Assembly: GCA_950295325.1 (NCBI GenBank)
Contig: OX485808.1
Span: 24,448,527 to 24,512,526 of the forward strand
Length of the DNA stretch: 64,000 bases
Direction of reading: 5' to 3'
From: Polytrichum commune
Lineage: Eukaryota > Streptophyta > Polytrichopsida > Polytrichales > Polytrichaceae
Numbering within the stretch: position 1 is the first letter of the stretch; every line of letters starts with the position of its first letter. The notes beneath the pieces are model-generated. The model worked only from the letters and a program-made list of their open reading frames with translations, searched no databases and was not told the origin of the DNA. This document shows positions 1 through 64,000 of this stretch, one piece after another. The position numbers were made by a program, and so were the translations under genes.

Positions 1-1242
1 GGAAAAATTAAGTTAAAAGGGCAAGGATTTGGGTTCCTTGAAATGGGCACTAATTGTACTCAAGTTTTCATCCCCCAGGTTTTGGAAATAAGTCCACTTA
101 AGTTGTGAATATGGGTTGGGAGATAATCTTGCCTTTGATAATATACAATTTCGTAACTTGAAAATAAGTTGTGATCTTTTTTTGTTAAACGTTGTGGTAT
201 CAATTTTCAGACTTGTGAAAATCCCCTCCAAGATCACACGCTTGTACTACACATATGTGAGATTGCTTATGGGTAACATAAACATATACGTTTACTCTAC
301 CTATACTACATTTTTTTGACTCAAAGATGTACTATAGTGTATGAATTAGAAACTTTATATTGTGAAGGCATACAAAAGAAAGTTCTAGGGAGTTAATTTT
401 TAAATCCCATTCGTGCGGCTGGAATATGGATCTTTATCCTTGGTCTCCACCAAATCATTTTACAAACATATTCCTTCAAAAAAAAATACAAATTCCAAAA
501 TGTATAAAAAATACTTGGCTTTTGATACGATTGGCTAAAATTTTGAGCTACATAATTGAGTGGGAAAAACAGAAAAATATTCATGTCACCGACATTGTTC
601 CTTTCCCAAAATAATCAACTTTGTAACAAAAAAATTAAAAATTTAATCACTTCAAAGTTCATATCTTAGAGTCATTGATATAAAAATTTGATTCATTTTC
701 TTTAGACGATGCAAAAATTTATTATGTCAAAGTGCAAAGAAAAGAAAGTTAAAAAAGAGAAAAGTTTTCCTTGAGAGATACATGTTTGAAAAATACTCGC
801 CATCACTTTTTGGCTTCTTGGGCATTTAGGGGTTAAGTAATCGGAAATGGGTCTGTCTTCTCGACCAAAGCCAAGACTCAAGAAAGCGAAGAGAAACCGA
901 ACGTTGTTTTCGCGGGCTCAGTGCAGACCGGGCAAGGGTTTTGCCAGGGTTTTGCACTCGTCGTCGTCGTCGTCTTCTCCTTTCCCCTTGCTTATATTTC
1001 TCCATATTCTTCTATTTCGCTTTCTTGTTGTTGAGCAAAGACACATACGAAGTGAGGAGGAAAGCGGCTGCGGTGGTTCCGGTGCAATTTTTTTTCTTGC
1101 CATTCGAGCTATGGTGTGCCCCTCTGCAACAGGGATGGTTAGGGTTTAGGGCACAGGGCACGGGGGGTAGGGTTTTACGGCAATCTGTTTGGGGAAGCAT
1201 TTCAGGAGGAATCGACAGGGAGGAAACTCGAGGTAGGGAACA
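1..1242. other. Upstream region and 5' leader of SF3B3
   Basis: No gene is recognised. Bases 1-840 are AT-rich and featureless. From about 850 the composition becomes more GC-rich and leader-like, with short CGT/CTT runs near 957-985. Several short upstream ORFs (for example from 847 and 941) precede the SF3B3 start codon. They have no recognisable products and could be leader uORFs if transcription starts upstream of them. No TATA box could be assigned with confidence. Confidence 0.5.
1139..1151 (-). promoter_or_regulatory. Telo-box-like motif in SF3B3 leader
   Basis: The plus strand reads TTAGGGTTTAGGG, so the minus strand contains AAACCCTAA, the plant telo-box. Telo-boxes are known near the starts of many plant translation and RNA-processing genes. 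Here the motif lies about 90 bases before the start codon of a splicing factor gene. A regulatory role is inferred from position and motif only. Confidence 0.45.
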
Positions 1243-4200
1243 ATGTTTTTGTACAGTTTAACGTTGCAGCAGGCGACGGGGATAGTGTGTGCGACGTATG
1301 GGAACTTCACGGGAGGGAAGACACAGGAGATAGTGGTAGCTCGAGGGAAGGTGCTGGACTTGCTAAGGCCCGATGACAATGGCAAGCTGCAAACAATGCT
1401 CTCCGTGGAGATTTTTGGAGCGATACGATCACTCGCACAGTTCCGTCTCACAGGCTCCCAGAAGGATTACATCGTGGTAGGCTCGGACTCCGGCCGCATA
1501 GTCATCCTGGAGTATAACAAGGAGAAGAACATATTCGAGAAGATTCATCAGGAGACATTCGGGAAGTCAGGGTGTCGAAGGATTGTTCCTGGGCAGTACT
1601 TAGCCGTTGATCCTAAGGGACGAGCGGTGATGATCGGAGCATGTGAGAAGCAAAAGCTGGTTTATGTGTTAAATCGAGACAATGCTGCAAGGCTGACCAT
1701 CTCATCACCATTGGAAGCACATAAGTCACATACCATAGTGTATTCTATTACGGGTGTTGATTGTGGTTTTGATAACCCTATTTTTGCAGCTATTGAGTTG
1801 GATTACTCTGAAGCAGACCAAGATTCCACTGGACAAGCTGCGAACGAAGCCCAGAAGCATTTGACATTCTATGAGCTCGATTTGGGCCTTAACCATGTGG
1901 TTAGGAAGTGGACGGAGCCTATTGATAATGGTGCTAATATGTTGGTAACGGTTCCTGGTGGAGGTGATGGACCCAGTGGGGTTCTTGTATGTGCAGAGAA
2001 TTTTGTCATATATAAGAATCAAAACCAGCCGGATGTTAGGGCGGTGATTCCCCGAAGGCAAGACTTGCCTCCAAACAGGGGAGTGTTGATAGTCTCTGCT
2101 GCAACACATAAGCAAAAGACTATGTTTTTCTTTCTGTTGCAAACTGAGTATGGTGACATCTTCAAAGTGACATTGGACTATGATAAGGATGATCAAGTCA
2201 CTGAGCTCAAGATTAAGTACTTTGATACCATCCCTGTGACTTCTGCCATGTGTGTTTTGAAATCGGGTTTCCTATTTGCTGCTTCAGAATTTGGGAACCA
2301 TTCTTTATACCAGTTTCAGGGAATTGGTGATGAGCCTGAGGTAGAGTCATCATCGTCAACTTTGATGGAGACTGACGAGGGCTTTCAGCCAGTATTTTTC
2401 CAGCCCAGGAAATTAAAGAATTTGGTACAAATTGATGAGATTGAAAGTCTGATGCCCATTATGGACATGAAAGTGGCGAATATCTTTGAAGAGGAGACAC
2501 CTCAAATTTTTGCTCTTTGTGGAAGAGGTCCACGCTCGTCGCTTCGTATCCTTCGACCCGGTCTGGCAGTCACAGAAATGGCTGTTTCCCAGCTTCCGGG
2601 TGTGCCAAGTGCTGTGTGGACAGTTAAGAAGAATGCAAACGACGAGTTTGATGCATATATTGTGGTCTCATTCGTGAATGCCACACTGGTGCTTTCTATT
2701 GGAGAAACTGTGGAGGAAGTAAGTGACAGTGGTTTTCTGGACACAACTCCATCTTTGGCAATTTCTCTCTTGGGTGATGACTCACTTATGCAAGTGCACC
2801 CCAGTGGCATCCGACATATCCGTGCAGATGGGCGTATCAACGAGTGGAAAACACCAGGAAAGAAGACTATTGTGAAAGTTGGGTTCAATCGGATGCAGGT
2901 GGTCATTGCCCTAAGTGGTGGGGAGCTCATCTATTTTGAAATGGATATGTCTGGGCAGTTGATGGAAATCGAGAAGCGAGAAATGTCTGGGGATGTGGCA
3001 TGCCTTGACATTGCACCTGTGCCTGAGGGCCGCCAGCGTTCTCGGTTTCTGGCTGTCGGTTCTTATGACAGCACCATACGCATACTGTCTCTTGACCCAG
3101 ATGATTGTATGCAAATTCTGAGTGTTCAAGCAGTGTCATCTCCACCAGAGTCACTCCTGCTCCTTGAAGTGCAAGCCTCTTCGGGAGGTGAAGATGGTGC
3201 GGATCATCCAGCAAGCGTGTTTCTGAATGCAGGTTTGCAAAATGGAGTGTTGCTGAGGACAGAGGTGGACATGGTCACTGGCCAGCTGTCTGATACACGT
3301 ACTCGATTTTTAGGTTTAAGAGCTCCAAAGCTTTTCTCAGCTTTGGTTAGGGGTCGACGTGCCATGCTTTGTCTTTCCAGCAGGCCTTGGCTTGGTTACA
3401 TCCACCAGGGGCACTTCCTGTTGACGCCATTATCGTATGAAACTTTGGAGTATGCAGCATCATTCTCCTCAGATCAGTGTGCAGAAGGTGTGGTGGCTGT
3501 TGCAGGAGATGCTCTTCGAGTTTTTACTATTGAGAGACTAGGAGAGACATTCAATCAAACAGTCATGCCCCTCCGGTATACTCCCCGGAAGTTCATCCTC
3601 CATCCTAAGCAAAAGTCTCTTATTATACTTGAGAGTGACCAAGGGACCTTCACAACAGAGGAGCGGGATGCCAACAAAAAGGAGGCAGTGGAAGCTGCAG
3701 GTGAGTGTCAAATTTGACTTGTTCTCATGCTGGTTCAGGATGTCTAGGAAATGAGGATTGACTGTGCATTGACATCCACTAGCACCATTAAGTTTGTCTG
3801 GAAAGTTTTCTAGTTTAGCTAGATTGCTGAGTATGATGGAGCAAAGGAATATATTGGTGTTGATAGTTTTCATGTGTTGCTTGTCTGATCATTGATTATC
3901 TAGTGTGAGCTGCATGCTTTACACACACATATATCTATCTATCTATCTGTATTTATGCCATGATTGAATTTGCTTGGTTACCCATTCACAGGTAGCATTG
4001 ATGATATTTGGTAGCAAGTATCAGTGGTCTGTTACTTTTTGATTTCATTAGTGAATGACCAGTTGCATCAGAAATCATGAGTTGAGTACAGTAGCTGAAA
4101 AGGAAGTGCTTGCTTTGACTATAGGTGGTCAGGAGAATGGAAAGGCAGAGGGAGATGATGATGAAATGGCAGATGGAGACAAGGAGGATCCGCTCCCTGA

Positions 4201-6477
4201 TGAGCAATATGGGTATCCCAAAACTGAGTCAAGCAAGTGGGCTTCGTGTATTCGAGTGCTGGATCCAAAAACTGCTACTACGTCCTGCCTCCTGGAGCTG
4301 CAAGACAATGAAGCAGCTTTCAGTCTTTGTGCTGTTAATTTCCATGACAATAAGGAGTTGGGAACTCTGTTAGCTGTCGGAACAGCCAAGGACTTGCAAT
4401 TTATGCCCAAGAAGGAGTCTTCAGGAGGATTTATACACATATACAGATTTGCAGAGGAGGGCAAGGCTCTGGAACTTGTTCACAAGACTCCAGTAGATGG
4501 AGTTCCGACTGCTTTATGTCAGTTCCAAGGACGACTACTGGTTGGGGTTGGTCAGGTGTTGAGGATATATGATCTAGGAAAAAGGAAGCTCTTACGAAAG
4601 TGTGAGAACAAGAATTTTCCCAACACAATTATTGCTATCCATACTTATGGTGACAGAATATACGTTGGTGACATTCAGGAGGTACATTCTCCTCTTCCCA
4701 CATTTTTCTCACAATGAAGAGATCTCAAGGTTTTCTTGCTTGATGTAAGTTGAGAAATGTAACACTTGGTCCACTTTCAGAGTCACTACCTGTTTATTGA
4801 GTGATCTTTGACATACCTACAGGCTTCATACTAAATGACCTGCCTTAGTGTAAAGACAATGGATTGTCGTGAACATAGCTATCAACCTCCAGTTTCTATC
4901 AACCTGAAAAGCCTTGAGAGGGCCCAGCCATACGGAGGGTGTAAGATTACCTATTCATATTTAAAGCTTAAAATGTCAATAGCGACACTACCAAAATTCA
5001 CCATTTTCACATGTGCTAAATATGGATTCAACCTTTTAGACTAAGCAATCTCTTATCTCAATACTGGTTGAGGGTTCATACAATTCATCACATATCCTAT
5101 ATAAATTGACCCCCCAAGCCTTCAATGCTTATCAAGCATCAGTAACACGACACCTATTGCAGCATCCAGCGTTTCCCATTCAATTTCTTGATAATCTACA
5201 CTCAGTCAGGTTGTGAGATTCACTATGTCGTTTGTTACCACTTTGCATTGAAGATCATGATGTATAGCTCCATCTGATATCTTGTGTTGCATGTGCAGTC
5301 TTTCCATTATGTAAAGTATCGACGGGACGAGAACCAGTTGTATGCATTTGCAGATGACAGCTGCCCTAGGTGGTTAACAGCCTCACTCCACATTGATTTC
5401 GACACCATGGCTGGGGCAGATAAGTTTGGCAATGTCTACTTCATGCGGCTCCCTCAGGATGTATCTGAGGAGATAGAAGATGATCCTACTGGAGGCAAAA
5501 TCAAGTGGGAACAAGGCCGTTTGAATGGTGCGCCAAATAAGGTGGAAGAAATTATTCAGTATCATGTAGGTGAGGTTGTTACATGCTTGCAAAAAGCATC
5601 TCTTATCCCAGGAGGAGGGGAAAGTGTGCTTTATGGCACGGTTATGGGAAGTGTAGGAGCTCTATTGCCATTTTCATCACGTGAAGATGTTGACTTCTTC
5701 TCACACCTAGAAATGCATTTACGACAAGAAAACCCACCTTTGTGTGGCCGTGACCATATGGCATTCCGATCTTCTTATTTCCCTGTCAAGGTATACAATT
5801 CTAACCTTTAGATTTGTGCCAACTGAATGCCTTCAAGAATTAAGATGTCCCCTTTATGGTCTGCAGGTTCATTGGCAACTTTATATATAGCCAAATGCGA
5901 CAATCATTGTTGGGAATGTTCATGATGTTGGAATATTATAGATAATACCAACTTTTATATTCAAAATTTGGGCATTATGAAAATCCTCAGTGATGGCTGT
6001 TGGTCAATCAAGGGATGAAGTCAGATTTGTGAAAAGAAGTCCTATCAGAAGTGTGTAAACATTTATTTCAAGAGCTGACCTATCTTCATTAAATTTAATT
6101 GTGGGACTGGTTTCTCATGATGATTCTTTATTCACGAAACATATAATCTGGATGACATGGCAACGTGTATTGTGCACTTCATGTCAATATGTAACATTTA
6201 TTGACAGTGATATCTAATTCTGATGTGGGCATGGCGACATTGGGTCATAATAAATTTTGGTTGAATTTCGTGTTTTGTGTGTGTTTCTATCCTGTGGCAC
6301 CATTTGGCATCTACTGAGGTGATGTTTGCTTTCTTGCAGGATGTAATTGATGGGGACCTTTGTGAGCAATATCCAACACTTACAGCAGAGCTGCAAAGAA
6401 AAATTGCAGATGACCTTGATCGAACCCCAGGAGAGATTTTGAAGAAACTAGAAGACATCAGGAATCGGATCATTTAA
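1243..6477 (+). CDS. SF3B3: Splicing factor 3B subunit 3 (SF3B3/SAP130)
   Basis: SF3B3 is the large beta-propeller scaffold of the SF3b complex in the U2 snRNP, which helps recognise the intron branch point in the nucleus. Four exons are inferred from GT-AG sites that keep the frame: 1243-3700, 4125-4681, 5299-5790 and 6340-6477. They give 1214 aa, the usual length for plant SF3B3. The start MFLYSLTLQQATGI and blocks such as TFGKSGCRRIVPGQ, GDIQE followed by SFHYVKYRRDENQL, ADKFGNVYF and PPLCGRDHMAFRS match the family through to the C-terminal LEDIRNRII. The N-terminal half is the MMS1/DDB1-like propeller region and the C-terminal third the CPSF_A domain. The first exon is unusually long (2458 bases). 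Residues around 820-840 form a lineage-variable acidic linker. The gene looks intact. Confidence 0.97.
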
Positions 6478-8578
6478 GACCTTGAGTGCGCCAATTCCGG
6501 ACTTAGTTCAGCTCATTCCCTTAGCTGCAGCAGATACATGTCACTCACGAGGTAGGTTTCAGAATCGAAATGTAGATTGTAATGTTACACTGAGCAATTG
6601 GGTACAGAAATTTGCACAAAGAGGCTCTGCATCAGGTACAGAAGGGTCACCATATTCCCTCATATTTCAATCGCCCAAGTCATTTGTGAGCTCTTGGAGT
6701 CTGCTTGTGGTGGAAGGGAACTACTGTTGAAGGTCTCTGTCTCATGTGTATGCTGGCCTTTGGTTCATTCCACATGTAAACAATACTTGAACCTCGCCTG
6801 GTCAGCATACCGTTCAACAAGTTTAGTCAGCATTAGTGAGAGCTTTCCTTTCTGAACAGGAAAAGGCAGCACCTACTTATTTTGGGGAAATACACAAGTT
6901 CATCCTAGTACCTCAACCTGTAGTACTTTTTTCTTCTTCTTTCAGTAATAGGTGAATGGAGTGCTCTGGTCCATATGTGGCCATCTAATTTCTTCAAACA
7001 TGAATCATTTTATGCTGAACACTAAAGTAATTTCATTCAAAAGTGAAAGTTCTCCTGTTTTTTGTAGTTACTGGGGTTTACTTTCGATATTCGGATATCC
7101 ACTAAGTAGTGTACCAATATTGGTATCACAAGTGTACTTAACAGGTGTCTGAAATTGAAACTGTTGAGTGCACTGGCATTCTTAAACTTCAAAATGCACC
7201 AATTTGCATGTTGAAAGAGGTTCACACATGTGAAATGGCAACATGTAATTGGACAAAATGGTGATGTCAAAGGATGCCAACTCAAAAGTAACAGTTATGA
7301 TAAGGTAAGTGGCCTTGTGCAGGCACATGTAACCGCAGAGAAGATTGGGAATGACCTCCTTTGGTTAGCAATTGCAATGAAGATTGTCATTTCTAGTTTT
7401 AGAATCGAAGTTGAGATGCAAAGTTATACTGAAGATTCTCTTTCTCCTTAGGTGACTGCATGGCCTTCTCCAGTTGTGTTAACAATTGAATCCTAGGATG
7501 GTGTCTATTCCAAAAACATTCTCCAACCTCACTGTAACCAACATTTTATTCGTGTCACTTCTTAACAACGAGCATTGTCAAATACCATGTGAATGTAGGG
7601 GGCAATTATGAAGGGAAGGGTTGCGATTCCCCTCATACTTTGTTGGATGCAAGATGCATTGCTGGTAACTCATAATTATACTGCCAGTCACTGCAATGTA
7701 AGTGGGAGTGCAATTTCTGTGACAGTAGGTCCTTGTTGCCAAGTAAGCAAAAGCAAAAGTTCAAGGAAGACATTTCATTTATTGTGCAAGTTTTGGAGTG
7801 CGAGCTTTGCAATATCCAATCCAAACACTAACTTATGAGTCAATTGCATGGATTTTGGATTCTTTTGACCGACATTAAGTCATTGTTGATCCCCAAAAAA
7901 TTTGCTCAATTGTATGTATGCTGGTTTTCTTCAAGATTCTGATCCCAGTCTTCGAGGCTGCACACCCGAAATTTTGGTGTGCCTACCTTTATTGCTTGGG
8001 AACAATGGAGTCTAAATTTGGTAAGTTCTCTCTCAAGCTTTCTAGGTTTGTTGACAGCGTGGATTCAATTTTGCAAACACAAAATATGGGAACGGATTGC
8101 ATAGAAGCAATCTTCATCATGGCTCTCGATTAGGTATACTTATTTAATTTAGATTTTGAAGTGCAGCATATTCTTGATCACATCTCTACAAACCACAGTC
8201 CGGGGAGTTCTGTAGAGAAACCAGCTAATTGCCGAGGTTTCTGGAGGTGGCTCGGATTTTACAAATTTTACCCGGAAGTGGCCTAAAGAGTGCAAAATTT
8301 ATCGGTTGATAGCCCCCATTTCCTAATGTGTTTAGGCAATTAGCCGGCAATTCTTTTTTCATTTATGCAATTTCCGGAAGGCCTAAAGTGTGGCTGGTTT
8401 TATATTTTGGTGGTGGATGTGTCATGATCATTTATTCAAATTTTTTTTGAATTAATGTGGATTAATTCAATGTGGGCATTCACTCTCCATTTATTGTCAT
8501 CTAAATAGTATCCTTAGCAGGATTTCTCCGCCCGCAGATTTCTCCGCTCACAGGTTTCACAACTCACAAATTTCACAA

Positions 8579-8628
8579 CTCAGAGAGGCCGGCTCCCTCA
8601 CAACTCAGAGAGGCCGGCTCCCTCACAA
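8579..8628. repeat. Two-copy 25-bp tandem repeat
   Basis: A 25-base unit containing AGAGAGGCCGGCTCCCTC occurs twice head to tail with no mismatch seen. It sits in a GCCGGC-rich stretch without genes. A partial related unit (TTTCACAACTCACAAA) precedes it. Confidence 0.8.
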
Positions 8629-9644
8629 CTCACACAGGCTTGCAGGTACTACAACGACACAACAACTCTCTCACAGTAGTAACAACAAATTTAGGGTCCA
8701 GGGTGCTTGTTTGTGAAATCGACAACGAAAATGGAACCTCCACTACTACGGAGTCAAAGTTGGTTTAGGGAAGCAAGGGGAGCCCTAAACCACAAGCCAC
8801 TCTAACCCTAAAGGGCCTAAACCACAAGCCAACAAGGCATAGTCTCCAACTATGCATAGTATTGAAAACCTTACCTAAAATATATATATTTGGTCGGCTG
8901 CCCGCCGTGAAAATAATTTCTCAATCGGCAATTTTCCGTGGATACTCTAGGGCAACTTGCCGAAATGCCGGCATTTTTTTTTTCTAATCGGCCCATTTCC
9001 GTAAACCTTCATTTTCTTCCGGAACCCCTTCCTAAACTTTCCAATTGCATTCGGAAATTCTCAAAATCAACCGGCTAGCTCGTAACTAACTGCCGGCACT
9101 ACCCATTCATTGCTACAAACTGTTGGAAGTTCAATAAAATAATGCTAAGAGTGTGGACCACATTGATATTTTGGGGCTCACATTAATTCCTGTAATGAAA
9201 ATTAACATGGGCTATGGTGATCTTTAACCCATTCCAAATCTGTAGTTTAAAATTGGACTGGGCCACATTGCTTTATTTTCTATGAAATTGATGCGGGTGG
9301 ATACTTTATTTCATGCTATTTTTAAAAAATTAAGGTGATTTTTTCTATTAAAAAATGTAAATTGTTGGTCAAATATCTCAAGGAAGATCTGGGGTATTGA
9401 ACCCACATTCTTTTAACCCAACTAGACAACTAGATTGGTCTACATTGATTACTTCCATGTTAAATTTTCACCCACACTAATAGGATTAATTAGTGTAGTT
9501 GACAAGATGAGCCCATGAACCAAGGAGTAAATTTGAAGGGCTATTACCCTTATTTTGGGGTCCAGCCCTTCACTTTCCCTTCAAAAAGGAAGGGTTAAGT
9601 TTCTATAAACCCTTCAAAATGAACAGCAAAAAAAAAGTAACCCT

Positions 9645-9667
9645 TCCCTAACCCTAACCCTAACCCT
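9645..9667. repeat. Short CCCTAA interstitial telomere-like tract
   Basis: About three and a half perfect CCCTAA units occur inside a longer region of diverged ACCCTTC words. The unit is the TTAGGG type rather than the common plant TTTAGGG. It is short and may be chance enrichment within the surrounding AAGGGT repeat. Confidence 0.6.
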
Positions 9668-9941
9668 TTCAACAAAAACTTCAATACATACATGAAGGGC
9701 AATTTTTGAGGTAACCCTTCATTTTGAAAGGGAAAATTTTGAGTTACCCTTCCCTATGAAATACAAGCAACCCTTCAAATTTATGCTCTGCCATGAACTA
9801 CAAGAAACTCACTTCAAAACCCTTGACCCATAGTTTAGGGCTATAAGGTAGGGTCTCCACCACTAACAATAAAGGTAATTTGCTTCTTGTCTCTCTATGT
9901 TGGTAACCAATATTATGCCTAAGTTAACAGTACAGTAATAA

Positions 9942-10427
9942 GGGCCGCTTTGCACATACACCAAAGGCCGTGACCATGGAAATCTAAGGGTCCTTGAAAA
10001 CTATCCAAAGGTTGTACCATGGGGAACAAAATTTCAATTTTGCTATTGATGGGCCCTCAAACTTAGTGTAAAGTGCAAGTGAACCATGTTAAGGGATTGC
10101 AACATATTTTCGGGCTTGGGTTCCCACCATAGCCATGTAAAGTTTTTAGAAGCCAATGGCATAATGATCGCCATGGCCCCTAATTTTACATTAGACCCAC
10201 CTCTTATTACTGGGCCTAACACAATATCTAAGTGGATTACGCAACATTAATGACTTGTTGCCATCTAGGAAGCCATGTATATTTCTCATCCAATCAATTT
10301 TCTTTGGTCCCTCAAGCCTTCGAGATCAAGTGTAAAATGAACTTGCACTGTCTCTAGCTTCTCAATCAATCACATAATATGTATATTACAAGTCAAATGG
10401 CCCTCAAGCTCTAGTGCAAAGCAACCC
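9942..10427. mobile_element. PIF/Harbinger-like MITE, copy 1
   Basis: The left end GGGCCGCTTTGCAC pairs with the right end GTGCAAAGCAACCC as an imperfect terminal inverted repeat. TAA stands directly outside both ends (9939-9941 and 10428-10430). A 3-bp TAA/TTA target duplication and GGGCC-type termini are typical of PIF/Harbinger (Tourist-like) elements. No transposase ORF is present, so it would be non-autonomous. Confidence 0.65.
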
Positions 10428-10430
10428 TAA

Positions 10431-11009
10431 GGGCGGCTTTATATTAGGGGCCATTTGGCGGCCGGGCCATTTGGAGTAGAGGCAACTTGGACTTGAAGTG
10501 GTCCTTACTTTACTCTAACTTTAGTTCTACTTTACAAAGTGGCCCATTGAGTGGCCCTTGCAATATAAAGTCCATAGGACCACTTGTAGGGTCCAAATTG
10601 GAAATTCCGCTTTAAAGTGGGCCTTCCAAATGGCCCTAGGGACTTTATATTGTAAGGGCCACTCAACGGGCCACTTTGTCTTAAATGAATTATGCCCTTT
10701 CTTGAACTAAAGTCATAAAGTCATAAAGTCATAAATGACTATATGACGGAAGTTGGGTGAAGTGGCCCGTAGATGCGAAGTGGCTCTCCATAAACCCTCG
10801 ACCCATTTTTTTGCCGGCGGGCCACTTTTTTCCCTCCAAAACGCCGCCATGTCACCCGCCACACAAGCTTTAGGAGAAGTGGGCCGACTCTCAATATAAA
10901 GCCCTTGGGGCCATATTAGGGGCCATTTGGGCAATCTAAGCACTCTCATTGGTTGATGCCTAGGGTTTGGAAATGGCCCCTAGAAATGGCCCCTAATATA
11001 AAGCGGCCC
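10431..11009. mobile_element. PIF/Harbinger-like MITE, copy 2, abutting copy 1
   Basis: The left end GGGCGGCTTTATATTAGGGG and right end CCCCTAATATAAAGCGGCCC are inverted repeats with one mismatch over the first 20 bases. The complementarity continues through GCCATTT. TAA is found on both outer sides (10428-10430, shared with the neighbouring element, and 11010-11012). Inside, 10531-10573 and 10640-10682 form a second inverted repeat, so a smaller foldback may be nested. No coding sequence was seen. Confidence 0.7.
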
Positions 11010-11012
11010 TAA

Positions 11013-14000
11013 GTTCACAAAACGTTAATAATTTCTACATTGAAAACTCTCCCATTTACATTGGTAGGTTAGGACAAAAAAGAAAGGACCTTCAGCTACC
11101 ATTGGGGGGATGGTCTCCATGTATCTACCCGCTGTGCAGTTCGGTTGGTTCATGCAAATTATTTGTCATGGCAATTAGGAAGGGTGACAGTGGGCTAGGG
11201 CTAGACGCTCATCTCGTTGTATTGGATCCCAACACCTTTACCCAAGATGAAAACGCAATCATTTCTACTATAGCATGTAAATTTATTTCTATTCCAACAA
11301 TTTAATTTTGAAATTAGCATTCACAAGCCTTAAATTACATTGATCATTCTAATTAGTGTGTGTTGTTAATCGGAGTTACGCAATGCAATAACGTCTTACT
11401 TAGGAGTTCAATTTATACTTTAAAAAAAACTCAATAGGTTGTTCAGACATTACAAAACATAAATAGCTTTGCTTGATAAAATATCACATTCTCATCAAAT
11501 AATTATAGCACTACGTAACTCCGAATAGTAACATGCACTAAAATGGGGACAATGAGTAAAGTCTAGAAGGAACCGCTTGAGATGAATTAACCACAAGCCT
11601 ATGGGGGCCATGGCTTTACAAGACCCCTTCACCTTGGTAATAGGGGTCAGGGGCCCTTGGCCGTGACGGTGGAGCAATGTCTAGGGAGAACCGGTATTTA
11701 GTGTAATGGCGGGTAGTTGGTTTTGTGAAAAGTCCGGTTGAATTGGGAAAGTGGAGGATGTGAAACCGGTGCTTTAAAAAATAAAAAATAAAAAGGAATT
11801 CAACTGGCAACCATTTTGAGGAGGAGGATTTTTACCCGGATGAATTGAGAAATAGGCGGATTTCATCCAGTTTGATTCATTTAGGGCCGGATATCATCTA
11901 GTTCTAGGGTTTAGGTTATGTGTTCGTTGTAGGCTTATAGCGATTTGGTGAATGGTAGACAGACAAAGCTTTTCCTTCATTATTGCATTTCATTGTTGAT
12001 GGCTAGCGTATGAATGTATTATGCGTGTGTCTATGGAAGTTCTTCGTGGTGATCTTGATAATGTACTAATGGAAGCCATAGCTTTATGGAGGAACTCTCC
12101 AAAGTTTAGATAGTTGTTTTCACATTCACAAAGATACCTTTCAGGGCGTTTACCTCTTGAAGGTGAAGATGATACTGTTGATTTTGACTCTAACATTTGA
12201 TGGATTTCATTTTCGTATATAGTATGGTATGTTAGGTTACTCTTTTATCATGCTATGGTCTCAAATCTAATACGAGGTTTTAAGACCTAGGTATGATAGA
12301 AGAGTAAATCCATAACCATCAACCGGTTGATGGGTTATTTTAAGTTCAACTCCTACTATGAATAAATTGTTGATCACTGTTGTTGTTCCTTGTATGTAAT
12401 GAATTGTTGATCATTGTTGTTGGATGTTGATATCATTACACAATATTGTTGTATGTTGACACGTTCTTTGGACGTTGTTGTTGAATAGTGTATGTTGCTT
12501 GTAGATATAATTTTGCTACATTGGAAATTGGCTTACTTATCAATGCCCAAGTTTTTAACCGGTTGTCATTACAATGAAGAGAAAATTAACCAACACTTTA
12601 AAAGAAAAAGAAAAAAAGAAGAAGATATTGGCCAGTCCAAATTAATGACAACAAGTTTGCAACTGGTCAAATCCTGGAAAAAAACCCGGTAGAAGTTGTG
12701 AAGGGGCGGATTTTAGCTGGTTGAGCGCAAAAATCTCCCAAACCTTGGTCCATCAGCAATACTGGAAAAACAATGAGCCGCTACACCCATGATAGCAACC
12801 TGGTTCACTCTATTTGAGGGCGCGGAATTAGGGGGCTCCACTCCACACATCGAGGGCGGTAAGTTAGCTAATATGTCCGTTCACACCTGCCATTTGTTCA
12901 TCGAACTCCACTAACTTAGATTCCCGTCCCGTAACCCCCCCCCCCCCCCCCGGTTTGTCAGTTCGAAAAGGATGAGGATCATCCATACCCTAGTATATGT
13001 TCCCCCCCTCCCTCTGTTCGATGTGGATGAATGACGTCCATAGATGTCCCCGGTTATCCAGCCAATTCAAATATGGGAACCAGGGGTTGCTATCTGTACA
13101 CAGTTACTTCATCTACGATTTACATCCCTTTTTCTTGAAGTTGGATGATATTCATCTACATGTGTTTTGATTCTCCTCCACATACCCATGGATTATATTC
13201 ACATTGGTCAAGTATATGGACCTTATGTGCTTGCTTTTGTTAATTGAAGAACTATATTTGAGTGCTATACGGCAAGCATGCTCGTTGGTCGAAACGAACA
13301 CTATAGAGACACGGTATTATGATAAGAGTAGCATATTTGCTCAAAAAGTATATAGACATCATTCTAGGTCCGATTCCAAACATAATTCAAAAGGCATGCA
13401 CAATCGTTCAAAGAATAGAAGAATCTACGATTTGGACTCGTATGAGTTTTGCATGTTTGATCCGAATTTGAAACTTGAAATGAGAGTTGTCATGATTTTC
13501 AATTGCTAGTTGGATGAAAGAATTCTCAATCCAATCGAATGGTTGATGATCGTTTATAGAGTTGGAATTGTCTGCAAGAAGATCACATTAGAAGAAGAAG
13601 AAAAACGTGCCTAATTCGGTCACTTAGGTGCGGATTTAAGTATGAATAGGTGCTTGTTTTAAAGAGATAAGATGATGTCTCAAATTTTGTTAACATGTCC
13701 TAGGCTTAATAGTTGGAGCACAATTGGACAAACCTGCATGGTCGTTTTATGATTCCAACACTTTTGACTTTGGGAAATCATAGCAACTACATGGGGCATG
13801 ATAAAAATCCATGGATTGTTGCTAAAAGCTCGTATCAATAAAACTCCCAACTTTAAAATCCAAGGTGAGAATCACAATAAATAGCACAAATTAACCATTC
13901 AAGAGATGTTTACCTTATCGTGGGGCATGTTTGCACAAGTGTCATCAGGTCATGGCTCTTAAGAATCCTTGAATTCTTGTTTGGTCAAGAGTGTCACGGG

Positions 14001-14322
14001 CCCTTGATTTTAGGTTTACATGAGGGTGGATTTGGATCACAATCCATAACAGTTTTAGTGGATGAAAAATCTACACAAAATCCCACGTGGCAAGTATGGA
14101 TGATGTTGGCCATGATAGTAGGATATTTTTTTGGGATGGCCTGACAAGGTAGGCCTGACAAGGTTTTTGGCATAAATTTGGGTTTACACTAAGGGCTAGT
14201 GCCCTCCAAAATACTTTGGACTATAGCCCATGGACTTCTCCATGGCCTCATCCTAAAAAGCAGTGTATCAAGGTCATTTAAAGAGCCATGGCATGATGCC
14301 TTTGGTGTAAAGAGGGCCTTGG
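11013..14322. other. Intergenic DNA with gene relics
   Basis: No intact gene was recognised. A short decayed coding stretch is suggested at about 12028-12196 (reading SMEVLRGDLDNVLMEAIALW, then a stop, then more open sequence); its family is unknown. An open frame at 13204-13509 (101 codons) has no recognised domain. A run of 16-18 C bases lies near 12936-12953. Short ATCATTGTTGTTG-like reiterations occur at 12370-12490. Confidence 0.4.
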
Positions 14323-14922
14323 GGGTTGTTTACATCATGGACCATGAAGTCGTCCCTTGCTCCCTCTAAAATATGTGATTGGCCATTGAACTTGTCCTGG
14401 GACCACTTCAATTTACATAAAGAGAAAGAGTAACTGTGGAGCTTGGGGTCTCAAAAAAGGCCTATTTTCAAGCCTACGTTATCCATTGTCATGGTCCAAT
14501 GGTTTTTGTGGTGAGAAAGGCAAAAAAAGGTGCTCTCATTGCAAATGTCAGAAGACGGTGGCAGAAAGATGCCGTTTTGATTAATTTGTGATATTAATGT
14601 TTGTGTGTGTTTATATATGGGCCAAATGTTTTTGTAGTTATGAGGAAAGAATGGAAGAAGGGGAGAAGGTCAAACATAGGAGAAGAAGAAAAACATCCCC
14701 AAAATACCTTTTTATGCTATTTTTGAACATATATTAAAAAAACACATTCACTTTTTGGTGCATGGTCACTTCTCTCGGCCCACGTTCCATTTACACCTAG
14801 TGCAGGGCCCATAAAGTTTTAAAATGCATTTTTCATAAATCAGACCATGGAAGTGTGACCATGGAAAAAAGGACCCTCGGACATGCATGGGGCAACTTCA
14901 TGGTCCATGATGTAAACAACCC
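14323..14922. mobile_element. Terminal-inverted-repeat element, non-coding
   Basis: The left end GGGTTGTTTACATCATGGAC and its reverse complement at the right end match perfectly over at least 25 bases, with further imperfect pairing inward (CATGAAGT then diverging). The element is about 600 bp. TTA follows the right end, but the left flank does not show an exact TTA copy, so the target duplication is unresolved. The termini resemble the other GGG-starting elements in the window, so a PIF/Harbinger-like origin is likely. Confidence 0.65.
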
Positions 14923-16223
14923 TTAGTTGTATTTGAATTTTATGGCGATGCAAACTCTTTATGTCCAATTGCAAACAAATCAAAAAGAAGAAGAAGACGA
15001 TAACATGTTATTATTCCAATTACAGAAGAAGAAGAAGAAAAACTCTGGTATCCGAAAAAGGCTGGGGTGAATAGAGTGTCTGTTCGTAAAACATTCTTGA
15101 CCATGCCCTAAGGACAATGGCGTTGGATGTGAAACTACCCCACCCCTTGCAGGGAGTAAACACTATATTAATCACACAAGATTAAAGTCATGGAACGCCT
15201 TCCAATGGTCATTTCCAATAAGGGGAGGACTCACAACCCAGTTGGCACCCACCTGTCATCCATCCCCATTTAGCGAACATCATCCAACCTCTCCACCATG
15301 TGCGTCACACCGAGAGGATGAAAACCATCCACTCATCCATCCACCCACTATTTCAAATACCAGGAGCGAAACCGGGACTGTGCGGAATGCACTCCGATTA
15401 CTGCGCGGTCCTCGATTCCTGTCGTCTTCCTCACCTAGTTCCCCGCGTGGCAGGCTTTTGGTTTTCTCTCCCCTTGTCGCAGCAAACATCGCTGAACTCG
15501 CGCGCCCTTTTACCGCACTTAGGAATGGAATGGCTGCTTGATTAGGCCCTTCATTAGATGCTCTTCTGGAGGGAGAGCCCCGTTTTTGCACTTTTTTTAC
15601 CGCCGAAATCGAGCCTCGGAGCTGATTTAGGAGCTAACCTTTAGTGATTGATATTGATCCGTTGTCTGTACCAATCTATTTATTTACTCGCCAACGGCTC
15701 TTGAATAGGCTTGACCTCCCTCGGGGTCTGGTCTTGTCAGCTAGGTTCTCTTGGAACAGTCTGAAGCCACTCGATCCGGCTTTGGTCTCGCCGTGGCGGT
15801 GTGGGCCAGGAGAGAGAGAGAGAGAGAGAGAGAGTCTGTCTGTGACAGGGTGTCGTTGTTTCTCGACGTGGTGATTTATTTAGCTAGGGGTTTCCGGTGT
15901 TGTTTGGCGTCGTTGTGGTGTGTAGGAGAGGTTGTGAGAGAATAAACTTTGCTTTCTGTCGTCCCTGTGGTTTTTGAGGTTTCTTGTTCGGTGTCCTTTT
16001 ATTGTTTGGACGGGGTTATATCATTTGCGGTTTCGTGTGGAGCCCTGAGATATAGGCTGTGGAGCTTAGGAGGTATTTTATGTGGCTTCTCTCTTGAGCC
16101 CCCCTGTCTGTGTAGGCGGCTTCATTTGATGTTAACGATGGTCAACGGCACCGTCGTGGTGGTAGAGAGTTTGGCAATTTGAGTGAGCAAATTGAGTAGA
16201 GAATTTGAGTGAGAACTTAGAAG
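14923..16223. other. Upstream region and probable leader of SINE1-like gene
   Basis: AAGAAG-rich DNA (14985-15040) is followed from about 15240 by GC-richer sequence resembling a plant promoter and 5' leader. A GA microsatellite of about 22 bases lies at 15811-15833. GA tracts in plant leaders can bind BBR/BPC factors, but no function is shown here. Several short upstream ORFs occur between 15242 and 16182. No TATA box was assigned. Confidence 0.5.
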
Positions 16224-19200
16224 TTGAGGAGCAGGATGAGGGAGGAGGAAGGTGCGATGCGGTACATGAGTCCTTTGGTGAAGCAAGACTTGGCGAAGCT
16301 TGAGAAGGATGGCGAGAGTCGGCGAGTGGCCTTTAATGCGCTCAAACAGTTCGTGGAGACTTTGGAGCCGAGCTCTGTCCCTCGATTCTTGGCTCAGGTT
16401 CACCTTACATTCATTTCCTGGCCTTCCATTTCCTAAAGCACTCCTCGTCTTCTTCTGAACTCCTCGTATTGTGGTTTTGTAAGATTGTGGTAATACGAAT
16501 GCAGATATATGCACAGTATTTCTGTACTACGTCTCTGTATACGGACTAGCCTGAAATCTATCGTCACTACTGTTATTAGCTTCACATTGCCAGCATGCTT
16601 TGTTGTCGGGAAAGTCAGTTGTATTGGAACCTCTCAGCTAGAACTTGCTTATAAGCTTCATTGAGCAGCACCAATGACTATAACATGTGCCCCTAATTAT
16701 TTCCAGAAGTAGGCCGACTCTTACAGATCATAGCGGGTATTTGCACAATATTGCTGTACTACATTTTCTAAAGCACTCCTCCGTCGTCTCCTGAACTTCA
16801 CGTGTTGTGATTTGATTAGAGGAATCGTGATACGAATACGAACATGTGCACAGCAATGCTGTACTTTTTCTATACGGAAAAACCCTGAACTCTATCATCA
16901 GCACCGGAATTAGCTCCACATTGCCAGCATGCTTTGTTATTGGAAAAGTTACTTGTATTTGAACCTCGTAGCCGGAACTTGCTTATACCTTTCATTGAGC
17001 AGCAACAATGCGGCTATAACATATGTCTCTCTAGATTATTCCAGAAATTGGCCCACTTCTTAGAGAGAATAGAGACAGTACCTCCACTCTCGATGTGAAA
17101 TGAGGTTTAACTTTGCAGTGTAGGAATTTTAATTGATCTCTGAAGCATATTTTGCGTTTCTGCCACAGGTGTCGGAGTCTAAGGATACAGGAGGCAACCG
17201 TTCGTATGCTATATCTCTCTACGAAGAAGTTGCACGAGTGCATGGGAAGCTCATTAGACCTCAAATTGGTAGGGTAATGGCGACAGTGACGCGCTCGTTG
17301 TCCGCGAGCGGGAGTTCACCGCAGCTGCACCAAGCTTGTGCTAAGGTTGTGGCCGCTGTGGTTAGGTACTCTATCGACCTGGAAACCCCAGCAGCTGAGG
17401 CTGAGGAGATTCTTCGAGAGGTCTCGCAACCTCTGGTGGAACTTTTAGCAGGTAGCTCTAAAAAACCGTCTCGCGAGTTGTAAGCTGTTTACATTGTTGG
17501 CTGTTGTTCTCAGGTCCCTTGATTCTGTATTGCCAAGGGCCTCCGATTATGTACAGTTTTTGATCTTGTGTTATAAATGGAGCAGTTTGTGTGATCTTGA
17601 GTTGTGTAAGTTGTAGGGAAGCTGGAGCCTGTGGCAGCGGGAGCAGCAACATGTATGCAAGCATTGGTAGAATCTGAAAAGTGGAAGCATGCTTCGGTGG
17701 ACTTGGTCAGCGAAGTTTGCCATCGGACCACCACAGCCATGGGCGATAAACCGACCCGGACAGTCGCGCACATGCAGCTCGCGCGATCAGTGGCTACTAT
17801 CAATCCTGGGACTCTGAATGCCTATGGAGCCTGTCTGCTGCACGCTGGGGAAGAGGTTTTGAAAGACAGTGCTAACTCTTGGCAGCACCGTAAATGTGCA
17901 GCGAAGATGGTGCAGGCCGTGATGGCTGTCGTGGATAGAGAAACGCTTTCTCTTGAGCTCAACTCCATTACGCAGGTCAGTGACTGACTTGGGACCCTTC
18001 GAGTGAATGGAGCAGTTAGTGAGTTGATTGCAAAATTCATGGTTCATTTGGTTCAGCCTGAACTGCCCATAAGGTCGTACCAATGTTGGACCGGTATACA
18101 GGTGAACGCATGGTATCAAAGAACCTACCCAACTGGTATCAAACTGTAATACTAGTCGGATATTGATACTTCGTCGGTGTCGTAAGATGAGAACCTTTAT
18201 ATACCCAAGTCAGGTATTCAAAATGTAATATAATCTCAATTACTAAAATTTTGATAGTGAATGGTATCAAAATCTAAAATATTCTCAAATACCCGCACCT
18301 TACTTGTAAAATACCTGCACTGTATAGGGTGCGGGTATATGAAAATCTGTACCTGAGTACTACAACACGGGTTTGTACCGAGTGCATCGAGATCTTATAT
18401 ATTTTCATGACATGAGGATTCCTCCCCTTCAAAGACTTCCCAAAGGGGAGGGATCATTCCAAGCATCCTTGTAAGTTCTTATGAATTCTTACGAATTCTC
18501 GTAAGAACTCTCAAACGATAATTTGTTCATGTGGACAGGTTTTGGAAAGCTGTCGGCATGATAGGATGCCTCATGTTCGCACTGCTGTTTGTGAAGCGCT
18601 GCAAACAGCCAAGACGCTGGCATCAGGCTGTATGATTATGGAATCGGAGGATGGGGATCACATTGCAGCAGGTGCTAAGGCATCTGAGTTGTTGAAAATG
18701 ACACCTCAGCGAAGAACTTGGAGTTCCAACAAATACAGCCCGAGCTCACAAGAGTCTTATCATATGTCTTTCACCCCTCCCAATTCAACAGGTGATTCGG
18801 ACACCTCTGTACATGACTCATCCACCCTTTCTGGAATGGGTTCTACAGCCAGAATGAAGCGCTCTCCACTCTTTCCTTCATCTGTGGCTGCTTCAGAAGT
18901 GCTAAGCAGACATGGCTCACTTCCACACAGTTGTAAGTATCTACTCCTCACGTGGTACACTTTACTGCCAACAAAGTGGTTTGTGGTTGCCCCATCAGTT
19001 TCATTGGATTCTCAGAATGTGACATTTGGGTTTTGCAGATACTTTGAAGGAGAATCCATCCACACATGTACAAGGTGGTAACATGGGAGTTGCCAATGGT
19101 GGCGCCTCAATGTTTCCAGAAGATGTTACTTGGACTGGAAAGCATGAAAAATCCAATTTCTTATCTCAAGCTTCACAAATATCTTCATCTCCTTTTCATC

Positions 19201-20957
19201 ATGACAACCTGGGTGGTGAAAAGAAAACGTTCCAGCAGGCCAAAGAATCACCAAGCGGGGAGGAGTTCACTCCCACAGTGACCAGTCAGGACCATCCAAA
19301 GGGGAAAACTGAGTCACGTTTCAGTCCCTTTGAAGCTCAGATCACACGTTCGTTTGGGGAAGCAGTAGGGGATCTGATGGCAGAGGATGAAGATATCTTG
19401 TCTGGAGGCTCAGCGGAGCTTGAAGGACGTGTTTGTGGCAAGAATGGCATGAGCTCTCACGGAACCTCAAGGCTAGCAAGTTGGCAGTTGAGGACAGATA
19501 CTCCAGAGTCCATGGTGCACAGTGAATGTGTGCAGAGCAACTCTCTTTCACAGAAGAGCATTGGAAGCACTTATTCTGATGGAAATGATATCAATTTGCT
19601 TGGCAACAAGGGAGGCAATGGAAGCAGTATGAGCAATTTGAATGGATCTGGGTGTGATGAGGTGGGAAACAGGAATTCCTCTCAAATCTGCTCCCTACAA
19701 GGGGCTGCTGGGAACACATATGTTGGGGACCAAAATGCAGGCATCTCACATGCACAGTACATGAAGCTTGCAAATATATCCAACACTCCAGAAGATGGTT
19801 TCAGTGCTTTGGTACAATACCCAATGACTAAACCCTTGCATGCTGTTCGTGTTGTCTGTTCTCTCTGGCTTGTATTTATTGCTTCCCAAAATGGTTGAAC
19901 TAACTTTCAATGAAGAAATACATGGCAGACTACTCCATGGCACAATCTACCATTATTATTTATTCCTGACATTCAAGATTCTGAATTGCAGAAGCCAAGG
20001 GTGCTGATTACTACAGCAGACTTTCTGCCTTACACTACTCCTCGACGACTTGTGTTGTCGCTTCAGTCAGATTCTGATACTAAAAGCACGGATGTTGAGA
20101 AGGAAGATTCGGTAAGGTTAGGAGTAGAGGAGCTGGGTGAGGGTGCTGCATGTAATGGGGATGCAGACATGGATGTTGAAAGCTCCAGTGATGGAGGGTG
20201 GAGTGTAAGAGATAATCCAATTGCCTCTGACGAGTCCTTCCGCACTGAGGATAGCAGTGAGGAGGAGTTTGATGAACAGCAAACAGAGGTCCATGAAGCC
20301 CTTGCTCTCTCTCGGAAAATTACTTCGGTCACTGCTGTGAGCCCTCGAAGAAATTGGTCTCCCCCGGAATCTCATCAGGACTCGTACTACTCAGCCAGTG
20401 GACTAGATCATTTAAATACCCCGAATAGTAGTCAACGGCGGGGCAACAGGGGAGATGATATTGGTAGTCACCGCCTGACACCAAATTCATCCAGGAACTG
20501 TATGGAAAGTCCAGATGGCAACTTGGGTTGTTTGTCATGTACAGAGTCTCAAAGGAAGAAATCTGTCCTGAAGGCGCAGGAATGGGACTTGGGGATGAAC
20601 ATTAACAGGGCCTCTGCTGAGCATACAACAGGGGCTAGGAGGAGCATGCTCTTTGATCAAGTACCACAAGAAGTACGCAAGCACTGCTGCCAAGGGAGTG
20701 ATTCCTCTGTCTTGGGGTCTATTGGTGAAGTTAGTAGAGAAAGCCAGAGTTCCTCTGAAGTCATTAGCGGAAGTGTGTCCAGCAGTTGGTGGAACCGCCC
20801 TTTTGGCCAGTCGGTGAAGCTTGGTTGCCGGAAGATGACGGGACTTGCTGAGGCTGTGCTGGGTGGTTCTCTTTGTGTTGTGGTTGCTGTTCCCATGGCC
20901 ATGGTTCTTGCAAAGGTCTTCAACGGAGAACCTGACTGCTTCCTGGTACCCACTTGA
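16224..20957 (+). CDS. SINE1: SINE1-like ARM-domain KASH nuclear envelope protein
   Basis: This is a plant outer-nuclear-envelope protein of the SINE1/SINE2 type. These bind SUN proteins through a C-terminal KASH tail and associate with actin through N-terminal armadillo repeats. Six exons keep frame with GT-AG sites: 16224-16397, 17169-17451, 17617-17975, 18539-18932, 19039-19811 and 19992-20957, giving 982 aa. The start MRSRMREEEGAMRYMSPLVK and the blocks SYAISLYEEVARVHGKLI, HQACAKVVAAVVRYSID and DRMPHVRTAVCEALQTAK match SINE1 ARM repeats. A Ser-rich middle follows, with TTADFLPYTTPRRLVLSLQ matching the conserved STPRKLISSLQ region. Residues about 949-971 form a membrane segment, and the protein ends CFLVPT, the KASH terminus. 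It is much longer than angiosperm SINE1 (about 570 aa), mainly in the linker. The exon 5 end (GTACAA donor) is the least certain junction. Confidence 0.9.
18059..18400 (+). repeat. Dispersed repeat in SINE1 intron 3
   Basis: This intronic block reads ATGTTGGACCGGTATACAGG ... GCATGGTATCAA ... AAGAACCTACC ... TAATACTAGTC ... ATATTGATA. The reverse complement of 39440-39895, an intron of the GRC3-like gene, carries the same words in the same order with moderate divergence. It is therefore an interspersed repeat family, probably a non-autonomous transposon rich in GGTATC words. Exact ends and target duplications were not resolved. Confidence 0.65.
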
Positions 20958-22675
20958 TTATGTGTGTCTGCTGTAGAATACCTCTTTTTGTAGATTTGTA
21001 GATCTGTAGAAGTAATTGAGGCTCAACCTCTGGTGGCACTTACCAGCTGGGTTGTATTTGTAAATTATGTCCGTGGCATTTAATAGAGCACAGTTTCTAT
21101 TTAGTCTTGTTTGAAAGACTACTACATTACAGTGTCCCACTACTGTACACTGGTGTCATCCAGGCATTCCTGGGGTCTTTTCCTTGCTTTCTACCATAGT
21201 TAGCTGTTGGTCTAGGAGTGACCGGCCATTTTGTTCACATTGCTAGAGAAAATTGTCCAAAATATATCTCTTTATTTACCTCCCATCTCCTGGGGTTGCT
21301 CTTTGAGAACACAACATCTTGTGCATGTAAAAGGTTTGCTACTACCTTCGACCAAGAATCTCAGGAAACCTGTATTTGTTGAACAAACGTACAAAGGTCA
21401 ATGTCCCTCTAAACTTAGGTACCGTGGGAAGCTGTTAGCAATGCCATTAAAGTACCTTTCTAATCATCATATGTTGCTAGGATGTAAACAATAAGTATTT
21501 GCGGAGGAAGGTAGGAAGTTGAATTCTTCAGAGTTCTCTTCAGTCTTCAATCTATGCTCCAGTTGGTTTGGTATAAGTTCCTTATTATTATACTCCAGTA
21601 GATATAATAAGGATCAATTGACGCCGGTAGGATACAAGTGTTTGATGAGGATAATTTTGTTTGATGGGGACAATCATGTGATTTGGGTCTGTATACCACG
21701 CAAAACCTTACGCTGAGTTACCTTAGGCTCATTACCTGAATGGTATTGACCCAATTAATGATTTGGATAAACAAATATATTATCTCATATAGTGATACTG
21801 AGTACCACTACACTGTTTATGGTATTTAGTGTCAATCCCACTGAGAAAAAGTGTGAAAATATGAAACACTATTTTGAGGCATATGCTTGGTAACATTGAT
21901 CATCAACAACTTCACCATAAGTGCCACCTCATGACACTTGATGTTCAAGTGCATTTACTAATATCTTGGTATGAGTATGTTCAATTGTGTTTTCAGGTGT
22001 ATGTCTATGTTACACAATGATCTACAAGTTAACTAAAGTAGATAATTTTTCACATAAATAAGTTACTCATGTTGATGAATGGAATCATATTGGCAATTAG
22101 CAAGCGTGACACTTTGAGACCTCTAGGGATCTAGTTTAGGCCCTTCGCAAATAGTGTGTGTGGCACTTAATACCGCAAACAGTGTACTTGATTGGTCTTA
22201 TGATTTTGATACCGATGGGATAAAAGCTTTCATATCATTATTGATGTTGTGTATTGATACATTGTATGCAAATGTTTACTGTTGAAAAATCGGTGCACCT
22301 TTTGACAATCACAAATGAGTGGTGAATCATGCTATACTACATCACTCCTTAGATGGTGGGTGGTCAGCCAACAAGAAGTTAGCATCTTCTTTTCTTTTCT
22401 TCTTGAATCAAACAATGCTTTCCATTGAAACCATCTTACTTGGGGGACAAACAAAAGGAACCACATCTTTTGCAAACTTTTTGAGAAGGGACCCAAATTT
22501 TGTTTTGGAAGAGCTTTGAAGAAAAAGACAATCTACCCTCTCATTTACACCATAAGAAATAGTCGATTATTGCTCAAAATTATACACCGCGAGATAAAGC
22601 TTCGATGAGATGAATACATATTCAATATAGTATTCATATCACAAGACAATATGAGTTCGATGAATCATCTCTTTG
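20958..22675. other. SINE1 3' region and intergenic DNA
   Basis: The first few hundred bases are presumably the SINE1-like 3' UTR. Beyond about 21600 the sequence is AT-rich intergenic DNA with no recognised gene. The 22300-22675 part may be the eroded N-terminal side of the LINE reverse transcriptase that follows, but it shows no convincing similarity. Confidence 0.45.
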
Positions 22676-23250
22676 AATATAGGACCATAGTGCTAGGCAC
22701 AATATTTGGTAAACTCTATGGCTTTATCTTAGGAAAAATTTATTAAATCGCTTGGAGGAATTGAAAGGGTCAAAGCAAGAGGACAAGTAGGTTTCAAGGA
22801 AGGTCGATCTACATTGGACCACAACCTTACATTATGTACTTTGAATGAACATCAAGTATTTGTAGGTTGATGTCTCTATTCTCGTTTTGTTGATTTTAAA
22901 CAAACTTTCAACATTGTTCCACGTGACAAGCTTTGGGAACACCTCCAACGATTAAGTGTACCACTTCATTCACAACGAGTTGTAAAGGCCATGTATACCA
23001 CAGTCTATCCAACAACATGAATAAATGGTGACACACGTGATGTAGTAATGTCTGACATTGGTGTACAACAAGGATGTCACCTTTCCCCCATACTATTTGA
23101 CTTGTACATTGATGCACTTGAAGCATATTGGGGTGAGATCGATCGAGATTCTATGTGTTCATTTAACACAATGCATGGTTGTCGTTCTTCTTTATGTTGA
23201 CGATGTAGGTCTGCTCGTGGTTTTAGTTTTCATTAGAAATACCATCTCGT
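22676..23250 (+). pseudogene. Decayed non-LTR (LINE) reverse transcriptase fragment
   Basis: Across two frames the translation shows ordered non-LTR RT blocks: GQVGFKEGRSTLDHNLTL, FVDFKQTFNIVPRDKLWEHL, then GVQQGCHLSPILFDLYIDAL, and after a frameshift VVLLYVDDVGLLV with the YxDD catalytic motif. Several in-frame stops and at least one frameshift show it is dead. No endonuclease domain, poly-A tail or target duplication was found, so it is an old 5'- and 3'-truncated relic. Confidence 0.8.
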
Positions 23251-24647
23251 ACCAATTCTTAATTCAAATGTGATATGTATTAATTTGAATGCCCTTGTTT
23301 TACCTCCACACTACTTTTAACTTGGCTCATACACGTCTTACAATTAACCCGTGGTACAAAGATGGTTGGGTATATGGATGGCTGGACGGGTAAATATGTA
23401 GGTCACTATGAAGGTCACAACATATTCAAAGAGAGTTTGATTCAAGTAACATGTAAAATGATGTCGATACATTGAATATCTATCTATCTATATGTATCAT
23501 TAACTAAATTAAATTAAATACAAAAATTAAGAAGGAAATAAATCGATGGGCCCATCCCCCGCCCTATCTATGTCGAGTATTTGTTTATTATCAAATCTAG
23601 ATTCACTACTTTACTCATTTGGATGCAACATGGGATCTTAGTGAGGCCAACCAACACGTGTTGGCAAATATCATGAAAAATAACATGAGGGTTCAATGCA
23701 ACTAATATGTATTGGTTGGTAAGTGTCACCTATTCACTAGTAACATGCTTTATGCAAGCATAGGCCCATAAATAAATAATATTAATTAAATAAGAAAATA
23801 AGAAAAATATATTTTTCCCAACATGCATTGCATAATTACTTTTCTAAACTAGGTCGCTGTCTAAAAGCATGTGACATGCCCACTACCTAGTAAAAAACTT
23901 GGTGTGCGACCCATTAGCATGCGCACTAGCTACTCCCCAAGTTGATGGTAACCATCATTTGTTTCACTAACCTAACATGGCATGGAGAATTGGGGAGATG
24001 CAATATTTGGGAAAGAAATTGCTAGAGTGCAACTGAACATGTACCCCTTCATTCATCCAAGGCTAACACTAACTTCCTTGAACAATTTGAATCTAGGATT
24101 TGAATATCGATTTTATTCCAAATATAACTAGAAAAAAAAACATAGACCAAATTAGACTCCAATGTTTATTCCAAAGATATCAATTGTTATTTTTTCCTTC
24201 TAAATCATCGTTCCCGTGATATTCAAATTTTTTATAGAATAATATAATTTCCATTGAAGTTGCCTAGGTAGTGGGGATAGGGGCACCCTAAGTACTAAGA
24301 ATAATAGAGTAATTTTTGTACTCTATTATACATAGGGGATTTATATAAAGAAAAGGTGATAGCTCTTAAGGAAAACCCTTGGGGTGGGTTTTGAACTTGA
24401 CCCTTAAGTTATAGTTGCTTGGTACCCAGGTTTTCTCAAGGGAAGGATGAAGACCCAAGCCCTTCTAGAAGCTTGGGAGCTTCCGATAGGGCAGGGCTTC
24501 TAACCCTAATTTTCTTCGTCTCGCATCTCTGTCCGGCGACGGCTCGTCATTCTCTCCCCCCACCGCATAATCGCAGATCAACACCACGTCTAACTGCGGA
24601 GCTGACCACCAATTTTTGTAGGTTGTGCGTGAGGCCGAGCAGCCAAG
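23251..24647. other. Intergenic DNA and prohibitin leader
   Basis: AT-rich sequence with no gene recognised; a short TCTA run lies near 23480. From about 24420 composition rises in GC and looks like the leader of the prohibitin gene, including TAACCCTAA at about 24500, a partial telo-box-like word. Confidence 0.45.
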
Positions 24648-27059
24648 ATGAATCTCAATAATATTCGCAATGTCAAGATGCCAAACACTGGCCCGGCCCA
24701 GTCGCTGGCGAAGCTTGCACTGCTCGGTGGACTGGGGTTGTATGGAGCTATGAACAGCTTGTATAACGTGGAGGGAGGGCATCGGGCCATTGTGTTCAAT
24801 CGGATTGTCGGTGTTAAGGACAAGGTGATATTTCATTGAAATCTTTATATGAGCACAAGGTTCAATGCCTTCCTTCAATGGCAGGTCTTTAGGTCTTAGG
24901 GTTTTATTTGGAGATTTTGTGAGAGGTGAGGGAACGAGAGGATTAATGTTTCATCATGGGAATGTTCCATCATAGGGATGTGTTATCGTGTAGAAAAAGG
25001 TGATAATTAGTTGATGTATATATAGTTGATGTTCCACATTTGAATAAGTTGATGTAGTCGGTTGGGACACGTGAAAAAGATTATGTGGAAAAGATTACGT
25101 AGCAGGAAAATATCAACTCTCATGGGGAGGGTTTAGCTCCGGGTCTATTTGCCAAGGTTTCTTTCGGAATCGGTTCCCGCATTTCCAAATCTCTATTGCA
25201 AGAACATGGGGAGAAAAAATCGTTTTTGGAGTGTAATCGGGGAGAGGAGGGTTGATGTTTTATCATGTAGAATAAGTCGATGTAGTTGGTTGGGACATTG
25301 TTCATACAGCATTTAAACATCCACCCCGCGGGGGGGAGGGTTTAGCTCTGAGTCTATTTGTTCAGGTTTCTCCTGGAAAAAGTTCCCGCATTTCTAAACC
25401 CTTACTGCCATAATATTGTGGAGAAAAGATCGTTGTAGGAGTATAAAGAGGAGTAGCGTGACTTGGAAAGAGTGGATTATTAATGGTTCTATTATTCATT
25501 GGTGCTGCAGGTGTATCCAGAGGGAACACACTTCATGATCCCGTGGTTTGACAGGCCTGTTATCTACGACGTCCGAGCGAGACCTAACATTGTTGAAAGT
25601 ACTTCAGGAAGTAGGGATCTTCAGATGGTATGTTCATATGATCACTGGAATTTTAGTTCACCAATTCGCATGGCATACATTTCGGAAGAATTTTCTTGTA
25701 GAGTTAATATTTATAAGGTTCATGAAAGTTGTCAACCGTTTGTTTTGATTGCCACGATATTTCCAGCTATGGTAACGTGTCTAGCACTCGGGAATCATAT
25801 TATAGTGCACTTCTTATGTCTACAGGTTAAAATCACATTGCGAGTGCTGACACGACCTATGGCAGATCAACTTCCTACAATTTACCGAACTCTAGGTCAG
25901 GACTATGCTGAGCGAGTATTGCCTTCCATTGTTCAAGAAACCCTGAAAGCTGTTGTTGCACAGTACAATGCCAGCCAGCTTATCACACAACGTGAGGTAG
26001 GTCATTGCAATCCGCACATGTTATATTGAGAAGCTGTTTTAGTTTCCAGGGATCCAAATAAATTCCTGCAGATCGAGGTAAGGTTTCTACTCATGGTTTT
26101 GAGTTAGGCTTGATGTGTTCAGGAATCTATTCATCTGGTACATGGTTTCCATTATCACATCATTTACTTTATCTTTCGCTTAGTTTCTCTGTTCCACTGG
26201 ACTTAATGCTGGTTTGTTGTGGGCTGGGATTGACAGGTGGTGAGTAGGGAGATCCGGAGAATTTTGCAAGAGCGGGCTATGAGCTTTAACATTGCTTTGG
26301 ATGATGTTTCCATCACCAATCTTACTTTTGGGCGGGAGTTTACTGCTGCTATTGAAGCCAAACAAGTTGCTGCACAAGATGCCGAGCGAGCCAAGTTTGT
26401 GGTGGAGAAGGCAGAGCAGGACAAGCGCAGTGCCATCATTCGTGCTCAGGTGTTGTGTCCATCCTTTCTTTTGTTGCTTATCCCCTTCACTGGGGGTTTG
26501 TTGACAGAGTTGGACTAGTTTTAGAGGGCCTCCTTATTATAAAGTTGGAAGTGATTCATCATGTAAAGTTGTGAGATTTTTTTGTACTAGCTAGGTCAGG
26601 AACCGTGTGTAAATATGAGACCGACTGCAGTGTGATTCAATCCCACACATCAGCCCTTGTAAACAGATTGACCAAAACAACATACAAATTCACATGTAAC
26701 ACAACAACTCCTAGGAACCTTACACATGTTGGTTTCTATAGATTGTGTACTTTTGGTGTCAATTTCTGTGTAGATAACAAGGATTCCGATATCTAATTGT
26801 GAGATTGAGCTGATATTCTATTATGTAATGTTGCACATTGCAGGGAGAAGCCAAGAGTGCCCAATTGATTGGTGAGGCCATTTCCAATAACCCAGCTTTC
26901 ATCACTCTTCGGAAAATTGAAGCCAGCAGAGAGATTGCAAACACAATCTCAACCTCTCAGAATCGTGTGTTTTTGAGTGCCGACTCGCTGCTTCTGAACT
27001 TGCAAGACATGGGTGTGGAGGAAATTGGCCTCAGCTCAGCTCTCAAAAACAGGAAGTAA
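24648..27059 (+). CDS. PHB2: Prohibitin, type II (PHB2-like)
   Basis: Prohibitins form ring complexes in the mitochondrial inner membrane that scaffold proteases and cristae. Five exons join in frame: 24648-24824, 25511-25627, 25826-25996, 26237-26449 and 26844-27059, giving 297 aa. The N-terminus has a hydrophobic anchor (about residues 18-38), followed by [16 protein letters not shown], then the SPFH/PHB domain with [32 protein letters not shown] and [14 protein letters not shown] coiled-coil stretch ([20 protein letters not shown]) precedes [20 protein letters not shown]. This pattern matches plant PHB1/2/6, the type-II class. The gene looks intact and is convergent with the downstream FKBP gene, with 1.14 kb between stop codons. 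Confidence 0.97.
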
Positions 27060-28201
27060 TTTTTTAGTAGATGTTTTCTCCCCCATTGAGCTTACTTGCA
27101 TGTAGTGTTTCGGCTCCAGTCTCCTGGTGGGTGTTGCAAATTCCTCAAGAGAGATTTTATTACCCACAGTGTAGAAAGTTTGTGAGGTTCTATTTCTTGT
27201 AGTCAACCATACTGTGTGTGGGTGGATTAGAATTTGCAGATCAGGGACTGAGGGCTTGAGGAATCAGTTTTGATGAGGTACACTTCTACTGGAACAAACC
27301 CCTGTTACTGCAAAGAGTTGGCCATAGAATGGGGATCTAATCCTGAAATAAAGAGTGCACTGTACAGACATTGAGATACTTAGTAAAGTTTCAGTTCCTA
27401 CTGCCAAGTGGACCCACCAAAGTATCGCTCCAACCATCCCAATCACTGTACTTCTGGTTTTTTTTCCAAATCTGTGGCAATTTGGTAGCAGTTTCTTGTT
27501 CAAGAGCTTTCATATGTCGTTGTGTCAATTAAAATATGCATGAGTGCATCTCTTTGTACTTGAATGTCCCAATTTTCCTGCTTGGTGGTGATAGCGTTGA
27601 TTTTTAGCTAGGTAGGGAGATCTCACATTAAGTTTATTTGGCTGTTAGTTGTGTTTCCTTGTGGAGAGTACTGAGTACCTGATTTGTGCGCTGAAATTGG
27701 CTCAGCAATTTTAAAAATTTCTTGTCCCAGTGTACGTGTATAAAGTTGCTATTTTATGTCCCACCTAAGTTTACAAATATGTAACACATTTGCTCCTATC
27801 AGATTTCAAGATCCTGGGGCAGGACCTTGATTACAAATTGAGAAGTGAAAAGTTATGGAATTTAACCAAATCATACCTTGGTGTATTGATATACTGCACT
27901 ACTTAATCCACTACTGCACTGTTTGAGCTTCATTCCTTCATATGATGTATTGTTTCTGAAATTGAAAGTCACACATTGTGCTACCGGTAGTCCTATTTAG
28001 TGTGATATTGTTTGGAAGCAGGTCATAGAGTTCTAATCCTCATAGAACAACTCACGTTTACTGACACAGCTGCAGAATGAAGAATGAATTGTAATGATAC
28101 TCACAATACTCCCATGGAAATCAAAGTCAATGAATCCCCAGTTTTGTGATTGCAATAACCAAGTTGGAGAAATGGTTGACTGATGACAGATCCGGCATTT
28201 A
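27060..28201. other. Convergent 3' UTRs of prohibitin and FKBP
   Basis: This 1.1-kb gap lies between two convergent stop codons and should hold both 3' UTRs. No further coding region was recognised. The direction of several AATAAA-like words is ambiguous and no cleavage site can be fixed. Confidence 0.5.
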
Positions 28202-30500
28202 TTAAGAAGGAGCTATGGAAGACCGTTGTAATTGCACCACATATTCAAGTGTGGCATTCCCTGGAATTTGAGCACCTGAGTTTAATATTGCACCCGACTC
28301 CCCATATCCAAGCGCTGGAGGCACAATAACTTTTCTTTGTCCTCCCACTTTCATTGTTCGTAGAACATATTCCAAACCGTCACACATGCCACCTGAGTAG
28401 GGTTTAGCGCCAAAGACAAAGGCCACAGAGCGCTTTCCTTTTGCAGTCGTATCAACAAACACTTCACCTGTACTTAAAACTTTCCCCTTTATATCAATCA
28501 ACACTAAATCACCTCGTTGAGGAGAGGACCCTCCGCCTTGCCGTAATTCTGTGTAGCGAATCCCATTTGGTAGGGTGACTTCAGTTGACCCTTCTACATC
28601 CCTGCACAGCACAGATAGAGATAGCATATCAAATATAAGGAGGAATTGGTTGACAACCATTGTCTCTTGTTAAAGAAGAGGTGAGCAGATCCCATTGTGA
28701 CTGAAAATTTCAAATGTGTCTCATCTCAATTTCCTAGAGATTTTGAACGATCAAGATAGTTATGCCCTTGAAGTGTTCGGTAAGTGCATCTCAATTGGAC
28801 ACTTTTCTCTCTGCACCCACTTCTCGTAGGATATGAAAGACACAATTAGTGCGAGATGATTAGCAAATCCAAATCGTGCCTGTAGCCACTTTCCTCATAA
28901 TGTTTGGAGATTTTATGAATATATTCATTGAAAATTTTCCGAGTTGTTAAATGTTAATATAGCTCCCCCCCCCCCCAATTTGTTGATATATCATGGTCAA
29001 TTTCAAAGCATGAAGCCTCTTTGAAATATTTTTGAAATTCAAGAAAAGGTTAGTGTTTTATGTAATACACATGCACAACTTACCTACCAACTAGAGCACC
29101 TTAGCATGTCAAGCACCAATTTAGAATGTAACAAGGTCTAATTTAAGCCAAGATACCCTTACATATAACTAATAGAGTGAGGAGGCCATGATCTCGATGT
29201 CAACACCTTAGTAGATGTGTTTCATATTTGTATCTTTGTATTCAAGTACACTTGACTAGTTTTTCAACTAAGCTCCATAACTGAGATTGAATTCTGTAAC
29301 CATGGTTGCTATGACAACTGACAATATGCATTCCCCAATCGGAGATTATTTGTGGAATGAATGCTACACATGTTGATGCATCCCATACTCATCCTCACAC
29401 TAATAGACCACAAATACATGAAGATTCCCAATTCCTTTGAGAGTGCAATTTCCCTTGAATCATAGACTCGCTATTGTACCTGAGCGGTGGTCGATTATCC
29501 CTATCCCGATCCCTAGAGATAACAGATTATGCTCTTACAATGTAGTTGAAAATGAGGACTTTGTGTTAAAGTTTCTCCCCTACAACTCCATCAGAGATAA
29601 ATTCCCATCTATTTAAGAATGGAGTACGAGGAAGTCTTTCTTCCAATTCAACCATCAATCAAGTTGAATTCACCTTGATCTCTCGGAGGCAGCTGCACTA
29701 GATTTAGCCTAGAATTAGCCTTCTTGACACCATTTGGCTTCCCGGACTTTGGATTCGATTTCAATTCAATCGATAAAGTTACGATTGCAAATTGGGGAAA
29801 AAGAGAAGATTACCAACATTCTCACACCTGGTCCCTTGCTCCATACGTACATTGATGCGTCCTATTCCCATCCTCACATTGCTAGAACACATATACCGAA
29901 AGATTTCGAATCCCTCGACATGCAGACGGGTGCAAATTGGGAGAAAGAGAAGAGACGAGAAGAGAACCTGGTCCCTTGCTCTTCCCGGAACACCTCCGTG
30001 CGCGTCTTGATCTGCTCCGAAATGACACCGAATGCGAGGACTCCCACCCACGCCAACCCCGCTCCCAATCCGAACCTCCGCGTCAAGTTCGACGAAACCC
30101 AATCCGTCGAGTCCGCCACACGCGATTCCCCCCCTCTCCTTCCCCTTCCCTTCCCCCTCTCGCTTTCCCCCTCCTCATCCCTCTCTGATCCTTCCTCTTC
30201 TTCTTTAGGCACCGCGGAAGAAGAAGAAGAAACACCACCAACACCATCTGATTCTCCAGCATCCGATGCTCGACACAATGTCAATGGGACCTGGACCTGG
30301 GACCCCCTCCCTCGAGTTTCTTCGAATCTCTCTGCTCCATAGCTGGCCGAGCTACGGCTGGCCGGGAAATTCCATCGGAGGGGAGTGTCAGCAGTGCACC
30401 TGTTCGTGTGCGTGAGGGGGTTGGTGGTGGCGGCGGCGGCGGGGCGGTTGGGGTAGCTGGAGATGCAGTGTGCGGGGAAGGTGGTGGCGCAGATCGCCAT
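28202..30500 (-). CDS. FKBP17: Chloroplast FKBP-type peptidyl-prolyl isomerase (FKBP17-like)
   Basis: FKBPs catalyse cis-trans isomerisation of peptidyl-proline bonds. Two exons on the minus strand, 30500-29968 and 28601-28202, join at a split AGG codon and give 310 aa. The N-terminus (MAICATTFP, Ala/Ser/Arg-rich, few acids) looks like a plastid transit peptide. Residues about 141-167 contain RRFGLGAGLAWVGVLAFGVI then SEQIKTR, a hydrophobic segment conserved in FKBP17-type thylakoid FKBPs. The FKBP domain (about 190-305) has GDLVLIDIKGKV, FVFGAKPYSGGMCDGLEYVL, GGQRKVIVPPALGYGESG and IPGNATLEYVVQL. Many drug-binding aromatics of FKBP12 are absent, as usual for lumenal FKBPs. The start could be an upstream in-frame ATG at 30686; 30500 is preferred because it opens the transit peptide. 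The 5' splice site (CAG then GTTCTC) is weak. Confidence 0.9.
29787..29981. repeat. Imperfect duplication around the FKBP exon 1 splice donor
   Basis: 29787-29841 and 29932-29981 share GCAAATTGGG, AAAGAGAAGA and CCTGGTCCCTTGCTC in the same order, offset by 145 bases. The right copy spans the exon 1/intron 1 border of the minus-strand FKBP gene. The left copy is intronic and carries the same GGGACCAG exon-end word followed by GTGTGAG, which is a better 5' splice site than the one used in frame. Confidence 0.75.
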
Positions 30501-30693
30501 AGCCAGAGTTTCTTTCGCAATTGTTGTGGGAGGAAGCTCGGACAAGGAAGACTGGAGTCGTCTCCGAACTTCGAAGGAAAGGTTGCTGATGGCCGATGGG
30601 GAAGGGCCTTGATGCTCAATCCAAATTGGAGCGTTCCTATTGGCCAACCTCTGACTTTTATGGACCTTAATCTTAATCACGGCCATAGGGGCA

Positions 30694-30696
<3 letters not shown>

Positions 30697-30733
<37 letters not shown>
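30697..30733. repeat. (ATT)n microsatellite upstream of FKBP
   Basis: About 12 uninterrupted ATT units lie roughly 200 bases upstream of the preferred FKBP start codon. Such a run is expected to be length-variable between individuals. Confidence 0.95.
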
Positions 30734-33700
30734 AAATTTTAGGCTTTACGAGTGTATATGCATGTTGGTTGCACAAGTTGCAATGAAGAATGCCATCTGG
30801 TTTATTTGATTGTTTTGAATCCAAAATCAAAGTAGACGATAGGATATAATTTTTCCCCTAAAAATTGGACTTCAGTCACAAGGAAGGAGTTATTATGGGT
30901 CATGTGTTGGCGACAACAGAAGTTGTGTATGTGACATTTGATGTGGAGTTGACACCAACCTGCCAAACTCTGTTGCTTCATTGAATTATTTAAAAGCCAA
31001 AGCGAAATCTCCTCATAATGTGTCGTTTATCCAAGAGCATAAGGATATCAAAACTTGTCATAATATTTCATCCATGAAGGTGCGGTATTATCCATCGTTT
31101 CAAGTTGATGTCCACGACCTTGTCAGTTATGTTCGATAACCGACTCGAGTAGGTGGATCACGAGCCGTAGAAGTGGCGAGTCATACACTAATTCTACTCT
31201 TTGTTTGATGGTCATCTAGTCCAAAACCCCCTAAAATGGTTCAATCTAGCTCAACAACTTATTAAAGAACATTGGAACCTTTTATGATAAATTTGACCAA
31301 CATCTTTGTAGAATTGGGATTGTTCACACACATTTTTAGCCATCCACATATCCAAAATCAAAATTGTATACTGTAAATGTGCATGCATGCTAGTATGGTA
31401 AAGTGGTGGTGACTGCTAGGTTTAAAACCTAGGGGGTACACCCTTTGGTACTTTTCCATCATACATGAAACCAAAGGGTATTTATCTAGGGGATATTACT
31501 TGGGGTGGGGGGGATTTCAAGTACCCTATTATTTTATAGTTGTCTAATAATTGGGTTTTTTGGGGTCCCTAGCAGTAATTCTAATTCCTACTATGATCCT
31601 AGTGCAATTAAAGGGATGCTATGTTAGTTACAAGTTGTAGAATTGTGCAACAAATGCTATAAGACTTTAGATGTGTCAAGAATATCCTTTTGCTCTTGCT
31701 CAGGTATAGATTCCAACTATACATGGCAATTCTTAATGCCAACATCACACTTTACAAGTATAGTCTTTATACATCCTCCAATTGCTATTTATGTACTTCA
31801 AAACCTCAAAGTGTATGCAACGTGACAAAAACCCACAAGTAGGGTTCAACACTCTTGCAACAAAAACCAATGTGCAGCAACATTGTTGCAAGCAAAGAGT
31901 CTATCCAAGAAGAGTTTTAAACATGGGCAACAATTTAGCCAAGCCACCAAATTGTCAAGTCAAACCATTTGAAATGCGTCAAACCATATGACAATCCTCA
32001 TCTAACACTCCCAAGTATGAACATTTCACCTATTATGCATTGTTGGGCCCTAAACTCTTAAGTGATAAATCCAAACGAGGAGAAAAAACAGTGGAGTAGT
32101 TTGAATTAGATAAATAGATAGATAGATAGAAACTCTGGAACTTTTTTGTAAGGCCAACGTGAGTAGAGTGTCTGTTCGTAGCGTTTAATGGCCCGATGCC
32201 CAGTGGGCAAAGAGTCTAAGAGGTTGAATTACATACAATGAACGATGTTGTGGGAAAACCTCAATTCTCAAAGAATGGAGGAGGTCATAGCAAAACCCTC
32301 ACATCTCTCTGAATGGATGAGGTTGAAGCAAAACCCTCACGTCGCATATGGATCCTAGCCCTTAATCTCACCATCCTTTCGAGGATACGTTGGTGTGGAT
32401 CCAATGGTTCAAAACTCAACAGATTGATGCATTTGTGACATGTTGTCCATGCTAGGCAATTGTTGAGCCATATGTAGGAGTTTCATTTATTTATTTCAGT
32501 ATATATCTTAGCCTTAATAATTTTTAAATATTGTGTCTTAGTTGGCACCCTATATTAGTTATACATGATTTTCCCGCTTATTCATTGCCCTATGGTAGAA
32601 CTACGACTTTGTATATTTTAGGCAAATATCATTCTAAAAGACCCGGGTCTACCCGCCAAGGTTCAAAACATCCGCCATGGCCTTTAGGGGGTCAAAGGAT
32701 GTAGGTGCTCAATATGTGACATATACACACAATTTCTACAAGCCTCGCCAAGTGTAGTGGTGCTCATTTTTATAGGTTGGGGTTTGAAACTTTAATTAGT
32801 ACATTTTTCCTGGGTCAAAGAATAAATAAAATAAAATAAAAATCATATGTAGCATTGGTGATTTAACTAGAAAGATATGTACATATATCCAAGGGCACTC
32901 ATGCTATATATTTGAACCTAAATCTTCAATTACAATAAGGTATTCAACCTATTTGAAACATGATTTTTTAATTTTAATTTAATTGTTTTTTTCTTCCATA
33001 TAGGTTGGTCAATTCATTTAACCATGTGAAGCATGGGGACAAAGCGTCGCTTGCACTAGGTGAACATGCACCGACATGTGGGCAACTGCTTGTAGCAAAT
33101 AGGAAAGATGGCTCTCTTCACCATGTCAGATATGCCTGAGCATGAAACCCATTAAGTAGGTTACCGGTAGTCATTGAATAACACTTAGATGCTTGAGAAA
33201 GGAAGTGCTCTTGTTACACACATGCGCACACGTACACGCACACGCACACATAATATATATATATATTATTTTTAATTTTTAATTTATGTTTATATTTATT
33301 TATTTATTTATTTATTTACATAACAACCTTCTTGAAGAGGATTTTTTCTTTGAGCTATGTAGTGCAATCATAAGCTTGCATTTGAGCCATGTGGCCGGAG
33401 AATGCTTCATTTTTGTCATGGCATGACGTGGATGCCTTGTTTTTATCATGTAACAATTGCAACTACAATTTGATTCAATAAATATTACATTGACAACCTT
33501 GAGTGAGCAATAAGTACTTTGATTCAATTTTAATGATCGTAATCATCGAATGGATGTGCACATGGCCCAAATAAGTTGTTAACATATGCAAGCACCTCTA
33601 AGATCTCCCTTAGTTTCCAAACCCCTTATTGCTCCTCGTTTTGCTTGGTGGTCGCTATTTCATTTTTGGATACTTTTAGGGCTCCTCAAGCTGATGACCC

Positions 33701-35877
33701 CAATTGGTAATAAGGCCCCACACCCATAAAGAAAATGCAACATGGAATGTTTGGAGCTCTACGCATTTTCCAAGCAACTAAGTATTCTAGCATCAAGGTG
33801 TTGGACCAACTCGTCTTGCATCTTGTTAAGTCCCCTCTCTAATGACATTCTTTTGAGCTATATTACACATATAGCTAGTAACCTCAAGGTTGTAGTTGCT
33901 CATATCTTAAGAAGCAATATGTGCATCATTGTTACCAATTTTCTAGCATAGAGCCTCGTGTATCAAGCATTTCTTTAGAACAATTCCTCCTCGTCAATGT
34001 CTCAATTTCAACATTTTTTTTTCACACTTGCTCAAGCTATACTAAAGTCCACCACCAAAAAGATGTAGTACCCCGTGGGCAAAGAGACTCTTCATTCACA
34101 CTTACTTCCCATAATATTAATCAACTTCATGGTTATGTATCCTTTCTAAAAGAAGAGGCAACTAAGTACATGTGAACTGCAAGCTAACATACTAAAAAAA
34201 ATTACAACGGGTTTCATCTGTGACTAAAATATTCAAATATTTGCAAAAATATAGGACCATTGAGTGTCTCAAATTAAACTACTTAAGGAGATGCTCAATG
34301 CAATTCCCCGATGTGCCACTATAGCTAGATTAGTACTCGGCCATAATGAACTTGGCCAAATCGTATTTAAATACATAAGCTTGCCATCTCAACTTGTGCT
34401 TAAGTCCCAAAATTCACATGGAAGCACACCACAAACATATTCCAAACATTTCATAGCCACCATGCCCCGCGAACTTTGACGATGATACAATAGCCTCCGG
34501 TCAAAAGAAATTAATCCAAGTGAAGAACATCTAATCTTCAAAAACTACCATCCCCATCATCCAAGTAAAACCCACATTCATCCTAAATATAGATGTAAAA
34601 AATCCTAAAGATATTCGTTGGGTACAATTTCACGGAGACACCTAGACCCGAATTACATGGCAACACATCTCACTCTTGTCATCCCACATTAAACCAACGT
34701 TTCATACCTTGGACAACTAACTAAGTGGGCATCTATTTAGCTAAAAGCTCCGACTAGCTAAAGCTACATAGGAATTCAGTGCCTCAAAAGAATACCTAGC
34801 TAAAACTAAGTGCCATAATCCGGTCCGGGAAAGTTAGTTAACTGAAGTTAGCTAATAGCTAGTTGGAATATGAAATATACACTAAGTTTAAAAAAAATTT
34901 AGGGCGGATCCAATATAGCAAAAATTGCGCAATGCCGCACGGTGTTCCAGACAATTGCGCGATGCAATGCCAAGTGTCAGGAACAATTGAACTTGTTCCA
35001 AAGCGCGTTTGCAATGTTTGACGAGCTCCTAGATCGCATCAAACAATTTTGCAAATCACCATGTTGTACTGCCACTACAAGCAAACGTCCTCATGGAAAT
35101 CACCAGTGCCAATCGAAAGTGAGGAAGCCAACTATACGTGCTCATTTTAAGCCTTTCAATTTCCTTGTGCAACAAAATGACAATACAGAGCGAACCGAGA
35201 GTAATACAACCAAATATATATTGTTAAGTTTTGTTTGAATGGATTTCTCTCTGGTTTAGAATGAATATACATGTCACATGAGTTTTTAACCAATCGAAGC
35301 TAAGTGAAAATGAGAGTTCCGGAAAAGTTAGCTAAGTAAAGCTAAGTAAGAATCTTAGGTTCGGTGGACTTAACTAGCTAAAGCTAAGTGACAAATAAGG
35401 GTCCGGAAACTTTAGCTAAGTGATGCTAGTTGGCCAGTTGTATAAGGTCTGCAACATTTGTATCTATGTTGAGAGTTGCATAACATTGTTCAAATCCATA
35501 ACAATGTTTTGCGGGACTGATAATATTCCACAAAATATTCCCTAATATTTCCTACATTCAATCTCGAGGATTGATGAAGCTCTTAATAGTTGGAGCTTTG
35601 GAATAAAGCTTGTGAAAATCTTAGTATAAAACTCCCAAAACTCGCAAGGTTCAAGTGTAAAGGGGACCTTACACTTTTCAAAACTCTAGCACGTACTTTT
35701 TGACTGGGATGGATAGGCTTGTACGGTAACCTTTTACGCTACAAGTAACCATGGTTAAGTTATCCCTGTCCCATGGGTTGGGAATGAAGGACTTCCTCTC
35801 TCCGTGATCAGGACCGTTTGCGTCTTCGGGTCTCTTCGCCTCTTTGACCACAACTGCATCCAAAAGTCTCTCAGTCA
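30734..35877. other. Gene-free repeat-derived DNA
   Basis: No gene is recognised. Visible items are a (GATA)n run near 32112-32130, a CA run (33219-33250) leading into TA and TTTA runs (33250-33320), and a region at 34735-35440 with many diverged AGCTAAGT / TTAGCTAA words and repeated TCCGGAAAAGTTAGC. A 35479-35560 block resembles one arm of the hairpin element at 44382. An unassigned open frame at 34942-35238 has no known domain. Confidence 0.45.
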
Positions 35878-36830
35878 AGCTTAGGATGCGGTTTGGCTCA
35901 GTGAAAATTGTCCAATGCATCCAAAAGAAATCTGTTATTTGAGGTTACGGTGATGCTGTTTGGCTCAGTGAAGAATTGCCAATGGATTTCCCAAAAATAT
36001 CTCAGTGAAGAGGACTTTCCAGTTGCATCGTAAACATCTTTCGGTTGAGCTTACCTTACGATATCCTTTGGCTCCCGTGAAGAATTGCCGTCCTTTCTGG
36101 GAGTGAAGAAGCAGGCATCATGGTACGTTTCTCCAGTAAGTTTCCGATGCTTTGCGGCTTAGTGACAAATTTCCGATGCATTCAAAAATACCATCTCTTA
36201 GTTGAGCTTGCGAGGATGCTGTTTGGCTCAGTGAAGAATTGTCAAAGATGTTTCTTTCAGTTGATCTTATGATGCTGTATGGGTCAGCGAAGAATCGCCG
36301 ATACATTTAAAATAATCTTTCAGTTAAGAAGAATTGCCAGTGCATCATAACATCTTTGGGTTGAGCTTACGATGTTCTTTAGCTCATCGAAGAAGTGTCA
36401 AAAATGTCGAGCTCAGTTGAGCTCAGTTGAGCTTATGATGCTGTTCGGTTCAGTTCAGTGAAGAGTTGCTAATGGATCCAGAAAAATCTCAGTCAAGAAG
36501 AATTGCCAGTGCAAAATAACTGTCGGTTGAGGTTATGATGCTATTTGGCTCCGTGAAGAATTGCCAGTGCATCCAAAACATCTCTTTGTTGAGCTTATGA
36601 TGCTGTTTGGCGCCGTGAAGAATTGCCAATGAGTCCAAACATCTCGTAGTTTTGCGTATTATGCTGTTTGGCTTCGTGAAGAATTGCCAATGAATCCAAA
36701 CATCTCGTAGTTTTGCTTATTATGCTGTTTGACTTCGTGAAGAATTGCCAGGGCATAAAAAACATCTCCCAGCTTATGATGATGTTTGGCTCCGTGGAAA
36801 ATTGTCGCCCGTTCTGAGAGTGAAGAATCA
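35878..36830. repeat. Degenerate minisatellite upstream of GRC3-like gene
   Basis: About a dozen diverged units of roughly 60-75 bases follow one another. The common core is GATGCTGTTTGGCTCAGTGA then AGAATTGCCAATG, then a CATCCAAAAACATCTC-like tail. Cores recur near 35945, 36060, 36210, 36270, 36535, 36597, 36660, 36721 and 36776. At a larger scale, GAAGCAGGCATCATGGTACG at about 36105 and its near copy at about 36825 suggest that a 720-bp block was also duplicated. The array ends about 180 bases before the gene start. Confidence 0.85.
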
Positions 36831-39439
36831 GGCATCATGGTACGTTCTGGATGTGGGAGCTTGTTTCTTTGGTGTATCAGATGCGATTGATGGGATTTGT
36901 TGGACGAAAGAAAGCTGGACATTATGTGTGCCGTGAGGTGGACTGACTCATTTAAGTGCAGGCTTTAACCCTCTAGCTGCATACAGGGGAGTGGTGAAAC
37001 TCACCGAGGCAGAATGAGAGGGTTTATGCTCAAGGAAATTTTCAGGTTCAAGGCCATCAAACACCCTGGAAGTGCTGGTCACCATGGATGGTCTCGAAAG
37101 CGGAAGAAATTGCTCCCACTCCCTGCGTTGAAGCGCAGAAGAGTGGATGGTGATGCGGAAGCATTTACCCTTAGGGTTAGGGTTGATGATGGGAATCCAC
37201 ATGAAGAAAAAGAGTTGGACATGCAATCTGACATAAGCAGTGGGGATGAGTCAGAAAAAGAAATTGCACCACAGGGGGCAGAGCAGCCCAATTTGTATCC
37301 GTATGGAACTAATTAACCCTCTTCAAGTTGTGAATTTGATGCATGATGTCTTTTGTCTTGCCGCTGATGTTTGGTGTGCACCCTTGCATTACATGGTATT
37401 AGCTCAGGACTTTTGAACCTCATCTTCTTTCTGCGCACTATCTCGAGTACCACCCTTAACATGAAATGTGAAAATGGTCCATTGGGCTAACTATCCATGT
37501 GTCTGGGTGGATCCTTGCAGGTCGGTGATGTACGAGGGGAAGACATGCACGGTTTGTCTTGGCATCGGCCAGGTTTTCATCTTCGTTGACTCTTGTAATT
37601 GAACTTACTGAATGCTGAAGTTGAGTTCTAAGATCGAGACTGAGACAGACATTTGTTGTGGTGTTTTCTTGCGAGGCAAACTGTGAAGCCCTTTCTGATT
37701 GTATGGCTTGCTGGAGCAGTAATCCAGCAGGAATTCTTCGATCTGCATCTGCATTGCTATTAGATTGGATTTTAAACTTAAGTTTGAAGGGGATCTGTGA
37801 GATTTGTTGTGAAATTTTGTTGCGAGGCTAGCTTTGAGGTCGTTTCTGACTGTCATGTGTTCATGGGCTTGTTGCTTTTACGTCTCTTTCTACTTTGCCA
37901 CAAGGAATGACTGCAACTGGATGCCTATCCAGGATTAATCATTCGCCCTGGATTTGCTGGTTAATTGAATGTTCAGCTTAAAAATTCAAGCGAATATGGG
38001 AAATTTATGATCTCCTTTTCCTGGTGATTCTGATACCTGATTGGTGACTCAGGTGGTCATTCTGGATGGATGCGCAATGGTACAAGTGATTGAAGGGCAA
38101 GCCTCTATGCTGGGCTACTTTCTACCTTGTGGTGTGGACGTCCTTGTGTGCTCCAGCTCTAAGCTCGCTGAAGCTGTTTCAATCGAACCTCGGTGCACTC
38201 CTGCAATTGGAGATGCCAATATGACAGATGATTGTGAGAAAAGAAGAGGAGAAGATATCTTGGGCTGCATCTTGAGATTTACCTCGCACATCCTTGGTAA
38301 ACAGACATTGACAAGTAATTCAGCTGCCGATGGAACATTGTCCTTCAAACTGGTACTAGTGACTCTTTGTTTGATCTGCCTTTGATGAAAATACAGGTCT
38401 TTGTTTATCATATTTACAGGTAGTACTTTACATCCTTCCATTATGATAAGCAGGTCCTATTATCCTCAATGTTCTGGCTGTTGTAAACATGAAGTATAAG
38501 CTCAATCTGCAGTCTTCTGTAGTCCACCAGTACGATAAGGGTGCAGTTTCGTTTTAAATGGTGCTGTGATGACGCAGGATTTCCTTGGGCCGCTGGGAAG
38601 ATGCCCTCAGAGAAAAAGAGCTAGAGACGATTTTGAAGACCGTGATGAAAAATGGGGGAGTGATGAAGAGATTAATGACCTGGATACTGAAATAAGTTTC
38701 TCTGATGATGATGACGACGATGCTGAGAGAGATACTGTGGACGAAGCTTCGAAGTTACCTGTGGAAGGATTGGGAATGCCACAGACTTCTGGGGTCTTCA
38801 AAAAGAGGAGAAATTTTGAAGCATTAACATCTAATGTGAAAAGACCACGGTCATCATTGTCAAGGAATTCTTCTGCTGCAACAATCTTACCACAGAGATG
38901 GAGGGAGCTGTTGACTCAATTATGCTCGAACATAGCACTGGGCGAAGAATGAGTGCTGGCAAGAACTGGCTCTCAAGCTGCTCCTACGCTCCAGTTGTTG
39001 CCATTTGTGGTGCAGGAAATGTGGGAAAGTCCACATTTGCACGGTTTCTCGTCAACTCGCTCCTGAACAGGTCCTCACAATTGTCCTGCTAATATTTCCT
39101 CTCATCAGAAATTGGTCATGATGATAACATTGAACGAGTTCCATCTAAAGCCAGCTACTTGAATTGGTCAGTGTTAACACTGAATTTGTTGGTGCTTGTT
39201 TTGGTCCAGGCACAAGCAGGTTGCATACTTGGATACAGATATAGGACAAGCGGAGTTTACTGTTCCTAGATGTATCTCTCTGCAGATACTAGATCAACCA
39301 ATAGTTGGTAAGTCTTGCGACATTGTATACTACACAGGCTTATTATCGGAGTTGAAGATCTTGGTCAATTTAAAATTAACCAGGTGATTACATGGTTTAG
39401 GAACTTATGGTCGGAATTTGATCCACATATAATCTACGC

Positions 39440-39895
39440 TATGTTGTGAATCTCAATTGGAAGGTTTCAGCAAAACTAATATGCCCTGCACTGCTCATGG
39501 CCATAATTACCAGCGTTGGACCAGTATCGTCTTTTTTTTTTAATACCATTTGGGTATCTACAATGAGGATTTCACACTTTTTGATACCAGTAGCGTATGG
39601 GTCTTTGACTGTATTTTTGTTTTCAATGCCATTCGGGTTTATATACCATGCAAGTACTTTCATACCTAGGTAGAATCACTCTAGTATCCATATGGTTCAG
39701 AATGTTGTGGACCCAAATAATAATTCGGGTATACAAAAATTCTCTCACCATGACATACCTGCCAACTATCAATATTTGACTAGTATTATAATTTTGATAC
39801 TCACATGTAGGTTCTTTATACCATTATTGATGTTGATTATTGATACCATGCATTCACCTATATACCAGTCCAACATGGGTAATTACCCCTAGTTT
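39440..39895 (-). repeat. Dispersed repeat in GRC3 intron
   Basis: The reverse complement carries the same ordered words as 18059-18400 in the SINE1-like gene, including CATGTTGGACTGGTATATAG, TGAATGCATGGTATCA, AAGAACCTAC, TAATACTAGTC and ATATTGATAG. Both copies lie within introns and in opposite orientation. The family is unnamed here; ends are approximate. Confidence 0.65.
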
Positions 39896-40257
39896 TAAGG
39901 GGTTTCCAGACAAATGATCAGTATCTTAAATTAGTCTCAGGGTTTAAATTCAGCTGCTGAGTCCATTCAAACCCATTTGATTCTCAAGAAGTGAGAAGTA
40001 CCTCCGTATTCATGGTTTCAGTTTATTCTTTGTGCCAGATCCACCAGTGATGCGGACACCAGAGAGGTACACATAGAGATTTCGAGCAATGTCACTTCCT
40101 GTCATCCCTATCATGCATGACTACTGTCATGTTAGAAATTTGTTTATTTGAAAACTATGTCCATTATTTTTATTGATTTCCTTCCAGACAATCTCCATCC
40201 AGAAACTTCTCTCCAGGTTAATTTGTACGTTTGCAGTGTAAACCATCTCAAGGGATG

Positions 40258-41713
40258 GGCCGGGGATTCGTGGCACTCATGTATTTTCATTAGTGAGAGT
40301 TTATTCATCTTTGCGGATGAGATGAACCACTTTAGACACTACCTCACGTTGTCGGCTCCTTGTCTCAAGGGTTTCAAAAATATCAAGTTTTAGTAGTTTT
40401 AAATAATCTTAGTCTAATCTAATACTTAAGGCAATAATACAAAGGGGGCTAGATAAAATAAAAATGCCTCATATAGAAACAAGTGGGTGCATCATGCGTT
40501 GCCAACCTATCATTACTAGTCCGGCTATTTTTAAGAAATTAATATGGGCGGACATTAAATACCCCCTCACAAACTTTCGGGGGTGTCAAATCTAGGCTAG
40601 GGCAACCCTCTAAAGAAATTTTTGAACCCGATCGAAAATTGTTGCCCATCCCGCCCAACTTCGAAAAAAACCATTGCCCTTGCATTCTTGAAGGCCGCTT
40701 GACTACAAATCCCATATTGTGTGCACTTCACCTTCAAGGTCTAAAATCCAATATATATGTGCACTTCCAATTAGTAAATAAGCAATTGATTGGGGTTTCA
40801 TTTCGGAAGTGAAACCATCAATGAAGCATGTAATTAACTTGGAGGTCAAAAACATTGCAAAATCCTCATTAACATTGAGGTTATAATTTTGTGACTTACC
40901 ATTTCAAATTATCTTTGTCATCCTAATGATAGATTAGTGCAAGTGTTCATAAGATGACCAAAATGAAACAATGAACATAGAATATAAAACATACAACAAA
41001 AAATTATATAAAAATCAATTTTATTTTTTAGGTAATATAATACGAGGTATAAAAAACGGTATGTTATTTGGAATTAGACTTGTGGGACAACGTTTTGGAT
41101 GAGGTATACTCAGAAAATCATAAGTTTCTGATTATAGCCTATCTGAAATATTGTAATATTTTATCCTCATCACATATTGCATTATCTTTAAAATCACATG
41201 GTATGTATTCATTATTTTCAAATAAATAGTATTATATAATAATAATATTTTTATTTTTATTTTTATTTTTTAGTTCACCAATTTACCATAAGTTGATATA
41301 TATTATTTTGATATATTACAAATGTTTGAGCAATCACACCCGTGCAAAGTAAATGAATTATGAACAAAAAAAGTCTATGACAACACATCATAATTATATG
41401 TTGCACACATTGATATCTTGCGATATTTATCAAAATAACCATGTGGAATTCAAAGCCACAACATGGCCTTGGAAAAATCTCATGGGAGGTTAGAAAATAG
41501 GCTTAGAGCATCCAATGCCACATCGTTGCCTCTTGCCAACTAATTCATATTTACAAAATAGCTAGTAGTTCACAATAGCTATGAGGGAGAAAATAGGTCT
41601 TACATGCCAACTCGGAGGTGTTTCACTAAAGTAAGCTCTATCCGAGCTTCTTGATGGACTCATCCAATTTTTGTTACTGGATGACTTTACTTGAGTGCCA
41701 CGAATCCCCGGCC
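40258..41713. mobile_element. Non-autonomous Mutator-like element (MULE)
   Basis: The ends GGCCGGGGATTCGTGGCACT (left) and its exact reverse complement (right) form terminal inverted repeats that continue imperfectly for about 100 bases. The 9-base sequence CAAGGGATG is present directly outside both ends (40249-40257 and 41714-41722). A 9-bp target duplication with long inverted repeats is diagnostic of Mutator-like elements. The 1456-bp interior is AT-rich and has no transposase ORF, so it is non-autonomous. It lies within the GRC3-like gene between two coding-like pieces. Confidence 0.9.
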
Positions 41714-42760
41714 CAAGGGATGGTGCATGTAGGTATGTGTAACAAACTCCTAATGAACAATGGTGGTTTTCAGGTGCTTATTGTAGGGAGATGTTTCTCC
41801 CCAAAGTGACCCAATTCTGTACAGTCATGATAATTAGGTACAACTTTGGGTTGGTTTGTTGGTTTTAATTTGGTGATTCTCAGGTCACAGCATTACACCT
41901 TCGTTGTCTTATGAAAAAACTCAGCAAACAAAGAGGTCGTTTGCTTCTAATATGTCATCAAAAACTGGAACCGGCAGTTAGTAACAAAATCAAATACCCC
42001 GCCCAACACTTGTTAATAAAGGTGCATGGAGTGGTTCTCAGATTTTTATTTTTTATTTTTTAGTCTATCATGTGGACATGAGGGGTCAATGCTCCATTTA
42101 CAACCTCTGCAAACGCCGAGCTTGTTAAACATTACTCACAAGAAGACAGTAAAATCTGATTCTGATCTGCAGTGTCTTTAAGGTGGATATCTTGAGGTAA
42201 TTTGAAGTGATTTAAAATAATTGGGTGCCTTGCAGGCATTAGATATGATGTAGCAGCTGATATCATGTAAGCAACTTTTAACAAACAATGTGATTTTTTA
42301 CCACCAGCACTTTGTTATATGCTTCAAACTGTATCGTACTGGTGAAAAAGTACGTCCTTAGTAGAAAGTTGTACCATTGTGGAACTCTAAATGGTAATCC
42401 ACACTAACTGGAATAAAAGGTGTACTGTAGGGTTTCCGAATTTCTATGATCAATCTTTTCGATTGTTTCTAAAGAATTTTCGACATGCAGGCTAAACGTC
42501 ACAGCTGCCCTCCCCTTACCTCTGTAGAAAAATCACTCATTGTGGAATCACTCGGTGCAGCTGTAATGAAGAGTGCTTGGCTACTTGCCGCTTTCCTTAC
42601 AATCCATACTGCACCAAAATATGCGACAAATATTCCAAGCACAACATACACAGAGCTTGTATATATGATAGTACTTGCACATAATAGTTCTCCTCAATCT
42701 CTGCCAGCACTACCGAAATGCAAGAAACAATCATCTGAGGTTGAGAGTGAAGTTGCATGA

Positions 42761-45700
42761 CTAGCCCCAGTTCCATTGCAACCCTTTCATATCAAGTTAT
42801 TTGTCAGAAGTCCAATGCAAAACACTATGCAAAGTGAGATGCTTGCATGAGGATTGAGCTGCAAAGGAAGTTTGAAGCTCATGTTTAGACACCACAGCTG
42901 TGTCATGGAAGTTTTCCCCCGTGGGCAGTAGTTTTGATTCTGTTCTTTTACAAGAGCTATGTTTACAAACCCTACGCTAAATATTGTATTTAGTGTCACC
43001 AATTCCATTCATCTTGCTCAATGTTAATTGTATACCGCCCGTGTAGTGTCACCAACAATAATTGTAAACATAGCATTATTTGTCATTCCTTGTAAAATGA
43101 TTTGAGCATTATAGATTTGCAATGTTGCAATATTGTCACTTACTAAGTGATTATTCACCCAAATTCCAATCAACCATGACAATGTTTCAGTACAGAAATG
43201 TGAGGATGCAAAACCTACCAAACTAAAAGTGAATGATCTTAAAGTAAGTTGGGATGACAACACTTGTAAACTTATTCATAAGAAGTGTCTTTAGAAAAGT
43301 TACCTTTAGTGTCTTTGGTGTGAACTTAAGTGATCGGGGTTTTAGGTGTCAAAGGTTGGTGTCTCCGGCTCCTCGTTCCTTGGCTTGGCCTTGGCATTTG
43401 TGAAGTGTCTTGGTTGTACTCATTTCTTTTAGCAATAAAATTCTCATCTGCATCCACTATAAATTCATAAAACTAAAAAAATCAAACAACAACAACAACA
43501 ACAACAACAACAATATTGATGATGATTTGTCATGCATCACCAAATTAGTAGTGTGTTTAGCCTTGATTGGTGGAGTTGGTTGAGTCAAAGATTTTTGGAT
43601 GAAGCAATCCCTTTTGATGAAGATTAGTAGAAGCATTGACCTACATGGAGAAGAATGGGGTTAGATACGGAATTTCCACACGGCACTCTATAGGGTCCGA
43701 ATCAGTGTGATGATGACATGTGGCGAATTTCTTCCAACAATTTGGTATGAATTTTTAAGGTGAACCTTTTAGCCAATTCTAGTACACACTAACCTCCGTA
43801 ACGTCACCTTTTGTAATATCACTCCCTCTCTTATATTATGAAACCCTAGGGAATGGATGTGCTCAATGTAAATCTCCCTCCTTGTTGTGAAATTTCCCTC
43901 TCATATATCACAAGATTTGACAGGTAATAATCCACCAACAAATTCAAATCATACGCTTGCACACATCACGTTGTCATTATTGCAATGTTGACTTTGTGTT
44001 ATTTCATAATGTCACATGCTACACTAATTCTCTATGATCATGCATCCATGTTAACATTGCATACCTCCTTGATTTCGCGTGCACTTTGATTGCCATGTGT
44101 GTGATATTAGAGAGGTTAGAGTGTAATAGCCGTGTGGTAGCTTGAGTCCTATTTGGCCAAGTACTTTGATGCCGAAATAAATATTCAATTGGAGGATATT
44201 TGCCATTCCTAACTTTGATCGGTCTTGGTAGAGTCGCATAGGGTGCATTCCATTAAGAAGCAAAAACGGAATGATGATGTCATCAAGAAAACATGGTAAA
44301 ACATTTCCTCATAGATGACATTTTTAGATGAAATTTTCACCCTTTTCACCCTGTAATACATGTATTCCAAAGCGGAAAGCTCATAACATTATTTAAATCC
44401 ATAACATTTTTTTGTGGGACTGACAATATTCCACAGAAGATTTCCCACATTCAGACCGAACATGGGAATATTCCATGGAATATTGTCAGTCCCATAGAAC
44501 ATTGTTATGAATATGAATAATGTTATGCTAAATATACAGCTCTAGACCACTTAAAATAACAATAGGTATCTACTTGGAGAAGGTGGCATGAACGTGACGT
44601 TTGCATCTTGTTCCGTCTTCTCAACATAAATACATCTTCACAATTGAAGCCAATCAGATACCATCCCCCCCCCCCCCCCCCCAACTTACAATCGCCAAGG
44701 GCATCCCCTCTCATGAAGCCACAAACATGCCTTGACCATCAGTTTTTTAGACCTTTTAAGTCAAGGTTACGTGCTCTATCCTTCTCCAAAGCAATATCTA
44801 GGGAGATTGTTGGGCATGGTTAGTCAAAATCCTAGTGTTTCCAAGTCCAATCAATTACATGTTATAATCTTTCGGTTTTTATATTTATTGATTTGAGGCA
44901 TACTTTATATTTTTTCCCTAAATTGATCAGTGAGTTTCTTTAAGTCTTGAACTTCAACCAGTTATTTCTCAAACTCAACCGGTCCATCTATAACTTAATG
45001 GTCGGTTCTCCCCATTCATTGCTCCAAAGTCCACAAATATCCTAAATCTTAATCCTTCACCCTTTTTGTTACAAAAAACTTTGGCTCCATACATTTGGAG
45101 AACCAAAAGGCTCTCAAGAGAAGGTCTTCTATAACATAATCCCACTCACAATACAAATTTAAGGTACATGTGGGCTTGGGAGAAGGATAGAGCACGCGAC
45201 CTTGCCCAAACAAAGTCCAAACAACCAATGGTAGAGGCTTGGTTGTGGCTCCATGAATGGGGATGCTTTGTTGCATGGTTATTCTATGTGGATTGGTGCG
45301 ATGCCACATAATATCTATACCTTTTTCTAATCACAAACAAAAGATTTCATAGCTCCTTGGTTGCATTCCGTGGGACCAAGTATCACATCAGCATACTTCT
45401 TCTTTGATTTCAAGATTCCTTGTTGATATTTGTGTATTGCGAATTGTTCAAAAAGCAACAATATATTATCATTTTTAAATTTTTTATTATATTATATTAT
45501 TGAATCCATTACTTGATTGCATGCAACGAAAACCCTTCTTGACCATTACTGTAGTATAAGGCATGTTTTTTTTGTTTTCAAATTATCAAGGTATCCCAAA
45601 AGCAACAGTCAATTGAAGTGATGAAGTTAGATATGGTTGGGTTTACACATTTTCATCCAGATGTGTATAATATAATCCACGTTTATGAATTTTAGAATTC

Positions 45701-46760
45701 TTGGACGATTTCATTTGTACAAAACCAACAAAATATTGGGTTTTACATTATTAGATTACATAACTACCCCTCACACCCCCCCCCTCCACAACAACAACAA
45801 CAACAACATATATATGTATGTCATCTTTGCCTATGAAATGAGGTAGATTGCCAAAAGCATGTGTTACGATGAGGTTGGATTATGTGAATATATATAAGCA
45901 ACATTTTAGGTTCGGTAATTAAGATGATTGAGATGGCCTATGTGATCACTCAAATAGAAATAGGATTTGATAAGATAGACCAGTTAAGGTATAGAGGACA
46001 CTTCCAACTCCACCTCGCGTCTACACTAAGTAAAGCATTGTATGTTGGGAGAGTGGCCCATAAGGTAGAGGGTGCTAAAACCAACACCCCATCCATATCC
46101 AACACCTATAAACGCCTCCCAATTGCCAACACTCTACAACCTTGAACTGTACCCGGCGGTGTAGGAGTGTCTAGGCCCACGGAGTGACGGTTTTAGGTGC
46201 CATTAGTGGTGCCACCTCATAGCGGCCTCCATGACCTTCATGTAGGGTATGTAACGGGCTCCACTCTATCTCGGGTCGGTTAAAGGTGGGATTAGGGTGG
46301 CTTGTCAATGCCTATTCTAGTCATTCTATCCACAACGCCAAGGAGGTAGGCCCACAAAGCACAAAAGGGTCATTTCCCGGGATGCAAGGGTTTCGGTTCC
46401 CGGGATGGTTTTGCAAGCGAACCGGGAGGGATCATGGAGGTAGCCGTGTGGCTTTGCATACCATTACTACTTGGGCTTTGATGTAGTTTGGGTCTAGTAC
46501 CCAGCTATGTTGTGTTGCTTACTTCAAAAGATTGGAAGGCGGATGTTTTAATTGGAATGCAAAATGTTTTTGGTGCAGAAGTTCCCAACTTGACATAGTC
46601 AACTTGTGCCCCATATTTGACCTAAAGTGAATAAATCTCGTTACCAAAAGTTGCCCATTTAAAAAATAATAATAATCAGCAATTTCTGGTATTATTTTTG
46701 GATCTATTTTGAGATATTGAAATAATCATTCTTGCCAAGGATGACCCTCTAGTACGGTAT
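42761..46760. other. Gene-free DNA between GRC3-like gene and retrotransposon
   Basis: No gene recognised. Simple repeats include (CAA)n at about 43486-43511 and (ACA)n at about 45789-45808. C runs of 14-18 bases lie near 44664-44682, and a C-rich run is near 45774. A hairpin element lies at 44382-44527. The sequence around 46140-46500 is GC-richer but shows no domain. Confidence 0.45.
44382..44527. repeat. Small foldback element (hairpin MITE)
   Basis: The left arm CATAACATTATTTAAATCCA ... GTGGGACTGACAATATTCCA pairs with the right arm TGGAATATTGTCAGTCCCAT ... AATAATGTTATG over most of its length, leaving a short loop. A single diverged arm of the same family is at 35479-35560 (CATAACATTGTTCAAATCCA, GCGGGACTGATAATATTCCA). 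No coding capacity. Confidence 0.75.
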
Positions 46761-46763
46761 TAA

Positions 46764-47841
46764 GGGCCACTTCACACACGAGCCAAGAGGCGTGACCAAA
46801 AAAATTGTGAGAGCCCAAAAGAAAGTGTCCAAAGGCCGTCCCAAGACACCTGCAAAATCATGTAGTGTGGTCACGGACTCTCAAGTGTAGTGTGAAGTCA
46901 TATGTGACCGGGCCCTCAACCACATGCTATTTGAATGAATTTCTATTCATACGGGTTCTCACACATGATAGAATAGAATAAATCAACGGTTGTGAGCGTT
47001 CAGAGTGCCATGGTCTCCCGGATTTATGTTAGGCCTACCTCCAAGAGGTGGTTTTCGGAAATAATCCAAGTGACCATGAAACATGATCCATTCAATGCCA
47101 TGTAAGAATCCATGTGGACTTGACATCCATCAACTTGCATTCACATACTCCAATGGTCCCTCAAGCGTAGTGTGAGGCGAACATGGACCGGCTCCGCCTT
47201 TTCCACCAATGAGAGTGCTTGAAGTGTAATGACTGGCTCCGTTGGTCATGGGCTCTCAGTCTCATGTGTGAAGTCATTATGATTTCTTGGAATTGTTTCT
47301 TTGATCAATAAAACAACTTTCAATCATCCTTTGTTATACTTAGGGCCACTTCACACATGAGACTAAGAGCTCGTGACCATTACACTTCAAGCACTCTCAT
47401 TGATGGAAAAAGCGGAGCTGGTCCAAGTTCGCTCCACACTATGCTTGAGGGACCAATGGAGTATGTGAATGCAAGATGGATATCAAGTCTACATGGATTC
47501 CTACATGGCATCGAATGGGTCATGTTTCATGGTCACTTGGACTATTTTCGAAAACCACCTCTTGGAGGTAGGCCTAAAACAAAACCGGGAGACCATGGCA
47601 CTCCGAACACTCACAACCGTTGATTTATTCTATTCGATCATGTGTGAGAACCCGCATGAGAAGAAATTCATTCAAATAGCATTTTGTTGAGGGTCCAGTC
47701 ACATATGACTTCACACTACACTTGAGAGTCCATGACCACACTACATGATTTTGGAGGTGTTTTGGGACGGCCTTTGGACACTTTCTTTTGGGCTCTCACA
47801 ATTTCATGGTCACGGCTCTTGGCTCATGTGTGAAGTGGCCC
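46764..47841. mobile_element. Inverted pair of PIF/Harbinger-like MITEs (large foldback)
   Basis: The left arm begins GGGCCACTTCACACACGAGC; the right end is the inverted form and is followed by TAA, matching the TAA before the left end (46761-46763 and 47842-47844). The two ~0.5-kb halves (46764 to about 47274, and 47343-47841) are reverse complements along almost their full length, with only about 70 bases between them. Each half itself starts and ends with the same terminus. This is either two opposite insertions or one long foldback. It ends 32 bases before the retrotransposon. Confidence 0.85.
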
Positions 47842-47873
47842 TAATTGATCACTTGTTGTGGCCAAACCAACAA

Positions 47874-48315
47874 TGTCACGGTATGCGGCGTCGACGGCCG
47901 CACCTCATCCGTTGGGTTTCATCCATCTAGATTTGGATGGATGAATCTAGATGTGGAGAGGAAGGCTCCTAAGTGAGGAGCCTCCTCCTTGGCTTGGCAT
48001 TCTTGCCAAGTCAAGTCTTGTGAGTTAGTGTGTGGAGAGAGCTTGTGTGAGGTGTAGATTGCATGATTTTGCAATAAATCTTGAGTTCTTCTTCCCCTAC
48101 TTACACTCTTGGATTCTCCCTTGGTGGAGTGAGAGATAGCTTGACTAATTTGTGTGCATTTGAAGAGATTTAGAGCTATTGTGAGTGTTCTACTCTCTTC
48201 CTTCTCACTTGGCAAGAATGTTTGATTCCTTCTCTTTTCTTCAAATCTTGAGCTACAACATTCAAGCAAGAGTGTGAGGACAAGTGGTGGCGGGATTGTG
48301 GAGTGGAGAACGACA
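47874..48315 (+). repeat. 5' LTR (shared 333-bp part 47874-48206)
   Basis: Bases 47874-48206 match 57362-57694 with a single difference (GGAGAG versus GGTGAG). The 5' copy then continues into sequence not found at the 3' end, up to a possible CGACA terminus at 48315. That would make a 442-bp LTR with TGTC...GACA ends. An AATAAA polyadenylation-type signal lies at 48073-48078. No TG-starting sequence like the 57254 repeat precedes it, so the 5' LTR appears to lack that part. Confidence 0.8.
47884..48010 (+). other. Cluster of four perfect stem-loops at the LTR start
   Basis: Four consecutive perfect inverted repeats occur: TGCGGC/GCCGCA (47884-47902), CATCTAGATT/AATCTAGATG (47924-47953), AGGCTCCT/AGGAGCCT (47963-47983) and CTTGGC/GCCAAG (47993-48010). 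All are conserved in the 3' copy. They could fold in the transcript 5' end or be protein-binding palindromes; this is inference. Confidence 0.8.
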
Positions 48316-49745
48316 AACATCGCGGATTAGCGGAGCAACAAGAAGAAAAATGTTGCTTGTGAAGTTTACACATCATTTTGAATTGTGGTGAGAAATTTCT
48401 CAATACTACACGGAATTGCTTGTTATGAGTTGCCTACAAGCATGAATTTGTGAAGTAGGAGGTGAAAGAGGCATTCTTGATCCTCAAAAGGGATCAAATT
48501 TTTGACCTAAAAAAATAAAAAAATAAAAAAAATTGAAAGAAGAGGGAGGCAGTCTGCCTCCCTCTGCAGCCGGCCCCTGGCCAGCAGACTGTCTGTGGCT
48601 GCGGGCGTCAGTTTGCGTCTGCCGGCGTCTGTTATTTACCTTTGCTGACTGCCGAACCCCACTGTCTGTCGAACCCTGCTGTCTGTCCCTGCCGGCCTGC
48701 CTGCCAGGCCGTCTGTCTGCAAGGCAGTAGGAGTTAACCCCCTTTTCTGCAAGGAACTAATTTCCCCCCCTTAGCAATTCTCGGATCAGGGATTTTGGTT
48801 TGGGCATAATTGGTTGGGATCTAGGTGTTTGCAAGTCCAACCGGTTACATTTTTTTATTTTGATTTGATTTTTGATTTATTTTTGATTTAGTTTTATTTT
48901 TGTGTTTGTTTTAATTAATTAATGCATTAATTAATTACAACCGGATTTTATAATTATAATTTATTTATTTATTATTATAAATTTCCTTACAACTTCTAAT
49001 CCTTTCTCTTCTCTCTAAGAGGTTAATTTCTTGGGCTTATTAATCAAGGATACAAGGAAGAAAACTTAAGCTCTTATGAAATATTAAAATACTTGGGATT
49101 TCTTTTTAGGGGTTGTGTTGTACGAAATTTCCGAGAAGAATGCCATTGGAGATTGGGTGCCATGTGGAATTTTGTTCGGCCTAAAATAAATTATTATTAG
49201 GGTCGAATCGTGTTTGTCAACACATATTCCCGACATTCTTGTGAGGAGGGATTCTTAGGTTGTAGTGGGAAGATGAGCGATGTGCTTATGCAATTTTTTT
49301 TCTTAAGCAACAGGGGCTCTCCATTTTGACCACCAACCGCAGGCGGGTGCCGGTTGGTCGCGGTCGTTTTCAATTTCTGCTTAAATGTTGTTTGGGGAAG
49401 AAGATCCAGTGCTGAAAATTGCATTGTTTTCTGTCTTTTATTTTGGTACCTTCCCCCGTGGCGGGTTGTATTGCTGACAGTTCTCGGCATTGCCCCATTT
49501 TGGTGTTGTTATAGATTGTGATAGGGTACTGTGGAGGTGAGGTCGGATTAATGACCGACGGGACCTTTGTTTGTGTACCAAGTGGGCGGTGCTTGTTTTC
49601 ACTTGTGGTGAGGCTGGGTTAATGACCAGCAGACCATAAGTTTTGGTGGTGGTTGCAGGTGCAGGTTGTCTTTGACCCTTTTTCTCTTTGTACCTGGATA
49701 CTAATTTTTGGGTTGTTGATTCGGTGACCATCCCATTGTGGGTTT
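48316..49745 (+). other. Long untranslated leader of the retrotransposon
   Basis: About 1.4 kb separates the 5' LTR from the gag start. It contains no recognised protein, has CTGTCTGTC-type reiterations at 48590-48725 and AT-rich runs at 48850-49000. No clear sequence complementary to a tRNA 3' end was found. It should hold the packaging signal and primer-binding site. Confidence 0.55.
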
Positions 49746-52703
49746 ATGGTTACAACTCGTACTCAACACTATCGTTCTCCGTCCCCAGGAGCATCGGAAG
49801 GTCATCCCTCGGACGTTAAACCAGTGGTAGCACCCAACGAGGCTTTTCAGCCTACTTCGGCGTGGGGGACTATCACTCGGTCTCACGTCCTGTGGGTGGG
49901 AACCTTTGACGATATGGAGGAGGAGACTAGGGAAGGGATACGGGACCGGTTTTCTGGTCGAGCAGGGACCATTTCTCTGCAAGACTGGAAAATCCGGTTT
50001 TGTACGTGGATGCGAGAGAAACGCCAGCACAATACCAATTTTAACGATTGGTATGCGTTTGAGCTTCTGCCTCAGCATTTGGAGCATGAAGCTCTCCAAA
50101 CTTATGAGCAGTGGACGGAGGCTCATTGGATGGAGCTGCGCCAGGTGGAGCGGTACTGGGAGACTCGGGTTGAGTTGGTATCCGTATTGAAGGAAGGCGC
50201 AACTTCCAGTTTCATGGCCGTTCCGGATGTCAAGACGGAGGTACCGGAGGGAGGTTATGTGGTGGAGGTGGAGGGAGCTCCTCCTGGTGAGCCGAGGGCT
50301 ACGGGTTCTGCTCCCACTGCGGCGAGTACGTCGAGCCCAGTTCTTCCACTCTCGCGTTATGCCATGGCCACCCAAGCGGCTTTAGCCTCTTTAGGGGCTC
50401 CGCCAGATTTTGAGCCATTGCGGGCATTTGAGCTGCATCTACAGGGGGAGTATGGAGGCTTCCGTCGTGACCAGATGCAGCGGATACAAGATTTCAGACG
50501 GGAGAAGGACGATACACCTCGTACCATGTATACGAGGTTGGCGAGGTTTGCCAAAGAATCTGGAGGTGTGTTCGCGGAAAGTCAGTTGGTGAAGGTGTTT
50601 TTGTCAAAGATTGACAAACGTCTCCTTGACTTGGCGCTACCCAGGATCATCATGGAGTTTGGTGGTCGAGCGACACTCGCAGAGGCATTCGCCGTGGTGG
50701 AGCATTGTGATCGTGCATTATGTCAGCACGATGCCACTGATTTGGTGTCCTTGCTAGTGGATTCTAGCAAATCCCGAAGAGTTCCGGTTGCGGCTGCGGG
50801 ATTGGCGGAGGCCGAGGTAGACAAGACCATGTATTGTTGGTCTTGTGGGCAGGCCGGCCACGCTAAGAAGGACTGTCCTTCGAAGCAAAGGCAAGCCCAG
50901 ACCGTCACTACTCCGAAGCGGAAACCATTTGTTCCCGCTAAGGGCTCGGCGAAGGGGACGACGGGTAATCAGTTACCCAAGCAGTTGAAGTGTTCCCATT
51001 GTGGGCGGAACAATCACGCGGTAGAGAACTGCTTTGCTCTCCATCCTGAGAAACGTCCTTCTTCCGACCGAGAGAAGACGTTGGAGGCGAAGATTGGAGC
51101 CATGGAGGAGAGGTTTAAAAGCTTGGCGTCATCCGGCCAAATCTTGGCCTCACCGTCTTCCTCCGGAGCTCAGGCTAGTTCTTCCACTCCGGATTACTAT
51201 ATGTTCGGAGCCTCAGGCGAGGTGGTGAGTTCCGCGGCCGTGACACGTGCTCAAGCCGTGTCACAAGCCATACCTTCGACTACAAATAAATATGTGGCAA
51301 ACTCGCGAGCTCGGGACAATGCGCCCGCGGACCAAATTGGTCAGGCACGACTACCATTATCTTTTGGATTGGCCGATGCCGTCCAATCTGTCAGTGGTCG
51401 TCGTCCGAACGATGAGGTTTTACATTCAGCGACTGATGTTGCGCACACGTTGGCATCCAAGGTGTTGCACACACCTTTGTTCACGGCCATGGAGTGGTCA
51501 TCATCAGAGTTCCAACCTGCTAAGGTTTTTCACTTAGCAGGTAGGATTTTGGAAGGGAAGGCATCCTTACCTTCTCTGACCGTGGCTCAAGCCACTACGG
51601 ACATCCTTGCTTCTGAAGATCCTGAGGATGTGGCCAAACGGCGAGCGAGGCTTGCGGCAGAGACCATTGCGTCTTTTGACGCACACGCCTCAGATGACAA
51701 GACACCGACCACGTCTTATGACTCACTAGTATCCGCGGGTGCAGCCTATCTGTCTGATGTCGCTGCTAGACCTGTCCGCGAGCGCCGCGGTATTCGACCC
51801 GGCGTTGTGCGTATGGTGAATGATACCGGAATTTTGGTGGTCAGTCGCACTGGGAGCAATGCTACTCGGGTTGCTCCCCGTTGTGTGATGATGGATTCAG
51901 GGGCACAGCCAATTATGATCGGCAAGAGGCTTGCCCAAGAGTTGAGGTTGACGGCCGAGGATTTGGCTCCCTGTCCATTCACCATTGTCACATCCATTGG
52001 TCACGTGGAGCGGGCCATGGGTTATACTCGAGAGCCATTACAGCTTAGCTTCCGAGTGAAGCCTGGATATTCACCCGCACCTCTTCTTCTTAGGTGTGCG
52101 GTGACGGATGCGACCAACTATGACATTTTAGTTGGTCAGCAAACACTTTACCCTCTTGGTTTTGGTTTGGACAACTGGACTGAGGAGGCGTGGATTCGAC
52201 CAGGTTGGTCGGCTGGGGATGGCCGCAGAGAACTTATTCCCGTGGCTTTCGCGGCGGCCGCGACCATAGCACCATTATCTATGGTTTTTGGATGTGGTGC
52301 TATGGTGAACACATTGCCTTATGGTTCCGCATTGTTGGAGGAGTCATTGGCATTTATGGGGAGTACAGACGATCAACGGGATATGGCACCTAAGGGTGCA
52401 TTGGTGCGCCATCCCAAGGATCCCCTTCCTCCTTGGCGTGATTCCGCCGAGCTATTTCGGAGGTGTGAGGATATTGTTCACTCTCTCACTCCTAGGACAC
52501 CGGTCATACCGGGTGTCCTCTCGGCATTGGAACATCCCATTTTATGGCAGCCGCCAGACGCGGGGATTACTTTGGTGGAACTGTTTGGAGGCATCGGCAC
52601 AGGCTTAGCGGCCGTATTGGAAGCTGGCCTCACGGTCAGACGGTATGTCTATGTGGACAACTCTCCAGTGTCCACCCGTGTGGCTCGTCACCATCTTCAC
52701 TAG
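49746..52703 (+). CDS. gag-pro: Retrotransposon Gag-protease plus methyltransferase motif I
   Basis: This 985-codon frame encodes a retrotransposon Gag (conserved FRREKDDTPRTMYTRLARFA around residues 255-275), two CCHC zinc knuckles (CWSCGQAGHAKKDC at residue 364 and CSHCGRNNHAVENC at residue 416), and an aspartic protease with the catalytic DSGA at residues 717-720 and YDILVGQQTLYPLG further on. It then enters a C5-cytosine methyltransferase with the AdoMet-binding motif I VELFGGIGTG (F947). A UAG at 52701 closes it within the methyltransferase; the same frame continues immediately after. Gag would form the particle and bind RNA. The stop is either a mutation (a Gln codon is one step away) or a recoding site. 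Confidence 0.92.
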   Translation: MVTTRTQHYRSPSPGASEGHPSDVKPVVAPNEAFQPTSAWGTITRSHVLWVGTFDDMEEETREGIRDRFSGRAGTISLQDWKIRFCTWMREKRQHNTNFNDWYAFELLPQHLEHEALQTYEQWTEAHWMELRQVERYWETRVELVSVLKEGATSSFMAVPDVKTEVPEGGYVVEVEGAPPGEPRATGSAPTAASTSSPVLPLSRYAMATQAALASLGAPPDFEPLRAFELHLQGEYGGFRRDQMQRIQDFRREKDDTPRTMYTRLARFAKESGGVFAESQLVKVFLSKIDKRLLDLALPRIIMEFGGRATLAEAFAVVEHCDRALCQHDATDLVSLLVDSSKSRRVPVAAAGLAEAEVDKTMYCWSCGQAGHAKKDCPSKQRQAQTVTTPKRKPFVPAKGSAKGTTGNQLPKQLKCSHCGRNNHAVENCFALHPEKRPSSDREKTLEAKIGAMEERFKSLASSGQILASPSSSGAQASSSTPDYYMFGASGEVVSSAAVTRAQAVSQAIPSTTNKYVANSRARDNAPADQIGQARLPLSFGLADAVQSVSGRRPNDEVLHSATDVAHTLASKVLHTPLFTAMEWSSSEFQPAKVFHLAGRILEGKASLPSLTVAQATTDILASEDPEDVAKRRARLAAETIASFDAHASDDKTPTTSYDSLVSAGAAYLSDVAARPVRERRGIRPGVVRMVNDTGILVVSRTGSNATRVAPRCVMMDSGAQPIMIGKRLAQELRLTAEDLAPCPFTIVTSIGHVERAMGYTREPLQLSFRVKPGYSPAPLLLRCAVTDATNYDILVGQQTLYPLGFGLDNWTEEAWIRPGWSAGDGRRELIPVAFAAAATIAPLSMVFGCGAMVNTLPYGSALLEESLAFMGSTDDQRDMAPKGALVRHPKDPLPPWRDSAELFRRCEDIVHSLTPRTPVIPGVLSALEHPILWQPPDAGITLVELFGGIGTGLAAVLEAGLTVRRYVYVDNSPVSTRVARHHLH

Positions 52704-53822
52704 TTGATGGTATTGTACCCCCAACAATTACACCCAACTGCCATTCATGGGCGTTTTTCACGTCTCCCTCGTGATGTTACACTCATCAGTGAGGCCGACT
52801 TACGACACTTGGGCCCGGTGGATATGGTGATTGCGGGATGGCCATGCCAAGGCCACTCACGTGCTGGAGCAGGCCGAGGTTTAGAGGATCCCAGGTCTAG
52901 CCTTTTCTGGGACCTCATCCGGCTTATGCAGTGGTGGTTTATCCACCAACCTTCCCCTCCAGGGTATATCTTCGAGAATGTACCTTTGTTGGGAGACTCT
53001 CGGGACAAGGTGTTGGAAGGCGATTATTATGTTCGTCAACACCTTGGAGATCCCATTTTTGTGGATGCCGCGAGCATTGGTTCTTATGCCCACCGACCTC
53101 GGTGGATTTGGACCAACCTCGCACCGTCATCTACTTTAGCTGCAGCATTTTCTGTAGTGCCTCCACCTTTTGATCAAAAGGTGGATGACATCTTGGATCC
53201 AAACTGGACTTCTTTGCCGGTTATTCGAGATGATTTACCCCCGTTGGCATTAGTCAACAAAATGGGGGCACCACGGCGGGCCTTTCCCACATTTATGACG
53301 TTTCCACAGTCATTCGCTTTCCGCGATAGGGGGCCGGATATGGTGTGGGATGTTCACACCAAAACCCACACCGAACCATTGGCTGACGAACGGGAACGTG
53401 CCATGGGATTCCGCACTGGCACCACCGCAGCTCCCGGCCTTTTTGAGGGCCAACGACGCTTCGTGTTGGGCCAAGCTATGGATCTTCATACTATGGTGTG
53501 GACTGTTGCTTTATGCCTTTCATTGCAAAGGCATCGTGGTGACCAGTGGTTGTCTCTGGGGGCAGAGGACTCTGGTCAGGGGGCACAACGGTCCACACCC
53601 ATGGAGGAAGGAATTTACGCCATGGTTGGAGAAGCCGAACGAATTTTTCAATTCGAGCAGCATGTGATGGAGGAGCTTCGAGCTCAATATTTTTACACTG
53701 CTTCGGTTTCTTCGCCTCCGGTAGTGGCTTCATCATCATATATTGGTAGTGATGAAGAAATGTCAGACTCTAGTACTAGCACCGAGACTGGGGGCATGGT
53801 TAATGTCCCCTCCTTTCATTAG
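52704..53822 (+). CDS. C5-cytosine DNA methyltransferase domain (motifs IV-X)
   Basis: In the same frame after the UAG, the rest of the methyltransferase follows. It has motif IV WPCQGHS with the catalytic cysteine codon at 52845-52847, motif VI ENV (codon at 52974), a motif VIII-like YAHRPRWIWTNL near 53083-53118, and a C-terminal GQAMDLHTMVWTVAL near 53469 resembling motif X. With motif I upstream this is a full catalytic domain in linear order, most like DNMT3-type enzymes and unlike the permuted plant DRM arrangement. A regulatory N-terminal region is absent. It would transfer methyl groups from S-adenosylmethionine to cytosine in DNA. The listed start is the codon after the stop, not a proven initiation site. 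It ends at UAG 53820. Confidence 0.93.
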   Translation: MMVLYPQQLHPTAIHGRFSRLPRDVTLISEADLRHLGPVDMVIAGWPCQGHSRAGAGRGLEDPRSSLFWDLIRLMQWWFIHQPSPPGYIFENVPLLGDSRDKVLEGDYYVRQHLGDPIFVDAASIGSYAHRPRWIWTNLAPSSTLAAAFSVVPPPFDQKVDDILDPNWTSLPVIRDDLPPLALVNKMGAPRRAFPTFMTFPQSFAFRDRGPDMVWDVHTKTHTEPLADERERAMGFRTGTTAAPGLFEGQRRFVLGQAMDLHTMVWTVALCLSLQRHRGDQWLSLGAEDSGQGAQRSTPMEEGIYAMVGEAERIFQFEQHVMEELRAQYFYTASVSSPPVVASSSYIGSDEEMSDSSTSTETGGMVNVPSFH

Positions 53823-53828
53823 CAATTA
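53820..53828 (+). promoter_or_regulatory. Leaky stop context UAG-CAA-UUA
   Basis: The stop between methyltransferase and reverse transcriptase reads TAG CAA TTA, with the frame open on both sides. UAG-CAR-YYA is the established tobamovirus-type readthrough context in plants. Here it would let a fraction of ribosomes make the RT-RNase H-integrase part. Function is inferred from sequence identity and position. Confidence 0.6.
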
Positions 53829-54689
53829 GAGTCTGTGCCAGCATCAGGTGGTTCTCCTTTGGTGGAGAGGGAGACTACAGAGTTTGATGATTGGCCACTT
53901 GAATTAGGCCCTCGTCTCACTGGTGCTGAGGCACGGAAGGTACGAGCATTTATTCGCTCGTACCGTAGATGTTTTGCTTTTAGCCTTCAAGATCTTGAAG
54001 GTTATAAAGGAAAACCCATCCACATTCAGTTGGAGGACGACCATCCCATTTTTCGGAGACCTTACAGGCTGAGTGTTTCCGAGCGGATTGGCGTTCAGGC
54101 TCGTTGCCGAGAGCTCTTGGCAGCAGGGTTAATCGAACTTTCCAACGGGGAGTATGCTTGTGCTACGGTTATGCCATCGAAGAAGGATATCTTTGGCAAT
54201 TGGATGGAGAAGCGGATGTGTGGGGATTACCGTCCAGTTAATCGGAAGACCAAGTCGGATCGATATCCCATTTCAATCCCGGAGGAGTTGTTCGATGCCC
54301 TCGGATTTGCTCGAGTCTTTAGCACGTTGGACTTGAGATCCGGCTATCACCAACTCCCATTACTTGTGGGAGACCGAGTGAAAACCGCATTCTGGGGAGT
54401 TGATCAAGATGGAAAAGATCAACTTTACCATTGGAAGTTTCTTCCGTTTGGCCTGAAGAATGCACCTGCGGAGTTTCAGAGAGTGATGGACCAAGTTCTC
54501 TCTGGCTTACCCTTTGCTCGGTGTTACATTGATGACGTTATCATTTTCAATATAACACCACAGGAGCATGTAAGGCATCTTCAAGCTGTTTTTGAGCGGT
54601 TGCAGCGGTGGGGATTGCGCTTGCACCACGGCAAGTGCAAGTTTTTCCATGACCGGCTGGCATATCTGGGGCATATGATTGTTCCATGA
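53823..54689 (+). CDS. pol: Ty3/gypsy reverse transcriptase
   Basis: In the same frame after the UAG, the RT has the usual blocks in order: a PYRLSVSERIGVQ lead-in, KRMCGDYRPVNRKT, STLDLRSGYHQLPL, FLPFGLKNAPAEFQRVMDQ and the catalytic CYIDDVIIF (YIDD codons at 54525-54536), then KCKFFHDRLAYLGHMI. It would copy element RNA into DNA in the particle. A TGA at 54687 stops the frame just after LGHMIVP, at a place where related elements read through into the RT thumb, so this stop looks like a disabling mutation (CGA or GGA to TGA). Confidence 0.93.
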   Translation, partial: QLESVPASGGSPLVERETTEFDDWPLELGPRLTGAEARKVRAFIRSYRRCFAFSLQDLEGYKGKPIHIQLEDDHPIFRRPYRLSVSERIGVQARCRELLAAGLIELSNGEYACATVMPSKKDIFGNWMEKRMCGDYRPVNRKTKSDRYPISIPEELFDALGFARVFSTLDLRSGYHQLPLLVGDRVKTAFWGVDQDGKDQLYHWKFLPFGLKNAPAEFQRVMDQVLSGLPFARCYIDDVIIFNITPQEHVRHLQAVFERLQRWGLRLHHGKCKFFHDRLAYLGHMIVP

Positions 54690-55973
54690 GGTCTTGGGGT
54701 ACAACAAGCTAAGGTGGACGCCTTGCAGAAGATTCCGGCACCGGTTGATGTGCCGAGACTTCGTACTTTTTTGGGCTTGGCGAATTACTATCGGCGATTC
54801 GTCAAGAACTTTAGCTTGATCGCTAAGCCTCTCACCATTCTCACGAGCAAGGACCAACCGTGGACTTGGGGTCGTGAGCAACAACAGGCGTTTGAGACAT
54901 TGAAGCAGAAACTGGGTACGGCTCCAGTGCTTCGACGTCCAGATGTCTCCAAATTTTTCCAGTTGCATACAGATTGGAGTTCATTGGGTTTGGGAGCAGT
55001 TCTCACTCAGAAGGATGATTTTAGTCGGGAGTATGTTGTTGCTTACGCTTCGCGAAGTAATAACACGGCGGAGGCTAATTATTCATCCTACGAGGGAGAA
55101 GCATTGGCGGCGGTATGGGCTATTGCTCATTTTCGGCCGTATCTTTATGGTCAACACTTTACTTTAGTGACTGACCATCAGCCGTTATGGTGGCTCATGG
55201 AGTCGGATAAGCTTACTGGCAAGCTTGCCATGTGGGCTTTATTGCTCCAGGAGTATGACTTTGAGGTGGTACACCGTGCTGGGATTACCAACATGGATGC
55301 AGATGGACTCTCACGCAATCCAAGTCCTTCAGATGAGGACTTGACCGGGGCCAGATGGCATGGAGATTGTGATCGAGAGGCGGTTCCAGGTTGGCACGCG
55401 GCTGCCTACCTTACCTTATTTTCTGGTGCATCTGTTGAGATTCCGATACAGGGTTCGGATGATGAGACTGATCGGCCTCAAGCTATTGTGGATATATGGG
55501 AGGATCTTCCCGTATTGCATAAGCTTCAACAGGGTACCTTTCCTTTGTCTATTTCGGCAATGGAAAGGGATAGGATTGGACATCGAATAACAAGGTTCCG
55601 TTGGGAGAACGGTTTGTTATTTCGATTGTGGCCGGATGGGACAAGGCGTATTGTTCCTAGGCCGGATCAGAGGGCCTCCTTGATGCGACAAGTGCACGAG
55701 GAACTTGGCCATTTTGGCATACGTAGGACACATTCGATGTTGCGTGGCCAATATTGGTGGACTGGCATGTATCAGCAGGTGGCTGCTTATGTCGGGAGGT
55801 GTGAAGTTTGTGACCGGGTCAGGTTTAGCTTTAGCACCTTGTCACCTCAGTTACAGCCCTTACCTATCATGGGATTGGGCTACCGTTGGTCGCTAGACTT
55901 TGCGGGACCGTTGGTTGTCACACCACGTGGAGCAAAGTACGTGTTGGTGATGGTGGAGCATTTTAGCAAGTGA
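54690..55973 (+). CDS. pol: RT thumb, RNase H and N-terminal integrase
   Basis: The frame continues with RTFLGLANYYRRFVKNFS (RT thumb), the RNase H domain (HTDWSSLGLGAVLTQ, YEGEALAAVWAI, LVTDHQPLWWL), a linker, then the integrase HHCC zinc-binding domain (HEELGHFGIRRTHSML ... CEVCDR). The integrase core begins at YRWSLDFAGPL with the first catalytic aspartate. A TGA at 55971 falls where HFSKW is expected, so it is probably a TGG to TGA change. The product would degrade the RNA strand and bind DNA ends. Confidence 0.92.
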   Translation, partial: GLGVQQAKVDALQKIPAPVDVPRLRTFLGLANYYRRFVKNFSLIAKPLTILTSKDQPWTWGREQQQAFETLKQKLGTAPVLRRPDVSKFFQLHTDWSSLGLGAVLTQKDDFSREYVVAYASRSNNTAEANYSSYEGEALAAVWAIAHFRPYLYGQHFTLVTDHQPLWWLMESDKLTGKLAMWALLLQEYDFEVVHRAGITNMDADGLSRNPSPSDEDLTGARWHGDCDREAVPGWHAAAYLTLFSGASVEIPIQGSDDETDRPQAIVDIWEDLPVLHKLQQGTFPLSISAMERDRIGHRITRFRWENGLLFRLWPDGTRRIVPRPDQRASLMRQVHEELGHFGIRRTHSMLRGQYWWTGMYQQVAAYVGRCEVCDRVRFSFSTLSPQLQPLPIMGLGYRWSLDFAGPLVVTPRGAKYVLVMVEHFSK

Positions 55974-56969
55974 ATTGAACTTGTTGCTTTACCCCAAAAC
56001 TCTGCAGAGTTGGCCGCGGCCGCCTTTTTGGATCGTGTGTTGGCACGTTTTGGAGCACCGGCTGAGGTGTTGACGGACCAAGGGAGGGAGTTCCTTGGTG
56101 TTTTTGAGGAGTTGTGTACTAAGGCGCTCATAGATCACCGCACCACCTCTCGGGATCATCCGGAGGCAGATGGCTTGGCTGAACGGGTTGTTCAGACAAC
56201 CAAGCGTGGCTTGAGGAAGTATGGATTACTTCGGGGAAGCCACCGGGATTGGGACCTTATGTTGCCTTGGATTGCTATGGGCTATCGATTTAGTAGGCAA
56301 GGGTCTTTGGCATCCTACAGCCCGTATCAATTATTGTATGGACGTGAGCCTATACTCCCGAGTTCTATTCGGGAAAAACTAGCTCTTGTTGTGAACTTGG
56401 ATGACCCAGACCTTTGGGCAGAGTGTTTGCAGGAGCGGGCTCAATTCTTCCAGAGGGCCATGCCTATGGCCATGGAGAATTTGTCCATTGCTCAGCACCG
56501 TGACACATTGCGTTATGCACGCATTCGTAGTGGTGCTTATCGACCTCAGTTGCAGAGATTTCGGCAAGGGGATTATGTCTATCTCCAACGTGAGGCGCCT
56601 ACGACATTGGATGTCAGGGCGGGGCGCACTATCCTTCGGGTGAAGGAGGTGTTGCCGAGTGGTTTGTTGTTGCTGGAAGGCAAGGATGGCAGGCAATGTC
56701 GCGAGCATTCCAAAAACTGTGCCCCATGTCATCTACCTATTGAGGGTACAGTTCATCCTGAACTGGCCGTCGTGCCAGAGGGTCTTCCATGTTTTGTGTG
56801 TGGAGAGAAGAAAGGAGCGGCTACTATACTCTTGTGTGATCAATGTCAACGCGGTTGGCACATGACATGCTTGAGGCCACCCTTGACTTCTCTACCATCT
56901 GGACAGTGGAGTTGTCCTCGCTGTCGAGGATCTTCGGTACTTGGTGTTTCCACCAATCGTACTCAATGA
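55974..56969 (+). CDS. pol: Integrase catalytic core and C-terminal PHD zinc finger
   Basis: The core continues with TDQGREF (second aspartate) and DHPEADGLAERVVQTTKRGL (glutamate of the DDE triad). A GPY/F-like SH3 segment follows (FRQGDYVYLQRE ... ILRVKEVLPSGLLLL). The last 60 residues form a complete C4HC3 PHD finger (56790-56924): CFVC, then LLCDQCQRGWHMTCLRPPL, then WSCPRC. PHD fingers commonly read the histone H3 tail. Its position equals that of the targeting chromodomain of chromoviruses, so a role in choosing integration sites is a reasonable inference. The natural end of the long frame is TGA at 56967. Confidence 0.92.
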   Translation: MELVALPQNSAELAAAAFLDRVLARFGAPAEVLTDQGREFLGVFEELCTKALIDHRTTSRDHPEADGLAERVVQTTKRGLRKYGLLRGSHRDWDLMLPWIAMGYRFSRQGSLASYSPYQLLYGREPILPSSIREKLALVVNLDDPDLWAECLQERAQFFQRAMPMAMENLSIAQHRDTLRYARIRSGAYRPQLQRFRQGDYVYLQREAPTTLDVRAGRTILRVKEVLPSGLLLLEGKDGRQCREHSKNCAPCHLPIEGTVHPELAVVPEGLPCFVCGEKKGAATILLCDQCQRGWHMTCLRPPLTSLPSGQWSCPRCRGSSVLGVSTNRTQ

Positions 56970-57241
56970 TCCTGTGTGGTTTTCATCATCTTGTGCCTGC
57001 CCAAATGGAAAATGAGGAGTTATGGCTTAGAGACGCAATCAACATGAGGCGGTGGATTTAATTATTTGGGATCTGATGGCCAAACATCAGAGGCGATTAA
57101 AGATGGGGCTCACATTGCACCCAGCCTACAGTTCCTTGGAATAACGTTTACCACACTAGTTAGTTGCGGAGCAATCTTTCATTATTCATGCCCTTTAGAT
57201 TGGCATTGGTCCTAGCTGTTTGGCGGGACTCCATAGTCAGC

Positions 57242-57253
57242 TGAGGGGGGGCA
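57242..57253 (+). promoter_or_regulatory. Polypurine tract
   Basis: TGAGGGGGGGCA directly precedes the TGTCGAGG sequence at 57254. A G-rich purine run just before a TG terminus is where plus-strand synthesis is primed and marks the 5' edge of a 3' LTR. This supports 57254, not 57362, as the start of the U3 region. Confidence 0.75.
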
Positions 57254-57800
57254 TGTCGAGGTGTGTTGTTTATGTGTGACTTTGCTATGTTTTAGTGTTG
57301 TTTGTTAGTGGTGGTTGGTACTCGAGCTGCAGTGACACACGATCGTTATTTACACGACAGCTGTCACGGTATGCGGCGTCGACGGCCGCACCTCATCCGT
57401 TGGGTTTCATCCATCTAGATTTGGATGGATGAATCTAGATGTGGAGAGGAAGGCTCCTAAGTGAGGAGCCTCCTCCTTGGCTTGGCATTCTTGCCAAGTC
57501 AAGTCTTGTGAGTTAGTGTGTGGTGAGAGCTTGTGTGAGGTGTAGATTGCATGATTTTGCAATAAATCTTGAGTTCTTCTTCCCCTACTTACACTCTTGG
57601 ATTCTCCCTTGGTGGAGTGAGAGATAGCTTGACTAATTTGTGTGCATTTGAAGAGATTTAGAGCTATTGTGAGTGTTCTACTCTCTTCCTTCTCTGTCGA
57701 GGTGTGTTGTTTATGTGTGACTTTGCTATGTTTTAGTGTTGTTTGTTAGTGGTGGTTGGTACTCGAGCTGCAGTGACACACGATCGTTATTTACACGACA
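57254..57800 (+). repeat. Composite 3' LTR with a duplicated 106-bp block
   Basis: A 106-bp block (TGTCGAGG to CACGACA, with TGTCG/CGACA ends) occurs at 57254-57359 and, identically, at 57695-57800. Between them are two bases and the 333-bp segment shared with the 5' LTR (57362-57694, AATAAA at 57561-57566). The 106-bp block is absent from the 5' LTR, and the 5' LTR's 48207-48315 part is absent here. This layout does not follow from normal LTR replication. Confidence 0.9.
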
Positions 57801-60800
57801 ACAAGGTTAGTATCATGATATAGGGATGTTTAAAGGTTTGCTTTCTTTATAAAAGCATAAATAATCATGCACCAAATACTACAACTCCTACTAAGTCGAA
57901 CGCACCGACCATCACGTTGCATTCCACATTAAAAAAGAACCCCTCACACAATGACATTTGAAAAGATCTCTTGTATCCACACATCCCCTTGCACATGACT
58001 TCCAACCTCTATTTTTCAAACAAGCACAATGCATACGTACTTCAAGAAACGCACTTATTTCCTTGAGGTATGTGGGTGTTATTTGATTACTTTTCTTAAT
58101 GGGGCACCTATATGTGAATTGGTGTGTGGTTAGGCGAGAATCGGAGAACACACACCATAAAAACACATGTGTTCAGAGAGATCGAAGTACATCTTCAAGT
58201 TTTATTAACTACTCCACATTCGATAATGAACACAAATTGGGAGAACCTATGTATTCAATTAAGAAATCGACAAGCATACACTTCCGATACACAACACTAA
58301 ATCATGGGAGGTCCATTTTTCAACATGGTGTTTGATGGTGTTCCAACAAAGATTTACTAATCCAACATAAATTTGAAGACATAAATCAAATCAATAGATG
58401 ATGGAATGAATTGAATCACACCCGCATTCATTAGATTACAACTAACGAAACTTCCAACCACTACGATGGGTAGTCCTTTAACTAATAGTGGCCTTAAATA
58501 ACGTCTACAATATAGGTAAATATTCAACTCCAAAACTTACCTATTGGGAAGGAATCCATCTAAGGTTGATAGTCTTAAATTGTTACTTTTTCTAACCAAC
58601 CCACTTCTCCAAGAAACACACAATTAGATAAGATGGTTAGCAAATTCTAACCAAGGCCATAGCCACTTCCCTTATGATTTTCGGAGCTCATGTAAATATC
58701 TTATTCATTATTAAAGTATGTATTCTCATGCTCCTTAAATGGTCACACAAGTCCTCCCAATTATGTGGATTGAGTGTGTACTATTGAACCTAGAACGGTC
58801 ATCGTATTTTGGGCACACAATCCAATCTCTTTTAAACACGTGTCTCTTTGGGAGCCACACCAAACCACATACCACTCAAATACATAGGTCCTAAGAAGAA
58901 TAATAATCAACTGTGTACCTTAAGGAAATATGTGACCAACATTTAACAATTCAAATGACGTGCATATCAACTCCAAAAAAGCAATTCAACTATCATGATC
59001 TTTATTTGGACTTTCCCATCAACTCGTATAACACATGGCAAGGCTTGTAATAAACTATGGACATAAAAAATAGAACACATGTCATGATGAGATTGGATTA
59101 TGTGTTTAGAATTTAGATACCACCTTGGATCAAATAAGTAGCACGATTGAAAGTACCTATGTAACTATATATATAAAAGAATATTCACTTTGATTTTCTA
59201 AAGCTTTTGCATATCAAGTTTGATTTTGAAACTTGACATGACAATCTTCGACATTTGTAGTTGTTCACTAAACGAGACAATTTCCAAAGTCCAAAATTAT
59301 TAGTGGACTTGGAAGTGCACACAACGTGGCCACATACATTAGTATCCATTCATGTGCCATTCATGCCTAGCCCACCTCATTTCGAGATGAAACACAAAAC
59401 ATATAGACATCTTCATGACACGTACCTCAAGAAAACATCAATACATATGTTATTGTAGCTTAACTTAGTGCCCAAGGCTAACCCATTGCAAGGAATTTAA
59501 AAATAACGAGATCCAAGAATGAGTCCCACACTTTGATGAGACCCCAAGACCCTCACAACCCCCCCCCCCCCCCCAAAGGAAAGAAAAGAAAAGCCATGTC
59601 GCACAAGGGTTGCCATTGCCTTGGATAATTGGACTAGATGATATTACAAAACGAACACAAAAATAAAAAAATGGCATGTGATTGAGGATTACTTCCAAAA
59701 CGTCCAATTTAACTTAAATGGATGATGTTCATTACATTAAGGGTTAATTTAGGACAAGGCCACTATATTGTGAGGATTCAAAAATTGGACATGACTCATG
59801 AACAAATCCCACACGACAATAGGCCCCAACACTCACATGACACGCATACACACCCTATTCACGTGGAAGAATGTGAGGCCCATGTCCGCTTAGTGCCAAT
59901 GGCACTCGAGGCGCCTCACTTGAAAACAAAAGCCAAAGCCCCATGCATCAAAGAAGGCCGCCACTATTGTTTGACCAGTCGTCCCGCAATCTTGAGTTCC
60001 AAGCTTTGGCCTCGATTTGGATTTGCGTACAGACTTGGTCCTAATTTTTGTTTGTTATTACAAGGCACCTCACGTCGCGTAATCTTCCTTTTGACTTTTC
60101 CGGAGGGAATTTTGATTTCTTATTATGCATGAAAACATCTAGAAATTACAGCTACATCTTTACGTACGGTGAGACCTTTGAGAAAAGACGTCGTTGAAAT
60201 TAAGACCTCCCCACTCGGTCTCCTGGCGAAGGGGTCCTTATTTCCGATAATGCCACGTCTCTCGGGCCTCACTTAGTACTAACCATCTAGTACTAATGGC
60301 ATGTTTCATATCATAGGAAAAGTGGGCTAGTAACCATTTAAGACCCATCTACCTTACATCCTATTCCCGTGGAGGAATGCGAGGCCCATGCCCGTGTCCG
60401 CTTGGTGGCGATGGTTGGCACTCAAGAAAGCCCGCCTTCTCGAAAACAAATGCCAGAGCCCAACGTAACAACGCAAGGCAACGCAACGAACGAATAAGGC
60501 TGAGTGAAGAACCACCACCACCACCACCACCACCACTCTCATCACTGCAATGGTCATCCCGCAAATCCGAGGAGCTCCAAAACCTAACACTTATTAAGCC
60601 TCTCACTTGCAAGATTGCGCTCCACAATTTTGCTGAACATGCTCCCGCATTGTAAATCCTACGAGAATGTGCGCAATCTGTTGTAACGAGGTTTTGGACG
60701 ATGATGTGTTTCCTGAGGTTTCGAATGCTCGGCATGCTCGGATGAAGGATTCCACATCGAGGTTGAGCAATTGGAGCCCGTTCGGTTGATTGGTTGCTTG

Positions 60801-60813
60801 CTTGCGGGTGGCG
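57801..60813. other. Intergenic DNA and upstream region of NUP210
   Basis: No gene recognised. AT-rich to about 59700, with a C run at about 59560-59574. Two diverged copies of the same sequence (GGAATGCGAGGCCCATG-type) occur at about 59865-59950 and 60368-60460. A CCA-type microsatellite of about 25 bases lies near 60511-60535. The GC-richer 60360-60813 part probably includes the NUP210 promoter and leader. Confidence 0.5.
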
Positions 60814-63732
60814 ATGGTCAGTGCCGTGGCAGGAATGGGATGTATGCGGGCGTATGTGTTTTGTTTCATCTTGAGTGTGCTTGTGCGATGGGCTGGGGTT
60901 TGGGAGGTGCGAGCAACGAGTATTACTGGAGGCTCTGTGCCCCGTGGCCCACACATCAGTAATCTGAATGTATTGTTGCCGCCTCGGAGTTCGCGGCCTG
61001 TGCATTATCACCTGCAGGGGTACAATGGATGCTTCACATGGTTCGGTTCGATGACCCTCTCTCTCTCTCTCTCTCCATTGGTCTGGGATCTTGCATGGTC
61101 AGCTCCACTCTCCTTGGCAACCTTCGCAATTTGTGAATTGGACACCTATGTCGTTCGTCTTGTTTTGGTTAAAATGGCTGCGAGAAACTATGTGTGCAGC
61201 TGTAGGCCTGCCATGCATGATTACAGTGCCATCTGTGATTGTAGCTCAGTCGAGTGAAGCAAAGCAGCCGGTCCTGGTTTAGTTATAAGTCGTGCAATTC
61301 TTTTTCTGTTCAAATTTCTGATGGTTCCTACGGTGGTCAGAACTTTGACATGTCGTGTGAGTTAGCAATCGGAAGCTTTATTCGTTGCTTGCTAGCTGGA
61401 AAAGGTCAAGGGTTTAGGGTTTAAGGTTTAAGGTTTAAAGTTCAATGACTTTGAACTGCCATTCAAAGAGCAGAGCAAGCTCTGCTGTGCACTTTGTGCA
61501 TTTGTTCTCGATTGCGAACTTACCATTCGTGTGATGTGAAATATGACAATGCACGTATCTTAATACCACCGGTCATGAATACTTCTTGGGCATTTTGTTC
61601 GGACGCGTTGTTTCGATTAGTAAGGTTGGATTGGTCTTGTGATGAAGTGATTAGATATTGAGCTAGTGAAAAGGGGGTGTTTGTGAGCAGAAATAAATCT
61701 CAGCTGATAAGTCACAATCGTTTGAACTTTGGCATTTCAGTAGTAGACTTTCTTTGTGTAGCTTTTTGTGTGCAACAACCATAATGCACAAGCCTGTGAG
61801 CATTACAGTGTGGATTTTTGTTGAGGATTTCTGAGTAGTGAAGAGGACTAATTTCACATCTCTGTTGGGCTTTCTCTGGCTGTCCAGGACTTGGGACCAT
61901 CATGACATACTTAATGTTGAGGCTGAATATAATGGCACAAACAAGGACTGTTCGACTAGTGCAGTACTCACATCAGTGGCCCCCTTTACTGGTCGAAAGA
62001 CAACTGCTGTGCATGCTAAGGATTCTTCAACAGGTCAAATTTTGCGATGTGAAGTCTTTATTGACAAGATATTCCGTATCCAGATTTTCCATCACTCTCT
62101 GAAGCTTGACCTGGATGGAATGGCTACATTGCGCATACGAGCTTTTGATACAGAAGGTATGGGCAGTTCCTTTGCTAAAGCATGTGTCTCTGTTCCATTA
62201 ATTTGAATTTTCGGAAGCAACTTCAAAACATAATGATAGATGCTGTGCCCAACATTGTGGGGGATCAGATAAATATAAAGTCTTGTAGTCCTAATTGGCA
62301 GAAGTAGTTTAGTTTGCTCCATGTGCAGATATTAGTTTAAATAACACAACTGAGCCATGATGCTACTGTTTGAGCAGGCAGGTTCCTTCTTTGCTTGTGA
62401 TAGTGGAACGGGTAGGGCTTGACTTTTTTATGGGAAAAGTGTATATGTCTTCACAAGTTGGTGTGGAAGTTGAGTAATGCAGTACTCCTTCAACACTTTG
62501 TTTGAAAAAGGGAACTGACACAAAACTATCCATGATACAGACAATGTGTTCTCTTCATTGGCGGGATTGCAGTTCATGTGGCAACTTTCACCACTAAGTC
62601 AGACAGGTGATGTGGCCCACCGCCTCACACATGTTCCTCTTAAGCACACGTCACTCATTGATGGTGAGATTGGAACTCAAATCGAGTTGGAGCAGAATGT
62701 AAGTTGTTACCTCCCTTCCATAGTGTTCATCATGATAGATTGTGAGAATCCAAGTTTTAAGGCGCATTGGAGGTAGAGATTATTCTAGCTCATCCAGCTT
62801 TTTTATTCAAGGACTTCAGTTAGGATTTTCTTTAGAGTCCTATTGCTGTAGATTACTCGTGGCAGCTAAAGGTGGTTGACACATGAGCCCTTCGGAAGGT
62901 GTAGGATGATTTGATAGTGTACATGTTCCATTTGGTGTTTGTGTGCCTAACAAAACACAAGTGAGTACTTGTATCTTTATCATTAGAGGGGCAGCTTTAA
63001 TTGCTGACATTATCATTTCTGATTTGTGCAGGGGCTTGGATCTGATCTATATGTGGTTCGAGGTACCAGTGCAGGTCAAGAGAGAGTGGCTGCACATTTT
63101 ATGGAGCCAGGATTTGAGAATCTATCACATATAATTACTCTCACTGTGGCAGAGGCAGTTTCCTTGGATCCTCCGTCCCCTGTTTATATTATTCCTGGCA
63201 CTCAACTTCAATTCACTCTAAGAGCATTGCGACGTAATGAAGTCAAGGGTGCGTGCAATTTTGTCATGGCCCAAATCGTGACTACTTGGTAAAGCTGAGG
63301 ATTTCACATATTGCCCCGCATTGATGCACAGCATGCTAAAGACAGTTCTCTGACCACTTTTCTTACTGGTTTGCAGTCATATCATTGCCATCAAAGCATC
63401 ATCGATGGTCACTAGACAATTTCACTGTTGCCGACATTGACCCCTTATCAGGGCTTATTACAGCACACACATATGGCTCAACAATTGTGACGGTTGTGGA
63501 CTTGAGACTGACAGGGCATGAACAAACATCAACTATCCACGTCGTGAATCCCATAAGCCTGGCATTATATCTATCGCCTCTTCCTGTCAAGGGGATTGGT
63601 GCACTGACTAGTCTACATCAACCATTGGTAACATCTGACAGTCCATGGCAGGTTGTGACTGGTCGCAAGTATGTGGTGCAGGCGCTCTCCTTCTCACGGG
63701 AGTCTGGGACTCAACCTCTGCTCTTGACCAAA
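60814..63732 (+). CDS. NUP210: Nuclear pore membrane glycoprotein NUP210/gp210, 5' part
   Basis: NUP210 is a single-pass membrane nucleoporin whose long lumenal region contains Ig-like repeats in the perinuclear space. Five exons join in frame: 60814-61040, 61888-62156, 62541-62698, 63032-63248 and 63377-63732. They give the first 409 residues; the gene runs off the right edge. The first 35 residues include a hydrophobic signal segment (YVFCFILSVLVRWAGV). Family blocks follow: HISNLNVLLPPRSSRPVHYH, TWDHHDILN, VAPFTGRKTTAVHA, RIQIFHHSLKLDLDGMATLR, GLQFMWQLSP, VAEAVSLDPPSPVYI, HHRWSLDN and the repeat start VNPISLALYLSPL. Intron 1 contains GGGTTTAGGGTTT (61409-61421), a telo-box-like word. The start is the first in-frame ATG before the signal peptide. 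It looks intact as far as visible. Confidence 0.93.
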
Positions 63733-64000
63733 GTATGATGTAGCTTCACTGGTTCTATTTTGGAGTTCTTTTGTGTTTATGAATGGCAACATCAGCCCCT
63801 AGAGTAGTGGTTGTGTGACAAGAACATTTTCCAACAAACTCATAGTAGCAGTAAAGGCGTTATTGGTTGCAATGTCCTGTTCCATGCGCTTAGGATTGAA
63901 CATTCAAATTTGGTGCTCAAAGTGCTGAATATGAGGCATGGTACAATATTGGTTGTTAGGGTAAAGTTGGGAAGCCACATTTACTGCCTCTACTGCACCC
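63733..64000 (+). other. NUP210 intron 5, start
   Basis: Sequence after the GTATGA donor at 63733. No further exon with NUP210 similarity was recognised before the window ends, so the next exon lies outside. Confidence 0.6.

Follow-up and report, generated by a model that had tools for sequence, protein, structure and literature searches.

The analyzed stretch of DNA (the window, 64,000 nucleotides of Polytrichum commune contig OX485808.1) contains a Ty3/gypsy-type element, which spans positions 47874-57800 including its end repeats and is flanked by 4-bp target duplications (Table 1). The earlier note on this DNA had confined it to 49746..56969, which is too narrow. The order of protease, reverse transcriptase (RT), RNase H and integrase, together with the target duplication, places the element in Ty3/gypsy, with the protease recognized by motif only. 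We take MMDSGAQ to be the protease active-site motif. In the relative P0282, an aspartyl protease match precedes the methyltransferase (Pfam), and in relatives the integrase core (rve) match scores above the curated cut-off. The solved PHD fingers nearest to that of the element include CHD4, PHF12, Lid and ATXR5.

Table 1. Features of the element in the window (positions in the window)
Feature	Position	Strand	Remarks
Left target-site duplication ACAA	47870..47873	.	matches 57801-57804
Left B repeat, 333 nt, genomic 5' end TGTCACGG	47874..48206	+	1 mismatch to 57362-57694
Predicted self-primer, likely transcript start CATTCTTGCCAAGT	47998..48011	+	pairs exactly with 48207-48220 (14 nt)
Predicted primer-binding site ACTTGGCAAGAATG, directly after B	48207..48220	+	
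ORF1: Gag, protease, methyltransferase	49746..53822	+	broken in window copy by TAG at 52701
Two CCHC-type zinc knuckles (Gag)	50835..51032	+	translation motifs, by eye; piece without Pfam match
Protease active-site motif MMDSGAQ	51888..51908	+	motif only; 985-aa piece without Pfam match
Dnmt3-type C5 methyltransferase core, motifs I to X	52584..53483	+	PF00145; profile and fold of relatives; motif places
TAG CAA TTA, ORF1 stop, type I (UAG CAR YYA) readthrough context	53820..53828	+	
ORF2: RT, RNase H, integrase, PHD	53823..56969	+	broken in window copy by TGA at 54687, 55971
Reverse transcriptase RVT_1	54210..54680	+	Pfam E 2.3e-28
RNase H (RT_RNaseH)	54942..55256	+	Pfam E 7e-35
Integrase H2C2 zinc-binding domain	55662..55820	+	Pfam E 1.4e-17
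Integrase core (rve), split by stop at 55971	55983..56162	+	E 2.6e-5, below curated cut-off for fragment
C-terminal PHD finger	56790..56924	+	PF00628 E 3.6e-11
Polypurine tract GAGGGGGGGCA abutting A	57243..57253	+	
First A repeat, 106 nt	57254..57359	+	identical to 57695-57800
Palindrome GACAGCTGTC, predicted integrase cutting site	57356..57365	+	
Right B repeat	57362..57694	+	
Second A repeat, genomic 3' end ..CACGACA	57695..57800	+	identical to 57254-57359
Right target-site duplication ACAA	57801..57804	.	pairs with 47870..47873

Four in-frame stops were found in the window copy: TAG at 52701 (inside the methyltransferase), TAG at 53820, and TGA at 54687 and 55971. Frame continuity had been claimed for this region; protease to RT do share one frame, but the four stops interrupt it. 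Those at 52701, 54687 and 55971 disable the window copy. The stop at 53820 is the regular boundary of the family: TAG CAA TTA or TAG CAG TTA was present in 28 of 28 window-family loci (the window copy and 27 sisters), and TAG CAA TCA in all six S2 loci and in L069, which is described below. These results show that the element possesses two in-frame ORFs around TAG CAR YYA, one for Gag-protease-methyltransferase and the other for RT-RNase H-integrase-PHD finger (about 1366 aa and 1045-1048 aa, respectively, in open copies). Thus, the order given in the earlier note, methyltransferase between protease and RT, stands; in open copies, however, the methyltransferase is the last domain of the Gag-protease ORF, and a leaky-type stop separates it from RT. 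Tobacco mosaic virus is the type case of type I stop-codon readthrough. The motif is defined as UAG CAR YYA (PMC11166343), and TAG CAA TTA and TAG CAA TCA of the element fit it, so that readthrough is predicted from sequence. An alternative genetic code for the stops was set aside: the standard code fits host ORFs such as that for SF3B3, and there are sister copies whose frames are open.

A complete C5 methyltransferase domain had been described in the earlier note, with a search against PF00145 as the check. The match was obtained in the piece 52704-53819 (E 1.5e-12), and the motifs FGGIGTG (52584-52604), WPCQGHS (52839-52859), ENVPLL (52974-52991), HRPRWIWTN (53091-53117), ERERAMG (53388-53408) and GQAMD (53469-53483) follow in order; the domain is not complete, however, because the TAG at 52701 falls within it. 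The structure 4onj, a plant methyltransferase, is presumably a DRM. A profile built from 42 of at least 120 relatives found DNMT3A best (1.4e-27), then 4onj (3.2e-13), DRM2 (1.6e-11) and HhaI (8.6e-9). The AlphaFold model of the relative P0006 had a mean pLDDT of 84.5, with most of the domain above 90. With this model, the best Foldseek match was DNMT3A-DNMT3L (6f57; E 7e-20; TM 0.84 by target, 0.54 by query), and the best 50 matches were all DNMT3. By profile and fold of relatives, the methyltransferase is of the Dnmt3 type; among the solved structures compared, it lies nearer DNMT3 than DRM, DNMT1, CMT or bacterial enzymes.

The dN/dS of the methyltransferase was 0.36 in pairs of 28 copies including that of the window, and 0.27 at the highest dS. 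RT gave 0.14, and the methyltransferase is thus less constrained than RT. Between lineages, the ratio for the methyltransferase was about 0.1 where dS was estimable, which is near saturation, some S1 versus S2 values of dS being saturated. Judged from these codon comparisons, the methyltransferase is under constraint. Its core motifs are kept in 26 or 27 of 27 loci, depending on the motif (PCQ 26/27, EN[VA] 26/27, HRxR 27/27); these loci are 26 window-family copies and L069, the segment having been found in 27 of the 35 loci given. The preservation of these catalytic motifs and the confidently modeled domain of P0006 argue against a domain without catalysis, which in the manner of DNMT3L would help Gag to bind DNA or RNA. 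The weaker constraint relative to RT is consistent with such a loss, as is the enzyme of K. nitens, for which no activity was seen, inconclusively (PMC5890265). We consider lost catalysis distinctly improbable.

The methyltransferase piece is encoded at 110 or more loci of the assembly, 39 of which have no stop in it. Database relatives reach 88% identity over 84% of the piece, and in proteins of Marchantia, Klebsormidium and Closterium the methyltransferase precedes RT. The three stops of the window copy would fit a one-off chimera or an assembly error, but the genomic copies and the database relatives refute this idea, the chance of which is negligible. The earlier note's claim that a Ty3/gypsy-type element carries its own cytosine methyltransferase is supported, and neither of the two outcomes that it named as refuting was found: PF00145 matches, and at least 110 loci encode the piece.

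The K. nitens protein P0287, annotated as partial, has the order methyltransferase-RT-RNase H-integrase and is a relative by its methyltransferase (40%) as well as its RT (41%); no PHD match was obtained in this partial protein. Common descent of methyltransferase and RT with the K. nitens element was examined over 14 elements: methyltransferase and RT distances were correlated (r 0.84; 0/5000 permutations), with several deep branches weakly supported and P0287 possibly distinct from the published KnitGypsy copy. The genome collection yielded 42 loci: L069, a eukaryotic element binned with a cyanobacterium, is 73% identical and was the one analyzed, and the other 41 are 25 to 49% identical. 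A further 68 loci lie on viral contigs (23 to 58% over short stretches); going by the type of contig, we took them for methylases of phages or bacteria. We conclude that the element is not a one-off and probably adds another branch to the KnitGypsy-Dnmt3 kind already published.

Since the polypurine tract abuts A and the predicted self-priming site follows B, the expected LTR is A-gc-B. Genomic copies end inside this LTR, at the palindrome GACA-gc-TGTC. For the window family, 49 right ends were compared: 33 are long (B-body-A-gc-B-A), 12 are short (B-body-A) and four are unclassified. On the left side, B was found in 18 of 20 further copies and is whole in 17 of them. Standard LTRs were rejected: A was found in 0/20 left stretches, the element starts with B in these 17 copies, and identical full LTRs at both genomic ends are absent, the left end being B only and the right end A-gc-B-A or A. 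Perfect 4-bp target duplications were present in 15 of 16 testable window-family copies (long 10/10, short 5/6) and in 4/4 of S2. Thus, the permuted B-body-A-gc-B-A and B-body-A forms carry 4-bp target duplications.

The predicted primer-binding site follows B without a gap in each of the 18 other copies that have B; three of them differ by one base within the site or at its end. The self-primer and this site change together in S2 and L069, so that they pair with changed letters across three lineages. A like polypurine tract abuts A in sister copies (C6_21821 is without the tract), and the window, the S2 copies and L069 have the 20-nt palindrome core TTTACACGACAGCTGTCACG in common. These results show a polypurine tract next to A, a self-complementary site next to B, and an A-gc-B palindrome common to three lineages. 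A literature search for this exact arrangement showed no paper on it among those listed.

Our best explanation of the whole, to which we give a probability of about 0.5, is that the window holds a broken copy of an abundant Ty3/gypsy-type family, whose Gag-protease protein has a Dnmt3-type methyltransferase at its end. The enzyme is predicted to be taken into the particle and to methylate the cDNA of the element, and this cDNA likely integrates end-joined or circular. Readthrough at UAG would give some Gag-protease-methyltransferase-Pol, with the methyltransferase made at the level of Gag, above that of RT. Reverse transcription, probably self-primed as in Tf1, would produce linear DNA bounded on both sides by A-gc-B repeats. 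Joining of the ends, as a 2-LTR circle or a head-to-tail joint, would create the B-A junction, and integrase may then cut at GACA/gc/TGTC, with removal of gc and insertion of the DNA. HIV and spumavirus integrase can cut the palindromic 2-LTR junction (PMC4372172). One cut of a two-repeat circle would yield the long form; the short form may come from a cut one-repeat circle or from cutting at both sites of linear DNA, or alternatively the two A repeats could recombine at a later time to give it. As the genomic ends are rearranged, insertion from joined or circular DNA is suggested, and the enzyme would act on that DNA, presumably at CpG. The PHD finger may steer integration to a histone state. 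Evidence against this reading includes the weaker constraint on the methyltransferase than on RT, the inconclusive failure of the K. nitens enzyme to methylate in yeast, and a CpG content that is not reduced relative to the surroundings.

Reverse transcription alone might instead produce the split repeats, as it does in elements of the PAT/Ngaro type, without joined or circular DNA and with the short form arising by later A-A recombination. PAT and Ngaro have split direct repeats of this layout, KnitGypsy has been described with DIRS-like repeats, and the B-A junction has the exact length in 28 of 33 window-family copies and in 4/4 of S2. Because most junctions are exact, the signature of end-joining rests on the five altered ones: four gain or lose bases and one contains exactly the polypurine tract TGAGGGGGGGCA, whereas the A-gc-B spacing is constant in 33/33 long ends. 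Moreover, no tyrosine recombinase was matched by Pfam in the five frame pieces or in five other ORFs of at least 100 aa inside the element, but integrase domains were, and copies have target duplications. We regard this origin of the repeats as rather doubtful.

The methyltransferase might also act on the genome. Silencing of sister copies, or of host DNA close by, would then limit copy number or protect the host and thereby the element. Slower retrotransposition to the benefit of the host has been raised (PMC5890265). C-to-T differences between copies are somewhat more frequent in CG (0.049 per site) and CHG (0.050) than in CHH (0.036), which fits methylated copies, but host enzymes suffice for this. 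The enzyme's place in the Gag ORF would point to the particle, copy number is high, and the element is not CpG-poor by comparison (CpG observed/expected 0.79 versus about 0.52 in the surroundings). Action on the genome is unlikely in our view.

As for the cDNA reading, a more specific form of it is offered tentatively. End-joined or circular cDNA could be the normal integration substrate, and the integrase site a ready-made palindromic junction inside the LTR, which would make every insertion circularly permuted; the Gag-linked methyltransferase, packaged at the level of Gag via the leaky UAG, may methylate the circle and keep it stable or hidden until PHD-guided integration.

What a retrotransposon gains from carrying a silencing enzyme is a standing puzzle. 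In the present family, which is rich in copies and lives in a land plant, the enzyme is linked to Gag, and polyproteins related to it occur in Marchantia polymorpha, a laboratory plant. From the ends of the family comes a testable explanation for the DIRS-like repeats of such Gypsy elements, namely integration of joined or circular cDNA, long held a dead end in retroviruses (PMC4372172).

KnitGypsy-Dnmt3 of Klebsormidium nitens (de Mendoza et al. 2018; PMC5890265) is a Gypsy element with a Dnmt3-type methyltransferase and DIRS-like repeats, for which sections 9-11 of that paper give no explanation. The window family shares the Gypsy Pol domains, the Dnmt3-type enzyme and the repeat arrangement (B on the left and A-gc-B-A on the right, as seen in the window copy and the majority of its sisters). 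However, the KnitGypsy enzyme is placed in the Pol ORF, whereas here it ends ORF1 before UAG CAA UUA, in the same frame as Pol. De novo CG methylation had been ascribed in the earlier note to retrotransposon enzymes of both dinoflagellates and charophytes. This holds for the dinoflagellate SymbioDIRS-Dnmt3 enzymes, which are active on CG in yeast, but the K. nitens enzyme gave no detectable methylation in yeast, a result called inconclusive by its authors (PMC5890265). SymbioDIRS repeats are arranged as A-coding region-B-A-B, and its acquisition of Dnmt3 is stated to be independent of that in K. nitens (PMC5890265). SymbioDIRS also carries a Dnmt3-type enzyme, but it has a tyrosine recombinase, whereas the window family has a DDE-type integrase. 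Similarly, PAT and Ngaro (PMC4157794) have split direct repeats but a tyrosine recombinase; the integrase domains and 4-bp target duplications of the window family set it apart from DIRS/PAT elements, which have a tyrosine recombinase and no target duplication. The palindrome and the CA-3' ends expected on cutting resemble the retroviral 2-LTR junction (PMC4372172), but that junction is a by-product formed where the reverse-transcribed ends have been joined, whereas the palindrome of the window family lies inside the repeat, where the genomic copies end. Finally, Tf1/sushi elements of Ty3/gypsy self-prime reverse transcription (PMC6317226), and in the window family, S2 and L069 the predicted primer-binding site is complementary to the element's own sequence; unlike Tf1/sushi, the window element has no chromodomain match in Pfam and carries a PHD finger instead.

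The C5 methyltransferase had been placed by the earlier note between the protease and the reverse transcriptase (RT) of a Gypsy element, in one continuous frame. Pfam detected methyltransferase, RT, RNase H, integrase and PHD finger domains in this frame; Gag zinc knuckles and a protease motif, recognized by motif only, are also in it. The piece downstream of the first in-frame stop matched PF00145 (E 1.5e-12), which confirms the identity of the enzyme, and its motif I lies just upstream of that stop. The position of the domain and the single frame stand, but not the continuity, as four in-frame stops interrupt the frame.

Features of the window and of the related contig L069 (window positions unless stated)
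Feature	Position	Remark
Splicing-factor ORF	1237-3717	
Foldback (MITE-like) element	46764-47841	just upstream of the retrotransposon
Retrotransposon copy	47874-57800	
Gag to PHD finger frame	49746-56969	
In-frame stop	52701	TAG
In-frame stop	53820	TAG
In-frame stop	54687	TGA
In-frame stop	55971	TGA
Palindrome	57356-57365	
L069, whole contig	1-9285	positions of L069, a 9.3-kb contig

The foldback element has long inverted repeats (90-93% complementary) with TAA flanks on either side. The splicing-factor ORF showed identities of up to 100% in the best 120 of 3321 matches; the named matches listed include Marchantia paleacea (94%), Riccia sorocarpa (93%) and the lycophyte Diphasiastrum (92%). Taken alone, these identities point to a probable liverwort host.

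The stop at 53820 separates ORF1 (Gag-protease-methyltransferase) from ORF2 (RT-RNase H-integrase-PHD finger). In L069, a related element from a genome collection, both frames are open and in register with one stop in between, and the ORF1 frame runs past the contig start. The boundary reads TAG CAA TCA in L069 and in 6/6 loci of the second subfamily, S2. In the window family, 28/28 loci (that of the window plus 27 sister copies in its own genome) have TAG CAA TTA or, at L178, TAG CAG TTA. All of these match UAG CAR YYA, described as the type I readthrough motif in PMC11166343. Since the stop and its context are common to the window family, S2 and L069, the stop at 53820 is a feature and not damage. 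If readthrough works, every Gag-protease chain would carry the methyltransferase, and RT would be attached to a fraction only.

We searched the assembly (64 contigs, 408 Mb) for further copies. The methyltransferase is not confined to one chimeric copy: at least 110 loci matched the piece at 73-100% identity (110 scored of 608 first-look candidates). Counted by eye, the piece was stop-free in 39 of the 110, ten of which had an open frame of 1360-1372 aa around it. The integrase-PHD piece matched 121 scored loci (of 1563 candidates) and was stop-free within an open frame of 1045-1048 aa in 30 of them, also by eye. S2, whose integrase is 86-88% identical, possessed the methyltransferase in 6/6 loci fetched, one of them frame-shifted. 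By eye, many less similar, stop-bearing copies were located on a single contig (C4), which could represent a sex chromosome or long-standing heterochromatin.

To assign the METHYLTRANSFERASE class, a methyltransferase profile from 42 relatives, picked among 120 listed, was searched against solved structures. The top matches were DNMT3A, 3C and 3B (best 1.4e-27), followed by the plant methyltransferase 4onj (3.2e-13), which we take to be a DRM, DRM2 (1.6e-11) and HhaI (8.6e-9). No DNMT1 or CMT appeared by name among the 57 profile matches. The model of P0006, a database methyltransferase of this family (455 aa, mean pLDDT 84.5), had DNMT3A-DNMT3L (6f57) as its best structural match. P0006 is named as a Candidatus Obscuribacterales MAG protein; its source is probably a misbinned eukaryotic contig.

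Within the window family (28 copies including the window; pairs with dS > 0.02), dN/dS was 0.36 for the methyltransferase (28 copies), 0.14 for RT (24) and 0.50 for the stretch upstream of the methyltransferase (24). Against L069, dN/dS was 0.11 for the methyltransferase (26 copies, dS 2.46), 0.07 for RT (21 copies, dS 1.30) and 0.09 for the protease (18 copies, dS 2.23), so that at least two of the three are near saturation. Between S1 and S2, the methyltransferase gave 0.13 (bootstrap 0.09-0.21), estimable in one of two pairs. Judged from these sequence comparisons, the methyltransferase is under constraint, weaker than that on RT.

Outside its own genome, the methyltransferase had 146 relatives at E <= 1e-3; the 120 listed include a liverwort sequence, from Calypogeia fissa, and one named as coming from a bacterial MAG. 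PF00145 was found in ORF2 relatives from Klebsormidium nitens (P0287), Closterium sp. NIES-54 (P0299, P0312, P0357) and Marchantia polymorpha (P0326, P0330, annotated proteins with PF00145 alongside RT and RNase H), and in P0251, P0266, P0278, P0282 and P0304. In all 11, the methyltransferase precedes RT in a single chain; the annotated members are gene models, which may splice across stops. By eye, most listed ORF2 relatives reaching that far have the PHD finger, whether or not they carry the methyltransferase. P0088, P0090 and P0109 show a second arrangement, in which the methyltransferase follows RNase H and precedes integrase. For a distance comparison, 17 sequences were taken, of which 16 had both parts (P0109 had no usable RT match), and removal of two near-identical rows left 14 elements. 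Methyltransferase and RT distances agreed (r 0.84; as high in 0/5000 permutations), which fits a single ancient capture in elements of streptophytes or, at the least, joint inheritance. L069 was binned as a cyanobacterium, yet it carries a eukaryotic-type retrotransposon; its two ends share an overlap of exactly 127 nt, and the contig was therefore probably assembled as a circle.

The ends of the element consist of two repeats, A and B. The window element has B (333 nt) at the left and A-gc-B-A at the right, A being 106 nt. Among 49 window-family right ends (the window and sets of 20 and 28 copies), 33 were A-gc-B-A, 12 were A alone and four had no A in the stretch; the outer A stops after about 65 nt in one of the 33 (C6_1597) and lacks an internal portion in another (C7_36777). 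In 20 left stretches fetched, B was present in 18, once truncated, and A in none. Perfect 4-bp target duplications flanked 15 of 16 testable copies: 10/10 of the long form (B-body-A-gc-B-A, including the window) and 5/6 of the short form (B-body-A), the sixth differing at one base. In S2, A repeats and the palindrome were found at 5/6 right ends fetched; four of the five had a left end that could be located, and the duplications were perfect in 4/4. A scan of the element's five other ORFs of at least 100 aa detected no recombinase.

In S2 as in the window family, a G-run ending in CA adjoins A; in L069, it occupies a like position. Directly 3' of the left B, ACTTGGCAAGAATG is the exact complement of CATTCTTGCCAAGT within B; the counterparts are ACTTGACAACA in S2 and ACTTGACAAAGA in L069, each with its complement. 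That the letters are altered yet complementary across the three lends support to self-priming, with the transcript predicted to start near 47998. Following standard LTR logic, one would expect an A-gc-B-body-A-gc-B cDNA. The genomic ends are TGTC (start of B) and GACA (end of A), and the end of A, gc and the start of B form GACAGCTGTC, inside a 20-nt core common to the window, S2 copies and L069. Integrase would cut the predicted site TTTACACGACAGCTGTCACG and drop the two middle bases, giving CA-3' ends. The palindrome has a CpG on either side (ACGACAgcTGTCACG) in three lineages; in principle, a CpG-methylating enzyme might mark the integrase site of its own element.

The A-gc-B spacing was invariant (33/33). 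The B-A junction was unchanged in length in 28/33, three of them with base changes, and altered in five (+3, +7, +12, -24, -4); in S2, it was exact in 4/4. The +12 insert, TGAGGGGGGGCA, is the polypurine tract itself, as expected where an LTR-LTR joint retains the tract. Mainly from these junctions, we infer a joined or circular cDNA, for which the evidence is limited because most junctions are exact and few are altered. HIV and spumavirus integrases are able to cleave the 2-LTR junction, which is palindromic, and it has been proposed that circles of HIV serve as a reserve for integration (PMC4372172).

C-to-T differences per site among window-family copies were 0.049 (CG), 0.050 (CHG) and 0.036 (CHH), the pairs not being independent. 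This pattern fits methylated copies and is silent on which enzyme methylates them. CpG observed/expected was 0.79 in the coding part of the element versus 0.51-0.52 in two window stretches outside it.

A search mostly of freely readable literature turned up no account of a Gypsy element that integrates by way of an internal palindrome, or of a leaky stop or PHD finger for this lineage. The available parts of bryophyte-chromatin and liverwort-methylation papers (PMC10952607, PMC5784723) make no mention of a retrotransposon-borne enzyme. DNMT3 in streptophyte and dinoflagellate retrotransposons is already published (PMC5890265; PMC12344493), the latter naming LTR Copia and DIRS. A Gag-linked Dnmt3-type enzyme would enter the particle and encounter new DNA; for Pol-linked enzymes, packaging and contact with new DNA were proposed by de Mendoza et al. 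(PMC5890265).
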